A DNA stretch of 64,000 nucleotides, taken from NCBI RefSeq assembly GCF_029277445.1, contig NZ_CP119567.1:372001-436000 (forward strand), written 5' to 3'. A program made the translations under genes and the position numbers. Under the pieces are notes generated by a model. It saw nothing but the letters and a program-made list of their open reading frames with translations. It was not told the DNA's origin and ran no database searches. Position 1 is the stretch's first letter, and the number at the start of each line of letters is the position of its first letter. This DNA is from Pararhizobium qamdonense. GTDB taxonomy: Bacteria > Pseudomonadota > Alphaproteobacteria > Rhizobiales > Rhizobiaceae. Positions 1 through 64,000 of this stretch are shown here, piece after piece.

Positions 1-777
1 TCCACGGCGCATGCCGAAGAGCAGGCCTGCAATGATGATGAGCGACGTTGCGATGAAGAGCAGGGTGCCGACGGCGGCAACCGTCGGGTCGGCGTCACGG
101 GTGATCGACGAATAGATCTGTACCGGCAGCGTTTTCAGGTAGGGGCTGGTGATGAACAACGCGACGATGATTTCGTCGAACGACGTGATGAAGGCAAAGA
201 GCGCGCCGGAAAGGATGCCCGGCAGAATCAGCGGCAACGTCACCGTGCGAAACACCGTCAGCCGGCCGGCGCCTAAGCTTGATGCCGCTGTTTCAAGCCG
301 CTGGTCGAAGACTTCAAGACTGGCCTGCACCGCGATCAGGACAAAAGGAATAGCGAGCATTGTATGCGCCAGCACGAAGCCCGTGACGGTACCGACCAGA
401 TGGGCGTCGAGATAGACGGCATAGATGCCGATCGCCAGCACTACGCCGGGCACGACCATCGGCGTGATCAGAAGCGCACGCAGCAGTCCACCGGTGCGAG
501 CCGCCGCGCGGGTGACACCGAAGGCGGCGAGGGTACCGACGATGGTTGCGACCACCGCGACGATGAGGGCGATGAACAGCGAGTTGGTGAAGCTCGTCGT
601 CCAGTCGGGATTGGTGAAGAAGTTGCCGTACCATTGCCACGAGAAACCGACCGGCGGGAAAGCCAGCGATTTGTTGCCGTTGAACGACATCGGGATCACG
701 ACCAGCGTCGGCGCCAGCAACAGCACGGCGACGAGCAGGCAGAAGAGACCGAGGAAAATGCGCGGGAAAGAGGGCAT
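1..777 (-). CDS. ABC transporter permease, PotC type (cut by left edge)
   Basis: Inner-membrane permease of a polyamine-type ABC importer. I translated it directly from the ATG at 777; the frame stays open for 259 codons to the window edge, so only the last few residues are probably missing (the family is about 260-275 residues). It begins MPSFPRIFLG, has several hydrophobic segments, and carries the EAA cytoplasmic loop (TAASSLGAGRLTVFRTVTLP) that contacts the ATPase. The frame starts 4 bp after the stop of the other permease, so the two are translated together and should form the heterodimeric channel. The ATPase is expected beyond the left edge. Substrate class (putrescine, spermidine or a related cation) is inferred from family only. 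Confidence 0.9.
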   Translation of the reverse strand, partial: MPSFPRIFLGLFCLLVAVLLLAPTLVVIPMSFNGNKSLAFPPVGFSWQWYGNFFTNPDWTTSFTNSLFIALIVAVVATIVGTLAAFGVTRAAARTGGLLRALLITPMVVPGVVLAIGIYAVYLDAHLVGTVTGFVLAHTMLAIPFVLIAVQASLEVFDQRLETAASSLGAGRLTVFRTVTLPLILPGILSGALFAFITSFDEIIVALFITSPYLKTLPVQIYSSITRDADPTVAAVGTLLFIATSLIIIAGLLFGMRRG

Positions 778-781
778 CGGC

Positions 782-1669
782 TTAAGCCTCCCTGCGCGAG
801 CTGGTGTGTTTCTGGCGCATCAACGGGGCGGCGATGGCGAGCAGCACGAAGGTTGCGACCAGCAGAACGACGCCCATCGCTCCGCCACGGCCCCAGTTGA
901 GCAGGCTCAGTACCTGGTTCTGCACCAGCGAGGACAACATGATGCTGCGCGGACCACCGAGAAGCGCCGGCGTGATGTAGAAGCCCAGCGAGAGGATGAA
1001 GACGATGATGACGCCGGCATAGACGCCGGGCAGCGACAGCGGCATGTAGATCTGTACGAAGGCGCGCCAGGGCTTTGCGCCGAGGCTGCGGGCAGCCTGC
1101 AACAGCCGTGTATCTATGCCCTTCATCACGGAATAGATCGGCAGGATCATGAAGGGCAGCAGCACCTGCGTCATGCCGATGATAACGCCCGGCAGCGTGC
1201 GGATCAGCTTGACGGGTGACAGGCCGAGGCCGCGCAGGAAGGAATTGATGACGCCGGAATCCTGCAACAGGATGACCCAGGCCAACGTGCGCACGACGCC
1301 GCTCAGCCAGAAGGGCACGAGCACGCAAAGGATCAGCACCAGCCGGACATTCTTGCCGACAATGGTCATGGCGTAGGCATAAGGGTAGGCGCAGATGAGG
1401 GACACCAGCGTCACCCAGGCCGCAACCACAAAGGTCCGTTGCAGCACCGTCCTGTTGACCGCAGACTGGAAGAACCAGACATAATTGCCAATGCCGGGTG
1501 CTGGATCGGTGAAACTGCGGACGACGACGATCGCCAATGGATAGGCCAGTGCGATCACCAGCACCAGCACGGCGGGCACCGCAAGCCAGACCGTGCCACG
1601 GGGGCGAAATCGTGAAAGGAAGCCCGGCTGTTTAGCACCAGTGGCCAGGTCGGGGGTGGCGGTGGTCAT
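782..1669 (-). CDS. ABC transporter permease, PotB type
   Basis: Inner-membrane permease of 295 residues, partner of the PotC-type gene that follows. A cytoplasmic N-terminus of about 25 residues precedes a first membrane helix (VWLAVPAVLVLVIALAYP), and about five more helices follow. The EAA loop is visible as QAARSLGAKPWRAFVQIYMP, about two thirds of the way along. Length and architecture are standard for the PotB branch of binding-protein-dependent permeases. It lies between the binding-protein gene and the second permease in one operon. Nothing is odd about it; the exact polyamine or polyamine-like ligand is not readable from the permease. Confidence 0.92.
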   Translation of the reverse strand: MTTATPDLATGAKQPGFLSRFRPRGTVWLAVPAVLVLVIALAYPLAIVVVRSFTDPAPGIGNYVWFFQSAVNRTVLQRTFVVAAWVTLVSLICAYPYAYAMTIVGKNVRLVLILCVLVPFWLSGVVRTLAWVILLQDSGVINSFLRGLGLSPVKLIRTLPGVIIGMTQVLLPFMILPIYSVMKGIDTRLLQAARSLGAKPWRAFVQIYMPLSLPGVYAGVIIVFILSLGFYITPALLGGPRSIMLSSLVQNQVLSLLNWGRGGAMGVVLLVATFVLLAIAAPLMRQKHTSSRREA

Positions 1670-1689
1670 GGAGATCTCCCGTCATGGAA

Positions 1690-1715
1690 GCAAGCCCGGC
1701 CGGGGCCGGACTTGC
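1690..1715. terminator. Intercistronic GC-rich hairpin after the binding-protein gene
   Basis: Two 12-base arms with a single mismatch (GCAAGCCCGGCC / GGCCGGACTTGC) and a tiny loop sit between the binding-protein stop and the first permease. No T-run follows, so it is more likely an mRNA 3'-end stabiliser or partial attenuator than a full terminator. Similar structures follow the other ABC binding-protein genes in this window. Confidence 0.55.
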
Positions 1716-1729
1716 GAGGGATCAGGGGT

Positions 1730-2800
1730 TCAGTTTCCAGAAAGAAGAGCGTTCCACTTCTCGGCGGCGAGATCAAAGTTCTTCACCCAGAACGGGATAT
1801 TCTGCTGATAGCTTTGACCGATACGCTCCGGCGTGCTGGTTAGGAAAGCGGCGGTGACGTCGTCCACCTTCGGCTTGGAGTCGAGATTGATCGGCGTGTA
1901 GGACGTCTTTTCAGCCAGGATCTCCTGCGAGCGGGCGCCGAGATAGGCGTTGAGCAGCGCATAGGCAGCATCGGTATCCTTGACGCCGACCGGAATGGTC
2001 ATCTGGTCCATGACGACCAGCCAATCCTGCCAGACCGGCGTATACTGTGCGCCGTTCTTCACGGCGGTCATCGCGCGGCCGGTCCACATCATGACCATGT
2101 CGGCTTCGCCGGATTCGGCAAGCTGCTGCGATTCCGCGCCGGTCTTCCAGTAGATCGTGTCCGGGCCGAGATCGCGCAGCTTCTGGATGCCTTTCTCGAT
2201 ATCATCGGCCGTCATCGCCTTCGGGTCGCCGCCAGCTGCCTTGAACGCCTGCTCGATCAGGCCGCCGGTCGGATCGCCGCTGCCGTCGATGGCGCGGCTG
2301 CCGGGAAACTTTTCCGTGTCGAAGAAATCGACCCAGTTCTTTGGCGGATTGTCCTTGTAAGTCTCGTTCTTGTACATCAGCACGACGCCGTAGTTCATCG
2401 CCGGGACCGAGCACTCGCCGACCTGGTTCGGCGGGATCTTCGAGACGTCGAGCTTGGATAAGTCGAGCTTCTGGAACAGCGTGCCACAATGGACGTAGGG
2501 CGGCAGGTCGGCGGTATCGACGACATCCCAGGTGACGTTGCCGGCATCGACCTGCGCCTTCAGCTTGGCGATTTCCGTCGGGCCGTCGTTGAGCAGCGTC
2601 ACGCCGGATTTTGTGACGAAATCCTGGAGGGCGGCGACCTGGCCGTCCTGGTAGATGCCGCCATAGGAGACGAAGGTCAGCGTCTTGCCCTTGAGCGAAC
2701 CTTCCTTCACCTCGCCGGCGACCGGCTTTTCCTGTGCAAACGCCGGCAACGCCAGGGCGCACGTCATCGTTAGGGCGAAAGCCCTCGCAAAATTCTTCAT
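1730..2800 (-). CDS. Periplasmic polyamine-type substrate-binding protein (PotD family)
   Basis: Captures the ligand in the periplasm and delivers it to the two permeases downstream. 356 residues. A signal peptide (MKNFARAFALTMTCALALPAFA) is predicted to be cut before QEKP. The mature protein has the two-lobe family-1 extracellular binding fold with the early motif TFVSYGGIYQDG typical of PotD/PotF relatives. I chose the ATG at 2800 rather than 2806 because the GGGAG ribosome site is 8 bases from 2800 but only 2 from the earlier ATG. The gene lies 45 bp after the XRE-cupin regulator, which is probably in the same transcript and responds to the same ligand. The ligand is probably a polyamine-like cation; some relatives bind opines or other amines. 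Confidence 0.9.
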   Translation of the reverse strand: MKNFARAFALTMTCALALPAFAQEKPVAGEVKEGSLKGKTLTFVSYGGIYQDGQVAALQDFVTKSGVTLLNDGPTEIAKLKAQVDAGNVTWDVVDTADLPPYVHCGTLFQKLDLSKLDVSKIPPNQVGECSVPAMNYGVVLMYKNETYKDNPPKNWVDFFDTEKFPGSRAIDGSGDPTGGLIEQAFKAAGGDPKAMTADDIEKGIQKLRDLGPDTIYWKTGAESQQLAESGEADMVMMWTGRAMTAVKNGAQYTPVWQDWLVVMDQMTIPVGVKDTDAAYALLNAYLGARSQEILAEKTSYTPINLDSKPKVDDVTAAFLTSTPERIGQSYQQNIPFWVKNFDLAAEKWNALLSGN

Positions 2801-2845
2801 CGTCATTACTCCCAGTAGCGCTCGCCTGCGTTGTTCCTGCTGCGG

Positions 2846-3463
2846 TTACGAGCCAAGCCGTGGCAGGTATTTATCGAGGTCATCCGCGACGCTGGTAGGC
2901 GGCGCGATCATCCAAAGGACTTCAGCGGTTTCCGTGCCGATGTTTTCGGTCTTGTGCGGAACCGAGCTTGGATATTCGATGCTGTCGCCGGCCGACAGCA
3001 TATGGCGCTCTTCGCCGAGGGTGAGTTCCACCTTGCCCCGCAGAACGAAGAAGAGTTCATGCGAATCCCCATGGCTGTAGGGCTTGTCGCCCGTCGAGCC
3101 ACCGGGATCGAATTCACCGATATAGACCTCCATGTCGCGGATCGGGCGGCGCGACAGAAGCATCTTCCGATAGCCCTCGGCCGGTGGCAGGGCAGGGCGC
3201 TCATGTTTGCGCAGGACGCGACCGACGGGCGGGGACCCATCGTCGAAAAGGTCGGTGAGGCTGATGCCGAGCGCGCCGGCAATGCGCATCAACGTGCTGA
3301 TGTTGACGCCGCTTAGACCGCGCTCGAGTTGGCTGAGGAAGCTCGCGGTTGTGCCGGTAGTGTCTCCCAGCGTGCGCAGCGACATGCGCCGGGCATTGCG
3401 GAAAGCCTTGACCTTCGCACCGACAGCAGCCTGATTCTTCGCAGCAACAGCGATATCGTCCAT
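2846..3463 (-). CDS. XRE-family transcriptional regulator with C-terminal cupin domain
   Basis: DNA-binding regulator of 205 residues. Residues about 12-66 form a Cro/C1 helix-turn-helix (RMSLRTLGDTTGTTASFLSQ region). A linker leads to a cupin barrel (about 110-190) with GDSHELFFVLRGKVELTLG and SAGDSIEYPSSVPH, the probable effector pocket. This architecture matches PuuR-like regulators of polyamine uptake and use. I chose the ATG at 3463, preceded by GAGGTGAGG, over an in-frame GTG at 3478. An inverted repeat covers the leader just upstream, suggesting autoregulation. It heads the polyamine-type transporter operon, so it probably controls that import system. Confidence 0.9.
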   Translation of the reverse strand: MDDIAVAAKNQAAVGAKVKAFRNARRMSLRTLGDTTGTTASFLSQLERGLSGVNISTLMRIAGALGISLTDLFDDGSPPVGRVLRKHERPALPPAEGYRKMLLSRRPIRDMEVYIGEFDPGGSTGDKPYSHGDSHELFFVLRGKVELTLGEERHMLSAGDSIEYPSSVPHKTENIGTETAEVLWMIAPPTSVADDLDKYLPRLGS

Positions 3464-3475
3464 GGCCTCACCTCT

Positions 3476-3496
3476 CACTTAACATTGTATTAAGTG
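3476..3496. promoter_or_regulatory. Candidate operator of the XRE-cupin regulator
   Basis: Perfect inverted repeat CACTTAA-N7-TTAAGTG starting 13 bp upstream of the chosen regulator start. Size and symmetry suit a dimeric Cro/C1-type protein, and the position suits autorepression of the regulator-transporter operon. Assignment to this regulator is an inference from adjacency. Confidence 0.55.
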
Positions 3497-3727
3497 GATT
3501 GGCGCTTGGCAACAGCGAATTTCAGCATCGGCTGTTTTTTGGTGCTGGTGTTGGATTCAGCAGAATTTGAACCCCTTCGCATTGTTACACCGAATCCGGC
3601 CTATAATGTTGATTGAAAACATTTTTCTGGCTTCAAGGGAACGCGCGAAATCAATAGATGGTTCGGATTCTGGCGATAATCAAAAGTCTTTTAAGCTGGG
3701 CAGGGGATGCCAGGTCGCCACCGCGAC

Positions 3728-3755
3728 TTGACAGTGGCAATGCCGTGGATATATG
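3728..3755 (+). promoter_or_regulatory. Candidate sigma-70 promoter of the GntR operon
   Basis: TTGACA at 3728-3733 and TATATG at 3750-3755 are separated by 16 bp and lie about 40 bp upstream of the GntR start. The -10 lies inside the inverted repeat described next. Confidence 0.45.
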
Positions 3756-3771
3756 AGAGGTCATACCACGG
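3743..3771. promoter_or_regulatory. Candidate GntR operator overlapping the promoter
   Basis: Inverted repeat CCGTGG-N17-CCACGG covers the proposed -10 and ends 21 bp before the GntR start. A repressor bound here would block the promoter of gntR-rpiB-dehydrogenase-transporter. FadR-type GntR proteins usually autorepress from such positions. Confidence 0.45.
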
Positions 3772-3792
3772 TAAATACAGAAAATTGAAGCC

Positions 3793-4539
3793 ATGAAAAC
3801 AATTCGCCGCGAGCCGCAGGAAGTTGGATCCCATAACCGGGTGGCGGCCTTCCTGCGCGACCAGCTCCTGTCAGGCGAGCTGAAAGCGGGAGACTGCCTG
3901 TTGCCCGAGCGGGAACTTGCGGCGCATTTGGGCGTCAGCCGACCGGTGTTGCGCGAGGCCCTGCGGGCGTTGTCGATGATAGGGGCTGTCGAAATTCGCC
4001 ACGGCGTCGGGACCATCGTCAAACGGCCGGATGCCACAGCGCTCGGCGATGTGTTCAGCTTCATGCTAGCACATGAGTCCAATGTGTCTGGCGACATCAT
4101 GGAGGCTAGAAAGGCGATCGAGCATCACGCCGTGCGGCTCGCTTGCCAGCGCGCGACGGAACAAGATTTCGCTGATATCGCGACCGCGCTCCGGCATATC
4201 GTCGATACGATCGACACGCCGGACGCTGGCGGCATCGCCGATTTCCAGTTTCATGAGGCGATTGTCAATGCGTCGCATTCGCCGACGCTGGTGACGATCT
4301 ACGCTTCGATCTCGCAACTGATGATGCGGTCGCATCTTGAGCGTCGTGAGAAAATCATTCGGGTCGATGGAATCCAGGAGTTTTTGATCGACCATCACCG
4401 GCTGATTCTGGAAGCACTTGCTGCGCGGGATCGGGTGCGGGCCGATGATTTGCTCCACCAGCATTTCGAAATCGGCGCCGATTTCCGGCGCCGCGCCAGC
4501 CTTCACGACATCGCTCTGGGCGCAGGCGCTTCGATCTAA
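3793..4539 (+). CDS. GntR-family regulator, FadR subfamily
   Basis: Ligand-responsive regulator of 248 residues. The winged helix lies at about 15-75, with the GntR signature LPERELAAHLGVSRPVLREA, and an all-helical FCD effector domain at about 95-230. The FCD metal-binding pattern is present (DFQFHEAIVNASHSP, then HHRLILEAL). In this subfamily a metal at that site usually coordinates a carboxylate effector such as a sugar acid or hydroxy acid. It is the first gene of a same-strand run with rpiB, a hydroxyacid dehydrogenase and a four-gene importer, so it probably represses the operon until the imported acid or its metabolite appears. Confidence 0.93.
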   Translation: MKTIRREPQEVGSHNRVAAFLRDQLLSGELKAGDCLLPERELAAHLGVSRPVLREALRALSMIGAVEIRHGVGTIVKRPDATALGDVFSFMLAHESNVSGDIMEARKAIEHHAVRLACQRATEQDFADIATALRHIVDTIDTPDAGGIADFQFHEAIVNASHSPTLVTIYASISQLMMRSHLERREKIIRVDGIQEFLIDHHRLILEALAARDRVRADDLLHQHFEIGADFRRRASLHDIALGAGASI

Positions 4540-4567
4540 TCAAGTTCAACGAGATGGGAAGATAATC

Positions 4568-5014
4568 ATGAATATTGTCATTGGCAGCGATCACGCAGGT
4601 TTTCCGTTGAAAGCGGATGTCATTGCCGTTCTGGAAGAGCTTGGCCACGCTGTTGAAGATATCGGAAGTTTTACACCCGAACCGGTGGATTTTCCGGATA
4701 TCGCCAGCCTGCTGTGCAAGAAGGTCCGCGACGGTGAAGCCGAGCGCGGGATTCTGGTGTGCGGCACGGGCGTTGGTGCGGCTATTGCTGCAAACAAGGT
4801 CAACGGCATCCGCGCCGCTGTGTGCCACGATGTTCACTCCGCGCATCAGAGTGTGGAGCATGACGACGTCAACGTGATGTGCATCGGCGCCAAGATCGTC
4901 GGCCCATGGCTCGCTCGCGATCTCGTTGTCGCCTATCTCGAGGCGGAATTCGACCGGAATGAAGACTTTGTCCGCCGCGTCGAGAAATTGACCGCACTTG
5001 AACAGGCGAACTGA
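4568..5014 (+). CDS. rpiB: RpiB/LacAB-family sugar-phosphate isomerase
   Basis: Cytoplasmic aldose-ketose isomerase acting on sugar phosphates; known members use ribose 5-phosphate, allose 6-phosphate or erythrulose 4-phosphate. 148 residues. It begins MNIVIGSDHAGFPLK, with the conserved SDHAG phosphate loop. The catalytic-base cysteine is in ILVCGTGVG, and the later HDVHSAHQSVEHDDVN block is typical of the family. The ATG at 4568 gives exactly the usual family length; longer in-frame starts run back into the GntR gene. Co-transcription with a hydroxyacid dehydrogenase and an importer points to a dedicated catabolic role rather than the pentose-phosphate pathway. Which sugar phosphate is used cannot be told here. 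Confidence 0.88.
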   Translation: MNIVIGSDHAGFPLKADVIAVLEELGHAVEDIGSFTPEPVDFPDIASLLCKKVRDGEAERGILVCGTGVGAAIAANKVNGIRAAVCHDVHSAHQSVEHDDVNVMCIGAKIVGPWLARDLVVAYLEAEFDRNEDFVRRVEKLTALEQAN

Positions 5015-5048
5015 CCGAATCCGGTTCGGGACGGAGGGAGAGAGCGAC

Positions 5049-5972
5049 ATGACCAATCAAAATCTGCCGAAATTGGCTTTTATCGGACTGGGAGTGATGG
5101 GGCGCGAAATGGCGCTTCATCTTGCGGCCGCTGGCTATCCGTTGAATGTGTTCGACATCTCTCTGACAGCGGTGAATGCGTTGGAGGAAAAGGGCGCAAC
5201 CCGGTGCGACAGCGTTGCTGCGGCGGTGAGCAATGCCGAGATCGCCATCTCGATGTTGCCTAACACACCTGAGGTCGATGATGTCGTCAACCGCAACGGT
5301 GTACTCGCCAATATGAAAAGCGGTGGCATTTTCATCGACATGAGCACGATCTCGCCGGAAGCGACCCGGGCAATGGGTACTGCTCTTGCGGAGAAAGGCA
5401 TCGCCATGCTTGATGCGCCGGTTTCCGGGGGCCCTATCGGCGCCAAGAATGCGGCACTTTCCATCATGGTCGGCGGTGAGCGAGCAGCATTCGATCGCGC
5501 ATTGCCCGTGCTGCGGATTATGGGGACCACAGTCAGTCACGTCGGCACAGCAGGAGCGGGGCAGACGGTCAAGTTGTGCAATCAGCTTGTTTGCGCCATC
5601 AACATCCAGGCTGTCTGTGAGGCACTTGCCCTCGGCCGGGCAAGCGGCGTCGATCTGTCGCAAATGCGGGACGTCTTGCTCGGCGGCTCTGCCTCGTCCT
5701 GGATGCTCGAAAAGCTCGGCCCGGCCATGATCGCCGGTGATGCCGGCGCTGGCTTCCGCATTGACCTGATGCTCAAGGATCTTCGCCTCGTACTCGAGAT
5801 GGCCGGGCAAAACGATGTTGCGTTGCCGGGCACCTCGCTCGTGACCGCACAATATGTCGAAGCCCGCGCTCATGGCGAAGGCTCCAATGGCAATCAGGCG
5901 CTGTTCAAAGTCTACGACCGGATGACGGGCCAGGACGGTGCGCGCCTTCCCGTTATGGAAAACCAGTCATGA
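5049..5972 (+). CDS. NAD(P)-dependent 3-hydroxyisobutyrate-dehydrogenase-family oxidoreductase
   Basis: Oxidises or reduces a 2- or 3-hydroxy acid in the cytoplasm. 307 residues: Rossmann domain with FIGLGVMG at about residues 10-17, substrate motif DAPVSGG in the middle, and the catalytic lysine in QTVKLCNQLV. The C-terminal helical domain is complete. It resembles the LtnD-like protein at 29358 along its whole length; both belong to the group containing tartronate-semialdehyde reductases and L-threonate dehydrogenase. The ATG at 5049 is preceded by GGAGGGAGAG. Its stop overlaps the permease start by 4 bp (ATGA). The partner genes suggest a sugar-acid substrate, but the exact one is unknown. 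Confidence 0.88.
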   Translation: MTNQNLPKLAFIGLGVMGREMALHLAAAGYPLNVFDISLTAVNALEEKGATRCDSVAAAVSNAEIAISMLPNTPEVDDVVNRNGVLANMKSGGIFIDMSTISPEATRAMGTALAEKGIAMLDAPVSGGPIGAKNAALSIMVGGERAAFDRALPVLRIMGTTVSHVGTAGAGQTVKLCNQLVCAINIQAVCEALALGRASGVDLSQMRDVLLGGSASSWMLEKLGPAMIAGDAGAGFRIDLMLKDLRLVLEMAGQNDVALPGTSLVTAQYVEARAHGEGSNGNQALFKVYDRMTGQDGARLPVMENQS

Positions 5973-6646
5973 TCCTTGATTTCTCTGTCGTCCTGCTACG
6001 ATGGCAGATGCTGATCGACGGAATGGCGCTGACGGCCCAACTCGCATTCATCACGACGATCACCGGGTTTGTGATCGGCACTGCGTGTGCAATCGCGCGC
6101 CGGTCCGGCGGACCTATTCTCCGGTTCGTCGGAGCGACGTATGTGGAAAGCATTCGCAACACGCCGTTTCTGGTCCAGATCTTCGTGATCTACTTCGGCC
6201 TGTCGAGCCTCGGGTTCTCTTTCAGCGCGCTCGTGGTCGCGGTGATCGCACTCACCGTGAATGTGGGTGCCTATACGGCTGAAATCATGAGGGCAGGTTT
6301 CGATTCGATCCAGAAAGGCCAATGGGAAGCGGGCGAATGCTTGGGGCTTTCTCCGGTACAGCTTTATTGGCATGTCGGACTGCGCCCTGCCATGGAGCGG
6401 GTCTATCCATCATTGACCAGTCAGTTCATTCTCCTGATGCTGGCGTCGTCGGTTACCTCGCAGATATCTGCCGAAGAATTGACCGCTGCCGCGAATTTCA
6501 TCCAATCGGAAACGTACCGGCCGTTCGAAGCCTATATCGTGGTGGCGGTTCTCTATCTTTTCCTGTCGCTGATCATGCGTGCCGTATTCTGGGCGCTCGG
6601 CATGTTCATGTTCCCGCGCCGTCGCCGGCTCGGCACGCCGCTGTGA
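5969..6646 (+). CDS. ABC transporter permease, polar amino acid type (first)
   Basis: Inner-membrane permease of 225 residues, HisM/GlnP-like. About five membrane helices, with the family hallmarks ESIRNTPFLVQIFVIYF and the EAA loop GQWEAGECLGLSPVQLYWHV. It overlaps the upstream dehydrogenase by 4 bp and is followed 10 bp later by the second permease, so the pair should form a heterodimer. Family placement is secure. The implied amino acid ligand is less so, because the genes around it are for carbohydrate chemistry and the binding protein has an unusual ligand site. Confidence 0.9.
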   Translation: MILDFSVVLLRWQMLIDGMALTAQLAFITTITGFVIGTACAIARRSGGPILRFVGATYVESIRNTPFLVQIFVIYFGLSSLGFSFSALVVAVIALTVNVGAYTAEIMRAGFDSIQKGQWEAGECLGLSPVQLYWHVGLRPAMERVYPSLTSQFILLMLASSVTSQISAEELTAAANFIQSETYRPFEAYIVVAVLYLFLSLIMRAVFWALGMFMFPRRRRLGTPL

Positions 6647-6656
6647 GGAGGCAACG

Positions 6657-7328
6657 ATGACCACGGCACTCAATATCAACCATTTGCAGTTTCTGGTGAC
6701 CGGTGCCTTCTGGACGCTCGTGCTGAGCGTCATGGCGTTCATCGGTGGCGGACTGTTCGGCTTTCTTGTGGCCTTGGGCAGGATCACGCCGTCACGCACC
6801 GTCCGCATCGTCACCGGCGCCTATGTCCAGTTGATCCAGGGCACGCCGCTGCTGGTCATCATGTTCATCATTTATTTCGGCTTGCCGACGCTTGGGTTGT
6901 CGATCACGCCGCTCTTCGCCGCCGGACTGTCTCTTACGATCTATGTCAGCGCCTATCTCGGCGAGATCTGGCGGGGTTGCCTGGAATCCGTGCCCAAGGC
7001 GCAGTGGGAAGCGGCCGAATGCCTGGCGCTTTCCAAAATGCAGAGGATGTTCAAGGTCATCCTGCCGCAGGCGGTTCGGATCGCGACGCCACCAACGGTG
7101 GGGTTCAGTGTCCAGATCGTCAAGAATACATCGCTTGCTTCTGTCGTCGGATTTGTCGAGCTGACCCGGGCCGGGCAGCTGATCAACAATTCCATCTTCG
7201 AGCCCTTCCTCATCTATCTCATCGTTGCAGGCCTTTACTTCTGCCTATGCTTCCCGCTGTCGGCACTCAGTCAAAGGCTCGAGCGGCGGGGGTTGAGAAT
7301 GCGGGCGACGGCCAAGCCAGCGAGATGA
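6657..7328 (+). CDS. ABC transporter permease, polar amino acid type (second)
   Basis: Inner-membrane permease of 223 residues, partner of the preceding gene. It shows VQLIQGTPLLVIMFIIYF near the N-terminus and the EAA loop AQWEAAECLALSKMQRMFKV. I chose the ATG at 6657 because it follows GAGGAGGCAACG and avoids extending back into the first permease. No odd features. Confidence 0.9.
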   Translation: MTTALNINHLQFLVTGAFWTLVLSVMAFIGGGLFGFLVALGRITPSRTVRIVTGAYVQLIQGTPLLVIMFIIYFGLPTLGLSITPLFAAGLSLTIYVSAYLGEIWRGCLESVPKAQWEAAECLALSKMQRMFKVILPQAVRIATPPTVGFSVQIVKNTSLASVVGFVELTRAGQLINNSIFEPFLIYLIVAGLYFCLCFPLSALSQRLERRGLRMRATAKPAR

Positions 7329-7355
7329 CGCTCAACAGTTTCAGGGAGGCAAATC

Positions 7356-8087
7356 ATGCCCGTGCCAATGATCGCGCTTAACGACGTGAAGAAAAGTTTC
7401 GGTGCCGTCAATGTTCTAAAGGGCGTCACATTTTCGGTCCGCAAGGGGGAAGTTGCTGCACTGATCGGCGCCAGCGGTTCGGGCAAGAGCACCGCGCTTC
7501 GCTGCATCGATCGTCTGGAGGTGATCGACAGCGGCGAGATTTCGGTTGCGGACCACAAGGTTCACGATCCGGACCTCAACCTTCGGAAGCTCAGGCTGGA
7601 CGTCGGCATCGTGTTTCAGAGCTATAACCTGTTTCCGCACCTGACCATCGAAGAAAACATCATGCTCGCGCCGTGTTCGGTCAAGAAGATACCGAAGGCG
7701 CAGGCGCACGATCTGGCGCGAAACGCCCTGGAGCGTGTCGGCCTGTCCGACAAAGCCGATAGCTACCCGGAACAGCTATCCGGCGGACAGCAGCAGCGCG
7801 CCGCCATCGCTCGGTCGCTGGCGATGGAGCCGAAGGTTATGCTCTTCGATGAAGTGACCTCAGCGCTCGACCCCAAACTGACCGGCGAAGTGCTGCGCGT
7901 TATCGAAAAACTCGCCGAAAGCGGCATGACCATGATCATGGTCACGCATGAAATGAACTTTGCCCGCAAGGTCGCTGACCGGGTGATTTTCATGCACCAA
8001 GGTCTTGTTCACGAAGAGGGTGACGCCGGCATGCTTGCGGCACCTCAGACGCCCGAACTGCGGGAGTTTCTAAGTCACGATCTATGA
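7356..8087 (+). CDS. ABC transporter ATP-binding protein, polar amino acid type
   Basis: Cytoplasmic ATPase of 243 residues that powers the two permeases above. Walker A is GASGSGKST, the Q-loop lies in GIVFQSYNLFPH, the signature is LSGGQQQR, Walker B is VMLFDEVTSALD, and the switch histidine is in MVTHEMNFA. Length and motifs match GlnQ/HisP ATPases. Fourth element of the rpiB-dehydrogenase-importer operon, lying between the permeases and the binding protein. Confidence 0.93.
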   Translation: MPVPMIALNDVKKSFGAVNVLKGVTFSVRKGEVAALIGASGSGKSTALRCIDRLEVIDSGEISVADHKVHDPDLNLRKLRLDVGIVFQSYNLFPHLTIEENIMLAPCSVKKIPKAQAHDLARNALERVGLSDKADSYPEQLSGGQQQRAAIARSLAMEPKVMLFDEVTSALDPKLTGEVLRVIEKLAESGMTMIMVTHEMNFARKVADRVIFMHQGLVHEEGDAGMLAAPQTPELREFLSHDL

Positions 8088-8115
8088 ATTCATCATCAAA
8101 ACTGGAGGAGATAAG

Positions 8116-8919
8116 ATGAAAATTCTCAGAACATTCGCCCTTGCGGGTATCGTTGGTGCTGCACTGGCGAGCCAGTCGATACCGGCATCTGCCGACACGT
8201 ACGCCGATATCATCGCCGCAAAAAAGATCCGCATCGCGACCGATCTCGCCATCCCGCCATCCGGCATGCTCGACGCCAATCTGAAACCGGTCGGCTCCGA
8301 CGTGGAGACTGCCCAGCAATTGGCCAAGGACTGGGGCGTCGAGGTCGAATTCATCCAGACGACTGGCGCCACCCGCATCCCGAACCTGCAGACCAACAAG
8401 GCTGATATCGTGGTCTCGACCTTGTCGGTCACGCCAGAACGTGCCCAGGTGATCGATTTTTCGAAGCCCTATGCCGGGCTCCAGTCGGTGATCGCAGCAC
8501 CGGCGACTTCGCCCATCAAGGACTGGGCCGACCTGAAAGGCCAGACGGTAACCGTTACCCGCGGCACGACGCAGGACACCGAGCTTACCAAGATGGCGAG
8601 CGAACATGGCTTTACGGTTACGCGCTACGATGACGATGCCACGATGGTAACTGCCGCGGTCTCCGGCCAGGCGAAGATGATCGCGACTTCGGCGACGCTG
8701 GTCAAGCAGGTGCACGACAAGAACCCAACGCTGGCATTTGAGCCGAAGATAACCATTCGCGTGCTCAACCTGGCTATCGGCGTTCGCAAAAACGAACCGG
8801 AACTGCTGGCCAAACTCAATGATTGGGTGGCAGCCAATCTGCAGAACGGCAAGCTGAATGAGATCTACCAGAAGTATCACGGCACGCCGATCCCGGCAGA
8901 AATTATCAACGCGAAATGA
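8116..8919 (+). CDS. Family-3 periplasmic solute-binding protein with altered amino-group site
   Basis: Periplasmic receptor of the importer, 267 residues, with a signal peptide cut after ASA near residue 26. The family-3 fold is clear: Arg109 in SVTPERAQVIDFS is the conserved carboxylate-binding arginine. By my alignment from memory to lysine/arginine/ornithine-binding protein, the aspartate that holds the alpha-amino group falls at Thr191 in MIATSATL. That suggests a ligand with a carboxylate but no amino group, which fits the sugar-acid enzymes in the same operon. It ends the operon and is followed by a long perfect hairpin. Confidence 0.88.
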   Translation: MKILRTFALAGIVGAALASQSIPASADTYADIIAAKKIRIATDLAIPPSGMLDANLKPVGSDVETAQQLAKDWGVEVEFIQTTGATRIPNLQTNKADIVVSTLSVTPERAQVIDFSKPYAGLQSVIAAPATSPIKDWADLKGQTVTVTRGTTQDTELTKMASEHGFTVTRYDDDATMVTAAVSGQAKMIATSATLVKQVHDKNPTLAFEPKITIRVLNLAIGVRKNEPELLAKLNDWVAANLQNGKLNEIYQKYHGTPIPAEIINAK

Positions 8920-8991
8920 TGGCTTGCGACTAATCCGCGATCGCAGTGGTTGGATCTGGACTTGAGATTCGGTCACCGTCCTTACAAACGG

Positions 8992-9029
8992 ATCCTGGAA
9001 GCCTTGCTTGGGTGCAAGGCTTCCAGGAT
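8992..9029. terminator. Perfect 16-bp hairpin between convergent operons
   Basis: Arms 8992-9007 and 9014-9029 (ATCCTGGAAGCCTTGC and its exact complement) enclose a 6-base loop. It lies between the binding-protein stop and the convergent proV gene. There is no strong T-run, so it probably acts as a bidirectional transcript end or an mRNA-stabilising hairpin. Confidence 0.7.
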
Positions 9030-9094
9030 TAATCCCAAACGTCGATAAGAATGAAGTCGCAACCTTGCCCCGCAACACTGTATCGGGGGTCTAT

Positions 9095-10156
9095 TCAGTT
9101 TGACGACTGCGCCATGGCGCGAAATGTCGTCTCACGGGAAATAGAGCCTACGGGGGATCCATTTTCTGTCACCACCAGTGTCGAATGACTGCCGAGCAAT
9201 GGGAAACAGGAGGCCAACGAGGAATTGATGTCAACCGATGCGGGCATTTGGCCAAAGTTCATGGTTTGACCGGACACCTCGGCTATCGCGGCGGGATTTT
9301 CCTTTGCCAAGACGCTACGGACTGACAGGGCCTTTGCATAATCGACCTTTTGCACGAACCGACGCACGTAATCGTCGGCAGGCGAGAAAACGATGTCCTC
9401 ACCTGTTCCGATCTGCCGGATGTTTCCATCCTTGAGAATGGCGAGGCGGTCTCCCAGGTGCAGCCCTTCGTCAAGATCGTGTGTGATGAAGACGATCGTC
9501 TTCCTCAGCCGCTTCTGGATGTCTTTCAGCTGTGCCTGCATATCGGCCTTGATCAGCGGATCAAGGGCGCTGAAGGCTTCGTCCATCAAGAGGATGTCGG
9601 CTTCGGTTGCGAGCGCACGCGCCAGCCCGACGCGCTGCTGCATCCCGCCAGACAATTGCCGGGGATATTTCATTTCGAAACCGGAGAGGCCGACAATCTC
9701 GATCTGCTCCATCCCGCGCCTGAGCGCGTCTCCTTCGGGTACGCCATTCAACGAGAGGCCACAGATGACATTTTCCAAGACTGTCTGATGCGGCAGCAGG
9801 CCAAAGCGCTGAAACACCATGGATATGCCGCCGCGCCGGAATTTGAGGAGCCTGTCGCTGCTCATCCCGAGCACATCCTCGCCATCGACGCGGATGCTGC
9901 CGGCCGTCGGTTCCACCAGACGGTTGAAATGGCGGATCAGTGTGGACTTGCCGGATCCGGACAGACCCATGATGACGAATGTCTCGCCGGCATTGACCGA
10001 GAGGCTGATATTGTTGAGCGCCAGCACGCATCCGGTCTTGGCAAGGATTTCCGATTTGGCGACGCCTTCACGCGCCATGGCGAGCGCCGTCTTGGAGGCA
10101 TTGCCGAATATCTTGTAGACCCCTTCGACGACGATTTTGGTGTTTGCGGCCGTCAT
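9095..10156 (-). CDS. proV: Glycine betaine/proline betaine ABC transporter ATP-binding protein
   Basis: ATPase of 353 residues for import of a quaternary amine. Walker A GLSGSGKST, signature LSGGMQQR and Walker B ILLMDEAFSALD are all present. The C-terminal 80 residues are a regulatory tail, shorter than the two CBS repeats of E. coli ProV (400 residues). The start ATG overlaps the permease stop by one base (TAATG), so they are translationally coupled. Last gene of a run starting at the aldehyde dehydrogenase, which suggests the importer feeds a catabolic pathway rather than serving only osmoprotection. Confidence 0.92.
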   Translation of the reverse strand: MTAANTKIVVEGVYKIFGNASKTALAMAREGVAKSEILAKTGCVLALNNISLSVNAGETFVIMGLSGSGKSTLIRHFNRLVEPTAGSIRVDGEDVLGMSSDRLLKFRRGGISMVFQRFGLLPHQTVLENVICGLSLNGVPEGDALRRGMEQIEIVGLSGFEMKYPRQLSGGMQQRVGLARALATEADILLMDEAFSALDPLIKADMQAQLKDIQKRLRKTIVFITHDLDEGLHLGDRLAILKDGNIRQIGTGEDIVFSPADDYVRRFVQKVDYAKALSVRSVLAKENPAAIAEVSGQTMNFGQMPASVDINSSLASCFPLLGSHSTLVVTENGSPVGSISRETTFRAMAQSSN

Positions 10157-11028
10157 TATGCGCCATCCTTCAGGTGCTGCTGTGAACGCCGTCCGAGTGA
10201 TTGAGCGATGCGATCGAAGATGATAGCGAGAAACACGATGGCAAGTCCGGCAAAAAGCCCGGTGCTGACCTCAAGCCGCTGTATGCCCTGCAGAACCTGA
10301 TAGCCGAGACCGCCCGCGCCGATCATGGAGGCGATGACGACCATCGACAATGCCATCATCGTCGTCTGGTTTATCCCGGCCATAATCGTCGGCATGGCAA
10401 GCGGCAACTGAGCGCGGAGAAGTTTCTGCCAGGATGTGGCGCCAAACGCGACGATCGCTTCGACGACCTCGCTATCCACCTGCCTGATGCCCAGATCGGT
10501 GAGGCGAATGACCGGCGGAATGGCGAAGAACACCGTTGCCAGCAAGGCGGGGATTTTGCCAGGACCGAACAACATCACGAAGGGGATGAGATATACGAAG
10601 ATCGGCATGGTCTGCATGATATCAAGCACCGGCAGACACGCCGCCCGCAACTTGTTCGACTGCGCCATGAGCACGCCTATCGGGATGCCAAGAACGATGG
10701 CAAGAATGGTTGAGGCCAGCATCAGCGCGATTGTCGCCATGGCTTCGTCCCAGACGCCGAGCAGCCCAACCGCAAAAAGCATTATTGCGGTAACGAGTGC
10801 AGTTTTCCAGCTGCGCGAGGCGGCGAGAGTGATGCCGGTGACCAGCACGATCGTCACATACCACGGCAGCCACTGCAGGACTTGCTCAAGCATCATCAGG
10901 CCGCGCAGCACGGGCAGGAAAAGGTGCTCGAGAAATTCACCGTAATTTGCAACCACGGCCGTGAACCCGTCGTCTATGGCAAAGCGCAGAGAACGCAGAT
11001 CGATGATTTCAGGAAAATTGCTGGCCAA
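10156..11028 (-). CDS. proW: Glycine betaine/proline betaine ABC transporter permease
   Basis: Inner-membrane permease of 290 residues. The long N-terminal region before the membrane domain, with EFLEHLFLPVLRGLMMLEQV and a following WLPWYVTIVLV helix, is typical of ProW. The transport domain contains MQTMPIFVYLIPFVMLFGPG and the coupling loop VEAIVAFGATSWQKLLRAQLP. It lies between proX and proV. Ligand class rests on the family and on the binding protein. Confidence 0.92.
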   Translation of the reverse strand: MASNFPEIIDLRSLRFAIDDGFTAVVANYGEFLEHLFLPVLRGLMMLEQVLQWLPWYVTIVLVTGITLAASRSWKTALVTAIMLFAVGLLGVWDEAMATIALMLASTILAIVLGIPIGVLMAQSNKLRAACLPVLDIMQTMPIFVYLIPFVMLFGPGKIPALLATVFFAIPPVIRLTDLGIRQVDSEVVEAIVAFGATSWQKLLRAQLPLAMPTIMAGINQTTMMALSMVVIASMIGAGGLGYQVLQGIQRLEVSTGLFAGLAIVFLAIIFDRIAQSLGRRSQQHLKDGA

Positions 11029-11080
11029 AATGTCAATCCTTGAAGCGAGCGGCCGTCAGGTGGATGAGTGATCCACGCCA

Positions 11081-11108
11081 GGCAGGTGTTACCGGGCGTG
11101 GACCTGCC
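11081..11108. terminator. Intercistronic inverted repeat between proX and proW
   Basis: GGCAGGT-N14-ACCTGCC (11081-11087 with 11102-11108) overlaps an alternative pairing CCACGCC / GGCGTGG (11073-11079 with 11095-11101). Two mutually exclusive stems lie directly after the binding-protein stop on the transcribed strand, with no T-run. Confidence 0.5.
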
Positions 11109-11116
11109 GTCATTCG

Positions 11117-12127
11117 TCAAAGGGACGCCTTGATCTTGTCCGCCACGTCAGCGGGGACCCACTTCGTCCAGATCGGCTCGTAATTCTTGAAGAAATAGGT
11201 GGCAACTTCCGCCGGCGATGCCTTGTTATCGTCGCCCCATGCCAGGATCTCGCTCACCTGATCATTGGGCAACTGCATCTTGGACAGATAGTCGGCAACC
11301 GCAGGGGCCTTCTCCTTCAGCGAGGTCACCACGGCAACCGCCACTTCGCCGACAGCCCAGCCGGTCAGTTGCGGCGCTTCGCATTTGGTATCGGTAAGGC
11401 AGGTAAATTTCGCGGCGTCGTAGGCCGGCATGTCGAGACGCTTCAGCTTGTACTTACCGATCACTTCCGTCGGACCCCAGTAGTAGCCGACGAAGGGCGC
11501 CTTACGCGCCGCCTGACGTGCGATCGTTGCCTTCAGGTTGGCCCCGGAACCGGTCGGGTAGATCTCGAATGTTTCTTCAATCCCCAAGGCCTTGATGAGA
11601 TTGTTGGTGATGACCTCGCAACCCCAGCCCGGGGGGCAGGCGTAGAAGCGGCCTTTGTCGGGGTTGGAAGCATCTTCGAAGACCTTCCAGTTGGCTTTCA
11701 GATCCTCGACGGACTTGATCTGCGGGTTCTTCTCGGCCAGGTAGTCCGGGATCCACCAGCCTTCTTCTCCTCCCTTTTCAAAAATGTCGCCCGCCTTGTA
11801 GACATTGCCTTTGGCGATCATCTGATCCCAGGTTGCTTTGGCGGTGGAAACCCAGAGTTCCGGCGCGATATCAGGCTGGCTCTTGGTCAGCATGGAGGTT
11901 GCTGTCGGCACGGTGTCGCCCGGCACGATTTCCGCGTTGCAGCCGAAGCCGTCGGCGAGAACGGTTTTGGTCACGTTCGCCAGCATGCCGGCCGAAAGCC
12001 AGGTCATCTCGGCGATGGTGATCTTGTCCGTTGTCCCGCACTCTGTCGCCTGGGCTTGCTGCGCGGTAAGGCCGGCGGTCGCCGCGACAAAAGCGGCGAA
12101 CAAACTCGTTGAGATCGAAATTTTCAT
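11117..12127 (-). CDS. proX: Glycine betaine-type periplasmic binding protein
   Basis: Periplasmic receptor of 336 residues with a signal peptide cut after AQA near residue 27. The OpuAC/ProX fold is recognisable from ITIAEMTWLSAG, APELWVST and GYYWGPTEVIG. Trp43, Trp92, Trp124-125 and Trp217 are candidates for the aromatic cage that binds quaternary ammonium groups. Several cysteines in the second half (positions 164 and 170, and TCLTDTKC) may form disulfides. It follows the Ldh-family gene by about 110 bp on the same strand, probably in one transcript. Candidate ligands are glycine betaine, proline betaine, carnitine or a related compound. Confidence 0.9.
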   Translation of the reverse strand: MKISISTSLFAAFVAATAGLTAQQAQATECGTTDKITIAEMTWLSAGMLANVTKTVLADGFGCNAEIVPGDTVPTATSMLTKSQPDIAPELWVSTAKATWDQMIAKGNVYKAGDIFEKGGEEGWWIPDYLAEKNPQIKSVEDLKANWKVFEDASNPDKGRFYACPPGWGCEVITNNLIKALGIEETFEIYPTGSGANLKATIARQAARKAPFVGYYWGPTEVIGKYKLKRLDMPAYDAAKFTCLTDTKCEAPQLTGWAVGEVAVAVVTSLKEKAPAVADYLSKMQLPNDQVSEILAWGDDNKASPAEVATYFFKNYEPIWTKWVPADVADKIKASL

Positions 12128-12237
12128 TGTTGTTCCCTCGTTCTGGCTTGGCCCGGACTACGTGACGGGCATATGAACGATGGCCAACAAATCCTCTTTA
12201 ATCAAATCGAAACAACTTATCCAAATTTCAATTTTTC

Positions 12238-13236
12238 TTAAGTCATTGCGGCAATACGAGACAACAGGCTGGCGTCAACGGAAACACCGTCGCGCTGTGT
12301 CATTCGCCGCGCTTCTGCCCGCCTTGATCCTGGCAGGCGGGCTCCCTCCTGAACATTGATCGCCGCCATCAAAGCCTCCACCTGACTTTGAAAATGGCCG
12401 GAAAATGCAGCGGGATCGAAGGCGATGAAGCATTGGCCGGTGCGCGGCGGCCCCCCGGCATCGCCGGAAAAGGCACTTGCGTCCTTGCTGAGAACGGCGC
12501 CGGAGAGACAGGAGGCAAGGAGTTCCACCATGAGCCCAGCCCCAAATCCCTTATAGCCACCCGCTGGCAGCATGGCGCCGTCGAGAGCCTCTTTCGCATC
12601 CGTGGTTGGCCGGCCTTCGCTGTCGATCGCCCAGCCGGGTTCGATCGCGCGGCCTTCGCGGGCGCGAAGCAAGATCTCGGATTTGGCGATCGCACTGGCC
12701 GACTGGTCGATGACGAAGGCGGCGGCGCCTTTTCCGTCGGGTACGGCAACGGCGAAAGGATTGGTGCCGATGACGGGTCTGCGCCCGCCGGGCGGTGCGA
12801 TCGATGCCGGTGCGTGGGTGGTGCACAGGCCGAGGAACCCATGCATGGCGATACGCTCCGCGTGATGGCCGAGTACGCCACAATTGTAGGAGTTGCTGAC
12901 CGTGAGGACGGCAACGCCGTTGTCGCGCACCGCCTGCATGAAGGCATCCCAGCCGGCATCGATTGCCGGATGGGCAAACCCCGTTGCGGCATCGACTGTA
13001 ACGGCGCCCGGACGCGGCTGCGACACGGTCGGCACGGCCGCGCCATCAACCTTGCCGGAGCGCAGGTGGCTTGCATATATCGGCACGTAGAGCAGGCCGT
13101 GACTGCGGATACCGTCCTGTTCCGCCAGCCGCGTCGATCGCGCGACGGAGGCGGCGTTGGCCGCAGTCGCTCCGGCCGCCGTCAAGGCGTAGTGGCATGC
13201 CGCCTCGATCGCGTCTAGGCTCATCCGAAAGGTCAA
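12238..13236 (-). CDS. Malate/L-lactate dehydrogenase (Ldh) family oxidoreductase
   Basis: NAD(P)-dependent oxidoreductase of about 332 residues. The family includes malate and sulfolactate dehydrogenases, ureidoglycolate dehydrogenase and delta1-pyrroline-2-carboxylate reductase. Visible motifs are RSTRLAEQDGIRSHGLLYVPIY near the N-terminus, NSYNCGVLGHHAER, and the cofactor segment RPVIGTNPFAVAVP. I propose the TTG at 13236 because a GAGGAG lies 7 bases upstream; a TTG at 13242 and an ATG at 13224 are possible, and only the first few residues are affected. The neighbours (ALDH, betaine importer) would suit an imino-acid or hydroxy-acid step, but the substrate is unknown. Confidence 0.85.
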   Translation of the reverse strand: MTFRMSLDAIEAACHYALTAAGATAANAASVARSTRLAEQDGIRSHGLLYVPIYASHLRSGKVDGAAVPTVSQPRPGAVTVDAATGFAHPAIDAGWDAFMQAVRDNGVAVLTVSNSYNCGVLGHHAERIAMHGFLGLCTTHAPASIAPPGGRRPVIGTNPFAVAVPDGKGAAAFVIDQSASAIAKSEILLRAREGRAIEPGWAIDSEGRPTTDAKEALDGAMLPAGGYKGFGAGLMVELLASCLSGAVLSKDASAFSGDAGGPPRTGQCFIAFDPAAFSGHFQSQVEALMAAINVQEGARLPGSRRAEARRMTQRDGVSVDASLLSRIAAMT

Positions 13237-13247
13237 AATCAAACTCC

Positions 13248-13832
13248 TCAGTCGTTGTCCGTTTTTGCGGCGCCTGCCCCGCGTACCCGTGATTGTTGCG
13301 AGGCGGGAACGTAGGTGCGCGCACAGAGCGCTGCGGCAGCGGCCAGCACCGCTTCCGTCGTCGGCTGCGGGCGGCGCTCACCGGCGCGCGCCGCCGTTGC
13401 CTTCGGCCGCATCTGAATGCGGATGTTGCCGAGAAAACCGGGCAGGAGCCGTACTTCTGCCGTGGAAAAGATTTCATCTCCCGCTTCGATAACGATATCC
13501 GCATGGACCGTGTCTGCCATGGCACCGCAAAGACCGTAGAAAAGTGGCATCGAGGACAGGCCATCGGTGCAAACCGCCTGCCTTGCCGGGCTCGATAACA
13601 GCCTGTCCAGATCAAACAGCACGGCGACAACCGAAGCCGCGTCATCCGGGGAAGTCTGTTCACCCGCGGTCAGAAATCGCACGGCCTCGGCAAGGCCGTC
13701 ATAACCTCTCGCCGAAAGCCAGCGCGCCGCACGGCCGATCTCTTCCGCAACACCAAGCGTCAGCCCGGCTCCAAGCGCTGCCTTGCGCGTGGTCATCTCA
13801 ACCTCGTTGAGCGACAGTTCGACCGTACTCAT
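13248..13832 (-). CDS. DUF3726-family protein of unknown function
   Basis: 194-residue cytoplasmic protein with no signal peptide or membrane helix. The opening block VELSLNEVEMTTRKAALGAG, then AEEIGRAARWL, is what I recall of the DUF3726 family, which has no assigned biochemistry. The C-terminal third is rich in Ala and Arg and looks disordered. The start overlaps the stop of the upstream unknown gene by 4 bp (ATGA), and an Ldh-family oxidoreductase follows. This tight coupling suggests a role in the same catabolic step, perhaps as a subunit or accessory of the 550-residue protein. Confidence 0.8.
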   Translation of the reverse strand: MSTVELSLNEVEMTTRKAALGAGLTLGVAEEIGRAARWLSARGYDGLAEAVRFLTAGEQTSPDDAASVVAVLFDLDRLLSSPARQAVCTDGLSSMPLFYGLCGAMADTVHADIVIEAGDEIFSTAEVRLLPGFLGNIRIQMRPKATAARAGERRPQPTTEAVLAAAAALCARTYVPASQQSRVRGAGAAKTDND

Positions 13833-15481
13833 GTCAGCACCGGCAGCCAGCAATTGTCGGTCTCGCCCGCACCGATATCGTCGAAATCCGGCGCGCCCTG
13901 AAACAAGGTTATTCGCGTCCAGCGGTCAGAGCGGGGATCGAACTTCGCCGCTCCGAAGAAGGACAGCTTGCAGCGCAGCATGTCGATGGGAAGGCAGGTA
14001 CCGGCGATGAGATTGTCGCGGATCTCAGAATAGGGGGCGGCATCGGCCATCTGCACCCGGCGCACGACATGGCGATGCTGCGGATAGCGCGCCACGAAGG
14101 AGGCGACATCCAAGAGCCCGGATTCGGCACTCAAATCCTCCCGCAACGCCCCGATCTGTCGCGCGATATCGAGTGGCAGTTCACGGTCGGCCCCCGGCTC
14201 CTCATAGCGTTGCCCCAGTCGCGGCTCCAGTTTTTCCTCCGAGACGTACCAAAACTGCGAGGTTTCGCTCTTTTCCCGAAAATCGATACCGGATGCCCAG
14301 CCGAAGTGGCGATCCAGCAATGCGCGCAGGGCAGAAAGCGGCATTGCAGGCACCAGATGGCCTTCGCCCGCGACGGCCATCCCGTCGCAAAGCGCGTCCA
14401 CGACAGGACCGGCCGCCTCGATTAATAGCGCTGCAGCCAGTTCCTGGAAATCGACCGAGCGCAGCCTCGACCTCGCGGCAATGTCGGCTGCGGAGGAAGG
14501 AGCGTGCTCGAGTTCGACCAGTTCGTCCGCCCATTCCTTACGCAGAATGGCGATCCGTTCGGAAAGACCGGCATCATCGACGTTCCATTGCCGAAGGTGC
14601 TCCACCGTGTTGCGCCAAAGGTCAAGAATGCGTTCGGGCTTCACCGGTGCTTCACCGCCAAGCACCATGGCCAGCGCCTTTTCACGTGCCGTAATCCAGG
14701 CATTCAACAAAGCGGGGTGATGGACCAGAAACGGTGCCATGCCGAGGCCGGTGGAGTTCCCCATGCCAAGATGCTGCTTTAGGGATCGCTGCAGAGAAAC
14801 GCAGGTTTCAGGAGACCGGCAGCGCGCCATATGCTCGACGAGATCATGGGAAAAGCCGCGGATCAACCAGACCGCCAGCATTTCTGCTTGAAACGGCCCT
14901 GCCATCTCCGGCCGGTGCGAAATCACGAAACGGTCTGCAATGCCGAATTTTCCGTTGCCGTAGACAGCGGTCGTGCGCATCAGGTATCCGACGTCCAGTA
15001 CCAGATCGCGGTCCGGCTGGCGGCCGCTTGCCAGTCTCGCGACGACATGCTCGAAAAAGCGCACCGACTTGTTGGCCCTGCTGAGCACCAGATCGCTCTC
15101 GCGGAAACGTCCGGCTTCCTGCAAGGGTGCATTCCGCGACAGGCGGTCAAGTTCGGACGCATCCGGGGTTCCATCATAGAGCACGAAACTCGTATCCCAG
15201 GCTTCAGCAATGACCCTGTCGGTGCGGTCTTCGTCCGCAAGCCGGGTCGAAAACGCAACAAGGCTGTATGTGTTGCCTGCGAGGACGACGCTGTAGACCG
15301 CTCGCCCATATCCGTCCCCGTCGATATCCCAAAGCGGACGCGAGACCTTCGCCTTTTCCGCAGCAAGCCGGCGCAGCAGGCTGCGCGTGAAGCTGAGCCG
15401 CGTCGGGAACGATGCGCCGAGCCTCTTCAGCCGCATCACCTCGTCCGGGCTGCGCAGCCGGCTTGCGCTGCCCGCGCTCAT
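13829..15481 (-). CDS. Unrecognised 550-residue protein
   Basis: I do not recognise this family. The start at 15481 overlaps the dipeptidase-like gene by 4 bp (ATGA); the same frame stays open farther upstream, but that part lies antisense-like inside the neighbour and looks non-coding. The product has no signal peptide or membrane helix. It is rich in Arg and Trp, begins MSAGSASRLRSPDEVMRLKR, and ends with a cysteine-containing tail (GTCLPIDMLRC; DNCWLPVL). Blocks such as VYGNGKFGIADR, AEMLAVWLIRGFSHDLVEH and GMGNSTGLGMAPFLVHH look like conserved, possibly ligand-binding segments. It sits in a five-gene operon with ALDH, dipeptidase-like, DUF3726 and Ldh-family proteins next to a betaine importer, so an enzymatic role is likely. 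Confidence 0.8.
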   Translation of the reverse strand: MSAGSASRLRSPDEVMRLKRLGASFPTRLSFTRSLLRRLAAEKAKVSRPLWDIDGDGYGRAVYSVVLAGNTYSLVAFSTRLADEDRTDRVIAEAWDTSFVLYDGTPDASELDRLSRNAPLQEAGRFRESDLVLSRANKSVRFFEHVVARLASGRQPDRDLVLDVGYLMRTTAVYGNGKFGIADRFVISHRPEMAGPFQAEMLAVWLIRGFSHDLVEHMARCRSPETCVSLQRSLKQHLGMGNSTGLGMAPFLVHHPALLNAWITAREKALAMVLGGEAPVKPERILDLWRNTVEHLRQWNVDDAGLSERIAILRKEWADELVELEHAPSSAADIAARSRLRSVDFQELAAALLIEAAGPVVDALCDGMAVAGEGHLVPAMPLSALRALLDRHFGWASGIDFREKSETSQFWYVSEEKLEPRLGQRYEEPGADRELPLDIARQIGALREDLSAESGLLDVASFVARYPQHRHVVRRVQMADAAPYSEIRDNLIAGTCLPIDMLRCKLSFFGAAKFDPRSDRWTRITLFQGAPDFDDIGAGETDNCWLPVLT

Positions 15482-16497
15482 TGCGCGGCAACCCGTTCTC
15501 CCCAGGCCGCGGGGCCGAAAGAATGGCCATAGAAGCGCAACCAATTTCCGCCCATGATCCCGGACACTTCGGAAGGCGAGAAACCCGCGTCGCTCAGGCC
15601 CCGGGTAATATTGGTCAGCGACAAATTGTTGCTGAACCAGGAGGGCTGTTGAGGCCAACCGGCTTCGCTCGCGGTTCCCTCGCCGTAATCCGTCGTCTTC
15701 GACCAGCGGCCATTGCGCATCCAGGTCACGATGGAGTCGGGCTGGTCCTGGCAGAGATCGCTGCCGATTCCCAAGTTCTCCGCCCCGTACCGCGACGCGG
15801 ATTCCGCGATCATCTCGCAAAAGGACTGCAATGTGCAGGAGGCACCGCCTTTCAGGTGATGCGCATACATGGAAAAACCGAGCATGCCCCCGGAACCGGT
15901 GAGGGCGCGCAGAACCGTATCGGACTTGCTCCTCAGACCGTTGTGCCACCAGGACGGATTGGCATGGGTGATGGCAATCGGGCGGGCCGAAATCTCGATT
16001 GTCTCCAGCGTGGAACGTTCTGACGAATGGCTCATGTCGATGACCATGCCGACGCGGTTCATTTCCGCAATCACCTGCCTGCCGAAGCGCGTCACGCCCG
16101 TATCGACGGCTTCGTAACAGCCCGTGGCCAGCAGCGACTGGTTGTTGTAGGTCAATTGCATGAAGCGGATGCCGAGAGCGTGGCAAACCTCAACCAGCCC
16201 GATATCATCCTCGATGGGCGACGGGTTCTGCAGGCCGAAAAAGATTGCGGTCCGCTCTTGCTCTATCGCCTTCTTGACGTCGCCCGCGTCGCGGCCGAGA
16301 AAGATAAGGTCGGAGTGATTTTCGAAATGCCGGTTCCAGGCCGCGATATTGGAAACGGTCTCACGAAAGTTCTCGTGATAGGCAATCGTTGCATGAACGG
16401 CGTGAACGCCGCCCGCCCGCATTTGGCGGAACACGGTCTCGCTCCATTTGGCATATTGCAGGCAGTCGATCAGCGGGCTGGCGATGGTTTGGGTCAT
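15478..16497 (-). CDS. Membrane-dipeptidase-like (M19) protein with degenerate metal site
   Basis: 339-residue TIM-barrel protein of the peptidase M19 family. Canonical renal dipeptidases hold two zinc ions using an N-terminal HxD, a central Glu and two later His. Here the N-terminal motif reads IDCLQYAKW (residues 10-18), so HxD is absent. The central IEGG-like segment reads FGLQNPSP, with Gln in place of Glu. The later histidines remain (His157 in DMSHSSE, His178 in ITHANPSWW), as does the Asp in GIGSDL. From memory, a Pseudomonas protein encoded beside dimethylglycine catabolism genes has the same substitution, so this may be a betaine-linked subfamily with a different reaction. The ATG at 16497 fits the family length; its stop overlaps the next gene. 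Confidence 0.85.
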   Translation of the reverse strand: MTQTIASPLIDCLQYAKWSETVFRQMRAGGVHAVHATIAYHENFRETVSNIAAWNRHFENHSDLIFLGRDAGDVKKAIEQERTAIFFGLQNPSPIEDDIGLVEVCHALGIRFMQLTYNNQSLLATGCYEAVDTGVTRFGRQVIAEMNRVGMVIDMSHSSERSTLETIEISARPIAITHANPSWWHNGLRSKSDTVLRALTGSGGMLGFSMYAHHLKGGASCTLQSFCEMIAESASRYGAENLGIGSDLCQDQPDSIVTWMRNGRWSKTTDYGEGTASEAGWPQQPSWFSNNLSLTNITRGLSDAGFSPSEVSGIMGGNWLRFYGHSFGPAAWGERVAAQ

Positions 16498-16501
16498 GGT
16501 G

Positions 16502-17953
16502 TCACTCCGGATTTCCGGCGCGGATATAGGCCGTCTTGATCTGCGTGTAGAATTCTGCGGCGTTGCGTCCTTGCTCGCGCGGTCCGGAACTTGAATTCTT
16601 CCGGCCACCGAACGGCACATGATAGTCGGTTCCGGCGGTCGGCAGGTTGATCGTCACGCAGCCGGTTTCGACATGTCGACGGAAATGCGTGGCGCGCGCA
16701 AGCGAAGACGTGAAAATGCCCGCAACCAGCCCGAAATCCGTATCGTTGACTTTCTCCAGCCCCTCTTCATAACTCGAAACCGCCTGGACGGCGCTGATCG
16801 GCGCGAACATTTCCTCACGGTTGAGCGGCATGTCGTTCGTCGTGCCGGTGAGGAGTGCCGGGGACATGTAGTAGCCCTGATGAGCAAGTTCGATCCTCTC
16901 GCCGCCATAGGCGACGTTGGCGCCCGATTTTCGGGCCGCGTCGATCCAGCCAAGGTTCGATTCCAGCTGACGCGCGCTGACGACCGGACCGATGCGCGTG
17001 GAAGCGTCGAGCGCGTGACCGACCGTCATCTGTGACAAAGCCCCGGTAAGCTTTTCCACAAAGGCGTCGTGGATCTGTTCATGCACGATGAGCCGGGAGC
17101 TTGCAGTGCATTTCTGGCCGGTGCCGGAATAGCCGCCGGATACGGCCGCAGAGACCGCAAGTTCGAGATCTGCGTCCTCCATCACCAGAAGTGCATTCTT
17201 CGAGCCGAGTTCGAGCTGGTATTTGGTGAGATTGGGCGCCGCAGCGATGGCCACCTGCCGGCCGACCTCGTAGGAGCCGGTGAAGGTCACCGCATCGACG
17301 CCGCGATGTCCGGCGAGCCCGTGGCCGATATCCTTGCCGGTGCCCATCAGAAGCTGGAACGTGCCTTCCGGCAGCCCGGCTCGATGGATGATCTCGGCGA
17401 GAGCCCAGGCCGAAGCCGGTGTTTCGTTGGCGGGCTTCCAGATGACGGCATTGCCGTAAGCCAGAGCCGGCGCGATTTTCCAGCTGGCGGTCGCCATCGG
17501 GAAATTCCACGGGGAGATGACCGCTACCACGCCCATCGGCTCGCGCCGCATATCGATCTCGATGCCGGGCCGGACGGAGTCGGCATTCTCGCCCAGCTGC
17601 CGCAGCGTCTCGGCCGCATAATATGTGAAGAACTGCCCGGCCCGGTAAACCTCGCCCTTGCCTTCCGCGAGCGGCTTTCCTTCTTCGCGCGACAGAAGCT
17701 CTCCCAGTTCGGCCGAGCGCTTCATCAGTTCCTCGCCAATGTTTTGCAATATGTTCTGCCGCTGCTCCAGCCCGACGCCGCGCCAGGCACGCGCGGCTAT
17801 CTTTGCGGCCTCCACGGCGCGGTCCAGATCGTTGCGATCCGCCTGCGCGAACAAACCGACCAGATCGGCAATGTCCGAAGGATTCCGGTTCTCGATCGAC
17901 ACATCGTTCTTTGTCCAGGCGCCGGCGATGAGATTCTGATGGATATTTGTCAT
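16502..17953 (-). CDS. NAD(P)-dependent aldehyde dehydrogenase
   Basis: Oxidises an aldehyde to a carboxylate in the cytoplasm. 483 residues. Cofactor-site motif SPWNFPMATASWKIAPALA; general base Glu248 in QLELGSK; nucleophile Cys282 in GQKCTASS. It resembles the alpha-ketoglutarate-semialdehyde and succinate-semialdehyde dehydrogenase branch. The ATG at 17953 follows AAGGAGAAGG at good distance; an earlier in-frame start would cross the divergent promoter. It is the first gene of the betaine-linked operon and is transcribed divergently from the lysR gene at 18049. Confidence 0.92.
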   Translation of the reverse strand: MTNIHQNLIAGAWTKNDVSIENRNPSDIADLVGLFAQADRNDLDRAVEAAKIAARAWRGVGLEQRQNILQNIGEELMKRSAELGELLSREEGKPLAEGKGEVYRAGQFFTYYAAETLRQLGENADSVRPGIEIDMRREPMGVVAVISPWNFPMATASWKIAPALAYGNAVIWKPANETPASAWALAEIIHRAGLPEGTFQLLMGTGKDIGHGLAGHRGVDAVTFTGSYEVGRQVAIAAAPNLTKYQLELGSKNALLVMEDADLELAVSAAVSGGYSGTGQKCTASSRLIVHEQIHDAFVEKLTGALSQMTVGHALDASTRIGPVVSARQLESNLGWIDAARKSGANVAYGGERIELAHQGYYMSPALLTGTTNDMPLNREEMFAPISAVQAVSSYEEGLEKVNDTDFGLVAGIFTSSLARATHFRRHVETGCVTINLPTAGTDYHVPFGGRKNSSSGPREQGRNAAEFYTQIKTAYIRAGNPE

Positions 17954-18002
17954 ATGCCTTCTCCTTGGCCTGCAGATTGCCAATCGGATCACTTCAAGCA
18001 AG

Positions 18003-18014
18003 CAGAAATTTCTG
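18003..18014. promoter_or_regulatory. Palindrome in the divergent ALDH/lysR promoter
   Basis: Perfect 12-bp palindrome CAGAAATTTCTG, 35 bp before the lysR ATG and 50 bp before the divergent ALDH start. The position between a lysR gene and its divergent target operon is where LysR-type proteins bind. Candidate only. Confidence 0.4.
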
Positions 18015-18048
18015 TTACAAACTTCAGAATTATTGAAACAGGTGCGCT

Positions 18049-18984
18049 ATGATCAAGTTGGAAGCCCTGCGGGTCTTTGTTGTCGTTGCCGAGGCAGGCA
18101 ACATCAAGGACGCTGCGGAAATTGTCGGGCGAACACCGTCGGCAGTATCAATGACATTGAAGCAGCTGGAAGACGAACTGGGCGGCCCGCTTTTTCAAAC
18201 GGATCGCAAGAACAGCCTGACCGCGCTCGGCAGTATTCTCTTTGACACGGCTCATCTGCAGTTGAAAAGTTTCGACCGTGGCATCCGGACAGTCAGGGCG
18301 TTCGCAAAGAGCCGCATCGGCAGCCTCACCATCGCCTCCGTGCCCTCTGTGGCGGCACACTTGCTTCCTATCCTGCTCCAGAAATTTCTCGAGGATCGGC
18401 CGCAGGTGCAGGTTGAACTGTTCGATATGGACAGTGCACAGGTGCGGCAAATGGTTGAAACCGGAACGGCGGATATCGGCTTCAGCGGAGAACCGCGCAT
18501 CTCGGGATCGATCGGGTTCACACCCCTGTTCAAGGACCGATACAAACTTTTGTGTTCGGAAAAATCAGGGCTTACATCATTGCCCCGTTCCATTCTCTGG
18601 GACGATCTCGCCCATGAAAATCTCATCCTCAATGGATCGTCCGAACAGATTCGAGCGGAGGCTTACATCGACATCGCATCCAGGTCGTTGATGACGGTTC
18701 ACAACACGACGTCGCTCTTCGCTCTGGTCAAGGCATCCCTGGGCGTGACCATACTGCCGGCGTTATCAGCATTTCACACGCCTGATGGCATCTCGGTGCT
18801 CGACATTGCGGAGACGCGAAATGAGAGGGTGGTTGGTATGCTGGAACGCAAGGACGGCATAAAAAGCCCTGTTGCGGAGGCTTTTAAAGTGCTCTGCCTT
18901 GAATTGTTTCCGGCCCACCTCAAAAGCTTTGGGCTTCAACATATTGAAAATGCCGAGACCTACCCGCTGCATCGTTCGACGTGA
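18049..18984 (+). CDS. LysR-family transcriptional regulator
   Basis: 311-residue regulator. N-terminal winged helix (residues 1-60) with ALRVFVVVAEAGNIKDAAEI and TPSAVSMTLKQLEDELGGPL, then a periplasmic-binding-protein-like effector domain (about 90-295). Transcribed divergently from the ALDH-dipeptidase-unknown-DUF3726-Ldh-proXWV run, which it most likely activates in response to the imported compound or an intermediate. The ATG at 18049 is the only sensible start. Confidence 0.92.
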   Translation: MIKLEALRVFVVVAEAGNIKDAAEIVGRTPSAVSMTLKQLEDELGGPLFQTDRKNSLTALGSILFDTAHLQLKSFDRGIRTVRAFAKSRIGSLTIASVPSVAAHLLPILLQKFLEDRPQVQVELFDMDSAQVRQMVETGTADIGFSGEPRISGSIGFTPLFKDRYKLLCSEKSGLTSLPRSILWDDLAHENLILNGSSEQIRAEAYIDIASRSLMTVHNTTSLFALVKASLGVTILPALSAFHTPDGISVLDIAETRNERVVGMLERKDGIKSPVAEAFKVLCLELFPAHLKSFGLQHIENAETYPLHRST

Positions 18985-19331
18985 TACAGAAAACGGTTTC
19001 AATCACGCCTGCGAAAAGAAGAAGAAGGGTTTAGAGGGATAATAGCAGAACTGTAGGGCTGCGGACCTCGCTTTGAAATGCTTGGATCGTTGCTTATGTA
19101 TGACTTTATCCTCATTTGGATGTTTGCCGCGATCGATTTAGAGCGGAAAAATTATTGAGGGGCAAACCACCACACCTGATTTCGTGGATAAACGGAACGG
19201 TGGGCCAAATGCTGCCGAGGCTCAACGGTCGAGCTCTCCGATAATGAGTTGCGAGAGGCCGTCTGGGCCGATCTTGAAAATTGATACGGCGCCGCCGCCC
19301 TGCAGGTCAGCGGCTCCTTGCTCGAATAGGC
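18985..19331. other. Convergent intergenic region, possible short gene remnant
   Basis: About 350 bp between lysR and the convergent kinase gene. No complete gene is supported. On the minus strand a frame ending in TGA at 19222-19224 reads RFGIGLFEQGAADLQGGG and IFKIGPDGLSQLI, which looks protein-like and could be a decayed C-terminus; I cannot assign it. No clear terminator was seen. Confidence 0.3.
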
Positions 19332-21086
19332 CTATGCCGAAGCGTTTTGCAACGACTCGGTCATGGCGCGGAGGATCATATAGGCTGACAGAGCTCCGGG
19401 ATCGATATGCCCGACCGAGCGTGCGCCGAGCTTGGCGGACCGGCCGCGGCGGCTCTCGATCGTTGCTGTGTGTTCCGCGCCGGCTTTTGCCCCATCGCGC
19501 GCGGCGATCAGTACCGCAAGCTCGTCCGCACCCGACTGCGCTGCCTTGACGGCGGCCTCTGCTGCTGGAAACCAGGCATCCACCATCGTCTTGTCGCCAG
19601 GACTTGCACCGCCTCGCGAAAGGATACCGTCGCTCATGCCTTTAATCCAGGCGGCCGTGGCTGCGCCATCGAGATTAAGCCGATCGGCGACGGCCTTACC
19701 AGCCCCGCGAAAGCCGCTGGCATAGAGCGGACCGGAGGACGCGCCGACAGCGGTCAGAAACACATGTGCCATGCGCTCGCAGACTTCAACAATCACCCCG
19801 TTATCGGTGCCGTTTTCCAGTTCATTGCGCACCGCCGTCCAGCCGATATCCATGGTGACGCCGTGATCGCCGTCGCCCAGTACACCGTCGAGTTGGGACA
19901 AATGGTCTTTTTCTGTACGGATCGTGTCGGCAATCGCCATCATCATCTGCACGAAAATTGACGATGTGACGCTGCCGGATGTCAAAAGCGCTGCGCGGTC
20001 GATAGCAACGTCCCTTTTGATGGCTCGAACCTTGCGTTCCGACCGCTGCGTTACGGGCGCTGCCTTGCCTGCCTCGCCCACGGTGAGCGCTGGTGTGCGG
20101 CAGGGATGATCGAGCAGGCGGGTCAACTGGTCATCGAGCTTGAGGAGGGTTACGGAGGCGCCTGCCATTTCTAGCGATGTGGCATATTCACCGACCCAGT
20201 TGGCATGGATGCCAATACCCAAGGCATCAAGGATCTGACGAACGCGGCGGTAGATGAGGAAGAGTTCGAGCTGCGTCGTCGCGCCCAGTCCGTTGACGAG
20301 GACAGCCACGCGATCGCCGCTTTCGAGTGCCAGTTCTTTCAGGATGGGCTCCATCAGCACATCCGTGACGGTATCGGCAGGCGCCAGCTTTTCGCGGCGC
20401 ATGCCGGGTTCGCCATGAATGCCCATGCCGATTTCCATATCCTCCGGGCCGATCTCGAAATTAAAAGTGCCTGTCTGCGGCAGCGAGCAGGCGCCAAGAG
20501 CGACCCCCATTGACCGGCATCGATCATTCGCAAACATGGCGGCGGCATGCACGCTGTCGAGATTTTCGCCACGATCGGCGGCAGCACCGGCGCATTTGAA
20601 GACGAAGAAATCTCCCGCGACGCCGCGCCGTTCGGTGCGCCGCTCAAACGGAGCAGATGCAATGTCGTCGGAAACGGCAAACTGTTTGACGGGCGTTCCC
20701 TCTGCTTGCAACTCTTCGGCCGCCATCGTGAAGTTCAAAACGTCGCCGGTATAGTTGCCGTAGAGAAACAGCACGCCCGCACCGCCATCGGCAGCGCGCC
20801 CGGCGTCGAGAATATGTTGGGGCGAGGGGGAAGCAAAGACATTGCCGACTGCTGCAGCATCGGCGAGGCCCCGGCCGACATAGCCGGCAAAGGCAGGCTC
20901 GTGACCCGAACCGCCCCCGACGACGATCCCGACCTTGCCATCGCGCGGGCCATGTCGCGCGACGACAGCGCGGCCGGTCGGCCCTTCCACGGCCAAAATA
21001 TCGGCATGGGCACTGACGAAGCCGTCGATGAATTCCGGGATGATATTCTCGGGCGCGTTGATAAGCTTCTTGGTTTTCTGGGTCAT
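19332..21086 (-). CDS. DhaK-DhaL fusion kinase (dihydroxyacetone kinase family)
   Basis: ATP-dependent kinase of 584 residues for a short keto-sugar. The DhaK part (about 1-335) has GGGSGHEPAFAGYVG and the histidine that binds the keto group covalently in MGIHGEPGMRRE. The DhaL part (about 370-584) has the nucleotide-metal loop VLGDGDHGVTMDIGW. Members phosphorylate dihydroxyacetone, glyceraldehyde, D- or L-erythrulose and, I believe, other ketoses. I prefer the ATG at 21086 to 21092; both give essentially the same protein. It is the last gene of the TRAP/transketolase operon. Its position after an isomerase and an SDR suggests that it phosphorylates the ketose they produce before transketolase cleavage. 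Confidence 0.9.
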   Translation of the reverse strand: MTQKTKKLINAPENIIPEFIDGFVSAHADILAVEGPTGRAVVARHGPRDGKVGIVVGGGSGHEPAFAGYVGRGLADAAAVGNVFASPSPQHILDAGRAADGGAGVLFLYGNYTGDVLNFTMAAEELQAEGTPVKQFAVSDDIASAPFERRTERRGVAGDFFVFKCAGAAADRGENLDSVHAAAMFANDRCRSMGVALGACSLPQTGTFNFEIGPEDMEIGMGIHGEPGMRREKLAPADTVTDVLMEPILKELALESGDRVAVLVNGLGATTQLELFLIYRRVRQILDALGIGIHANWVGEYATSLEMAGASVTLLKLDDQLTRLLDHPCRTPALTVGEAGKAAPVTQRSERKVRAIKRDVAIDRAALLTSGSVTSSIFVQMMMAIADTIRTEKDHLSQLDGVLGDGDHGVTMDIGWTAVRNELENGTDNGVIVEVCERMAHVFLTAVGASSGPLYASGFRGAGKAVADRLNLDGAATAAWIKGMSDGILSRGGASPGDKTMVDAWFPAAEAAVKAAQSGADELAVLIAARDGAKAGAEHTATIESRRGRSAKLGARSVGHIDPGALSAYMILRAMTESLQNASA

Positions 21087-21120
21087 GATCATTCCGGTCC
21101 GGTTCGTTCGGATGTGCGTT

Positions 21121-21939
21121 TCAGTGGCTGCCGGGGACCAGCCGTTTGGCGGCAGCCACCGTGCGTTCCAGCCATTCGTGTTCCATGCGGCGCGTGGCTT
21201 CCATGTCGAATGTCTGGGGCAGCCAATGTTCGAGGATGCAGCTCATGTCATCCGGGCAATGCGCAAGGCAATCGAGGATGTCCGAAATCTCAGCCCGGCC
21301 ATCGCCAAGCGGCGTGCCGTGGATGCGGAAGCCAACGCCGTAGGGATCGGGCGTGATCTGGTAATCCTTGAGATGCAGGTTGATTGCGTAGGGTGCAAGC
21401 ATCTTCACCGTCGTCATCGGCCATTCGCCGGCGCAAATGGAATTGGCGACGTCGAGGCAGACGCCGAGTGCCTCGTCGGCCACGGCATCGAGCAGTTGGA
21501 CCATCCGGGAGGAGGGGTAGTTGAAGTGATTCTCGATCGCAAACCGCAGGCCCGCCGCTTTTCCGTCCGGCAGCAGGTCGCGGATCTGTGCCGCCAGTTC
21601 CGGCACGGGGATCAGCGCGTCTTCCGCGTCGAGCGCGACCCGCAGTATCCTGGAGCCGATGCGTTCGCCGATCGGGATGTAGCGCGCAAGCTCCGCCGCG
21701 TCGAAGGATTGCGTGCCGAGTTCCAGAGACATGCCGTAGCTGTCGGCACGCGCCTTCAGCGCCCGATGTTCGTTCGGCGTCAGGCGGTCGAGCGGCAGGT
21801 TGTCGGCATATTGTACCAGCCTAAGGCCATGCGCATGGGCAATCTCCAGAACCTCCATTGCCGTCATCGGCGTGGAGGGCTGCAGGTCCTTGATCCCGAT
21901 CGACCAGCGGAAGGCATAGCTGCCCAATCCGAGTTTCAT
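21121..21939 (-). CDS. Sugar isomerase/epimerase, xylose-isomerase-like TIM barrel
   Basis: 272-residue cytoplasmic protein of the AP-endonuclease-2/xylose-isomerase-like TIM-barrel family, which holds a divalent metal and isomerises or epimerises keto-sugars and related compounds. Characteristic pieces are LGSYAFRWSIG at the start, LRFAIENHFNYPSSRMVQLL with a metal-ligand Glu, CLDVANSICAGEWP, and NLHLKDYQ with His and Asp. Lies between the SDR and the kinase in the operon. I expect interconversion of the sugar skeleton before phosphorylation, but the substrate is unknown. Confidence 0.85.
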   Translation of the reverse strand: MKLGLGSYAFRWSIGIKDLQPSTPMTAMEVLEIAHAHGLRLVQYADNLPLDRLTPNEHRALKARADSYGMSLELGTQSFDAAELARYIPIGERIGSRILRVALDAEDALIPVPELAAQIRDLLPDGKAAGLRFAIENHFNYPSSRMVQLLDAVADEALGVCLDVANSICAGEWPMTTVKMLAPYAINLHLKDYQITPDPYGVGFRIHGTPLGDGRAEISDILDCLAHCPDDMSCILEHWLPQTFDMEATRRMEHEWLERTVAAAKRLVPGSH

Positions 21940-21993
21940 TATGCTGTTCTCCGTTGAGGGCAGGGCGGCGCCCGTCAGGCGCCGCTTGAGATA

Positions 21994-22752
21994 TCAGTGG
22001 ATCAGCGAGCCGCCGTTGACATCGACTTCCGAGCCGGTGACATAGGCCGACAGATCGGAGGCGAGGAACAGCGCGCAGCCCGCGACATCATCCGCCGTGC
22101 CGGCGCGGCCCATGGGAATGCCGGCGTTGATCTCTTCCATCTTGTCTGGTGTCAGCATGCCGCCGGTGATGTCTGTCGCGATGAAGCCCGGGCAAATGGC
22201 GTTGACGCGGACATTGTCGGGCGCAAGTTCACGTGCCATGGCTTTGGTAAGGCCCAGAACGCCGGCTTTTGCAGCAGAATAGTGCGGTCCGCCAAAAATG
22301 CCGCCGCCACGCTGGGCCGAAACGGAGGAGAGGTTGACGATCTTGCCGGTTCTACGGCCGCGCATGTGCGGGATTACCGCCTGGCTGCAATAGAGCGTGC
22401 CGCGCAGGTTGACGTCGAGCACGGCATCGTAGTTCTCCGGTCCGATATCCATGATCTTCAGCGGCTGGGTGATACCGGCATTGTTGACGAGAATGTCGAT
22501 CTGACCCCATTTCGCAATAAGAGCTTCGATCACCGTTTTGATGCCATCAAGGTCGGTGACATTGCAGGCCATGCCGACATGCTGCGCGCCAAGATCGGCT
22601 GCGGCTTCCTTGGCCGCAGCTTCATCGAGATCGAGGATCGCGACGGTCGCGCCATGTTCGGCGAAGAGTTTGGCCGTGGCCTTGCCCAGACCGCGCTTGG
22701 ATGCGGCACCGGTCACGACTGCGAATTTGCCCTCAAGCAGAGCGTTTGCCAT
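21994..22752 (-). CDS. Short-chain dehydrogenase/reductase
   Basis: NAD(P)-dependent oxidoreductase of 252 residues. Glycine-rich cofactor loop TGAASKRGLGKATA, structural NNAG, and the catalytic Ser-Tyr-Lys (LSSVSA, then HYSAAKAGV); it ends with the usual GGSLIH tail. Asp in ILDLDEAAA favours NAD over NADP. The ATG at 22752 gives the normal SDR length; the frame extends farther upstream but that overlaps the transketolase gene. In the operon it probably oxidises a polyol or reduces a keto-sugar. Confidence 0.9.
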   Translation of the reverse strand: MANALLEGKFAVVTGAASKRGLGKATAKLFAEHGATVAILDLDEAAAKEAAADLGAQHVGMACNVTDLDGIKTVIEALIAKWGQIDILVNNAGITQPLKIMDIGPENYDAVLDVNLRGTLYCSQAVIPHMRGRRTGKIVNLSSVSAQRGGGIFGGPHYSAAKAGVLGLTKAMARELAPDNVRVNAICPGFIATDITGGMLTPDKMEEINAGIPMGRAGTADDVAGCALFLASDLSAYVTGSEVDVNGGSLIH

Positions 22753-22820
22753 TAAAATTTCCTTTTTCTTTCCGTGTCTCGCCCCAGGCGAGGAGGGTGA
22801 TGTGGATTTTGCGTGTGTGG

Positions 22821-23864
22821 TCAGAGCCAGCTGCGGATCTGGGAAAGCATTGCAGCGGTGGAGATACCGTACCGGTCGTGCAGTGTGGGTAACGCACCGG
22901 CGTCGAGGAACTGATCGGGCAGACCGATCATGCGGAATGCTGGCGTCACGCCGTTGGTCAGCAGCGTCGATGCCACGGCCTCGCCGAGCCCGCCGATGCG
23001 GGTGTGGTTTTCCGCCGTGACGACAAGGCGGCCACCTTTTCCAGCCTCGGCCAGGATAGTCTCCGTGTCGAGCGGCTTGATCGTCGGGCAATGCAGAACG
23101 CCAACCGAGACACCGTCTTTTTCCAGTTCGATGGCAGCATCCAGCGCGCGCATGGTCATGAAACCCGACGCGATCACCAATACATCCGTGCCATCCCGCA
23201 CCAGCTTGGCCTTGCCGATTTCGAACGTGTAGTCCGGGCAATGCCTGCGCAGGACGGACGGCACCTTGCCACGCAGCAGGCGCATATACACCGGACCGTC
23301 ATGGGCGATGATGGCGGGAACGGCTTCGGCGACGTCGATCGCATCGCAGGGATCGATGATCGTCAGGTTTGGCAGGCCACGGAAAATCGCGAGATCCTCG
23401 GTCGCCTGATGGCTCGGGCCATAGCCGGTGGTAAGGCCCGGAAGCGCGCAGACGATCTTGACCGGCAGGTTTTCCTCGGCGATCGCCATGGCGATGAAGT
23501 CGTAGGCGCGGCGCGATGCAAAGACGGCATAGGTGGTGGCAAAGGGAATGAACCCTTCGCGCGCCATGCCGGCGGCGGCCGAAATCATCACCTGCTCCGC
23601 CATGCCCATCTGGTAAAAGCGCTCGGGAAAGGCCTCGGCAAAGACATGCAGGTCGGTATATTTCGCGAGATCCGCGGTCAGGCCGACGATGCGGTCATTG
23701 TTGCGGGCCTGCTCGACTAGCGCATGGCCGAACGGGGCCGACACCGTGTCGTAACCTTCGGCTGCGAGCGAAGCGATCATGGCCGAGGTCTTGCCGCCTT
23801 CACCAGGCTTGGGAATGCGGGGTTCCCACTTGCGATGGGGATCGTAATTTCTGTTTGCTGTCAT
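22821..23864 (-). CDS. Transketolase-like protein, C-terminal subunit
   Basis: 347 residues comprising the pyrimidine-binding and C-terminal domains of a split transketolase. The TPP-activating glutamate lies in QMGMAEQVMISAAAGMAREG. The conserved ATTYAVFASRRAYDF block follows, with HQATEDLAIFRGLPNL in the middle. The ATG at 23864 fits the neighbour spacing: the N-terminal subunit gene ends 12 bp earlier. Two-subunit transketolases are often dedicated catabolic enzymes, for example the apulose-4-phosphate transketolase described for apiose catabolism. The two chains should form a heterotetramer that moves a two-carbon unit. Confidence 0.9.
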   Translation of the reverse strand: MTANRNYDPHRKWEPRIPKPGEGGKTSAMIASLAAEGYDTVSAPFGHALVEQARNNDRIVGLTADLAKYTDLHVFAEAFPERFYQMGMAEQVMISAAAGMAREGFIPFATTYAVFASRRAYDFIAMAIAEENLPVKIVCALPGLTTGYGPSHQATEDLAIFRGLPNLTIIDPCDAIDVAEAVPAIIAHDGPVYMRLLRGKVPSVLRRHCPDYTFEIGKAKLVRDGTDVLVIASGFMTMRALDAAIELEKDGVSVGVLHCPTIKPLDTETILAEAGKGGRLVVTAENHTRIGGLGEAVASTLLTNGVTPAFRMIGLPDQFLDAGALPTLHDRYGISTAAMLSQIRSWL

Positions 23865-23875
23865 GGCTTTATCCT

Positions 23876-24727
23876 TCAAGCCGGTCGGTTTGCGTCGAGC
23901 ACGGAGAGCGCCATCTGCCATTCCTCCGGTTCTACGCGCACGAAATGAGTGATTTCCCGGGTCTCGAGGAACGGCACGCCCTTGCACATCAGCGTGTCGC
24001 AGATGATGACCCGGGGTCTTGCATCTTCGAGATTGCGGGCCACATCAAAGGCGGCGACAAGCGCGTCCATATCGTTGCCGTCCACCCGCTGTGTGTGCCA
24101 GCCGAAGGCGGTCCATTTCTCAGAGAGGGGTTCCGCGCTGAGCATCTGGGTGGATTTGCCATCGGCCTGCTGGTCATTGAAATCGACGATGCAGATGAGG
24201 TTGGAAAGCTTGTGGTGGGCCGCCGACATTGCCGCTTCCCAGGTCGAACCTTCGCCAAGTTCGCCGTCCGACATGAGATTGTAGACGAAAGCTGCGTTCT
24301 TCTTGGCCTTGAGGCCGAGCGCCATGCCGACGGCGATGCCGAGACCCTGGCCGAGCGAACCGCCGGTGATCTCCATGCCGGGCGTGTAGGCGGCCATGCC
24401 GGACATTGGGAGACGGCTGTCATCGGCTCCGTAGGTTTCCAGCTCCTGCTCGGGCAGGATGCCGGCTTCGATCAAGGCGGAATAAAGCGCGATGGCGTAA
24501 TGGCCGATGGAGAGCAGGAAGCGGTCACGTCCTTCCCATTCCGGGTCTTCCGGCCGATAGGTCAGCGCATGGAAATAGGACACGGCAAGGACGTCTGCGA
24601 TGCCGAGGGCCTGACCGACATAGCCTTGCCCCTGAACTTCGCCCATGCGCACGGCCTTGCGACGGATTTCCCACGCGCGGCGTGGCAGGCTCATGTTGGG
24701 CAGATGGGTGGCGATGGTCCCACTCAT
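23876..24727 (-). CDS. Transketolase-like protein, N-terminal (TPP-binding) subunit
   Basis: 283 residues forming the thiamine-diphosphate domain. The metal/TPP motif appears as MSDGELGEGSTWEA with Asn about 27 residues later in IVDFNDQQ. Other family marks are SIGHYAIALYSALIEAG and EITGGSLGQGLGIAVGMALG. It lies just upstream of the C-terminal subunit, so the enzyme is split rather than truncated. The gap of about 140 bp to the TRAP genes contains a hairpin. The acceptor and donor sugars are not known. Confidence 0.9.
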   Translation of the reverse strand: MSGTIATHLPNMSLPRRAWEIRRKAVRMGEVQGQGYVGQALGIADVLAVSYFHALTYRPEDPEWEGRDRFLLSIGHYAIALYSALIEAGILPEQELETYGADDSRLPMSGMAAYTPGMEITGGSLGQGLGIAVGMALGLKAKKNAAFVYNLMSDGELGEGSTWEAAMSAAHHKLSNLICIVDFNDQQADGKSTQMLSAEPLSEKWTAFGWHTQRVDGNDMDALVAAFDVARNLEDARPRVIICDTLMCKGVPFLETREITHFVRVEPEEWQMALSVLDANRPA

Positions 24728-24835
24728 GGGTGCTTCTCCTTGTATTCAATACGAATGGCGTCATGCGAAGGCGCGACAGGGTCCATTCGGCGATCCGGGG
24801 ATCGTCGATGCGGGGGATGGACGCGGTGATGGTGG

Positions 24836-24861
24836 GGCGCGGCGGTCGTGAAGGCCGCGCC
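24836..24861. terminator. Hairpin between the TRAP genes and the transketolase genes
   Basis: GGCGCGGC-N10-GCCGCGCC, a perfect 8-bp GC-only stem just after the dctM-like stop on the transcribed strand. No T-run is present. It may separate expression levels of the transporter and enzyme parts of the operon. Confidence 0.45.
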
Positions 24862-24869
24862 ACCTTGGA

Positions 24870-26132
24870 TCAGTAAATGGTCAGCGCCGGTACGTAGCTC
24901 ACCAGGAGAAGCACGATCATCGATACCAGGAAGAACGGCCAGAGCTCACGGGTAGTGGCACCAAGCGATGTCTTGGCGATCGATGCTGATATGAACAGGG
25001 TCGTTCCGATGGGCGGCGTATAGAGCCCGATGCCGAGGTTTAGCACCATGATCAGCCCGAGCTGGACCGGATCGAGACCGATCGTGGCGGCGAGCGGCAC
25101 AAAGATGGGCCCCAGCAGCAGGATCGACGGCGGCAGGTCGAGCGGCATGCCGACCAATAGCAGCAGGATGTTCATGCACATGATGATCAGGATCGGGTTA
25201 TGGACCGTGGCGCCGATCCATTCGGCAAAGCGCTCCGGCACCTGGTCGAATGTCAGAATCCAGCCGCAGACGGCGCTGCCGATGATGACGAGCATGACGA
25301 CGCCGGTGGCGATGCCTGCCTCGATCATATTGCCCTTGAACCGTGTCCACGTGATGTCACGGTAGAAGAACACGCTCATGATCAGGGCATAGACAACCGC
25401 CAGCACGGCGATTTCCGTCGGCGTGGCAATGCCGAAGCGCAATCCGAGCAGGATGAGAACCGGCAGCATCAGTGCGGGGCTGGACAGGAAGGCGAGGCGG
25501 CCAAGCTCCCGCATCGTTGCGGAGCGCTCGGGTTTGGAAAAACCGCGACGGCGGGCAATCCAGTTGCAGGTGAGCAGAAGTCCGCCTGCCAGCAGGACGC
25601 CTGGGAGGAGGCCCGCCGTGAATAGGTCCGCAATCGAGGTACCGCTGACCAGAGAATAGAGGATGAGGGGGATCGAGGGCGGAATGAGGATATCAATGAC
25701 GGCGGATGTCGAGTTGTTGGCGGCGCAAAGGGCCGCAGGGTAGCCCTGTTTCTTCTGCCACGGGATCAGTACGGAACCGAGCGCGCTGGCATTGGCAACT
25801 GCCGAACCCGACACGCCGCCGAAGACCACCGAGGCGACGACCGTCGTTGCAAGCGGACCTCCGCGCCAACGCTCCATAACCTTTGAGGCAAACGAAAGCA
25901 GTTCCGTGCCAAGTTTACCGCCCAGCATCAGCGTACCTGCCAGCATGAAGAAAGGCATGGCGAGCATCGGGAAGGACTGGGTCTGCTGATAAAGCTGCTG
26001 CGCGACGATGCTGAGCGGCAGTCCGCCAAAGAAGAAGATGGCGGCAGCTGACGATATGATAAGGCCATGACCGACGGGAACCGCCAGCATCATCAGCACG
26101 CAAAAGATAAGGATCATGGCAAGGCTCATCAT
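24870..26132 (-). CDS. TRAP transporter large permease (DctM family)
   Basis: Main membrane channel of a sodium-driven tripartite importer. 420 residues with about a dozen hydrophobic segments; typical blocks are VFGGVSGSAVANASALGSVLIP and PPSIPLILYSLVSGTSIADL. Its start overlaps the small-permease stop by 4 bp (ATGA), as is common for DctQM pairs. Together with the DctP- and DctQ-like genes it forms a complete transporter at the front of the kinase/transketolase operon. Confidence 0.93.
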   Translation of the reverse strand: MMSLAMILIFCVLMMLAVPVGHGLIISSAAAIFFFGGLPLSIVAQQLYQQTQSFPMLAMPFFMLAGTLMLGGKLGTELLSFASKVMERWRGGPLATTVVASVVFGGVSGSAVANASALGSVLIPWQKKQGYPAALCAANNSTSAVIDILIPPSIPLILYSLVSGTSIADLFTAGLLPGVLLAGGLLLTCNWIARRRGFSKPERSATMRELGRLAFLSSPALMLPVLILLGLRFGIATPTEIAVLAVVYALIMSVFFYRDITWTRFKGNMIEAGIATGVVMLVIIGSAVCGWILTFDQVPERFAEWIGATVHNPILIIMCMNILLLLVGMPLDLPPSILLLGPIFVPLAATIGLDPVQLGLIMVLNLGIGLYTPPIGTTLFISASIAKTSLGATTRELWPFFLVSMIVLLLVSYVPALTIY

Positions 26133-26722
26133 TGGCCTGTCTCCTCTGGGGTCGGCACGGGCATGGCCTCGGGACCGATAATCGTGACGCGAATGACCAG
26201 AGCCACGGTTGCGATGATGACGGCAGCCGACCCTCCTGCGAGCGCGTAGTAGCTATAGCTAGCCGGCATGTTGAGAACCGGGCTGAGGTCGATCCACGAA
26301 ATATTGGCAACCTGAACCGTCACATAGACCATGACCGCATGGCCGATGATGACGATGGTCTGGGCCAGGATGCGGAAAACCTGTTCTGCGCGACGGCCGA
26401 GCATTTCCGGCAGCATTTCGACAGCCATATGGCCACCGTGCTGAACACCGAGCGCCACACCCGCCATGATGAAGAAGGGGAATATCCGCTCCGGTAGCTC
26501 CTGTGCAAAGGAGAAGCCGCCGCCCATAGCATAACGGGCGACGACGTTACCAAACAGCAGGACCAGAAGGACACAGCCGGAGACCAGCACAATGGTACGC
26601 GCCACGACGGCGACGAAGCGATCGAGCCCATTGGCGAGGCGGAGCATGGGTGTGAGCGGATGGCTGGTAACCATGGCGAAGTTACCCAGCTTCTCCCGCG
26701 GTGTATCGTCTGGTCCAATCAT
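26129..26722 (-). CDS. TRAP transporter small permease (DctQ family)
   Basis: 197-residue inner-membrane protein with four hydrophobic helices after an N-terminal tail of about 40 residues. The DctQ hallmark is FSFAQELPERIFPFFIMAG. It lies 2 bp after the binding-protein stop and overlaps the large permease by 4 bp, so all three components are translated together. An internal ATG (MVTSHPLT) is an alternative start that would shorten the tail by 16 residues. Confidence 0.9.
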   Translation of the reverse strand: MIGPDDTPREKLGNFAMVTSHPLTPMLRLANGLDRFVAVVARTIVLVSGCVLLVLLFGNVVARYAMGGGFSFAQELPERIFPFFIMAGVALGVQHGGHMAVEMLPEMLGRRAEQVFRILAQTIVIIGHAVMVYVTVQVANISWIDLSPVLNMPASYSYYALAGGSAAVIIATVALVIRVTIIGPEAMPVPTPEETGQ

Positions 26723-26724
26723 GG

Positions 26725-27732
26725 TCAGCCCTTTGCAGCTGCGATGAGGTTGGTGACAAATTCGCCAAAGGGCTTGGCCTTCCAGATTTCAGCGACTGGC
26801 TCGGATGCTTTGCGGAAATCGTCCTTGTCGACCTCGTTGATCTTCAGGCTCGCATTGGCCTTGAAGGTTGCCAGATGTTTTGCCTCGGCGTCCTTGATCA
26901 GGCCGCGCTGCATCGTGGTCGCGCCATCGGCTGCCTCCTGGATCGCCGTCTTTTGCTTGTCGTCGAACTGTGCCCAGCGGATCTGAGAGATGAGGAATGG
27001 TGAAACTTCCCATTTGTGCCCGGACATCGAAATGAACGGGTTCACCTCATACAGCTTGGAACTCGCGATATTGGTCAGCGGGTTCTCCTGCCCATCGACG
27101 ACGCCCTGCTGAAGCGCGATATAGAGTTCGCCGAAGCTGATCTGCTCGGTATTGGCGCCCAATGTCTTGAAGATATCGATGGTCATCGGATCCGGTGGCG
27201 TGCGGATCGTGAGGCCCGCGAGATCGGCGACCTTGTTGATCGGGCGCTTGGAATTGGTGATCTGGCGGATACCGTTATCCCACCAGCCAAGCGGCACCAT
27301 GTTGACGGTGGCAAACCGCTCGGCAAGCGCTTTGCCGGTGTCGCCTTCGAGCACCTTGAAGGCAGCAGCGCTGTTGTCGAACAGGAAAGGAAGACCAAGG
27401 GCAGCGACTTCAGGCACGAGAGCGGCGCAGGATCCCTGGCTGTTGACGGTCATATCGACGGCGCCGGTGCGAAGGCTGGTCAGCAACGACTGCTCGTTGC
27501 CAAGCTGTTCGGCGCCGGCGACGCGCACCGCATATTCCCCACCTGTTTTTTCCGTGACGAGACGTGCAAATTCATCTGCAGCAGCGCCGCGCGGGTTGCC
27601 GGGAGCGGCGTTGTGGCCAAGCGTCATGGTCACGGCGGCCTGTGCGCCACGCGGATAACTTAGGATGACGGGCGCTGCGAGAAGGGCCGTTGTGCCGGCC
27701 AGAAAGCCGCGTCGGTTGAGTGTCAGGTTCAT
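26725..27732 (-). CDS. TRAP transporter periplasmic binding protein (DctP family)
   Basis: 335-residue receptor. The N-terminus carries a twin-arginine-like signal (NRRGFLAGTTALLAAP), suggesting Tat export; cleavage is predicted near AQA-AVT. The TRAP signature arginine that salt-bridges a ligand carboxylate is in LTIRTPPDPM. GEKY-type variation is seen as SFGELYIALQQGVVDGQENPL. A carboxylated ligand, such as a sugar acid or hydroxy acid, is therefore likely, although the downstream genes (SDR, isomerase, DAK kinase, transketolase) look built for a sugar or polyol. First gene of the eight-gene operon. Confidence 0.9.
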   Translation of the reverse strand: MNLTLNRRGFLAGTTALLAAPVILSYPRGAQAAVTMTLGHNAAPGNPRGAAADEFARLVTEKTGGEYAVRVAGAEQLGNEQSLLTSLRTGAVDMTVNSQGSCAALVPEVAALGLPFLFDNSAAAFKVLEGDTGKALAERFATVNMVPLGWWDNGIRQITNSKRPINKVADLAGLTIRTPPDPMTIDIFKTLGANTEQISFGELYIALQQGVVDGQENPLTNIASSKLYEVNPFISMSGHKWEVSPFLISQIRWAQFDDKQKTAIQEAADGATTMQRGLIKDAEAKHLATFKANASLKINEVDKDDFRKASEPVAEIWKAKPFGEFVTNLIAAAKG

Positions 27733-28162
27733 CGTTGAAAGTCCTCCCTGTGACGATGATGGTCAAACGAGTGTTGTCAATCGCGCCGGGGCGAGGCCGT
27801 CGGCGCAAATGGTCATGTCAGCATTGATACAGGGGGAAAACAGGTGACGCATTACAAGCGCGATACCGAACGGCACGGCAGACAATGATGCGAGCGCGCA
27901 CGAAATCGTTGCTCGATAACAGCATCCGGAACTCCTCCCAAACGGATCGGCAGACGATCTTGCGACCACGCATGCCTGATCTGTATCCAAAGGTCCGAAA
28001 TTTCCTCCAACCGGACCTTCTGTGCCTGATATTTGTTTGGACGGGTCGTTAGGTCAAACGCGAAATGAAGCTTTATTCATGAATCTAATTCACTGTTCCG
28101 CATTGGCCAGCCGTGCGGCGGTATCCAGCTTGTCCGAGCTTGCGTCAAAATCGCATGCAATC
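27733..28162. other. Region between the lysR gene and the TRAP operon
   Basis: 430 bp without a supported gene. It must contain the promoter of the TRAP operon. An inverted repeat ATGAA-N6-TTCAT at 28065-28080 is a possible LysR site, but it is about 330 bp from the dctP-like start and so not convincing. No small ORF with a ribosome site stood out. Confidence 0.4.
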
Positions 28163-29059
28163 CTACTTGTATTTGGACCGTATCAACTCCTCCAGAATCC
28201 ATTTCTGAAAGGCTTTGATTTTCGGCACGTTCTGCTTGGCTTTCAGCACTGAAAAGCTGTGACAGGCGATCATCTCGTGGTGATTTTCAAAGAGCGGAAC
28301 GAGGCGGCCGGTTTGCCGTTCGCGCTCGACGAGCAAATGGCTTTCAAGGCAAATTCCCAGACCATCGACCGCAGCACTGATGGCCATGAACGAGCGGTCG
28401 AAACGGGGACCTCTGTCGAAATCCAGAGGGACATCGCCATGACGCTTGGACCAGCCGCGCCAGCTGAGCAGGTTGACTTCGGAATGAATGAGCGTGTGAT
28501 GACGAAGGTCCGACAGCTCTTTCATCGGACCGCGAGCAATGACATCAGGTGCGCAGAAGACCATGATGGCCTCTTCCGGAAGCGTCATGGTCACCACGCC
28601 GCGTGTGGGTAGAACGCTGCCGTAGCGAATGTCGATGTCCACGAGCCCTGCATTGAGATCGACAGGGTCCGCCGACGCATGAAGGCGAACATCGATGCTG
28701 CTGTGCTGCGCACTGAAACGTGCAAGGCGCGGCATCAGCCATTGTGCCGCGAAACTGGGAACGGAGTGAACCGTCAGGATGTCGGATTTGCCGTGCCGCT
28801 CGATATCGCGGGTTGCGGCCTCGACTGTGGTAAAAGCTTCCGATACGCTCTGAAAATAGCTTTCCCCGACATCGGTGAGCGCAATCGTTCTGGTGTTGCG
28901 ATGAAACAGGCTGACGCCGACCTCCTGTTCGAGAAACCGGATCTGATGACTGATGGCGCTCGCTGTAACATGCAATTCGTTCGCAGCGGCGGCAAAGGAG
29001 CCGCGACGGGCAGCAGCCTCGAATGCCTGCAGCGACTTCAAAGACGGCATTTTCCTCAT
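28163..29059 (-). CDS. LysR-family regulator, GcvA-like
   Basis: 298-residue regulator. The winged helix lies at residues 4-63 (PSLKSLQAFEAAARRGSFAA, then SAISHQIRFLEQEVGVSLFH). The effector domain has the GcvA-type blocks HSVPSFAAQWLMPRLARF and DIDIRYGSVLP. I chose the ATG at 29059, preceded by GGGAGTGGGACC; an upstream in-frame start at 29116 would add 19 weakly conserved residues. It is divergent from the LtnD-like gene and upstream of the TRAP operon on the same strand, so it may control either or both. Confidence 0.9.
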   Translation of the reverse strand: MRKMPSLKSLQAFEAAARRGSFAAAANELHVTASAISHQIRFLEQEVGVSLFHRNTRTIALTDVGESYFQSVSEAFTTVEAATRDIERHGKSDILTVHSVPSFAAQWLMPRLARFSAQHSSIDVRLHASADPVDLNAGLVDIDIRYGSVLPTRGVVTMTLPEEAIMVFCAPDVIARGPMKELSDLRHHTLIHSEVNLLSWRGWSKRHGDVPLDFDRGPRFDRSFMAISAAVDGLGICLESHLLVERERQTGRLVPLFENHHEMIACHSFSVLKAKQNVPKIKAFQKWILEELIRSKYK

Positions 29060-29119
29060 GGTCCCACTCCCATTACGTCGCTCGATCGCTGAAATCAACC
29101 GATGCATTCCTGACATTTG

Positions 29120-29136
29120 GTTGAGCTGAATTCAAC
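29120..29136. promoter_or_regulatory. Candidate LysR operator
   Basis: Perfect palindrome GTTGA-N7-TCAAC, 61 bp upstream of the chosen lysR start in the divergent promoter shared with the LtnD-like gene. Symmetry and length suit the LysR T-N11-A class. Assignment is an inference from position. Confidence 0.45.
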
Positions 29137-29357
29137 AATCAGAGCCCCGAATTCGTTTGAACATTGGCAAGCTGCTTTCTAAACTTATGTGAACTGACCG
29201 GCTGACCCCGGTCTGGGTGGAGGAGTTTCGCATTGCAAGGGAGGTGGCAGAGCGGTTTGAAAACCAGTCTGCCGGGAAGACATCAATGGTCTTGTCGCTG
29301 CCGAGATGACGAGGTTCCCCGAACCAGGCCGGACGGCTTATTTCGAGGAAATCCGAT

Positions 29358-30236
29358 ATGAACATTGCCTTTATCGGCCTTGGTTCCATGGGCACGCCCA
29401 TGGCCCGCAATCTGATCTCGGCAGGCTTCCCGCTTGCCGGATACGATCTCAATTCGAACGCCGTGGCTGCGTTTGCTGCCAATGGCGGTAAGCCTGCCGT
29501 TACGGCGCAAGCGGCGGCGGCCGGTGCAGATGCGGTTATTCTCATGGTCGTCAATGCAGCTCAGGCTGAACAGGCTCTGTTTGAGGGCGGCGTACTCGAC
29601 GCGCTCGCGCCGGCTGGTACCGTCGTATTGATGGCCACCTGCCCGCCGGGCGCGGTCAAAACCATGGCCGCGCGCGTCGAAAAGACGGGGCGCTCGTTTC
29701 TGGATGCGCCAGTGTCCGGCGGTGTCGCGGGAGCAGAGGCGGCCACGCTCAGCATTATGGTTGGAGCGCCAAAGGCGGCTTTCGAGCGGATGGAGCCCGT
29801 CTTGCGGGCCTTGGGCGACAAGCTTTTTCATGTCGGAACCGAGGCCGGGCAGGGCGCGACGGTGAAGGTGGTCAACCAGTTGCTCTGCGGCGTCCATATC
29901 GCCGTTGCCGCTGAAGGCTTTGCCCTTGCCAACAAGGTCGGCATCGACCCGAAGGTCATTCTCGAAATTCTCAGCGGATCTGCGGCCGCAAGCTGGATGC
30001 TGAAGGATCGCGGACCTCGCATGCTGCAGGACGATCCTGCCGTGACAAGCACTATTGATATCTTCGTGAAGGATCTCGGTCTCGTTCTGGAGGCCGGCCG
30101 TGAGGCAAAAGCCGCACTCCCGCTTGCCGCTGCCGCCTACCAGATGTTTCTCGCCACCAGCGGGCGGGGCGATGGCGCAATCGACGACAGCCAGGTGATC
30201 CGGTCCTACGACTTGTTGAACCGTGGCCAGCCATAA
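29358..30236 (+). CDS. ltnD: L-threonate dehydrogenase-like enzyme (3-HIBDH family)
   Basis: NAD-dependent dehydrogenase of 292 residues in the LtnD/GarR group. Rossmann motif FIGLGSMG at residues 5-12, substrate motif DAPVSGGVAGAE, catalytic lysine in ATVKVVNQLLCG. LtnD oxidises L-threonate to 2-oxo-tetronate, which the OtnI, OtnK and OtnC proteins encoded 1 kb away would convert to dihydroxyacetone phosphate. The ATG at 29358 follows GAGGAAATCCG. It stands alone on the plus strand, facing the lysR gene. The paralogue at 5049 is an alternative LtnD, so the symbol is a best guess from context. Confidence 0.78.
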   Translation: MNIAFIGLGSMGTPMARNLISAGFPLAGYDLNSNAVAAFAANGGKPAVTAQAAAAGADAVILMVVNAAQAEQALFEGGVLDALAPAGTVVLMATCPPGAVKTMAARVEKTGRSFLDAPVSGGVAGAEAATLSIMVGAPKAAFERMEPVLRALGDKLFHVGTEAGQGATVKVVNQLLCGVHIAVAAEGFALANKVGIDPKVILEILSGSAAASWMLKDRGPRMLQDDPAVTSTIDIFVKDLGLVLEAGREAKAALPLAAAAYQMFLATSGRGDGAIDDSQVIRSYDLLNRGQP

Positions 30237-30250
30237 AAGGCGGCTTTTTA
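30235..30250 (+). terminator. Weak terminator-like hairpin after ltnD
   Basis: AAAAG-GCGG-CTTTT followed by one more T, immediately at the stop codon. The stem is AT-rich and short, so efficiency is doubtful. Confidence 0.3.
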
Positions 30251-30404
30251 AGCAATGATTAATGCGCAATGCGTTTTGTGCATGGCTGGCCTGATGCAAT
30301 GTCGATATTCGGGCAAGACGCGAGCAATTATGATGACGACATGAAAGACGGCGGAACCCGACGCGGTTCCGGACGTCCAACGGACCTTCGGGAAAGGGAT
30401 CATC

Positions 30405-30551
30405 ATGAATGTCGCGCGCTCTTTCAACGCTTGGCGTAAGTACCGCCAAACCATTATCGAACTGGGGCGCATGAGCGCACGCGAACTGCACGATCTGGGT
30501 ATCGACCGCGCTGACATCCGCAGCGTCGCGCGCGCCGCTTCTTCGCTCTGA
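30405..30551 (+). CDS. DUF1127 small protein
   Basis: 48-residue basic protein found by direct translation. It starts MNVARSFNAWRKYRQ and contains the DUF1127 core RMSARELHDLGIDRADI before VARAASSL and TGA. A strong GGGAAAGGG ribosome site precedes the ATG. Alphaproteobacterial DUF1127 proteins of 45-50 residues are known to bind RNA and to affect small-RNA-dependent regulation and phosphate or carbon metabolism. A GGAACC-N6-GGTTCC inverted repeat lies in its leader (30353-30370). Single gene, not part of an operon. Confidence 0.88.
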   Translation: MNVARSFNAWRKYRQTIIELGRMSARELHDLGIDRADIRSVARAASSL

Positions 30552-30757
30552 GCAAAACTGCACAGTACTGCTTTACGCGGCCTTTCTTCGCCACGGCGAC
30601 TGACGTCGCAGCCTTAGGGTATAAGGACGGCCCTCGCATTGCCCGTCGATCCAAATCCGATGGATTGCCAGGGGCTCAAGCTCAACCATTGGAAACCAGT
30701 CCATGGCGTTTATCCAATCAATGACCGAGGGCCTTCTTTGACGATCGGATGACCCGG

Positions 30758-31174
30758 CTACTTTGCCGATGCAAGGATCGCCGCACCGACACGTCCGATA
30801 TCGCCGTCATCCTCGTCACTCGCGCCGCTAACGCCGATTGCACCGATGATCTCTTCGCCGGCCTTGAGGAGAACGCCGCCGTCGAGCGGAATGCCGTTTG
30901 GAATGCAAAGAAGCGCATAACGTCCTTCGCCCTCAACCACATCCTGAAAGGCTTTTGTATTCCGGCGAAACAACACAGCCGTACGGGCTTTCAGGGTTGC
31001 GATCTCAACACTGCCGACTTGAGATCCGTCGTCGCGATGAAGAAGCAGAAGATGGCCGCCATCATCCACAATTGCAATAACAACGCGAAGCCCCCTAGAC
31101 TTGGCTTGTTTTTCACAAGCTTCAGCGATGGCCTTGGCGGCTGCGATGGTGAGAGATGTCTTGGTCGCTAGCAT
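30758..31174 (-). CDS. GlcG/HbpS-like (DUF336) protein
   Basis: 138-residue protein of the family that includes HbpS (a haem-binding protein) and GlcG of the glycolate locus. Visible family marks are IAIVDDGGHLLLLHRDDG, KARTAVLFRRNT and the C-terminal GAIGVSGASDEDDG. No signal peptide is present. It lies 33 bp downstream of the otnI-like gene on the same strand, and similar small proteins are often found beside hydroxy-acid catabolic genes. Biochemical role in the pathway is unknown. Confidence 0.85.
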   Translation of the reverse strand: MLATKTSLTIAAAKAIAEACEKQAKSRGLRVVIAIVDDGGHLLLLHRDDGSQVGSVEIATLKARTAVLFRRNTKAFQDVVEGEGRYALLCIPNGIPLDGGVLLKAGEEIIGAIGVSGASDEDDGDIGRVGAAILASAK

Positions 31175-31207
31175 TTATGTCCCCATTTTAAAGATGCCGA
31201 CACAGCC

Positions 31208-31984
31208 TCAAAGTGAAATACCCAAAGCGCTGGTCCAACCCAATCCTTCGTCCGTTCCCGCTCGAGGCCTGTATTCGCACCCGACCCAACCCGTGTAGCC
31301 AAGCCGATCAAGTTCTTTAAAAATTGCGGGATAGGCTATTTCCCCTTCGTCGGGCTCAGCCCGGCTGGGCACGGCAGCGATCTGAATATGGCCGATGAGC
31401 GGCAAGTATTTTCGTAATCTCGTGAGGATATCGCCCTCGCTGACGCCGACATGGTAGACATCGAACATGATTTTGATGTTCGCCAGACCGATCTCATCAA
31501 TCAGCGATGCCGCTTCCCCGATCGTCGAATAGAAATAGCCCGGCTTGTCACGTTGATTGATCGGCTCCAGCAAAATGGTCAGATCAGGAGCCTTTTCCGC
31601 TGCCAGGGACAGATTTTCCGCAAAAATGCGGCGCGCCTGCTCCTTGCCATCAGCCGGTACCACGCCGGCCATCACATGGATGGAGGAAGCTCCGGAGGCG
31701 TGCGCGTAAGCGATCGCCTGATCGAGGGACGCTTTGAAATCATCGCGCCGCCCAGCAAGTGCTGCTAAACCGAACTCACCCTTGGCTGCGTCGCCAGTCG
31801 CGGTGTTCAAACCAAGAAGAATAAGCTCATGTTTCAGACAAGCCGCGCGAACGGCCTCTGCTGGAACGTCGTACGGCCAATGTAGCTCAATCGCTTTGAA
31901 ACCCGCATTTGCCGCAGCTTCGACACGCTCAAGAAGCGGCCTATCCGGCCAGAGAAAACCGAGATTTGCTGAAAAACGCGGCAT
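31208..31984 (-). CDS. otnI: 2-oxo-tetronate isomerase (hydroxypyruvate-isomerase family)
   Basis: 258-residue TIM-barrel isomerase that interconverts 2-oxo- and 3-oxo-tetronate in the tetronate pathways. It begins MPRFSANLGFLWPD, as Hyi/OtnI proteins do. Metal ligands are in LLEPINQRDKPGYF, KIMFDVYHV, HIQIAAVPSRAEPDEGEI and the C-terminal VGCEYRP. It lies 4 bp downstream of the class II aldolase-type gene in the GntR-DenD-OtnK-OtnC-OtnI operon; this gene set is what separates OtnI from ordinary hydroxypyruvate isomerase. Confidence 0.88.
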   Translation of the reverse strand: MPRFSANLGFLWPDRPLLERVEAAANAGFKAIELHWPYDVPAEAVRAACLKHELILLGLNTATGDAAKGEFGLAALAGRRDDFKASLDQAIAYAHASGASSIHVMAGVVPADGKEQARRIFAENLSLAAEKAPDLTILLEPINQRDKPGYFYSTIGEAASLIDEIGLANIKIMFDVYHVGVSEGDILTRLRKYLPLIGHIQIAAVPSRAEPDEGEIAYPAIFKELDRLGYTGWVGCEYRPRAGTDEGLGWTSALGISL

Positions 31985-31988
31985 AGGT

Positions 31989-32624
31989 TCACTTCAGTTT
32001 GAAATGTTGATCGAGATCGGCAATCGCATTTTGGTCCAGCATTCTTACCGCCATGCCGCGTGTCAGAAAGACAAGCTTGGCGGCCTCCTCCAGTTCCTCA
32101 ATGGCAAACACGGCTGCATCCAATGTGTTGCCGGCAACGATGGGGCCATGATTTTGCAAGAGTGCTGCCGCGTGGCTTCCGGCGATCTTTTCGATCAGCG
32201 GCTTGATATCGGCGGAGCCAGGTCTCGTGTAGGCAACGATGGGCACACGCCCAACCCGCATGACCACATAGGGGGTAATCGGGGGTACCGCGTCCAGCGG
32301 ATCGACATCCGAAAGGCAGGACAGCGCCGTGGCATGGGTGGAATGCAGATGAACGACGGCGCGGGCCTGCGGGCGCTGCTCATAGAATGCGAAATGCAGC
32401 GGCAGTTCCTTTGTCGGCACATCACCAGAAATCTGCCGGCCGGCAACGTCGAGCCGGCTTAGACGTGATGGATCGAGGAACCCGAGGCAAGAATTCGTCG
32501 GTGTGGTGAGATATCCGTCGTCCAGCCGGACCGAAATATTCCCCGAGGATCCAGCCGTCAGTCCACGCTCAAACAGCGAGCGTCCCCATTTGACGATGTC
32601 GTGGCGAAGTTCATTCTCGTTCAT
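31989..32624 (-). CDS. otnC: 3-oxo-tetronate 4-phosphate decarboxylase (class II aldolase family)
   Basis: 211-residue zinc enzyme that decarboxylates 3-oxo-tetronate 4-phosphate to dihydroxyacetone phosphate and CO2. Phosphate-binding TAGSSGNISVR near the N-terminus; zinc ligands in VVHLHSTHATALS and the later His in LLQNHGPI. The size is typical of OtnC and of fuculose-phosphate aldolases; the neighbouring OtnK and OtnI favour OtnC. Its start overlaps the kinase stop by 4 bp. Confidence 0.88.
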   Translation of the reverse strand: MNENELRHDIVKWGRSLFERGLTAGSSGNISVRLDDGYLTTPTNSCLGFLDPSRLSRLDVAGRQISGDVPTKELPLHFAFYEQRPQARAVVHLHSTHATALSCLSDVDPLDAVPPITPYVVMRVGRVPIVAYTRPGSADIKPLIEKIAGSHAAALLQNHGPIVAGNTLDAAVFAIEELEEAAKLVFLTRGMAVRMLDQNAIADLDQHFKLK

Positions 32625-33871
32625 GCGTGTCCGACCCTCTTTATGGCTTTAGCAAAGAAATCTTCGGAGCCGAAATTGCCGCTCTTCAACGCAATTCCGA
32701 TCGGACCGTTGCGATCGGCAAACAGTGCTGGAACGCCCGGATCGATCTCCGCGCCGATCTGCAGGCTCTGCAGCCGCAGAGCCTCGACGACAGCGCCGGA
32801 GGTTTCGCCGCCACCGACGACGATGCGGCGAGTGCCGTTGTCTGCGAGCGTCCGGGCGAGATCCCCAAAGAACTGTTCGATGGCCGCGGCGACCACGTCA
32901 CGACCGAAATGGGCCTGCGCATCTGAGACGGCGGCCGGGTCAGCCGTCGAGTAGATCATCGGCTCGTGGTCCTTCCGGCTGTTGATCCAATCGAGCGCGC
33001 GGGGCACGTCCATCTGGCCCTTCATCAAGGCGCCTGGGTGAATGGCAAGGCCGGGCCGGTCCTTGAGGTATTGGCCGACCTGTTTTTGCGATGCGGACGA
33101 ACAGGAACCGCACAGCGCGATTCCGGGTCCGCTGACTTCAGGGAATGAAATCTTCTCGTTCGACAGTCGGCCTTGATCGCGAAAATTCTGCGGTAAACCG
33201 ATAGCAATGCCCGAGCCGCCGGTGATGAGCTTATGCTCTGCCGCTGCCTTGCCGAGCGCATGCAGATCATCGTCGGCAATCGCGTCGGCCACGATCAACC
33301 GCCTGGAGGCGTGGCTTTGCGCAGCTATCGCTTCCGCCAGGACAGTTTTGCCGGCGCGAATGCTATCAAGCGAGACATGGCCGACCTCGCCTTGTGTCTG
33401 CCGCCGAAGCCAGCGGCGCAGATCAGGGTCGGTCATCGGCGTCAGGGGATGATTTTCCATACCGGACTCGTTGAGCAGCCGGTCGCCGACGAAGAGATGT
33501 CCCATGAAGATCCGGCGGCCTGTCGCCGGAAATGCGGGGCAAACGATTGCCACGTTTGCCCCTAGAAGATCAAGAAGGGCTTCTGCCACCGGCCCGATAT
33601 TGCCGGACGGTGTCGAATCGAATGTCGAGCAATATTTGAAGAGGATTTGCTGGCAGCCCTGCGCGAGCAGCCAACGCGCGGCCTCCACAGACTGGGCGAC
33701 TGCTTCGTTCGCCGGAATGGAGCGGGTTTTCAGCGCGACCACACCGGCTTCGCAGTCGCCCGTCTCTCCGTTCGGCCCGACAAAAAGCGTCGTTGCCATG
33801 CCGCCTTTGGCAAGGGTATTGGCAAGGTCGCTTGCCCCGGTGAAATCGTCGGCTACAGCACCCAGCAGCAT
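32621..33871 (-). CDS. otnK: 3-oxo-tetronate kinase (four-carbon acid-sugar kinase)
   Basis: ATP-dependent kinase of 416 residues (former DUF1537) that phosphorylates 3-oxo-tetronate at C4. The N-terminal substrate domain begins MLLGAVADDFTGASDLANTL, with the family Asp-Asp; FKYCSTFDSTPSGNIG is the second conserved block. The C-terminal nucleotide domain has RIVVGGGETSGAVVEAL. I set the start at 33871, one base after the DenD stop; the frame extends upstream, but that part lies inside denD. Length is full for the family, unlike the shorter homologue at 43004. Confidence 0.9.
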   Translation of the reverse strand: MLLGAVADDFTGASDLANTLAKGGMATTLFVGPNGETGDCEAGVVALKTRSIPANEAVAQSVEAARWLLAQGCQQILFKYCSTFDSTPSGNIGPVAEALLDLLGANVAIVCPAFPATGRRIFMGHLFVGDRLLNESGMENHPLTPMTDPDLRRWLRRQTQGEVGHVSLDSIRAGKTVLAEAIAAQSHASRRLIVADAIADDDLHALGKAAAEHKLITGGSGIAIGLPQNFRDQGRLSNEKISFPEVSGPGIALCGSCSSASQKQVGQYLKDRPGLAIHPGALMKGQMDVPRALDWINSRKDHEPMIYSTADPAAVSDAQAHFGRDVVAAAIEQFFGDLARTLADNGTRRIVVGGGETSGAVVEALRLQSLQIGAEIDPGVPALFADRNGPIGIALKSGNFGSEDFFAKAIKRVGHA

Positions 33872-33872
33872 G

Positions 33873-34871
33873 TTACGCTCGCTCCCGAGCCGGCAGCGTA
33901 TTGCCCAGTTCGTCCTCGATATGGACGCGAATGATGTCATCGAACGATATTTCAGCCTTGAAACCAAGTGCTTCGGCGCGTTTCGCATCAAAACTCTGCG
34001 GCCAGCCGGAGATGATATCGGCAACGGTCTTGTTGGCTTCGCGGCGGATGAGTTTGGCGGCGTCATCGCCGGCCACGCGGCGCAACGCTTCGATCTGGTC
34101 GCCGACTGTGGCCGAAAGGCCTGGCATGGTCAGCGTACGGCGGGACCCAAGCTGGTCGGTATTCAGTTCGCAGGCGTGCACGATGAAGTCCACGGCCGCG
34201 CGCGGGCTGGCAAACCAATGGCGCACGGTGTCGCTGACCGGAAGCACGGCCTCTTCGCCGATCAGCGGCTCCCGTAATATGCTGGAAAAGAAGCCGGATG
34301 CTGCCTTATTGGGCTTGCCGGGCCGGATGGAAATGGTCGGCAGACGAATGCCGATACCATCCAGAAAGCCGCGACGGGAATAATCGGCGAGCAACAATTC
34401 ACCGATAGCTTTCTGGGTTCCGTAGCTGGTCAGGGGCGTCAGGCAATGGTCGTCGCCAATGACATCCGGCAGAGGCTCTCCGAAGACGACGATCGAGGAC
34501 GTAAATACCACCTTGGGGCAATAGGCGTCTGTTTGCCCGGCAATCCGGATAGCTTCAAACAGCGCCCGGGTACCGTCCAGATTGACACGGTAGCCTTTCT
34601 CAAAATCGGCTTCTGCCTCGCCCGAGACGATGGCTGCCAGATGGCAGATCAGGTCCGGTCGCGATGCGATCAATTGTTCGGCCGTACCCGGCAGCGACAG
34701 ATCGGCGGCAATCGTTTCGATCTCGCCATTGAAGTCCGGCCGCTCCGGTGCCGTAATGTCTGCAAGCACCAGACGACGGATGGGCCGGTCGACAACCGTG
34801 CCCTTGGCAATCAGCGCATGGACAAGTTTGCGGCCAAGCATGCCGGCGGCGCCAATGATCAATATGTTCAT
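33873..34871 (-). CDS. denD: D-erythronate dehydrogenase (NAD-dependent epimerase family)
   Basis: 332-residue extended short-chain dehydrogenase. Cofactor loop IIGAAGMLGRKLV at the N-terminus, catalytic SSIVVFGE and YGTQK, then IRLPTISIRPGKPNKAASGFF, which is characteristic of DenD-type proteins. DenD oxidises D-erythronate to 2-oxo-tetronate, entering the OtnI-OtnK-OtnC route encoded downstream. The ATG at 34871 lies between the GntR stop (34873) and the rest of the gene; longer in-frame starts run into gntR. The operon match with described denD-otnK-otnC-otnI sets makes the assignment fairly firm. Confidence 0.87.
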   Translation of the reverse strand: MNILIIGAAGMLGRKLVHALIAKGTVVDRPIRRLVLADITAPERPDFNGEIETIAADLSLPGTAEQLIASRPDLICHLAAIVSGEAEADFEKGYRVNLDGTRALFEAIRIAGQTDAYCPKVVFTSSIVVFGEPLPDVIGDDHCLTPLTSYGTQKAIGELLLADYSRRGFLDGIGIRLPTISIRPGKPNKAASGFFSSILREPLIGEEAVLPVSDTVRHWFASPRAAVDFIVHACELNTDQLGSRRTLTMPGLSATVGDQIEALRRVAGDDAAKLIRREANKTVADIISGWPQSFDAKRAEALGFKAEISFDDIIRVHIEDELGNTLPARERA

Positions 34872-34872
34872 G

Positions 34873-35652
34873 TCAGACGGACTCCTTGTTGCCGTCCGTG
34901 ACGCTAAAGGGGCGCGCCGTCCTGACGCTTTTTCCTTCATCGACCGCAAGGCTGGTATCGTGGATGCGCAGGATATGCTCTGAGAAAGCGGCCGATACAG
35001 CATCGGGGTTGCGCATTTTGAGCGCGCGAACGATGAACCGGTGGTCCTCCAGGCTCTTTTCGATGGCGCCAGGCTGGGCCATGGCAATGCGCCGGTGGTC
35101 AAGCATATAGGTATAGAGATCGACGACGAAATCGGCGAGCAGCCGGTTCGATGATGCGTAGTAGATCGTTAGATGGAATTCCCGGTCACAGATGAGAAAG
35201 CGGACGGGATCATTGCAAGCCATCTGCTGGGCCGCGATGGAATCCTCCAGCCGCCGGATGTCGTCATCGCTGAGATGCTTGGCCGCGTCGGCAACCACGG
35301 CCGTTTCGACCAGAAGGCGGGCGGCGTGGACAGCATCCAAACTATAGCCGTTGATCGACGTGGGGTTGGTGACGCCGATTCTTTGGGTGCTGACCTCGAC
35401 GTCTACCCTTGCCACCCGCGTGCGTGCGCCTTGTGATACCTGGACGATACCTTCGGCGGCCAAGCGTTGCACCGCGCCGCGTACGGTTTCGCGGCTGACC
35501 ATCAGCATTGTCGCCAGTTCGCGCTCGCTGGGCAGTTCGTCACCCACCTGCAGGATACCCGAAGCAATCATGGAAACGATCTTGTCGCGGATCATTTCTT
35601 TGGCGGTCTGCTTGTGGATTGTTTCATGTAAAGGAGAAAGCGGCGCTGACAT
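34873..35652 (-). CDS. GntR-family regulator of the denD-otn operon (FadR subfamily)
   Basis: 259-residue repressor-type regulator. The winged helix at about 15-85 contains LPSERELATMLMVSRETVRG; the FCD effector domain at about 105-240 has LICDREFHLTIYYASSN and LEDHRFIVRAL, with putative metal ligands. First gene of the operon with denD, otnK, otnC, otnI and the GlcG-like gene. A symmetric site lies 13 bp upstream of its start, and a matching site lies in front of the ABC importer operon, so it probably represses both. Likely effector: a tetronate or its keto form (inference). Confidence 0.9.
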   Translation of the reverse strand: MSAPLSPLHETIHKQTAKEMIRDKIVSMIASGILQVGDELPSERELATMLMVSRETVRGAVQRLAAEGIVQVSQGARTRVARVDVEVSTQRIGVTNPTSINGYSLDAVHAARLLVETAVVADAAKHLSDDDIRRLEDSIAAQQMACNDPVRFLICDREFHLTIYYASSNRLLADFVVDLYTYMLDHRRIAMAQPGAIEKSLEDHRFIVRALKMRNPDAVSAAFSEHILRIHDTSLAVDEGKSVRTARPFSVTDGNKESV

Positions 35653-35664
35653 ATGCTCACCAAC

Positions 35665-35689
35665 AACTGGACTGTTCGTTGGACCAGTT
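35665..35689. promoter_or_regulatory. Candidate GntR operator of the denD-otn operon
   Basis: AACTGG-N13-CCAGTT, a perfect 6-bp inverted repeat with a 13-base spacer, 13 bp upstream of the regulator start. Read on the other strand it begins AACTGGTCC, exactly like the site at 35981. Confidence 0.65.
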
Positions 35690-35980
35690 AAACCAAAGAT
35701 TTGCCGCTGTCACGTGTAAAAAAATAAATTCGCGAGTTCCACTTCCAAAAATATCGCATCATGCGGCGCGAACGCGAAGCCGGTTTCCCTGTCGTGCGGA
35801 AACGTTTCCTGGAAAATTTTTATCTATCAAATATTTGTATTTTCATAATTAATGCCATTTTGTTGCAGATGCGAAAGCAGCGGCCGTTTTGACGCGGAAG
35901 CCGCATACTTCCCCGGCCTCGAAATTTCCATCGCATCCTTAACCTGAATCGTGTCAGAGCGGCCCCCGCAACGAAAAATC

Positions 35981-36005
35981 AACTGGTCCGCTATAACTAC
36001 CAGTT
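35981..36005. promoter_or_regulatory. Candidate GntR operator of the ABC importer operon
   Basis: Second AACTGG-N13-CCAGTT site with the same spacer length, about 160 bp upstream of the importer ATPase start. The extended half-site AACTGGTCC is shared with the first site. This suggests that one regulator controls both operons. Confidence 0.65.
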
Positions 36006-36164
36006 GACAAGCCGATAACGGAACAATAGCGTGCCGGTCATTGCAGCGAACGGGTCATGCTCTTTCGGTTTGCATCTGTTTTCTGGAGGAGCCGGTGATG
36101 GGTGAGGGAGGAATTCGATGCACGTGATCGCCAGAGGCAAGTGTGCCCTTTCCGGGTGGATGTC

Positions 36165-37685
36165 ATGAGCGCTGCCGGCAGCGTTGCTTTGGCCGTGCAT
36201 GACGAGGCACCGCGCCTCGTGCTGGTGGCACGCGGGATTACCAAGTCGTTTCCCGGCGTTCTGGCGCTCGACAATGTCGATTTCGACGTGCGTTCTGGAG
36301 AGGTCACCGCGCTGCTTGGCGAAAATGGTGCCGGCAAATCCACTCTGATCAAGATGATGGCGGGCTTTTATGCGCCGGACAGCGGCGAGATCACCGTTGA
36401 TGGCGCGGTTCTGCATGCCGATCCTTCGTCTGCGCACCATATTGGCGTCGCGACCATTCACCAGGATGCGCATCTCGTTCCGGCCATGTCGGTGGCGGAA
36501 AACATCATGCTTGGCCGCTGGCCGACGCGCTATGGCTGGCTGCAGATGCGGCGTCAACGGGATAAGGCCGCAGCCGCGCTTGCGCGCGTTGCCCCGCATC
36601 TCAACCCATCGACACCCGCTGGGCGTTTGTCGTCCGCAGACCAGCAACTCGTCGAGATCGCCAGGGCGATCTCCGAGGATTCCAAAGTGCTGATCATGGA
36701 CGAGCCGACCACGTCGTTGTCGCCACCCGAAATTGACCGGCTCTTTGCGGTTGTGGATGATTTAAAAAGCAAGGGCATGGCTATCGTGTTCGTGTCCCAT
36801 TGGCTGGATGAGGTTTTCAGGATCGCCGACCGCGTGACGGTGCTGCGCGACGGCCGCCTTGTCGGCAGCCGGCCGATTTCGGAACTCGATCATGACAAGG
36901 TCATCCGGATGATGGTCGGCCGCGAGGTTCGCGATACCGTCATCAGCAAGCGGCCCGTCGGAGATGTCGTTTTGAGGGTCAGCAATCTTTCTCGCGACAA
37001 TGTCCTCAGCAATATTTCTTTCGAGGTGCGGGCCGGTGAGATCGTTGGGATGTCCGGCCTCGTCGGGGCAGGCCGCAGCGAGCTTGCTTCCTGCATCTTC
37101 GGTATCGACCCGTATGACAGCGGTTCAGTCGAGATCGGCGGTGATGCGATCCGCCCCAATGATCCCAAGGCCGCCATCGAGGCCGGCATCGGCCTAGTCC
37201 CGGAAGACCGCCGGCGGCAGGCGCTGGTCGGCTTGATGAGCGTCAAAAGCAATGTGACTCTCAGCCTGCTCGATCGCATCTCCAGCTTTGGTTTCCTCAA
37301 CATGGCCAAGGAGCAGCAGATCGCTGATCGCGAGATCCGGGCGCTGGCGGTCAAGACGCCGTCTTCGAACACGCGTGTTTCGACCCTGTCGGGCGGTAAC
37401 CAGCAAAAGGTGGTGCTCGCCCGCTGGCTGGCGCGTAAGCCTAAACTTCTGATCCTCGACGAGCCTACTAAGGGTATCGATGTCGGAGCGAAATCGGAAA
37501 TCAGCGAACTGATCCTGCGGCTGGCCGAGGGCGGGATGGCGATTTTGCTGATCAGTTCGGAACTGCCGGAAATATTGACGCTGACCGATCGTGTCCTGGT
37601 GATGCGTTCAGGCCGGATTTCCGCGTCGCTGACACGGGAAGAGGCAACCAGCGAAACGATCATGAGCTTTGCCACAACCGGGTAG
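36165..37685 (+). CDS. Sugar ABC transporter ATP-binding protein (RbsA type, two ATPase domains)
   Basis: 506-residue fused ATPase. Domain 1 (about 20-250) has Walker A GENGAGKST, signature-like LSSADQQL and Walker B VLIMDEPTTSLS. Domain 2 (about 270-500) has the degenerate Walker A GLVGAGRSE, signature LSGGNQQK and LLILDEPTKGID. That pattern of one canonical and one degenerate site is normal for carbohydrate-uptake type 2 importers. I chose the ATG at 36165 after GGTGGATG; an earlier in-frame start exists. First gene of the importer operon. Confidence 0.92.
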   Translation: MSAAGSVALAVHDEAPRLVLVARGITKSFPGVLALDNVDFDVRSGEVTALLGENGAGKSTLIKMMAGFYAPDSGEITVDGAVLHADPSSAHHIGVATIHQDAHLVPAMSVAENIMLGRWPTRYGWLQMRRQRDKAAAALARVAPHLNPSTPAGRLSSADQQLVEIARAISEDSKVLIMDEPTTSLSPPEIDRLFAVVDDLKSKGMAIVFVSHWLDEVFRIADRVTVLRDGRLVGSRPISELDHDKVIRMMVGREVRDTVISKRPVGDVVLRVSNLSRDNVLSNISFEVRAGEIVGMSGLVGAGRSELASCIFGIDPYDSGSVEIGGDAIRPNDPKAAIEAGIGLVPEDRRRQALVGLMSVKSNVTLSLLDRISSFGFLNMAKEQQIADREIRALAVKTPSSNTRVSTLSGGNQQKVVLARWLARKPKLLILDEPTKGIDVGAKSEISELILRLAEGGMAILLISSELPEILTLTDRVLVMRSGRISASLTREEATSETIMSFATTG

Positions 37686-37795
37686 GGCACTGCCCTTTCG
37701 GGACGGTCCGAAGGCATAGACATATTCATAGCGTGGTGCCTGCATGTCTGCATCCCGGCGATGCGCGCAGTGACCCCATCAAGGAGAATGAAGGA

Positions 37796-38866
37796 ATGGC
37801 AGTGGAGAATACACCCATGACCGATCTCGTGCCGCGACGATCCGGCGGACTTTCGGCCTTGCGCGGCAGGCTTTCGCTGATCGACCTCGTACAGAGCCTT
37901 GGCCTCATGGCGGTCATCCTGCTGGGCAGCCTGGTCATGACCACGCTCAGCCCGGTTTTTGCCACGATGCGCAATATCGAGAACGTGCTGCAATCTGCAA
38001 CCATCATCGCTGTTGTGGCAATCGGTCAGACCTTCGTCATTCTGGTCTCCGGCATCGATCTGTCGGTTGCCTCCGTTCTCGTCCTGTCGTCGGTGCTTTC
38101 CGTTGGATTGGTCCAGTTTCAGGGCTTTCCGCCCGAGATCGCTATCATCGCCGCACTTGTTGCGGGGTTGGGCGTTGGCATGATTAATGGCCTCGCCGTA
38201 ACGAAGCTCAGAATACCGCCATTGATCGCAACACTTGCGACGATGACGATTGCGCGCGGTTTTGCCTACATCTATTCCGGTGGCACCAATATTGCGCCCG
38301 TGCCAAAGATTTTCGTCGAACTGCAGGCAAGCCGCATCTTCGGTATTCCCGGCGTCATTGTCCTGACACTGGTGCTGGCCGCCATTGCCCAGGTCGTCCT
38401 GTCGCGCACGCGATTTGGCCGCTCCGTCTATGCCACCGGCGGCAATCCGCTGGCTGCACGGCTCGCCGGCATCAAGACGGAACGTGTCATCATCGCAGCC
38501 TTCATGATCTCGGGGCTCATGTCGGCGGTTGCCGGCCTGCTGATCACCGCTCGCTTCGAGGCCGGTGCGGCAACCGCTGCCCAGGGTATGGAACTTGCGG
38601 TGATTGCAGCAGTCGTCATCGGCGGTGTCAGCCTGTTTGGGGGTGAAGGCAATATGGGCAGCATGCTGCTCGGCGTTCTGCTGCTCGGTCTCGTGCAAAA
38701 TGCCGTCAATCTCCTGAACGTCCCGCCGAACTGGGACTCGGTGGTGAGCGGACTGGTCATTGCCGCCGCAGCAGCCCTCGATGTCTACCGGCGAAATTAT
38801 CTGGAGGCGGGCATGCGCAAGAAAGTGATCGCAACGAAAGCCGGCAAACAGCCCAAGCCGTCCTAG
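37796..38866 (+). CDS. Sugar ABC transporter permease (RbsC type)
   Basis: 356-residue inner-membrane permease with about eight to ten helices. Family blocks are ILVSGIDLSVASVLVLSSVL, ITKL-type segment VTKLRIPPLIATLATMTIARG, and FGRSVYATGGNPLAARLAGI. The ATG at 37796 follows AAGGAGAATGAAGGA. It should form a homodimer with the RbsA-type ATPase. Standard length with no oddities. Confidence 0.92.
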   Translation: MAVENTPMTDLVPRRSGGLSALRGRLSLIDLVQSLGLMAVILLGSLVMTTLSPVFATMRNIENVLQSATIIAVVAIGQTFVILVSGIDLSVASVLVLSSVLSVGLVQFQGFPPEIAIIAALVAGLGVGMINGLAVTKLRIPPLIATLATMTIARGFAYIYSGGTNIAPVPKIFVELQASRIFGIPGVIVLTLVLAAIAQVVLSRTRFGRSVYATGGNPLAARLAGIKTERVIIAAFMISGLMSAVAGLLITARFEAGAATAAQGMELAVIAAVVIGGVSLFGGEGNMGSMLLGVLLLGLVQNAVNLLNVPPNWDSVVSGLVIAAAAALDVYRRNYLEAGMRKKVIATKAGKQPKPS

Positions 38867-39075
38867 CAGAACAAACATGATGGCAAGGTGCAGGGGCGGA
38901 TCGCCGCATCTGTGAAGCAGGCCGGTGGGACGCGTTGATGGAGAACGCCTGGCCTGATCCTTGAACGTGCCTTTTCGCGACAGCATCGACAATACCTCAT
39001 GGCCGGAAGCGGCCCATGGCGGAGGTCTGTTGCCTGTCAACCGGAAGCAGTGGTCCAATTGGGAGGAGAAAAACC

Positions 39076-40083
39076 ATGGATATCAACACAACAATAAAGA
39101 CGACACGACGGACTTTTATGAGCCTTGCTGCAGGTGCAGCGGCACTCACAATCGCAGGCGTTGGTTTCGGCTCAGCCGCCTTTGCCGAGGACAGCGCACT
39201 GAAGGGCAAAAGCCTCGCCTATATCGCCTTCGGCCTGCAATACGAATACCAGGTGACGCTGGTCGATCACGTCAAGAAACTGGCAGCCGAAAAGGGCATG
39301 ACCATCTCGGTCTATGACGGCAAGGGCGATGCCAGCACCCAGACAACACAATTGCTCGACGTGGTCAGCAAGCAGCCGGACATCATCCTGCTGAACCCGG
39401 TCGACGCGACGCTGCTGCAGGGCGGGGTGCGCAAGGCAAATGAATCCAAGATCCCGTTGTTCATGCTGGAAAACCTGCCGCCGGAAGGGGAGTGGGTCGC
39501 CTATAATACCTTTGACGATGTTGCCGGCGGTGCTGCCGCAGCCGATGCCGTGGCGAAGGTCACAGGCGGCAAGGGGCTGGTGCTGGAAGTACGCGGCGCG
39601 ATTGGTTCCGGCCAGTCGGAAAAGCGCTACAAGGGTTTCCACGATCAGATGGACGCAAAATATCCGGACATCAAGATCGAAACCCTGAAAGCCGAATGGA
39701 CCGCCGACAATGCACAGACGCTGACCGTCGATGCGTTCACCCGCGATCCGAATGTCTCGGCGATCTGGGCGCACAATGATGAAATGATCCGCGGTGTCGT
39801 CTCGGCGCTCCGCCAGATCGACCGCCTGAAAAAACCAGGCGAAGAAGGACACATTCCGGTCATCGGTTTCGACGGCACGCCGCTCGGCCTGCAGCGTATT
39901 CGCGAGGGAACGCAGGATGCCGACGTCGGTCAAAATCCGTTCTCGATGGGCTCTTCGATCGTTGGCGAAATGGAAAACCATTTCGCAGGCAAGCCGGTTG
40001 CCAAGGAAACGCTGATCCAGCCGGTGATGATCTGGAAGGAAAACGTCGACAGCAAGGACAACTGGGGCAACATGGTCAAGTGA
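39076..40083 (+). CDS. Periplasmic sugar-binding protein (RbsB/PF13407 type)
   Basis: 335-residue receptor. The N-terminus has a twin-arginine-like signal (TTRRTFMSLAAGAAALTIAG), with predicted cleavage after AFA. The fold markers are KSLAYIAFGLQYEYQV, PDIILLNPVDATLLQGGVRK, AIWAHNDEMIRGVVSALRQI and VIGFDGTPLGLQRIREGTQD. The ATG at 39076 follows GGGAGGAGAA. The apparent co-regulation with denD suggests a C4 sugar acid or a C4 precursor as ligand, though this family usually binds neutral sugars or polyols. Confidence 0.9.
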   Translation: MDINTTIKTTRRTFMSLAAGAAALTIAGVGFGSAAFAEDSALKGKSLAYIAFGLQYEYQVTLVDHVKKLAAEKGMTISVYDGKGDASTQTTQLLDVVSKQPDIILLNPVDATLLQGGVRKANESKIPLFMLENLPPEGEWVAYNTFDDVAGGAAAADAVAKVTGGKGLVLEVRGAIGSGQSEKRYKGFHDQMDAKYPDIKIETLKAEWTADNAQTLTVDAFTRDPNVSAIWAHNDEMIRGVVSALRQIDRLKKPGEEGHIPVIGFDGTPLGLQRIREGTQDADVGQNPFSMGSSIVGEMENHFAGKPVAKETLIQPVMIWKENVDSKDNWGNMVK

Positions 40084-40102
40084 TCTGACCCCGATGAACA
40101 AC

Positions 40103-40126
40103 AGGGGTGCGGCCCGCCGCATCCCT
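40103..40126. terminator. Intercistronic hairpin after the sugar-binding-protein gene
   Basis: Ten-bp stem (40103-40112 with 40117-40126, one G-T pair) and a 4-base loop, 20 bp after the stop codon and 38 bp before the next start. No T-run, so partial termination or 3'-end protection of the binding-protein mRNA is most likely. Confidence 0.6.
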
Positions 40127-40164
40127 GATTTCTGCCGAATGCGATTGACGATCAGGAGCTTGCA

Positions 40165-41418
40165 GTGAACACGACAGATATCATGACGCCGGACCATGCC
40201 CGCAACATGCGCCTCATCGGGCACAGCGACCAGGGCGGCCGTACCGATGGGATCCAGGTCATGGTGGAGAACGGATTCGCCTATATCGGCCATCTTTTCA
40301 GTCAAGGGTTCTCCATCGTCGATGTGCGGGATCCGAAGAACCCGAAGCCGGCCGGTTATGTGGCTGCCCCGCCGAATACCTGGAATGTCCACCTGCAGGT
40401 GGCCGATAATCTGTTGCTGGTGATTCACGGCAAGGACGTCTTCGCCGATGCTGCCTTTGCCGATGAGGCGAGCTACTACAAGGCATCCGCTGGAACAGCG
40501 CTTGGAACAATAGCGCCAGCGAGCGCCCGTAATTGGGACGCTGGCCTTGCCGTCTACGATATTACCAGCCCCGGTCAGCCGAAGCGGATCGGCTTCCTGC
40601 CGGTGTCAGGCGGCATTCACCGCATCTGGTACACGGGCGGCCGCTGGGCCTATGTTTCGGCCTTGCTCGACGGCTACACGGATTTCATCTTCATGACCAT
40701 CGACATGTCCGATCCGTCGCATCCGCGCGAGGCCGGGCGTTATGCGCTGCCGGGGATGAACCAGGCCGCAGGTGAAAAGCCCTCATGGGACGCGAACCGT
40801 AAGTTCGGATTGCACCATGCGCTCGTCAACGAAGATATTGCTTGGGGCGCCTGGCGCGATGCCGGTCTGGTCGTGATGGACGTCGCCGATCGCGCCAATC
40901 CAAAACTGATCAAACATGTCAATTGGTCGCCGCCGTTCCAGGGTGGGACGCACAATTGCCTACCGCTCGCCGATCGCGATCTGCTGGTTGTGCTGGACGA
41001 GGCTGTGCTCGACGATTTTGAGGACGGCTTGAAGAATATCTGGATTTTCGACGTCAAGGATCCGGCCAATCCGGTGCCGGTTTCGACCATGCCGCCGCCA
41101 ATGGATGCGGATTATCCGCACAAGGGCGCGCATTACGGCCCGCACAATATCCACGAGAACCGGCCGGGAACCTTCCAGAGTTCGACACTGATCTTTTCGA
41201 CCTGGCAGAATGCCGGGGTCCGAGTCTTCGACATCGCCAACGCCCGACAGCCGAAGGAGGTCGGGGCTCTGGTGCCGCCGCCGCCGCGCTCGATGATGGA
41301 CCAGCGTCCCGGCAAGAAGCCGATCATCCAGACCTGCGACATCTTCGTCGACAAGACGGGCCTCATCTACGTAACCGATTACAATGCCGGTCTCTACATC
41401 ATGGAATTCAACGGGTAA
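40165..41418 (+). CDS. LVIVD-repeat seven-bladed beta-propeller protein
   Basis: 417-residue cytoplasmic protein; GTG start with GGAG 6 bases upstream. Six repeats of the form VxDVxDPxNPK (residues about 50-60, 130-140, 178-188, 237-247, 294-304, 354-364), plus a closing strand at 410-417, predict a seven-bladed propeller. Histidines recur at the blade starts: His43, His76, His152, His217-218, His263 and His323/327/330. Such spacing could place several around the central channel, as in metal-dependent propeller enzymes. The family is usually annotated without function. It lies between the importer and an FAD oxidoreductase, so a lactonase, isomerase or similar step is an inference only. Confidence 0.85.
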   Translation: MNTTDIMTPDHARNMRLIGHSDQGGRTDGIQVMVENGFAYIGHLFSQGFSIVDVRDPKNPKPAGYVAAPPNTWNVHLQVADNLLLVIHGKDVFADAAFADEASYYKASAGTALGTIAPASARNWDAGLAVYDITSPGQPKRIGFLPVSGGIHRIWYTGGRWAYVSALLDGYTDFIFMTIDMSDPSHPREAGRYALPGMNQAAGEKPSWDANRKFGLHHALVNEDIAWGAWRDAGLVVMDVADRANPKLIKHVNWSPPFQGGTHNCLPLADRDLLVVLDEAVLDDFEDGLKNIWIFDVKDPANPVPVSTMPPPMDADYPHKGAHYGPHNIHENRPGTFQSSTLIFSTWQNAGVRVFDIANARQPKEVGALVPPPPRSMMDQRPGKKPIIQTCDIFVDKTGLIYVTDYNAGLYIMEFNG

Positions 41419-41468
41419 GGGCAGGGCAGACGCTCGCCATTTCCATCGCATCTGAAAGGACTACTCCC

Positions 41469-42851
41469 ATGAACCTCTTCGGCTCGTATGATGTCGTTGT
41501 CACCGGCGCCGGTTCCTCCGGCATCGTCGCTGCCATCCGCGCGGCGCGCGAAGGCGCAAAGGTCCTGCTGCTTGAAGGCACCGGCTTTCTCGGTGGCCTG
41601 ATCACCGGCGGCAGACTGACGAAGCCGACTGGGCTGATCAATTCGCCGATTTTCCACGAAATGCTTGACCGCTGCGTCGGCTATAAGGGGGCAGACGGCC
41701 GCGTGCGCGAATCCTACTGGGGCAAGTATACCGGGACCTTTGATGCCGAAGTCATGCAGCGCGTCATTATCGAAATGGTGGAGGAGGCCGGTGTCGAAGT
41801 GCTGCTGAGGGCCATGGCCGTGCAGACGGTGATGAAGGACAATGCAGTTCACGGGTTGATCATCCGCACCAAATCCGGCGAGAGCCTGGTACTGGGCAAG
41901 GCATTCATCGATGCGTCTGGAGATGGCGATGTCGCAGCCCTTGCAGGGGCTGAGTTCATGCTTGGCCGTGAAGCCGACGGGCTGACGCAGCCGATCACTT
42001 CGTATTTTCGCGTTCTGAACGTCAATGTTCCGGCACTGATCGCCGATTGTGAGGCAAACCGCGCTGACATGTGGGAAGTCGTCTATCCGAAGGAAGCCGG
42101 CAATCGAAATGAAGATTATGCGATGGCCGTTTTGCTCACCGGCTTCCAGCAACGCATCAAGGACAAGGTGGCGGACGGCTTCGATTGGATCATCCCGAAA
42201 GACCACATCACCATGAAGACGGGTCTGATCCCCGGCGAGATCAGCGTTAACGTCACCCGCTTCCAGGGCAACGGACTGGACGACCGCGATCTCAGCAAGG
42301 CGGAAATCGAAATCCGCAAACAGGCTTATTGCGCCTTCGACTTCCTGCAGCGCTTCGTCAAAGGGTTTGAGGATGCGATCTTTCTTGAGGTCGCGCCGAA
42401 GCTCGGCATTCGCGAAACCCGCCGCATCACCGGAAAATATACGATTACTGAAGCCGATGTTCGCGGCAATGGCCGGTTCGACGATGCCATCGGCCTTTGT
42501 AATTCCCCCGTCGATGTACATGAGCCCGGCGGCAGCCGAGCCATCATGGATCACGTCGGCATCGGCTATGGCATCCCCTATCGCACGATGATCCCGCTCA
42601 AGATCAACAACATCATCATCGCCGGCCGCTGCATTTCGGCTGATGCCATCGCCTTCGGTTCCACCCGGAATGTCCCTGCCTGCACCATGACCGGCGAAGC
42701 GGCTGCGATCGGTGCCGCTTTGGCTGCACGCCGTGGCGTGCCGACCTCTGAAATTGCTGTCGGCGATATTCAGGCGCGGCTGCGCGAGCTCAAGGTCTGG
42801 CTCGGGACCCCAGGCGAGGACGTGCCTGATGTGCTGAAGCAGGCTGGTTAA
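41469..42851 (+). CDS. FAD-dependent oxidoreductase (FAD_oxidored family)
   Basis: 460-residue cytoplasmic flavoprotein. The dinucleotide-binding loop VVVTGAGSSGIVAAIRAA with acidic end LLLE lies at residues 8-40, followed by GTGFLGGLITGGRL. The second FAD motif is AFIDASGDGDVAALAGAE, about residue 145-165. The C-terminal GRCISADAIAFGSTRNV segment is typical of the family. It follows the propeller gene by 50 bp and ends the importer operon. Probably oxidises the imported compound or a derivative; the substrate is not known. Confidence 0.87.
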   Translation: MNLFGSYDVVVTGAGSSGIVAAIRAAREGAKVLLLEGTGFLGGLITGGRLTKPTGLINSPIFHEMLDRCVGYKGADGRVRESYWGKYTGTFDAEVMQRVIIEMVEEAGVEVLLRAMAVQTVMKDNAVHGLIIRTKSGESLVLGKAFIDASGDGDVAALAGAEFMLGREADGLTQPITSYFRVLNVNVPALIADCEANRADMWEVVYPKEAGNRNEDYAMAVLLTGFQQRIKDKVADGFDWIIPKDHITMKTGLIPGEISVNVTRFQGNGLDDRDLSKAEIEIRKQAYCAFDFLQRFVKGFEDAIFLEVAPKLGIRETRRITGKYTITEADVRGNGRFDDAIGLCNSPVDVHEPGGSRAIMDHVGIGYGIPYRTMIPLKINNIIIAGRCISADAIAFGSTRNVPACTMTGEAAAIGAALAARRGVPTSEIAVGDIQARLRELKVWLGTPGEDVPDVLKQAG

Positions 42852-42976
42852 ACGCCGAAGGCAACGCAGTCGAGCGCCTTATATTGATTGCTTTCCGTGT
42901 TCGGCGGAAGAAGCCAAGTTGATTTGTAATCTTATTCCTAAACTCGTTGACATTTCAATGAGAAATGGGGAAAATA

Positions 42977-42993
42977 AGATAACAACATTATCT
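42977..42993. promoter_or_regulatory. Candidate GntR operator of the kinase-gntR operon
   Basis: Perfect inverted repeat AGATAA-N5-TTATCT, ending 10 bp before the ATG of the acid-sugar kinase, whose next gene encodes a GntR regulator. The position would block initiation when occupied. Assignment is by adjacency. Confidence 0.5.
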
Positions 42994-43003
42994 GGGGCGC
43001 GGT

Positions 43004-44032
43004 ATGCTGGCCATTCTTGCTGACGATCTGACGGGTTCGTTGGATTCTGCGGCGCCGTTTGCGGCGCGCGGTATGCATGTGGAAGTGGCATTAGGCGTCA
43101 GCGCAATTGCACAAGCGCTCGACAAAAACCCGCAGATTCTGTCGATCAATCTCGCATCTCGCGAGGGCGGTGCTGATGCCGCCCGCCGGCAGATTGAGGC
43201 TGCGGTCGCAGCCGTGCCGGCCGGAACACGTTTCTTCAAGAAGTTGGATTCACGTCTCAAGGGTCATATTGCTGCCGAACTGGACGCCATGCCCTTTAAG
43301 ACCGCTCTTGTCATTCCCGCAATTCCGGCCTTCGGACGCATCGTCAAAAACGGCTGCGTGACGGGATTTGGTGTCGATCGGCCCATATCCGTTGCCGGCA
43401 GGCTGGGTTCGCATGCGGCGCGTGCCAAAATCCCCGACATTTCGACGCATGATGAGATGGTTGGCTCGCTTATGCAGGCGGAGGCAGACGGCATCGACTT
43501 GCTCGTTGGAGCACGCGGCCTCGCCGAGGCGCTGGCTGAGCGGATGAGTGGAAATGCCCCTTCAGTTGCCGCCGATGTTCCCGTGGGGCCGGGCGTTTTC
43601 GTCATTGGCTCGCGTGATGACATCACGCTGGCCCAAATCGATGTTCTATGCCGCGATGAAACCATCCGCCATTTGAAAGCGCCGGATGGTCGCCTTGACG
43701 GCGTCAAGGCGGATGGCAGCACCTTGACACTTGTGCAGGCCGTTCCGGGCGAAGGGAACGTCAGTAGCGAGCAGGTATCGCAGGCTCTTGCAGAAAGCGT
43801 CTGCCCTTCCTTGACAGACGGCGCATCGACGATTCTTTTTGCCGGTGGTGCGACCGCAGAGGCAATTTTGAAAAAGATGGGGATCGCAGGGTTTCGCCTG
43901 CTGGGTGAATGCTTGCCAGGGCTGGGCTTGGCGCATGCGCAAGGGCATTGCATTATCGCGAAATCCGGTGGATTTGGACAGCCGGACACGCTCAAAGAAA
44001 TTGCAGGCCGAATGCGCCACAAGACGGGATAG
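43004..44032 (+). CDS. Four-carbon acid-sugar kinase family protein (short form)
   Basis: 342-residue kinase of the OtnK/DtnK (DUF1537) family. N-terminal MLAILADDLTGSLDSAAPFA with the conserved Asp-Asp; second block RFFKKLDSRLKGHIAAEL; C-terminal nucleotide loop TILFAGGATAEAILKKMG. It is about 70 residues shorter than the OtnK at 32621. Together with the nearby PdxA2-type dehydrogenase it would give the D-threonate route (kinase, then oxidation and decarboxylation to dihydroxyacetone phosphate), so DtnK is the leading idea. A short subgroup with another acid substrate is possible. Confidence 0.85.
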   Translation: MLAILADDLTGSLDSAAPFAARGMHVEVALGVSAIAQALDKNPQILSINLASREGGADAARRQIEAAVAAVPAGTRFFKKLDSRLKGHIAAELDAMPFKTALVIPAIPAFGRIVKNGCVTGFGVDRPISVAGRLGSHAARAKIPDISTHDEMVGSLMQAEADGIDLLVGARGLAEALAERMSGNAPSVAADVPVGPGVFVIGSRDDITLAQIDVLCRDETIRHLKAPDGRLDGVKADGSTLTLVQAVPGEGNVSSEQVSQALAESVCPSLTDGASTILFAGGATAEAILKKMGIAGFRLLGECLPGLGLAHAQGHCIIAKSGGFGQPDTLKEIAGRMRHKTG

Positions 44033-44035
44033 GAC

Positions 44036-44746
44036 ATGGGACTGGAGACAGGAACAGCACGCAGGAGCTTGGGCGATCTCGTTTTCGATCGCATGTACCG
44101 TGCGATCAAGTCCGGTGCCTACAGGCCGGACGAGCGGCTGCCGACGGAACACGATCTGGCAATCGAATTCGAGGTGTCCCGGCCGATCGTCAGGGAAGCG
44201 CTGCGCCGGTTGCGAGATCAGGGGTTTATTTACTCGCGGCGCGGCGCTGGAAGCTTCGTTCGTGCTGTCGGCATGCGGGAGCCGCTTGGATTCGGCACCC
44301 TGGAAAACGTTGCCGACCTGGTGAATTGTTACGAGTTCAGATTGACCGTCGAACCAGCGGCGGCGGCAGCGGCGGCGGAGCGTCACGATGCGGCCACACT
44401 CATTGCCGTCCGCCAGGCATTGGAACTCATGCGCGACGCCACCAATCGGCAGTCCCACCGCGAGGATGCGGATTTCCAGTTCCATCTGGCCATCGCCCGC
44501 GCAGCCCATAACAGCTATTTTTTCACCGCGATGGAAGCGCTGAAGGATCATATCGCCGTCGGCATGCGGTTCCACGGGGCGTCGTTGAAACGTGAAACCG
44601 CCGGCCTTTCACGCGTTTTCGACGAGCACGAGGCGATCGCCGATGCCATCACAGCGCGTGACGGCCCAAAAGCGCACCAGCTGATGCTTGATCACCTGGT
44701 TGGTTCGCGCGAGCGCCTGTTCAAATCGAACAAAAGCCCCGGCTGA
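44036..44746 (+). CDS. GntR-family regulator, FadR subfamily
   Basis: 236-residue regulator, 3 bp after the kinase stop. Winged helix at about 10-75 with LPTEHDLAIEFEVSRPIVREA; FCD effector domain with DADFQFHLAIARAAHNSYFF and FDEHEAIADAI supplying likely metal ligands. Probably controls the kinase operon from the AGATAA-N5-TTATCT site, and perhaps the convergent pdxA2 operon. The effector is likely to be a sugar acid (inference). Confidence 0.92.
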   Translation: MGLETGTARRSLGDLVFDRMYRAIKSGAYRPDERLPTEHDLAIEFEVSRPIVREALRRLRDQGFIYSRRGAGSFVRAVGMREPLGFGTLENVADLVNCYEFRLTVEPAAAAAAAERHDAATLIAVRQALELMRDATNRQSHREDADFQFHLAIARAAHNSYFFTAMEALKDHIAVGMRFHGASLKRETAGLSRVFDEHEAIADAITARDGPKAHQLMLDHLVGSRERLFKSNKSPG

Positions 44747-44770
44747 GCCAGGGAATCTGTGACAACGGTA

Positions 44771-45889
44771 TCAAAACGCCGCCTGATAGACATCAAGAAC
44801 GTCGTCCAAGCTCATGTCGATAGGGTTGTTGTCCATCAGACGGCGATTGGCATGCGCTTCACTGGCATAAAGCGATAGATCCTCTGTTTTCGCGCCGTGG
44901 GCTGCCAGAGACATCTCGATGCCGAGGTCACGGCAGAAGCCATGGGCCGCATCGAGCAGATGTTCCCCGGCGAGATCTTTGCCCAGCCCCAGTGCTGCCG
45001 CCACTTCTGCAGTCTTTTCCCTCGCTACCGTTTGATTAAACGCGAGGACGTGCGGAAAGATGATGGCGTTCGCCAGGCCGTGTGGCAGGCGAAGGCGCGT
45101 ACCGAGCGGGTAGGCGATGGCATGGCCCGCAGCCGTGTTGACGGGTCCAAGGCAAATGCCACCATAGTAGGAGGCAAGCATCATGCTTTCGCGGGCTTTT
45201 GTATCGGTCCCATCCCTGACGGCACGCGCAAGATACTTGCCGACAAGCCCAAACCCCATGCGGGCAAAACCGTCAATCATCGGATGCGCCCGGCGGTTGG
45301 TAAAGGCTTCGACACAATGCGCCATCGCATCGACGCCGGTGGCGGCGGTCACTGCCGGCGGTACGGAATAGGTCAATTCCGGGTCGAGGACAGCCAAATC
45401 GGCGATCATGTGCGGGCTCTCGACCGCGATCTTGGTGCCTTTGCCGGGATCGGTTATCAGCGAACGGATACCTGCTTCGGAGCCCGTGCCCGCTGTGGTG
45501 GCGACCTGGCCGAGGCGGGTCCGGCGGCCGGTGACCCGGTTGGGGCCGGCAACGTCTGCAAGTGTCTGTTCGCTGTCCCACAGCACGGCGACGAGCTTGG
45601 CGACATCGAGCACCGAACCGCCACCAAGGCCGATGACGAGGTTTGGTTTGCATTGTCTTGCTGCAGTGAGGGCGGCGTCCAGTGTCGTGGTGTCCGGTTC
45701 GCCAGGAATGGCATCGAACAGGGTGATACGGCCGGACAGTTTGAGCCCGGGAACGAAATCGGCGGTAATCGGCGTTGCGATGACAAGGACCGATTTTGCA
45801 TCGGCGGCCCAGGAACCAACATCGCCGATGGTGCCTGCCCCGATGGCGAGCCGGCGCGGTTGATGGAGCGTGATGGGAGCGATGGTCAT
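44771..45889 (-). CDS. Iron-type alcohol dehydrogenase
   Basis: 372-residue NAD(P)-dependent dehydrogenase. Cofactor loop LGGGSVLDVAKLVAV; metal ligands Asp and His in GVDAMAHCVEAF, His in AAGHAIAYPLG and His in RLPHGLANAIIFPH. Closest in style to the maleylacetate-reductase/1,3-propanediol-type branch. The ATG at 45889 lies 4 bp after the pdxA2 stop. Third gene of the BNR-pdxA2-ADH operon. It may reduce or oxidise a short aldehyde or ketone made by the other enzymes. Confidence 0.88.
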   Translation of the reverse strand: MTIAPITLHQPRRLAIGAGTIGDVGSWAADAKSVLVIATPITADFVPGLKLSGRITLFDAIPGEPDTTTLDAALTAARQCKPNLVIGLGGGSVLDVAKLVAVLWDSEQTLADVAGPNRVTGRRTRLGQVATTAGTGSEAGIRSLITDPGKGTKIAVESPHMIADLAVLDPELTYSVPPAVTAATGVDAMAHCVEAFTNRRAHPMIDGFARMGFGLVGKYLARAVRDGTDTKARESMMLASYYGGICLGPVNTAAGHAIAYPLGTRLRLPHGLANAIIFPHVLAFNQTVAREKTAEVAAALGLGKDLAGEHLLDAAHGFCRDLGIEMSLAAHGAKTEDLSLYASEAHANRRLMDNNPIDMSLDDVLDVYQAAF

Positions 45890-45893
45890 GATA

Positions 45894-46850
45894 TCATCCT
45901 CGCTTGCCGGGGCCGGACGCCAACTTGCGGGCATAGGCGATTGCGGAATTCAAGTTGCCGTGATCGGCAATGCCTTTGCCGGCAATGTCGAAGGCAGTGC
46001 CGTGGTCGACCGAGGTACGGTCGATCGGAAGGTCCACCGAAACGTTCACGGCCGTATCAAAAGCCACGAGCTTGACCGGTATGTGACCCTGGTCGTGATA
46101 CTGCGCGACGACGAGGTCGAAGGCGCCCGCGTAGGCGCGGTAAAAAAGCGTGTCTGCGGAAATCGGACCATAGGCATCGATGCCTTCGGCGCGTGCAGCC
46201 GCGACAGCGGGCGCAATCTGGTCGTCGTCTTCGGTGCCAAACAAGCCGTTTTCGCCGCAATGCGGATTGATGCCGGCGACTGCGATGCGCGGGGCCTCAT
46301 AGCCGGTGCGTTTCAGATGCGCGTTACCGGCCCGGATTGTCGCTAGCACCCTCTCCGTCGTGGAACGGCGGATGGCTTCCTGGAGCGACACATGGGTGGA
46401 AACGTGGATGACTTTTAAACGCTCCGAAGCCAGCAGCATGTACGCGGCCGTCGATCCGGTAAGGCTGCGCAGCATTCCTGTGTGGCCGTCATAGTGATGG
46501 CCGGCAAGATTGAGCGCTTCCTTGTTGATCGGTGCCGTGACGATACAGCCGATGACACCGGATTCCGCGTCGCGTACTGCTTTCTCGATAAACCGGAATG
46601 CTGCGTCGCCCGCCACAGGGCTGAGTTTCCCCCAGGGCAAAGGAGCGCCTTCTATCGGCAGATCGACGACATGGGCGGTGAGATCGATATCAAGACCGAG
46701 CGCTTCGCGCGCTGTCTCAAGGGTTATAAGATTGCCGTAGATCCGGATGGTCTTGCGCTCTTCAGCCGTCATGCCGGCAAGAGCGCGCACCGATATTTCC
46801 GGACCGACACCGCAAGGGTCGCCCATGGTGATTCCGATGATATTGCTCAT
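45894..46850 (-). CDS. pdxA2: PdxA2-type 4-phospho-hydroxyacid dehydrogenase (D-threonate 4-phosphate dehydrogenase)
   Basis: 318-residue NAD-dependent oxidative decarboxylase of the PdxA family. It begins [20 protein letters not shown]. Metal-ligand histidines lie in [22 protein letters not shown] and [11 protein letters not shown]. PdxA makes the pyridoxine precursor; PdxA2 homologues next to acid-sugar kinases oxidise D-threonate or D-erythronate 4-phosphate to dihydroxyacetone phosphate and CO2. The catabolic neighbours here favour PdxA2. Start overlaps the BNR gene stop by 4 bp. Confidence 0.87.
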
Positions 46851-48043
46851 AACAGTCTCCTTGCGTCGGCACGGTCCCAGCCAGGAGCCAGGCGAACATA
46901 TTTAATCGCGCGTCGGTGATAGGTGTACGCGAGGTGCAGGGCGCCATCCATGCCTTCCAGTAGCCAGGGATAGGACATTTCCTTGTTGCGTCCATCGGTG
47001 GAATTGTTTGAAAGGCAGGTGCCGGGACCGTCCTCGATCAAAATCCGGTCCGGAAAGGTCCGCCCGCCATCCGACGACAGGCACAGTGCCACCGGAGCGC
47101 GGGGTACGCCCCAGACCGGGACGCAACCGCCGGTGGGGTCGGCGTCGGGCCGGGCGTCGTTTTCTCCGAGCTCATCATAAAGAGATGCCCGGCGGTCCGC
47201 AGATTGCGCCGCGCTGATAGGGTTGCAGACCATCGCCAGGCGGCCATCGAGAAGGCGGATTGCAGCGATGGAAGAGTTGTTGTTCGGGACATCGGTCGCT
47301 TGCGGAGCCGACCAAGTGCGGCCACCGTCATTGCTTTGCGTCCGATAGACAAAATCCGCTTGGCGCCGTCTGAACAAGGCCGCAAAACTGCCGTCATCGA
47401 TCTCAACCGGTGACATGTGGACGCAGCCGGTCGATTGGTCGACATCCTCCAGCGTCCAGGTCTCGCCACCGTCCAGCGATAGGCCGACGGCGGCCGTATC
47501 ATGGCTGCCATTCCATTTCTGGTTCGGACGCTGGATACAACGGAAGATCGGTAACAGCCAGGCGCCATCGTCCCGGATTACGAGCGGCGCGCGCACGAAG
47601 CACCCCTGCGGCAGGTCGAGATAGCGGCCCTCTGCTGCAGTCAGCGTTGTCACATCTGGACCACCGCGAAAGATTTCAGCCATTCTTATCCGGCATTCGT
47701 CCTGATTGCCCGACGGTTGCGATGTGTGAAAGAGCCATAGTCTTCCGTCCGGCGCGGCGAAAAAAACAGGGTTCTGTTCGGAGCGGGCGGTATCGAAGCT
47801 GAGGCGCTGGGGCGAACCCCACTGCGAGGCGCCTTTCGGCAGAACTGATGCGAAGACCGAAATATCCGATTTTCCTTCCAGCGTGCCGCCGAACCAAGTG
47901 CACGCAAGCGCGCCATCGGCGAACATGTGAAGAAATGCGGCATGGTTCTGAATCATCGGCGACGGCAGAAAAGCTTCTTCACGGCCGGGGGACGTATGAC
48001 TGATGAGGCCATCCATGCGGCTGGCGATGTCTTTAGGTGTCAT
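46847..48043 (-). CDS. Sialidase-fold (BNR repeat) protein
   Basis: 398-residue six-bladed-propeller protein of the BNR_2/'predicted neuraminidase' group. The Asp-box motif SxDxGxTW occurs three times: SLDGGETW (189-196), SNDGGRTW (237-244) and SSDGGRTF (323-330). The N-terminal block [20 protein letters not shown], then [11 protein letters not shown], is the family hallmark. There is no signal peptide, so it acts inside the cell on something already imported, unlike secreted sialidases. A GGAGGAGACCA ribosome site precedes the ATG. First gene of the operon with pdxA2 and the iron ADH, divergent from the dipeptide-type importer. It could be a glycosidase or a lyase for an acidic sugar conjugate. 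Confidence 0.85.
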
Positions 48044-48426
48044 TGGTCTCCTCCTGTTGCAATAGAAATTCTTGAAAACTTCAAAGTTGTCAAGTTTATT
48101 GATGTTATTTTAATCGGAAGATTTTACGTATAAAAATATTAAAATATTGATTTTCCATATTAAAAATGGAGATTTCTTGGCAAATAAAATTTACATAGTG
48201 AATTAATTTGACAAACTTGGGTGAAAGGTAGATGTTTTGGGCGATCGGCAAGAGGATGCCGGAAGACTGGTGTGACTGCGCTCGTGGCTAAGCGGCTTTG
48301 CTGTCGCGGGAAAACACGTTGCACTGATGACCCTAGTTGAGCGGGCTTATCTGTCGTGCAGCGTTTGTTGCAAGATCTGGAAGAACCACAACAGCTTGAC
48401 CGGAATTTTAATAGGGAGGAAATGCC
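48044..48426. other. Divergent AT-rich control region between the BNR and importer operons
   Basis: 383 bp without a supported gene; much more AT-rich than its surroundings at 48060-48220. It holds an imperfect 24-bp palindrome (48071-48094), a partly matching element in the opposite orientation, and a TTGACA (48208-48213) facing the importer. A 19-codon ATG frame at 48232 has no convincing support as a gene. Confidence 0.55.
48071..48094. promoter_or_regulatory. Candidate operator, 24-bp imperfect palindrome
   Basis: CTTGA-A-AACTT-CA-AAGTT-G-TCAAG: nested 5-bp arms on each side with one unmatched base between them. It lies 28 bp upstream of the BNR gene start. A related sequence, AAGTTTGTCAA, is found on the opposite strand at about 48208-48218. 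Confidence 0.5.
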
Positions 48427-49926
48427 GTGAAGAGAATGATTTTGTTGGGGACCCTGATCCTAGGATCAGCCTTGTCGCCGGCGCATGCCGGATCAAGTTC
48501 GATTAAGATCGTTCTGCCGGAGGAGGCAGACTTGCTCGAGCCTTGCATGGCTACACGCTCGAATATCGGACGCATCATCCTGCAGAACGTGAATGAAACG
48601 CTGACAGAGATCGATGTGCGCGGCAGCAAGGGCGTCATGCCGCGCCTGGCAGAAAAATGGGAACAGAATGCAGACGGCAGCTGGCGTTTTCATTTGCGCC
48701 AGGGCGTAAAATTCTCTGACGGCACGACCTTCGATGCGAAAGACGTCAAGCATAGTTTCGACCGTGCCATGAGCGAGAAAATCACCTGCGAGTCGCGCCG
48801 ATATTTCGGCGGAATGAAGGTCGAGCCGACGGTTGTTGATGACTATACGATCGATTTCAAAGCCGATCCGGTCCAGCCGATCCTGCCGCTGCTCATGTCG
48901 CTTGTCACCATTGTACCGGAAGAAACGCCGATTGAGTTCATCCGTGAGCCAATCGGCACCGGCCCTTATAAGCTGACCAATTGGACGCCTGGCCAAGAGA
49001 TCGTCCTGAGTGCCCGCGATGACTATTGGGGCAAAAAGCCCGAAGTAACGCAAGCTACCTATCTCTTTCGCGCCGATCCCTCCGTTCGTGCAGCAATGGT
49101 CCAGACCGGCGAAGCCGATCTGTCACCCTCTATCTCACAGCTTGATGCGACCAACCCGGCAACCGATTTTTTCTATCTCGACAGCGAAACGGTTTACCTG
49201 CGTATCGACCACAATATCGCACCGCTGAACGACGTGCGCGTTCGCAAGGCCCTCAATCTCGCTATCGACCGCCAAGCCTTTATCGGAACGCTTGTGCCGG
49301 ACGGGGCGGTTCTGGCAACGGCGCTTGTCCCGCCGACCACGCTTGGCTGGAACAAGGATGTCAAGGTGTTCCCCTTCGATCCTGAACAGTCAAAAAAGCT
49401 GCTTGAGGAAGCAAGGGCAGCGGGCGAACCGGTTGATACGCCAATCACGATCATTGCGCGCACGGCCAATTTCCCGAATATCACCGAAATCATGGAGGCG
49501 ATCCAGGCGCAGTTGCAGGATGTTGGCTTCAAGGTGGAATTGAAGTTTGTCGAGGTGGCCGAGCACGAGCAATATTACTCAAAGCCCTTCAAGGAAGGCC
49601 GTGGTCCGACCATCGTTGCATCCATGCATGACAACTCGAAGGGCGACCCGTCGTTCACGATGTTTTTCAAGTATGCGACGGAAGGCACTCAATCCGGCTT
49701 TTCGGATCCCAAGGTCGATGATCTGATCAAGCGCGCGTCGGCAGCTGTCGGGGATGAACGTGCAAAGCTTTGGTCCGAACTTTTTGCCTACCTGCATGAC
49801 GACGTGGTTGCCGACGTCCTGCTTTTCCACATGGTAGGCTTCTCACGCGTTTCAGAGCGGCTGGAATTCAAGCCGACGATCGCGACGAACGGAACGCTGC
49901 AGCTTTCTGAGATAAAAATAAAGTAA
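48427..49926 (+). CDS. Dipeptide-type ABC transporter periplasmic binding protein
   Basis: 499-residue family-5 (DppA/OppA-like) receptor. GTG start preceded by AGGGAGGAAATGCC. Signal peptide MKRMILLGTLILGSALSPAHA cleaved near residue 21. Family marks are VNETLTEIDVRG, LAEKWEQNADGSWRFHLRQG and VKFSDGTTFDAKDV. Family-5 receptors bind peptides but also oligosaccharides, sugar acids, opines and nickel, so the ligand is open. Heads the importer plus DHDPS/2-hydroxyacid-dehydrogenase/Ldh/hydratase run. Confidence 0.9.
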   Translation: MKRMILLGTLILGSALSPAHAGSSSIKIVLPEEADLLEPCMATRSNIGRIILQNVNETLTEIDVRGSKGVMPRLAEKWEQNADGSWRFHLRQGVKFSDGTTFDAKDVKHSFDRAMSEKITCESRRYFGGMKVEPTVVDDYTIDFKADPVQPILPLLMSLVTIVPEETPIEFIREPIGTGPYKLTNWTPGQEIVLSARDDYWGKKPEVTQATYLFRADPSVRAAMVQTGEADLSPSISQLDATNPATDFFYLDSETVYLRIDHNIAPLNDVRVRKALNLAIDRQAFIGTLVPDGAVLATALVPPTTLGWNKDVKVFPFDPEQSKKLLEEARAAGEPVDTPITIIARTANFPNITEIMEAIQAQLQDVGFKVELKFVEVAEHEQYYSKPFKEGRGPTIVASMHDNSKGDPSFTMFFKYATEGTQSGFSDPKVDDLIKRASAAVGDERAKLWSELFAYLHDDVVADVLLFHMVGFSRVSERLEFKPTIATNGTLQLSEIKIK

Positions 49927-49970
49927 TTGTTCCGTGGCGGGCTATTCTCGTCGTGCACAACAGCAATCGA

Positions 49971-49993
49971 GGTGGCGGACCTAATCCGCCGCC
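49971..49993. terminator. Intercistronic hairpin after the family-5 binding-protein gene
   Basis: Nine-bp stem GGTGGCGGA / TCCGCCGCC (one G-T pair) with a 5-base loop, 45 bp after the stop and 21 bp before the permease start. No T-run. Confidence 0.55.
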
Positions 49994-50013
49994 CAGATCC
50001 CCTTGAGGATGCC

Positions 50014-50928
50014 ATGCTGAGATTTATTCGACAACGTGCTGTGGCCAGTCTGATCTCTCTTGTCGGACTGCTCGTCATGGTCTTCTTCCTCTCGCGCCTG
50101 ACAGGCGATCCGGCTGCTCTGTTTCTGCCGGTTGAGGCGTCTGCGGAGATGAAGCAGCAGTTTCGCGAACTTCATGGCCTGAATGATCCTCTTTTGGAGC
50201 AGTTTGGCCGTTATGTCGGTGACGTCGTGACCGGCGATTTCGGAGAATCGTTGCGCAAGGCGCGCCCGGCGCTGGATATCGTGCTTGAAGCCTTCACCTG
50301 GACGCTTTGGCTTGCGCTGATCACCATGTCTCTGGTGACCGGTTCTGCAATCGTCGTCGGCTCCCTTGCCGCGTTCCGTGCCGGTGGCTTCTTCGACCGT
50401 TTCTCGTCACTGATTTCGCTTGTGGGTGCGTCCGTTCCCGATTTCTGGCTGGCCATCGTTGCGATCGTGGTGTTTTCCGTCAATCTCGCCTGGTTGCCGA
50501 CCTCCGGGACAGGGTCACTGTTGCACTGGATCCTGCCGATCTCGGTCCTTTTCATCCGGCCGTTCGGCATTATCGTCCAGGTGGTGCGAGGCTCGATGAT
50601 CGGAGCGCTCTCTTCAGCCTATGTGAAAACGGCGCGCGCCAAGGGCGTCAAATCCGCACCCATCATTTTCGTGCACGCGCTTCGCAATGCTATGCTGCCC
50701 GTCATTACCGTCATCGGTGACCAGGCCGCCGGTTTGTTGAATGGCGCCGTCATTGTCGAAACGATTTTCGGTTTTCCGGGCGTCGGCAAGTTGATGATCG
50801 ACTCCATCCTGCAACGGGACTTCAATGTCGTGCTCGCCGCCATCCTCGTCACGGCACTGGCAATCTTCCTCATGAATGTACTGATCGATATTGCCTACGC
50901 GCTGCTCGATCCGCGCATCCGGCATTGA
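50014..50928 (+). CDS. Dipeptide-type ABC transporter permease (DppB type)
   Basis: 304-residue inner-membrane permease. It starts MLRFIRQRAVASLISLVGLL and has FLSRLTGDPAALFLPVEAS, the usual DppB first-loop pattern. The coupling loop is YVKTARAKGVKSAPIIFVHALRNA, and the C-terminal FGFPGVGKLMIDSI segment is conserved. The ATG at 50014 follows TTGAGGA; a longer in-frame start would overlap the hairpin. Works with the DppC-type permease that follows 10 bp later. Confidence 0.9.
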   Translation: MLRFIRQRAVASLISLVGLLVMVFFLSRLTGDPAALFLPVEASAEMKQQFRELHGLNDPLLEQFGRYVGDVVTGDFGESLRKARPALDIVLEAFTWTLWLALITMSLVTGSAIVVGSLAAFRAGGFFDRFSSLISLVGASVPDFWLAIVAIVVFSVNLAWLPTSGTGSLLHWILPISVLFIRPFGIIVQVVRGSMIGALSSAYVKTARAKGVKSAPIIFVHALRNAMLPVITVIGDQAAGLLNGAVIVETIFGFPGVGKLMIDSILQRDFNVVLAAILVTALAIFLMNVLIDIAYALLDPRIRH

Positions 50929-50938
50929 GGAGCCTATC

Positions 50939-51862
50939 ATGACCCTTCAGACCTCAGATACGGCCATCTCAACGGAACCGCATTTCGCCAAGCGGATGTT
51001 GCGCATGCTGCTTGCCGACAAGTTCGCGCTGTGCGCTGCCATCTTCCTGCTGCTGATCATCGTGCTTGCCATTATCGGTCCGAGCTGGATCGGTGACCTT
51101 GCGACCAAGCAGAACCTGCGCGGCCGCAATGCCGCCCCCTTCGATTGGCAACGCGGCTGGGTGTGGTGGATGGGCGCGGATGCCTTGGGACGGCCACTGT
51201 TTGCCCGCATCATCGTCGCCACTCAGAACACACTGATGGTGGCCGCCGGCGCGGTGCTGCTCTCGGCCATTGCCGGCACGGTTCTTGGATTGATCGCTGG
51301 CTTCTCATCGCAGCGTGTCAACCAGGTAATCATGCGAATTGCTGACGTCATCATGTCGTTCCCGTCGCTGTTGATCGCTGTCATCGTCCTATACATTCTC
51401 GGATCGTCGATCCTCAATCTGATGCTGGTGCTGTCGATTACCCGTATTCCCGTCTATCTGCGCACGACGCGGGCAGAGGTGCTGGAAATCCGGGAGCGGA
51501 TGTTCGTTCAAGCCGCCCGTGTGATGGGTGCCTCCAACAAGCGCATCCTATTCCGCCATATTCTTCCGGTGGTCCTGCCGACACTGACGACGCTTGCGAC
51601 ACTTGATTTCGCCTATGTCATGCTAGCGGAAAGTGCGTTGTCCTTCCTCGGCATCGGTATTCAACCGCCGGAAATCACCTGGGGTTTGATGATCTCGCAG
51701 GGCCGCCAGTATCTCACCAATGCCTGGTGGTTGTCCTTCTGGCCAGGTCTCGCCATCATCTTCACCACCATGTCGCTCAATCTTTTGTCCAACTGGCTGC
51801 GTATCGCGCTCGATCCCGTACAGCGCTGGCGCCTTGAAATGAAGGGACGCAAGAATGGCTGA
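50939..51862 (+). CDS. Dipeptide-type ABC transporter permease (DppC type)
   Basis: 307-residue permease. N-terminal cytoplasmic stretch, first helix, then LRGRNAAPFDWQRGWVWWMG and ALGRPLFARIIVATQNTLMV, the DppC 'TDxxGRD' region in variant form. The coupling loop is FVQAARVMGASNKRILFRHI. The ATG at 50939 follows TTGAGGAGCC. Its last 8 bp overlap the ATPase gene. Confidence 0.9.
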   Translation: MTLQTSDTAISTEPHFAKRMLRMLLADKFALCAAIFLLLIIVLAIIGPSWIGDLATKQNLRGRNAAPFDWQRGWVWWMGADALGRPLFARIIVATQNTLMVAAGAVLLSAIAGTVLGLIAGFSSQRVNQVIMRIADVIMSFPSLLIAVIVLYILGSSILNLMLVLSITRIPVYLRTTRAEVLEIRERMFVQAARVMGASNKRILFRHILPVVLPTLTTLATLDFAYVMLAESALSFLGIGIQPPEITWGLMISQGRQYLTNAWWLSFWPGLAIIFTTMSLNLLSNWLRIALDPVQRWRLEMKGRKNG

Positions 51863-53471
51863 GCATCTCCTCGAAGTCCGGAACCTCTCCGTTGAATTCT
51901 TTACGGCAACCGGCGTGGTAAAAGCGGTTCGCGACATTTCCTACCATCTCGACCGCGGCGAAACGCTGGCTATTCTCGGCGAGAGCGGTTCCGGCAAGTC
52001 GGTGTCCTCGGCTGCGATCATGAACCTGATCGACATGCCGCCCGGCCGCATCAGTTCCGGCGAAATCCTGCTGGATGGCGTCGATCTCCTGACGATGTCA
52101 GAACAGGCGCGCCGCCAGGTGAATGGCCGCCGTATCGCGATGATCTTTCAAGATCCGCTCAGCCATCTGAACCCTGTCTATACCGTTGGCTGGCAGATCC
52201 GTGAGGCATTGATCACCCATGGCTCTGGTAAGGCGCAAGCTCACGCCGAAGCGCTTCGCCTTGTCTCGCGCGTCGGCATTCCGGACGCGGAGCATGCGCT
52301 GGACAAATATCCGCACGAATTTTCCGGCGGTCAACGTCAGCGCGTCATGATCGCCATGGCGCTCGCTCTGAAACCGGACCTTTTGATTGCCGACGAACCG
52401 ACGACGGCGCTCGATGTGACGGTTCAGGCCGAGGTTCTTGCTCTCCTTGAGGAGTTGCAGGAGGAAACCGGCATGGGCGTGCTGATCATCACGCATGATC
52501 TGGGTGTCGTTGCAGAGATAGCGGACCGGGTCGTCGTCATGGAGAAGGGCGTGCTGGTGGAGGCCGGTACGGTCAGTGCGGTCTATAAGAATCCTCAACA
52601 TCCCTACACGAAGAAGCTGATCGCCGCCGCTCCCGGTAAAGGCGCCATGCATGCCGCGACGGTACGCAAGGAGCCGGTTCTTTCGGTCCGTGACGTGCGC
52701 AAGACCTATGGAGCTTTCCAAGCACTCAAGGGTGTTTCCTTCGATCTTATGCCGGGCGAGACGATGGCTGTCGTCGGCGAGAGCGGTTCAGGTAAATCCA
52801 CGCTCGCCCGCATCCTTTTGAGACTTGACGAACCCGATAGCGGCAGCGCGCATTGGAAGGGCAGGGATCTGTTCACCCTGCCGCCCGGCGAACTTTATAA
52901 GTTGAGGCGCGATCTGCAGATGGTCTTTCAGGACCCAACCCAGTCCCTCAACCCGCGCATGACAGTCTATCAGCTGATTTCCGAAGCTTGGGTGATCCAT
53001 CCCGACATTCTGCCCAAATCGAAGTGGCGGGGTCGCGTCACAGAGCTTCTCGTTCAGGTGGGTCTCGGTCCCGAACATATGGGACGCTATCCGCATCAGT
53101 TCTCCGGCGGCCAGCGTCAGCGTATCGCTATCGCCCGCGCTCTCGCGCTCGAGCCGCAGCTTATCATATGCGACGAGGCCGTGTCAGCGCTCGACGTTTC
53201 GGTGCAAGCGCAGGTCATTGCGCTTCTCGACAAGCTGCGCGCAGAAATGGGCATCGCCTTCATCTTCATCGCCCACGACCTGCCCGTGGTCCGCGACTTC
53301 GCCGACCATGTCATGGTTATGCGCAAGGGCGAAGTCGTCGAACTCGGCACGGTGCAGACGGTATTTGGCGCACCGCGCGAAGACTATACCCGCGCCCTCC
53401 TTGCTGCCGGGCTAGATCCCGATCCCGATGTCCAGGCCGCCCGACGCGCTGCCCGGATGGAACATGCTTGA
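51855..53471 (+). CDS. Dipeptide-type ABC transporter ATPase, DppD-DppF fusion
   Basis: 538-residue protein with two complete ATPase domains (about 5-250 and 275-520). Both Walker A sites are GESGSGKS; both signatures are FSGGQRQR; Walker B reads LLIADEPTTALD and LIICDEAVSALD. Fused ATPases of this type replace the separate DppD and DppF subunits, as in GsiA. Overlaps the upstream permease, so coupled. Confidence 0.93.
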   Translation: MAEHLLEVRNLSVEFFTATGVVKAVRDISYHLDRGETLAILGESGSGKSVSSAAIMNLIDMPPGRISSGEILLDGVDLLTMSEQARRQVNGRRIAMIFQDPLSHLNPVYTVGWQIREALITHGSGKAQAHAEALRLVSRVGIPDAEHALDKYPHEFSGGQRQRVMIAMALALKPDLLIADEPTTALDVTVQAEVLALLEELQEETGMGVLIITHDLGVVAEIADRVVVMEKGVLVEAGTVSAVYKNPQHPYTKKLIAAAPGKGAMHAATVRKEPVLSVRDVRKTYGAFQALKGVSFDLMPGETMAVVGESGSGKSTLARILLRLDEPDSGSAHWKGRDLFTLPPGELYKLRRDLQMVFQDPTQSLNPRMTVYQLISEAWVIHPDILPKSKWRGRVTELLVQVGLGPEHMGRYPHQFSGGQRQRIAIARALALEPQLIICDEAVSALDVSVQAQVIALLDKLRAEMGIAFIFIAHDLPVVRDFADHVMVMRKGEVVELGTVQTVFGAPREDYTRALLAAGLDPDPDVQAARRAARMEHA

Positions 53472-53506
53472 TCACCGCTTTCGAAGCGGAAACTGGAGTT
53501 GAATGA

Positions 53507-54403
53507 ATGACCAAGAACGCTTTTGTCGCCCTCGTGACCTGTTTCAACGAAGATGAGACGATCAATTATGAGGCGACCCGCCGTCAGGTTCGCCGGCAGG
53601 TGGCCGCCGGCAACAACATCATGTGCGCCGGCACCAACGGTGATTTCACGGCGCTGACGCATGCGGAGAAGATTCGTCTGACCGAAGAGGTCGTCGATGA
53701 GGTTGCAGGCCAGGCGAAGGTCATCGTGAATGCCGGCATGCCGGCGACATTCGAGACGATCCAACTGGCCAAAGCGTTCGACCGAATCGGCGTCGATGGC
53801 ATTGCGGTCATCACCCCGTTCTTCATCGCCTGCACGCAGGACAGTCTGATCCGGCATTTTTCCGCCGTGGCCGACAGTGTCACGACGCCGACCTATCTCT
53901 ACGACATCCCGGCGCGGACGCAGAACCACATCGAGCCGGAAACCGCGGCCAAGCTTGCGCTGCACGGCAATATTGCTGGTATCAAGGATTCGGGTGGCGC
54001 TCAGGAAACGTTGGCGGCTTATCTGCAGGTCTCGAAGGAAACCCCCGGCTTCGACGTCTATTCGGGCCCCGATCATCTCGTGCTGTGGTCGCTACAAAAT
54101 GGCGCCGCAGGCTGCATTTCCGGTCTTGGAAACGCGCTTCCACATGTCCTGGCCGATATTCTCAAGGCATTCGATGCGGGTGACCTTGCTGAGGCCGAGC
54201 GCCAGCAGGCGATCTATACCGCCTTCCGCACGGACCTCTATGCGCTCGGCTTTGCGCCCGCGATGGTGAAGCGCTCGCTTTACCTGCAGGACGCGTCCGT
54301 TGGCGCGAGCCGCCAGCCTGCGCTGCTGCCGAGTGCCGAGCAGGATCAGAAGATCGCCGCAATCCTGCAGAAATACGACCTTCTTCCGGGAAAGTCTGCA
54401 TGA
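53507..54403 (+). CDS. DHDPS/N-acetylneuraminate-lyase family enzyme
   Basis: 298-residue TIM-barrel Schiff-base enzyme. Lys160 in AGIKDSGG is the catalytic lysine, Tyr132 in YLYDIPART the proton relay, and AGTNGDFTALT the substrate loop (GTNGD where many members have GTTGE). The family performs aldol cleavage or dehydration of 2-keto acids, for example sialic acid lyase, KDG aldolase and 2-keto-3-deoxy acid dehydratases. It lies 36 bp after the transporter ATPase and overlaps the next gene by 4 bp. The nearby sialidase-fold protein hints at a sialic-acid-like substrate, but the other enzymes fit a keto-acid route more generally. Confidence 0.88.
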   Translation: MTKNAFVALVTCFNEDETINYEATRRQVRRQVAAGNNIMCAGTNGDFTALTHAEKIRLTEEVVDEVAGQAKVIVNAGMPATFETIQLAKAFDRIGVDGIAVITPFFIACTQDSLIRHFSAVADSVTTPTYLYDIPARTQNHIEPETAAKLALHGNIAGIKDSGGAQETLAAYLQVSKETPGFDVYSGPDHLVLWSLQNGAAGCISGLGNALPHVLADILKAFDAGDLAEAERQQAIYTAFRTDLYALGFAPAMVKRSLYLQDASVGASRQPALLPSAEQDQKIAAILQKYDLLPGKSA

Positions 54404-55368
54404 GTATCGTGATTGCGACGACGTCGCCTGGCTTCGGCCGCCACGGCCGGGTGCGCGAGCTTTTGGAGGAAACCGGCTGGACCATCATCCGCTGCACGGA
54501 CAACGAAGTTCCTGACGGCGGCCTGTCGAAGCACATTGAAAATGCCGATTTTCTAGTCCCCGGTCTGCTGCCAGTCAACGCGGCAACGATCGCACACGCG
54601 CCCAAGCTTCGAGCCGTTTTAAAACATGGCGTGGGAACCGATAACATTGATATTCCAGCCTGCACGGCAAAAGGCTATCCGGTCACGAACACGCCGGGCG
54701 CCAACTCCAATGCCGTTGCGGAACTTGCCGTCGGAATGATGTTTGCGATGGCGCGCAATATTGCATCCGGGCATATGAGCGTGGTTTCCGGCGGCTGGGA
54801 TCGCCAGCCCGGAACGGAAATCTCCGGCAAGGTTCTGGGGATCGTGGGTCTGGGCAATATCGGCAAGTTGCTGGCAAAAAAGGCGATCGCGCTCAATATG
54901 GCTGTTGTCGCCACCGATCTCTACCCTGACCGCGCCTTTGTCGCCGAGCATGGAATAGAGATCCTTGAATTGGAGCAATTGTTAGCGCGTTCCGACTATG
55001 TATCGCTCCATGTTTTCGGCGGCACCGGCAATACGGCCTTGATCGACGCGGAAAAGCTGGGACTGATGAAGCCGGGAGCCTGCCTTCTTAATCTCGCCCG
55101 TGGCGAAGTTGTTGATAACGACGCTCTCGCCAACGCCCTGTCCGAGGGACGCCTTCGCGGTGCGGCGATTGACGCTTTCGTCACCGAGCCACCGGATGTA
55201 TCGCATCCTCTGTTTGCGCTTCCGAACGTCGTCTTCACGCCGCATAGTGGAGCCGATAGCCTGGAGGCTTTCGAAAATGTGGGCCTTATGGTGATCAGGG
55301 ATATCCAGGACTTCATCGCTGGACGACGCCCGGCACATGTTCTCAATCCGGAGGTTTTCACCCGATGA
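54400..55368 (+). CDS. D-isomer-specific 2-hydroxyacid dehydrogenase
   Basis: 322-residue NAD(P)-dependent dehydrogenase. The cofactor loop GIVGLGNIGKLLAKKA is mid-protein; catalytic Arg is in NLARGEVVDNDAL, and the catalytic His is in FTPHSGADS near the C-terminus. Probably interconverts a 2-keto acid and a D-2-hydroxy acid. Overlaps both neighbours by 4 bp, indicating strict co-translation with the DHDPS-like and Ldh-like enzymes. Confidence 0.9.
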   Translation: MSIVIATTSPGFGRHGRVRELLEETGWTIIRCTDNEVPDGGLSKHIENADFLVPGLLPVNAATIAHAPKLRAVLKHGVGTDNIDIPACTAKGYPVTNTPGANSNAVAELAVGMMFAMARNIASGHMSVVSGGWDRQPGTEISGKVLGIVGLGNIGKLLAKKAIALNMAVVATDLYPDRAFVAEHGIEILELEQLLARSDYVSLHVFGGTGNTALIDAEKLGLMKPGACLLNLARGEVVDNDALANALSEGRLRGAAIDAFVTEPPDVSHPLFALPNVVFTPHSGADSLEAFENVGLMVIRDIQDFIAGRRPAHVLNPEVFTR

Positions 55369-56420
55369 CCACCCCCCGCTACGCTTCAGACACGCTGTTC
55401 GATTTTGCCCGCTCTCTCTTTTCTGCCGCTGGTCTGGATGCCGAAAAGGCAACCGCCGTTGCGACCTATCTGCTGGACGCCGACCTGATGGGTCATTCGA
55501 CCCACGGTTTGGCACTCGCGGGCTGGTATCTGCAAAGTATTGCCGATGGCATCATGACGACGCATGGTTCTTTTGAGGTTGTCAGCGATCGTGGCCCGGC
55601 TGTCTGCTGGGCCGGGAATCGGCTTCCTGGCGCCTGGCTGACCTCCGAGGCTGTCAAGCTTGCCACCGAACGTGCCGGGCAGTTTGGCACCGCGACCATC
55701 GTGATCGGCAATAGCCATCATATTGGCGCGCTGGCGGCCTATCTGCCCATCGCGACGGCCAAGGGCATGCTCGTGTCCATCGCATCCTCTTCTCCATCCG
55801 GTGCCCAGGTCGCGCCTTTCGGTGGCCTCAAGGGGCTTTACACGCCGAACCCGGTCGCTCATGGCATTCCAACGCCCGATGGTCCAATCCTTATCGACAT
55901 TTCCGCCTCCATCACGACCGTCAATATGGCGCAAAGGCTGATCCGCGAGAGCAGGCAATACGATGAAGACTGGCTGATGGATGCTGAGGGGCGGCCTTCG
56001 CGAGACCCACGTGTTCTTGAAAAAGGCGGCACGCTTCTGCCAACGGGCGGTCTCGATCACGGACAAAAGGGATATGGCATGGCGCTCATCGCGGAAGCGA
56101 TGACCCAGGGGCTCGCCGGCTTTGGCAGAGCGGATGCACCGAAGGGAACCAATGCTGCAGTCACCGTTCAGGTATGGGATCCGACGGCGTTTGGCGGCAC
56201 AGATGCATTTCTCAAGCAAACTGGCTGGCTGGCCGACGCATGCCGCGCCAATCCACCGCGTCCAGGCGTCAGCAAGGTGAGACTTCCGGGCGAAGCTGCA
56301 TTGGCACGCAAGCGGGCGGCTTTGGAAAACGGCGTTGCGCTTCACCCTGGCATCATCGACAGCCTCGTAGCCCATGCCGAACGGCTGGGAATCGCAATGC
56401 CGTCTGAAACACAAGACTGA
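55365..56420 (+). CDS. Malate/L-lactate dehydrogenase (Ldh) family oxidoreductase (second copy)
   Basis: 351-residue NAD(P)-dependent oxidoreductase, related to the protein at 12238. Motifs: DADLMGHSTHGLALAGWYLQ, GNSHHIGALAAYLP, and YTPNPVAHGIPTPDGP. Together with the preceding D-2-hydroxyacid dehydrogenase it gives two dehydrogenases of opposite stereochemical class in one operon, which could epimerise a 2-hydroxy acid through its keto form (inference). Overlaps the upstream gene by 4 bp. Confidence 0.9.
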   Translation: MTTPRYASDTLFDFARSLFSAAGLDAEKATAVATYLLDADLMGHSTHGLALAGWYLQSIADGIMTTHGSFEVVSDRGPAVCWAGNRLPGAWLTSEAVKLATERAGQFGTATIVIGNSHHIGALAAYLPIATAKGMLVSIASSSPSGAQVAPFGGLKGLYTPNPVAHGIPTPDGPILIDISASITTVNMAQRLIRESRQYDEDWLMDAEGRPSRDPRVLEKGGTLLPTGGLDHGQKGYGMALIAEAMTQGLAGFGRADAPKGTNAAVTVQVWDPTAFGGTDAFLKQTGWLADACRANPPRPGVSKVRLPGEAALARKRAALENGVALHPGIIDSLVAHAERLGIAMPSETQD

Positions 56421-56425
56421 CACTT

Positions 56426-57199
56426 ATGGAGGCCCGCTTGCCAAACGCGATCAACACCGGCGATCTCGCGAATACCCTTTACACCCTGCGAACCGGCGGG
56501 CAATCAAACCCGACGGCAAACTTCGTATTGCCGTCAAATCTGGCAGAAGCAATGGAAGTCCAGCACGCTCTTGCCAGGCTGGAAGGCGCGAGCGATACGG
56601 CGTGGAAAGTTGCAATGTCGCCTGACCAGCATGCGGTGATGGCCCGGCTGTATCCATATGTCGAGACGGAGCTTGAGGCGCAGTTGCCGTATTTGCCCGG
56701 TATGAAGTTCGAGTTGGAACTGGCGCTCCGGCTCGGTCGTGAACTCCCCGCGCGTACGGAGCCGTACTCCCGCACAGAGATCGTCGAGGCGGTGTCGCAT
56801 GTTCATATCGGTGCCGAACTCCTTTCGTCGGCTGTCACGGACGCCGGGAAGGTCTCGTTTCCACTCTATGTCGCCGACAGGATCGGCAACCGGGGTTATG
56901 CGCTTGGGCCGGTTGTAGCGAAAGTGTTGCTCGATACGATCGAGGGTACCGAAACGCATATCACGCATGACGGCGCACCCCTCTTTTCACAGCCTGCGAA
57001 ACATCCCGCAGGCGATCCACTCGCCTGGCTTCTCGCCTATGCCAACGATCCCTCGAGCTCCAACAACATTCTCCGAGCCGGGACGGTGATTACCACAGGA
57101 GCACTGACCGGCGCGATGCTGCTGCCAGGGCCGGGTAGGGTCGAGGTTCGGCTGGCGCAGGACTATGCGATCAACGTGACGCTGACGGCGTCAAGTTGA
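56426..57199 (+). CDS. 2-keto-4-pentenoate hydratase-like (FAH superfamily) protein
   Basis: 257-residue protein resembling MhpD-type hydratases and the fumarylacetoacetate-hydrolase fold. Metal-ligand acid pattern FELELALRLGRELP; later HVHIGAELLSSAVTD and the C-terminal GTVITTGALTGAMLLPGPG loop, which is typical of the family. These enzymes hydrate, dehydrate or cleave 2-keto acids. Starts 5 bp after the Ldh stop; last gene of the operon. Substrate unknown. Confidence 0.85.
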   Translation: MEARLPNAINTGDLANTLYTLRTGGQSNPTANFVLPSNLAEAMEVQHALARLEGASDTAWKVAMSPDQHAVMARLYPYVETELEAQLPYLPGMKFELELALRLGRELPARTEPYSRTEIVEAVSHVHIGAELLSSAVTDAGKVSFPLYVADRIGNRGYALGPVVAKVLLDTIEGTETHITHDGAPLFSQPAKHPAGDPLAWLLAYANDPSSSNNILRAGTVITTGALTGAMLLPGPGRVEVRLAQDYAINVTLTASS

Positions 57200-57277
57200 G
57201 ATCCGTTTGACTCGCGCAGTTTGGCGATGGTTTAACGCTTGGACGTTTTTTCCATCGCGAGATCAGGCACTAATCGC

Positions 57278-58222
57278 ATGTTGAAGGACAGGAGAAATCT
57301 GGCTGCAAAGGCTGTACTTGGCGAAAAGTCCGCGATGATGAGCGGCAGTTTGCCAACCTTTGAGCACATCGTCACCGATGTCACGGAGAGTTTTCTCTGG
57401 CGCGTGGATGACTATCCGTGGGAGCGCAATGTCTGGAACTACCATCCGGAGATCGAGATCCATCTCTTGCGGCATGCGTCTGGCATGGCCTTTGTCGGAG
57501 ATTACATTGGTGAATTCCAACCCGGTTATCTGACTGTGATTGGCCGCAATCTGCCGCATGACTGGGTAACGGCAACGGCGCCGGGCGAGGTCATCGAGGG
57601 GCGCGATATCGTCATCCAATTCGATCCGGATCGCCTCCGCAACATCACGGCCATGCTCCCGGAGTTTATACAGTTGGAGGACTTTTTCGCCCGTGCCGAA
57701 CGCGGACTTGTGTTCTACGGTCAAACGCTGGCTGAAGGTATCAACCTTGTGGAAAGCATGGGAAAGGTGAAGGGCTTTGCCCGGCTGTCAATGTTCGTAC
57801 AATTGCTTGAGCTTTTAAGCGCCACGCAGGAATACGAAATCCTGTCGTCTCCGGAATTTGCGCCAAAGCTGAACGCTGAAACCCTCGACGTTTTGCAGCG
57901 CGCGTTGATCTATATTTTCGAGAATGTCGCCAACGATATCCACCTTGCCGAGGTGGCAGGTCTGGCTGGCATGAGTGAGACGGCTTTCTCCCGGTTTTTC
58001 AAGAAGAACACCGGCAACAGTTTCACCGACCATGTCAACAAGCTGCGTATCTGGCAGGCCTGCAAACTTTTGGCGGAGAGCGATATGCCGATTACCGAAA
58101 TCTGCTTCGAGGTCGGTTATCTCAATATCTCCAATTTCAACCGGACATTCCTGCTGCATCATAAAATGACGCCGTCCGCCTACCGGCGGCTCGCGGGACA
58201 GCGCCGCCCTTCGCGTGCTTGA
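57278..58222 (+). CDS. AraC-family transcriptional regulator
   Basis: 314-residue regulator. An N-terminal cupin-like sensing domain has VDDYPWERNVWNYHPEIEIH and PGYLTVIGRNLPHDW. The C-terminal pair of helix-turn-helices (about 215-305) has IHLAEVAGLAGMSETAFSRF and ITEICFEVGYLNISNFNRTF. The start is uncertain; ATGs at 57278 and 57335 are both possible, with weak ribosome sites. Followed by a good terminator, then by the polyol-type importer, which it probably activates. Confidence 0.88.
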   Translation: MLKDRRNLAAKAVLGEKSAMMSGSLPTFEHIVTDVTESFLWRVDDYPWERNVWNYHPEIEIHLLRHASGMAFVGDYIGEFQPGYLTVIGRNLPHDWVTATAPGEVIEGRDIVIQFDPDRLRNITAMLPEFIQLEDFFARAERGLVFYGQTLAEGINLVESMGKVKGFARLSMFVQLLELLSATQEYEILSSPEFAPKLNAETLDVLQRALIYIFENVANDIHLAEVAGLAGMSETAFSRFFKKNTGNSFTDHVNKLRIWQACKLLAESDMPITEICFEVGYLNISNFNRTFLLHHKMTPSAYRRLAGQRRPSRA

Positions 58223-58270
58223 TGCTGGTTTTTGTGCAGAGCAATGAAGCTATGTTGCAACTGCCCTGTA

Positions 58271-58294
58271 AAAAGCGATTTGTCGCTATTTTTT
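58271..58294 (+). terminator. Rho-independent terminator after the araC-type gene
   Basis: Stem AGCGA-TTTG-TCGCT (58274-58287), flanked upstream by A residues and followed by ATTTTTT. It is the clearest T-tailed terminator seen in the window. Confidence 0.65.
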
Positions 58295-58451
58295 CGCATT
58301 AAACTATAGATTCGACGCATGGCGCGCACTAGTCCCCCCACACCAGATACGTAGGATCAGGCCAGCGAAAAACTTCGCTATGGAGAGACGGCCGCCTGAT
58401 CTGAGGAGATTCCAGCGGCTATCGCAGTGACCTTTAGGGGAGGTTCATCAT

Positions 58452-59729
58452 ATGACCAATGGAAAGACGCTCATTTCGAGCATTGCCTTCGCTTGCCTTC
58501 TTGCCAGCTCGGTATCTTCGATCGCGATTGCGGCCGAGTGCTCCGGGACGATCAAGGTTCTTGCCCAGCCGCGCGACGGACTGACTTTGCTTGAGGAGCA
58601 AAAATCGGAATTCGAAAAGCTCAGCGGCGGCGCATCCTTCGAGATCGATTATCTGAACGAGAACGATCGCCGCGCCAAGAGCAAGGCCGACGCTTCCACC
58701 ATCGGCAAGTACAATGTCTACTATATCGATGAAGCCAATGTGGCACTGTTTGCATCATCAGGCTGGGTCGCGCCATTGATGGACTACTATCCGGCCGAGT
58801 ACGACTATGCCGATTTCGATCCAGGCCGGCAGAAGGTTGCCACCTATGACGGCAAGGTTTGGTTTGCGCCGCTGACGGGTGGCGGCGATCTGATGGTGTA
58901 CCGCAAGGACCTGCTCGAGGCCGCAGGCATCACTCCGCCCAAGACGCTTGACGCCTACATTGCAGCCGTCAAGACGCTGAACCAGCCGGACAAGGGCATC
59001 TATGGCACGGCGCTGCGCGGCCAGCGTGGGTCCGGTGCCAATGTCTGGCGCTGGATGCCCTTCTTCAAGGGTTTCGGCGGCAACTGGTTTGACGGCAAGA
59101 CGCCGGTCTTCGACAGCGAGGCCGCTATCAAGGCGACTGAAACCTATCTGGAGCTTTTCAAATATTCGGCTCCCGGCAGCCAGACCGGCGGTTGGGACGA
59201 AGTCGTCGGCGCCTTCACATCCGGCCAGGTGGCGATGATCATCGAATCCACACCACTGGTCGGCATGGCGATCGATCCGAAATCCTCCCAGGTCGCTGGC
59301 AAGGTCGGTTACATGCCGCCGCCAACCCCGCTGACGGGTGGGGGATACGGCCACGGTCTTGCCATCGGCATCAAAGCCAATGCGGATGAGGCGTCAAAGG
59401 CCTGCGCCGGCCTCTTCATCGCCTGGGCGACCTCCAAGGAAAACGAGAACCGCCGTCTGGAAGCAAACCAGTTCAGCGAACTCAATCGCACCAGTGTCAT
59501 GACCAGTCCGAAATTCGCCGAGTTTTATGGTCCGGACCTCGGTGAAGCCCTGGCCGAAACCGGCAAGGTTACGGCAGTCAATTTCTGGCAAAGCCCGCAA
59601 TGGCCGGATCTCGGCGATCGTTGGGGCATCATTCTGGAAGAGCTGATTGCAGGCACCCGCACGGACATCAAGGATGGTCTCGACGAGCTCAACGGCTTTG
59701 CCAAGGACCTCGTCGCCCGCAGCCAGTAA
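58452..59729 (+). CDS. Sugar/polyol ABC transporter periplasmic binding protein (family 1)
   Basis: 425-residue family-1 receptor with signal peptide cleaved near residue 28 (AIA-AEC). Fold blocks: GTIKVLAQPRDGLTLLEEQK, PLTGGGDLMVYRKDLLEAAG and FTSGQVAMIIESTPLVGMA. The downstream xylitol/sorbitol-type dehydrogenase suggests a sugar alcohol as ligand. The ATG follows AGGGGAGGTTCATC. First gene of the importer operon. Confidence 0.9.
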   Translation: MTNGKTLISSIAFACLLASSVSSIAIAAECSGTIKVLAQPRDGLTLLEEQKSEFEKLSGGASFEIDYLNENDRRAKSKADASTIGKYNVYYIDEANVALFASSGWVAPLMDYYPAEYDYADFDPGRQKVATYDGKVWFAPLTGGGDLMVYRKDLLEAAGITPPKTLDAYIAAVKTLNQPDKGIYGTALRGQRGSGANVWRWMPFFKGFGGNWFDGKTPVFDSEAAIKATETYLELFKYSAPGSQTGGWDEVVGAFTSGQVAMIIESTPLVGMAIDPKSSQVAGKVGYMPPPTPLTGGGYGHGLAIGIKANADEASKACAGLFIAWATSKENENRRLEANQFSELNRTSVMTSPKFAEFYGPDLGEALAETGKVTAVNFWQSPQWPDLGDRWGIILEELIAGTRTDIKDGLDELNGFAKDLVARSQ

Positions 59730-59750
59730 GCTGACCTTCGCTGACACTGA

Positions 59751-59775
59751 CCCGGCAAGGCGAGCCCTTGCCGGG
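59751..59775. terminator. Intercistronic hairpin after the polyol-binding-protein gene
   Basis: Perfect 10-bp stem CCCGGCAAGG / CCTTGCCGGG with loop CGAGC, 21 bp after the stop codon and 47 bp before the permease start. No T-run. Confidence 0.65.
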
Positions 59776-59822
59776 CATCCTTACACCAACGGGAAGCACT
59801 GCGACTTTTCGAAGGGGGCTTC

Positions 59823-60686
59823 GTGAAACAGAAAAATACCCTGCCGGCAGTCTTCCTGACGCCGGCCATAGCGATCCTCGCCGTCTTGGCTTTGGTGCCG
59901 ACGGTCTATGCCGTGATCATTTCTTTCCAGAACCGGGAGCTCAGCAGGCCGGATGGCAGCTTCATCGGTCTTGCGAATTACACAAGCTTGTTTTCCGATC
60001 GCCGGTTCATCAATGCCATTGGTGTTTCTTTGACCTGGGAGGCGGTCACGGTCGGCATGACGCTGATCATTGCGATCGGTCTCGGCATTCTTTTGTTCGA
60101 ATGCGCCTCGCCGCGCATGCGCAATGTCGTCTCCTTTCTGTTCCTGATCCCGGTCATCCTGCCGCGTGTTTCGGCCGCGTTTGTGTGGAAATTTGCTTTC
60201 CATCCGCTCTACGGGATCATCACCTATCCCTACAAGGCGATCACCGGCCAGCCGCTTGATCTGCTGTCTAACCCTTTGACTGCGCTTGGCACCGTTGCTT
60301 TGGTCGATGTCTGGCAATGGGGCCTGTTTTTTGCCGTCATCGTGCTGAAACTCCTGGAAACGCTGCCACCGCAACCCTTCGAGGCGGCACGGCTTGATCA
60401 CGCCAAAACCTGGGAAATCTATGCCTATGTCGCCATCCCGATGCTCAAGGCGCCGCTGATCTCACTTGCCTTCGTCAAGATGATCGAGTCCCTGCGCGCC
60501 TTCGACCTGATCTATGTGATGACCCGCGGCGGGCCGGGTATCGCGACGGAAACACTGGATATGTATGCCTTTTCACAAGGCTTCATCGAGTCCGGCCGCA
60601 TCTCTTATGCATCCAGTATGGCGGTTTTGATGATGATCGCGACTTCGCTGGCATTCACCTTTCTCTGGAAAAGGGTCAAATCATGA
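59823..60686 (+). CDS. Sugar/polyol ABC transporter permease (MalF/UgpA type)
   Basis: 287-residue inner-membrane permease with about six helices. The EAA loop is EAARLDHAKTWEIYAYVAIP, preceded by VALVDVWQWGLFFAVIVLKLL. Starts MKQKNTLPAVFLTPAIAI; the start codon is GTG with GAAGGGGGC upstream. Its stop overlaps the second permease by 4 bp. Confidence 0.92.
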   Translation: MKQKNTLPAVFLTPAIAILAVLALVPTVYAVIISFQNRELSRPDGSFIGLANYTSLFSDRRFINAIGVSLTWEAVTVGMTLIIAIGLGILLFECASPRMRNVVSFLFLIPVILPRVSAAFVWKFAFHPLYGIITYPYKAITGQPLDLLSNPLTALGTVALVDVWQWGLFFAVIVLKLLETLPPQPFEAARLDHAKTWEIYAYVAIPMLKAPLISLAFVKMIESLRAFDLIYVMTRGGPGIATETLDMYAFSQGFIESGRISYASSMAVLMMIATSLAFTFLWKRVKS

Positions 60687-61504
60687 GTGCCCGCAGTCCT
60701 GGCCGCTTCGCCGGCCGCATCATCTTGTACGCGGCTGCGTTTTCGGCAGTTTTCCCCGTCTTCTGGACGCTCCTCAATGCTTTCAAGAACCGGGTCGATA
60801 TCGTCACGCCGACGCCGTTGTTCTTCTTCACGCCGACACTGGATAATTTCGCCTATGTGCTCGGCCGGGCGAGCGTGTTTGAGGGGCTGGTCAACTCGAT
60901 CCTGATCTCGGGTGCCTCGGTGCTGATCGGTGCGGTGCTCGGTCTGCCGGCCGCCTATGCCATTGCCCGCTATCCGAACCGCTGGTCGCATGACATCCAG
61001 TTCTTCGTGCTGTCGCTGCGCTTCCTGCCACCGGTCGCGATCGCGATCCCGCTGATGGTCATCTGGCTGGATTTCGGGCTTTACGACACGCGCCTTTCGA
61101 TGACGATAACCTATACGTTGCTCACGCTCGCGACCGTCATCTGGCTCAGCGTTCCGGCTTTTGCAAGGGTGCCAAAGGAGGTGGAGGAAGCCGCGCGTGT
61201 GGATGGCTACGGTCCTTATGCGATCTTTTTCCTGATCGCGCTGCCGATCGCCTCGCGGTCCCTGATCGGGGCGGTGGCCTTCAGTTTCGTGCTGGTCTGG
61301 AACGAGTTCCTGATCGCGTTGATGCTGACCACGTCCGATGCCAAGACACTTCCCATCGTCGCCTCGGAACTGACGCAGCTCGGGCGCGATGTGCCCTGGG
61401 GTATCCTGAATGCCTCCGTCGTGCTGCTATCGATACCGCCTCTTCTTTTTATCGGCATTCTCAGCGGCATGCTCAACAATGCCTTCAAGCGCAAGACATC
61501 CTGA
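60683..61504 (+). CDS. Sugar/polyol ABC transporter permease (MalG/UgpE type)
   Basis: 273-residue partner permease. The EAA loop is [21 protein letters not shown], and the C-terminal segment [20 protein letters not shown] is typical of the family. Overlaps the first permease by 4 bp and is followed 19 bp later by the dehydrogenase. Confidence 0.92.
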
Positions 61505-61523
61505 ACATTCAAAGGAATACACA

Positions 61524-62570
61524 ATGCAAGCGTTGGTTCTCGAGCAGAAAGGCTTACTCAGCCTGCGGGAAATCGATCTTCCACTGAATGTCGGTCCTGA
61601 TGACGTCAAGATCGCCATTCACACTGTTGGGGTCTGCGGCAGTGACGTGCACTATTATACACATGGTGCGATCGGCCCCTATGTCCTGCGCGAGCCTATG
61701 GTACTCGGCCATGAGGCGGCCGGCACGATCGTGGAGATCGGCAGCAATGTCCGCAATCTGGCTGTGGGCGACCGCGTCTGCATGGAACCGGGCGTTCCGG
61801 ATCTGTCTTCGCGGGCGTCAAAGCTTGGCCTTTATAACGTCGATCCCGATGTTCGCTTCTGGGCGACGCCGCCGATCCACGGCATTCTGACACCCCATGT
61901 GGTCCATCCGGCAGCCTTCACCTACAAGCTGCCGGACAATGTCTCTTTTGCCGAAGGTGCAATGGTCGAGCCTTTCGCCATCGGCATGCAGGCGGCGGCG
62001 CGGGCGCGCATTGCGCCGGGCGATGTGGCGGCCGTCATCGGCTGCGGGCCGATCGGCATCATGGTGGCGCTGGCGGCGCTGGCCGGCGGCTGCAGCCGTG
62101 TGTTCATAGCCGATTTCAGTGCTGAAAAGCTTGCTATCGCCGGCCGCTATCCGGGTATCGTGCCGGTCAACATCGCCGATCAATCTTTCGCGGACGTCCT
62201 GCAGCGGGAAACCGCAGGCTGGGGCGCGGATTTGGTGTTCGAGGCAAGCGGCAGCGCAAAAGCCTTCAACGGCATTTTCAATCTCGTCCGGCCGGGCGGG
62301 GCGGTGGTTCTTGTCGGATTGCCGGTCGAACCGGTCGCCTTTGACGTGCCCGGTGCTATCTCCAAGGAAGTCCGGATCGAAACGGTATTCCGCTATGCCA
62401 ACATCTTCGATCGCGCCTTGGCCCTCATTGCATCAGGAAAAGTGGACCTGATGCCGCTGATTACGGGCACATTCGATTTCAAGGACAGCATCAAGGCGTT
62501 CGATCGTGCGGTGGCGGCCAATCCCTCCGACGTGAAACTGCAAATCCTGATGAATAACGGGGAGATTTGA
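61524..62570 (+). CDS. Zinc-type polyol dehydrogenase (xylitol/L-iditol dehydrogenase-like)
   Basis: 348-residue medium-chain dehydrogenase that would oxidise the imported polyol to a ketose with NAD. Catalytic-zinc residues: Cys in [10 protein letters not shown], His-Glu in LGHEAAG, and Glu in MVEPFAIG. The structural-zinc loop normally has four cysteines; here the stretch [20 protein letters not shown] has none, as I recall for rhizobial and Morganella-type xylitol dehydrogenases. Cofactor loop [15 protein letters not shown], with Asp in FIADFS favouring NAD. The ATG at 61524 gives the standard length. Confidence 0.88.
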
Positions 62571-62572
62571 GC

Positions 62573-63664
62573 ATGGCGACCATTGTATGCGCGCATGTTG
62601 ACAAGGCCTATGGCGCGGTAAACGTGATCAGGGATTTCAACCTGGATGTTGCCGATCAGGAATTCATCGTTTTTCTCGGACCTTCCGGTTGCGGCAAGTC
62701 CACGCTGCTGCGGATGATTGCAGGGCTCGAAGACATCTCAGGCGGAGACGTGATCATTGGCGGCAAGACAGTCAACGATCTGCCGCCGCGTGACAGGGGC
62801 GTCGCTATGGTCTTCCAGAATTACGCGCTTTATCCGCACATGACGATCTACGACAATATCGCTTTCGGGCTGAAGCGTATGAAGATTCCGGGTCCGGAAA
62901 TCGACACGCGGATAAGGGCGGTGTCGGCGACGCTCGGCCTTGGTCCATATCTGGACCGCAAGCCGAATGCACTTTCCGGCGGCCAACAACAGCGCGTTGC
63001 CATCGCGCGTGCAATGATCAAGACGCCGCGTGTGTTCCTGTTCGACGAACCTCTATCCAACCTCGATGCAAAGCTGCGCAACCACATGCGCGTCGAAATC
63101 GCCCGGCTGCATCAAAAGCTGAAGACGACCACAGTCTATGTCACCCATGACCAGTTGGAGGCCATGACGCTCGCCGACCGAATCGTGCTGATGAAAGATG
63201 GCAGCATCGAACAGGTGGGCACGCCGGCGGAAATCTACGAGCGGCCGCGCACGCTCTTCGTTGCCAGCTTTATCGGCACGCCAAACATGAATTTCATTGA
63301 CGCAACCGCCGAAACAAAAGGAGACGGCTGGTTGTTGCACGTGGAAGGAGCCAGTTTTGCGGTCTCCGATAAAAGGTTCTTCCTGTCTGACGGTCAAAAG
63401 ATCGTGCTTGGCATCCGTCCTGCAGACTTGGATACCGCAGCAGTGGGATCGGTGGAGGTCAATTGCGTTGCCGGTACGGCGGACCTCGTCGAATTCCACG
63501 GCAACGATGCTCTCGTCACCTTCCTCTTCGCGGGTAAGGAAATCGGAGCTCTCGTTAAAGCAGGCGGCTGCCCGAAATCCGGCGATGGCGTCCGGTTTGC
63601 CGTCGATGAGAACCGCATGCATCTGTTCGATGCCCAGACCGGGCTTACTCTTTTAAAACAATGA
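62573..63664 (+). CDS. Sugar/polyol ABC transporter ATP-binding protein (MalK/UgpC type)
   Basis: 363-residue ATPase. Walker [10 protein letters not shown], signature LSGGQQQR, Walker [13 protein letters not shown], and a C-terminal OB-fold regulatory region (from about 240) with [12 protein letters not shown] at 62573 with GGGGAG 8 bases upstream; an in-frame TTG two codons earlier is less likely. Completes the AraC-controlled importer operon. Confidence 0.93.
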
Positions 63665-63718
63665 GTGCTCCATCGCGCTATTGCTGCGCGAGTTCGTCGA
63701 GGTCTTCAAAACCAAAGG

Positions 63719-64000
63719 TCACGAGGGAGATCGGCCGTTGCGGATCTGCACGACGCTATCCTGACGCGCGCCTGTTTCGCTGGCGACCGGCGACATGGTG
63801 GCCTCAACCTGCGCCATTGGCGCGCTCAATCGCAGGTTGAGGCCAGTTGGGCGATAGGCCACATCCACCGTTCCAAATGCGCTGAGGCTTGAGGCAATCA
63901 ACCGCGAACCAAAGCCCTTGCGCTCGGGAGCGACAACCGTGGGGCCATTCATCTCCACCCAGCTGAACTGGAATGTCTTTTCATCGTCTGCGTAAACAAC
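63719..64000 (-). CDS. HWE/HisKA_2-type sensor histidine kinase, C-terminal fragment (cut by right edge)
   Basis: The open frame runs from the right edge to a TGA at 63719-63721, about 93 codons. It reads FQFSWVEMNGPTV then ERKGFGSRLIASSL and VDVAYRPTGLNLRL, the terminal part of the ATP-binding domain typical of HWE/HisKA_2 kinases (W-x-E-x-x-G-P and the GFGSRLI block). The last 30 residues are a low-complexity tail. Only the end is visible, so the input domain and signal are unknown. Convergent with the polyol importer. Confidence 0.75.
   Translation of the reverse strand, partial: VVYADDEKTFQFSWVEMNGPTVVAPERKGFGSRLIASSLSAFGTVDVAYRPTGLNLRLSAPMAQVEATMSPVASETGARQDSVVQIRNGRSPS

Follow-up and report, generated by a model that had tools for sequence, protein, structure and literature searches.

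The window analysed here, a 64-kb stretch of the Pararhizobium qamdonense genome, holds an operon that probably enables the cell to import and degrade an onium carboxylate bearing an N-methyl group, with homarine (N-methylpicolinate) as the most likely compound and a protein of 550 residues (U550) and its DUF3726 partner as the candidate ring-attacking enzyme. The initial annotation had proposed that these genes are devoted to the catabolism of a quaternary amine or related compound, and not of glycine betaine, a proposal strengthened by the pairing of U550 with DUF3726, the onium cage of the ProX protein and a linkage to mgd-like genes, with the exact compound being what we infer. Marine phytoplankton contain homarine as an abundant osmolyte, and with the core enzyme named, the fate of homarine carbon and nitrogen could be traced in genomes. 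Whatever the substrate, biochemistry has a clear target in a two-subunit enzyme that combines a large part of no recognised fold with a dehydrogenase-like partner.

Layout of the operon

The locus comprises eight genes on the minus strand and a divergent lysR gene on the plus strand, all with intact open frames:

18049..18984, plus strand, LysR-type regulator (Pfam HTH_1 and LysR_substrate)
16502..17953, minus strand, aldehyde dehydrogenase (ALDH), operon gene 1 (Pfam Aldedh, 513 bits)
15478..16497, minus strand, M19-family hydrolase (Pfam Peptidase_M19, 235 bits)
13829..15481, minus strand, U550, 550 residues, no family, proposed large enzyme subunit
13248..13832, minus strand, DUF3726, 194 residues, small subunit of the proposed enzyme (PF12525, 53.3 bits)
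about 12238..13224, minus strand, Ldh_2 oxidoreductase (Ldh; Pfam Ldh_2, 308 bits)
11117..12127, minus strand, ProX-type solute-binding protein (Pfam OpuAC)
10156..11028, minus strand, ProW-type permease (Pfam BPD_transp_1; the ChoW and ProW NCBIfam models score below their cut-offs)
9095..10156, minus strand, ProV-type ATPase (TIGR01186 proV, over cut-off)

The gene order agrees with the initial annotation, with the five genes from ALDH to Ldh running into proXWV and facing lysR, and the ATGA overlaps it had noted at two junctions are found as 4-base overlaps at M19/U550 and U550/DUF3726; the range it gave for the five genes, 13248–17953, omits the fifth, Ldh (12238–13224), as well as the ABC genes. 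The same succession of genes, LysR through ProV, is found again in loci L003–L008, L010, L011, L020, L021 and L074, all from Hyphomicrobiales, which argues that the arrangement is not due to chance, and locus L009 matches as far as ProX, where its sequence ends. Whilst the window's operon carries ProXWV, a BCCT transporter takes its place in the otherwise identical arrangements of Ruegeria TM1040 and Tritonibacter. LysR is divergent from ALDH, with the same divergent placing seen in related loci, and probably controls the operon.

The M19 protein, annotated elsewhere as a membrane dipeptidase and closest among solved structures to 2i5g, has Q90, H157, H178, and D247 as invariant residues in all 97 sequences compared, a set that includes near-identical ones. 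In this family the binuclear zinc site comprises an N-terminal His-x-Asp motif together with a bridging Glu. The full canonical ligand set is not found by sequence comparison, with Gln90 aligning with the Glu of the dipeptidase GliJ, the N-terminal motif reading D11..Q14 in the M19 sequence itself, and H157, H178 and D247 being retained; the zinc site is apparently altered relative to that of membrane dipeptidases.

The U550–DUF3726 pair

U550 and DUF3726 form a near-obligate pair, with all 26 DUF3726 (PF12525) matches over cut-off in 150 genomes of the order lying within 65 bases of a U550 match, and a frame bearing the DUF3726 tail motif lying directly downstream of U550 in 69 of the 75 loci with sufficient flank. 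Mesorhizobium 131-2-1 encodes a natural U550–DUF3726 fusion of 814 residues, the single fusion observed. Two observations had been named beforehand as evidence against the proposed operon, namely a failure of the pair to co-occur in other genomes and a match of U550 to a family with a known, unrelated role; co-occurrence is nearly without exception, and Pfam, NCBIfam and fold searches place U550 in no such family. The best Pfam match of U550, at 12 bits, falls short of the cut-off, NCBIfam yields no match, and whilst its fold is predicted with confidence, the fold search matched it to no solved structure.

DUF3726 scores 53.3 bits against the Pfam gathering cut-off of 22.1 and is a member of PF12525. 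Its predicted structure shares a core fold with the Ldh_2 dehydrogenases, with about 166 residues aligning across chains of about 335; the alignment is a domain's worth short, which suggests that the nucleotide-binding domain is absent. The SHG stretch of Ldh has no counterpart in DUF3726 when the alignments are compared. DUF3726 has the appearance of an Ldh_2-type dehydrogenase from which the nucleotide-binding domain has been lost and to which a conserved C-terminal tail has been added, these two features distinguishing it from DpkA (1wtj), which is among the structures resembling it. The tail is highly conserved (GAGAGxTDND), however the invariance of its residues stems partly from selection, as the aligned frames were chosen by tail pattern (glycine motif plus terminal Asp-Asn/Ser), and tail variants are present in loci outside the pattern-chosen set. 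The start codons used are those nearest to the U550 stop. The tail probably reaches into U550.

Relatives of U550 occur in roseobacters, rhizobia, other proteobacteria, actinobacterial MAGs and streamlined small-genome alphaproteobacteria, and the proposed two-part enzyme is common to many marine and soil bacteria. M19 lies upstream of U550 in 64 of 80 loci; for the 16 loci in which the pair has no adjacent M19, each of the 12 genomes tested encodes M19 elsewhere (73–84% identical to that of TM1040), and a distant M19 adjoins ALDH in five of eight inspected cases. ALDH (at least 50% identity) is upstream of U550 in only 24 of 77 loci, with Ldh downstream in 19 of 72 and ProX in 13 of 61. Most of the 80 U550 loci have a partial gene set nearby, which counts against the homarine reading. 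Gene calls at some related loci follow a longest-frame heuristic, and some of these frames are wrong.

Linkage to mgd and a candidate pathway

The unit is associated in genomes with mgd, an association that we take as a mark of a homarine operon. In Ruegeria TM1040 the operon adjoins an AraC regulator and genes resembling those for N-methylglutamate dehydrogenase (mgd-like), mgd-like genes likewise adjoin the unit in Shinella lacus and in genome G132, and an AraC-type gene accompanies the adjacent mgd-like genes in three cases. Further mgd-like genes lie within 11 kb of the unit in genomes G427, G203, G322, G397, and G283. The arrangement in TM1040 resembles that of R. pomeroyi, in which PMC13390433 places the AraC-type regulator TmaR beside mgdABCD, and the same paper states that Mgd participates in homarine catabolism. 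This linkage suggests an N-methylated acid, for example homarine, as the substrate.

Of 387 alphaproteobacteria, 57 have U550, and 46 of these also have an mgdA-like gene among the matches listed, compared with 49 of the 330 that lack U550, uncorrected for shared ancestry. The rule behind these counts, a listed match reaching residue 412 or beyond, was set after viewing the table, which listed matches down to about 500 bits; shorter matches were attributed to sarcosine oxidase beta, a single partial match was also counted (residues 1–318 in G498, a genome without U550), and the U550 and mgdA genome lists were compiled by hand. Without the residue rule (E 1e-60), matches are found in 55 of 57 and 104 of 330 genomes respectively. 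Three observations count against the homarine reading: by the rule, 11 of the 57 U550 genomes have no mgdA-like gene among the matches listed; only five of the 57 in this class sample have one within 12 kb of U550, again among the matches listed; and the mgd-like genes of the window's own genome lie on another contig, unlinked to the operon.

Ldh belongs to the Ldh_2 family (Pfam Ldh_2 over residues 3–325), with S40, H41, and G42 invariant in 13 sequences, and its nearest solved relative is DpkA, a delta1-piperideine-2-carboxylate reductase (175 bits). As the substrate of DpkA is the tetrahydro form of picolinate, this counts for homarine, which is N-methylpicolinate. In the pathway and order that we propose, homarine would be imported by ProXWV, and U550 and DUF3726, as one enzyme, would attack its N-methylpyridinium ring, with the preferred scheme being C5–C6 cleavage to an N-formyl-N-methyl aldehyde. 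ALDH would oxidise this aldehyde, the M19 hydrolase would remove the N-formyl group, and the DpkA-like Ldh would reduce an N-methyl imine or enamine to N-methylglutamate, from which the Mgd-like enzyme encoded elsewhere in the genome would yield glutamate and formaldehyde.

The trigonelline degradation (tgn) system of Acinetobacter baylyi likewise acts on an N-methylpyridinium carboxylate through ring cleavage followed by ALDH and hydrolase steps, however it uses a two-component flavin oxygenase, a family that Pfam does not find in the window's operon. For the genes of homarine catabolism, the name homABCDER would fit five enzymes and a regulator. Ferrer-Gonzalez et al. (Nat Microbiol, 2026, doi 10.1038/s41564-026-02313-7), cited by PMC13390433, reportedly describe a homarine catabolic pathway, and the pathway proposed here may already have been published.

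Two further features count against ring cleavage as proposed, namely that no His or Cys of U550 stays constant throughout its paralogues (His255 is invariant among 80 closer relatives) and that Pfam finds no reductase or flavin partner among the operon proteins. Both would suit a hydrolytic, oxygen-independent opening, in which U550–DUF3726 hydrates the pyridinium at C6 to N-methyl-2-aminomuconate semialdehyde for oxidation by ALDH, with Mgd serving methylamine released later and not N-methylglutamate made directly. Semialdehyde dehydrogenase models do match ALDH, none of them reaching its cut-off (best alpha-ketoglutaric semialdehyde dehydrogenase, 489 bits against 770). We regard this chemistry as a possible but doubtful alternative, as its six-carbon product gives no N-methylglutamate directly, and in TM1040 no enzyme converting methylamine to N-methylglutamate is annotated within the 33 kb that surround mgd and the operon. 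The hydrolytic route is a rival on chemistry, with homarine as the substrate being compatible with it.

The importer and alternative substrates

The nearest solved structure to ProX is that of DmpX (7yle, 204 bits), with the alignment, read by hand, showing seven of eight pocket residues to be identical, including the four Trp residues and Tyr200, and Ala153 of DmpX replaced by Gly. By this likeness in sequence, ProX retains the four-tryptophan onium-binding cage and carboxylate-binding residues of DmpX, the DMSP-binding protein of the DMSP importer DmpXWV as described in PMC10030565. Such a cage suits any onium carboxylate, and the same operon and two-subunit enzyme could act on another N-methylated compound ending at N-methylglutamate, methylamine or a cyclic imine, such as trigonelline, proline betaine and N-methylproline, or an N-methyl imino acid. 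An imine intermediate is suggested by the DpkA-like Ldh and by a RidA gene adjoining the Phaeobacter operon, and in a U550-paralogue cluster of S. meliloti, genes for a succinate-semialdehyde dehydrogenase and an aminotransferase occur together with two RidA genes, a set that a trigonelline-like route could call for. We consider such a substrate unlikely for this clade, in which the adjacency of mgd-like genes, with an AraC-type gene in three cases, favours homarine, as does the role in homarine catabolism given to Mgd in PMC13390433.

Ordinary use of glycine betaine or DMSP, with U550 and DUF3726 as accessories, would fit the resemblance of ProX to DmpX and the DMSP demethylation genes adjoining the operon in Phaeobacter inhibens, but is very improbable, given that in the inspected stretches the pair is also found where no dmd genes are annotated, and that Pfam and NCBIfam find no demethylase, DMSP lyase, betaine oxygenase or dehydrogenase family of the standard glycine-betaine route among the nine proteins, consistent with the absence of that route noted initially.

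The paralogues of U550 adjoin quite different importers, which counts against homarine as the substrate. We tentatively suggest, as a conjecture at somewhat less than even chances, that U550 and DUF3726-like partners constitute a widespread class of cofactor-poor two-subunit enzymes opening N-methylpyridinium or related N-heterocycle rings, in which a large subunit of new fold would be joined by a degenerate dehydrogenase with a C-terminal tail that completes the active site; paralogue branches of the class would be tuned to different substrates by these different importers.

Organisation of the operon

The initial annotation described five tightly coupled genes that overlap at two junctions, run into a proXWV-type importer and face a lysR gene, and this arrangement was recovered in the window, with four-base overlaps at the M19/U550 and U550/DUF3726 junctions. 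The span then assigned to it, 13248..17953, holds for ALDH to DUF3726, with the Ldh_2 oxidoreductase (Ldh) and the importer falling outside.

Genes of the operon and its divergent regulator
18049-18984, divergent from the operon: lysR
17953-16502, minus strand: ALDH
16497-15478, minus strand: M19-family hydrolase (M19)
15481-13829, minus strand: U550, 550 residues
13832-13248, minus strand: DUF3726 (PF12525)
about 13224-12238, minus strand: Ldh_2 oxidoreductase
12127-9095, minus strand: proXWV

The host is Rhizobium-like: all nine proteins of this locus match a single contig of Rhizobium sp. Root483D2 (98–100%; locus L002). The window's genome carries one copy of U550 and one close copy of M19, a second M19 match being weak (25% identity). 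U550 has no Pfam match over cut-off and no NCBIfam match. A separate sugar-type cluster lies at 19332-26132 of the window, with dihydroxyacetone-kinase-like, sugar-phosphate isomerase-like and SDR genes, two transketolase halves and a TRAP transporter (named from translations only).

Pairing of U550 with DUF3726

The protein search returned at least 7999 relatives of U550, each with E of 0.001 or better, and 80 of the 92 genome loci found were kept for neighbourhood counts. Of the 75 loci whose flank was long enough, 69 have a frame bearing the DUF3726 C-terminal motif immediately 3′ of U550, and the four-base overlap is also annotated in Ruegeria TM1040, Phaeobacter, Tritonibacter, and Aminobacter. 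Among 150 genomes of the order, U550 occurs at 30 places in 25 genomes, and PF12525 exceeds its cut-off at 26 places in 24 genomes. Conserved co-occurrence of these two proteins, singled out by the initial annotation as the key unknowns, is borne out across genomes, with all 26 PF12525 places lying within 65 bases of a U550 match, and with one natural fusion, an 814-residue protein of Mesorhizobium sp. 131-2-1 (L101:11947-14391). The four U550 places lacking a PF12525 match comprise one in genome G079 and three divergent paralogues in genomes G055 and G004; genome G053 has a sub-cut-off PF12525 match without U550. Together, the adjacency, overlaps, and fusion are strong evidence that U550 and DUF3726 form a two-subunit enzyme.

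Across 14 U550 sequences, including paralogues at 25–32% identity, Arg, Tyr, Ser, Glu, Gln, Asn, and Trp residues are conserved, with no conserved His or Cys, and His255 is invariant among 80 closer relatives, where it may have a role. As no histidine is kept across the 14, these sequences argue against a family-wide histidine-ligated metal centre.

Companion enzymes and importer

M19 lies within 3 kb upstream of the pair in 64 of 80 loci. Of the 16 loci without a nearby M19, 12 were tested, and all 12 genomes carry M19 elsewhere (73–84% identical to that of TM1040), beside ALDH in five of eight inspected; in two of the five an additional U550-DUF3726 set is there as well. With ALDH (at least 50% identity) upstream in 24/77 loci, and Ldh and ProX downstream in 19/72 and 13/61 respectively, the full gene set is typical of Rhizobiaceae-type loci and some others, and is not universal. 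In Litoreibacter loci ALDH is more distant (32–34% identity).

Eight Yoonia-like roseobacter loci (L022, L029, L036, L037, L039, L040, L045, L046) hold an isolated U550-DUF3726 pair next to TamA/TamB-like genes and, in most loci, TruA-like ones (names taken from translations), with M19, and in some cases ALDH, located away from the pair. Molybdopterin oxidoreductase-, iron-sulfur protein-, and membrane anchor-like genes near the pair in Litoreibacter/HTCC2150 (L023-L028, L034, L035, L043, L077), named from translations, are probably unrelated to it. Trimethylamine-methyltransferase-family and betaine importer genes lie near the Mesorhizobium fusion, and DMSP demethylation genes adjoin the operon of Phaeobacter inhibens DSM 17395 (L100:16864-22304).

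The M19 proteins, whose closest solved structure is 2i5g (titled amidohydrolase), retain H157, H178, and D247. Gln90 is present in 97 of 97 sequences, near-identical ones included, where the dipeptidase GliJ has Glu, and the N-terminal region reads D11..Q14, without His-x-Asp. In canonical members these N-terminal His-x-Asp and Glu positions are zinc ligands. Judged by sequence, ordinary dipeptidase activity is unlikely for the operon M19 proteins.

The closest structure to ProX is 7yle (204 bits), the DMSP-binding protein DmpX (PMC10030565). Of eight pocket residues that the paper names, seven are identical in ProX in an alignment read by hand (Trp35, Thr64, Trp84, Glu113, Trp152, Tyr200, Trp202), with Ala153 of DmpX replaced by Gly. 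ProX is expected to bind an onium carboxylate. TM1040 and Tritonibacter carry a BCCT transporter inside the operon in place of ProXWV.

Proposed link to homarine and N-methylglutamate, and paralogous clusters

In TM1040, LysR-ALDH-M19-BCCT-U550-DUF3726-Ldh is directly preceded by four "sarcosine oxidase subunit" genes and an AraC-type gene. According to PMC13390433, TmaR, an AraC regulator of R. pomeroyi, adjoins mgdABCD, and Mgd (N-methylglutamate dehydrogenase) has a role in homarine catabolism. From this likeness in arrangement we infer that the four TM1040 genes are mgd. Their relatives neighbour U550 in Shinella lacus and genome G132, and in the class sample of 387 alphaproteobacteria mgd-like genes lie within 11 kb of U550 in 5/57 U550 genomes (G427, G203, G322, G397, G283; among matches listed). 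Under a counting rule fixed after the table was inspected, 46 of the 57 genomes carrying U550 and 49 of the 330 lacking it have an mgdA-like gene among matches listed (odds ratio 24, kinship ignored); the loose cut-off alone gives 55/57 versus 104/330, also among matches listed. In the window's genome, mgdA-like genes (71% and 70% identity) lie on a different contig. Four small alphaproteobacterial carriers (L113, L114, L118, L119; 1.2–1.4 Mb, GC 29–36%) look SAR11-like in size and GC. In two of them a stretch of about 15 kb holds mgd-like genes, formate-tetrahydrofolate ligase, and M19-U550-DUF3726; in the other two, ProXWV, ALDH, M19, U550, and DUF3726 form a single run, with Ldh divergent.

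Homarine (N-methylpicolinate) would fit as substrate with the importer, the Mgd link, and an Ldh resembling DpkA, its nearest solved relative, which acts on picolinate in its tetrahydro form. Reaching N-methylglutamate, which has five carbons, would require the loss of one ring carbon. After cleavage at C5–C6 that carbon would remain as an N-formyl group for M19 to act on; ALDH would oxidise the newly formed aldehyde, and the N-methyl imine would be reduced by Ldh. The main chemical rival to this cleavage is hydrolytic ring opening to N-methyl-2-aminomuconate semialdehyde.

The five enzymes and regulator would match what we take to be the homarine operon homABCDER; if so, the pathway is already known, and the window operon adds one more member to it, in which ProXWV is the importer. 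A literature search for DUF3726 found no paper naming it, the 2026 homarine pathway paper being outside its reach. Added here are the near-obligate pairing and fusion, the predicted Ldh_2-like fold of DUF3726, the altered M19 zinc site, the split operons, and the U550 paralogue clusters.

Paralogues of U550 accompanied by a short partner gene occur in other gene settings, and thus the module may serve several substrates. On S. meliloti pSymB (L123:11223-23168), a divergent U550 paralogue and its short partner are clustered with an IclR gene, M19, a four-gene ABC importer, two RidA genes, an aminotransferase, and succinate-semialdehyde dehydrogenase. This cluster may encode a pathway for a different N-heterocycle, for example trigonelline. 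Two scanned partners have no Pfam match, and some end in a VPTSERSR-like tail. Aminobacter pAA02 carries a set similar to that of pSymB; in a further set, from Mesorhizobium ciceri, the ABC importer differs.
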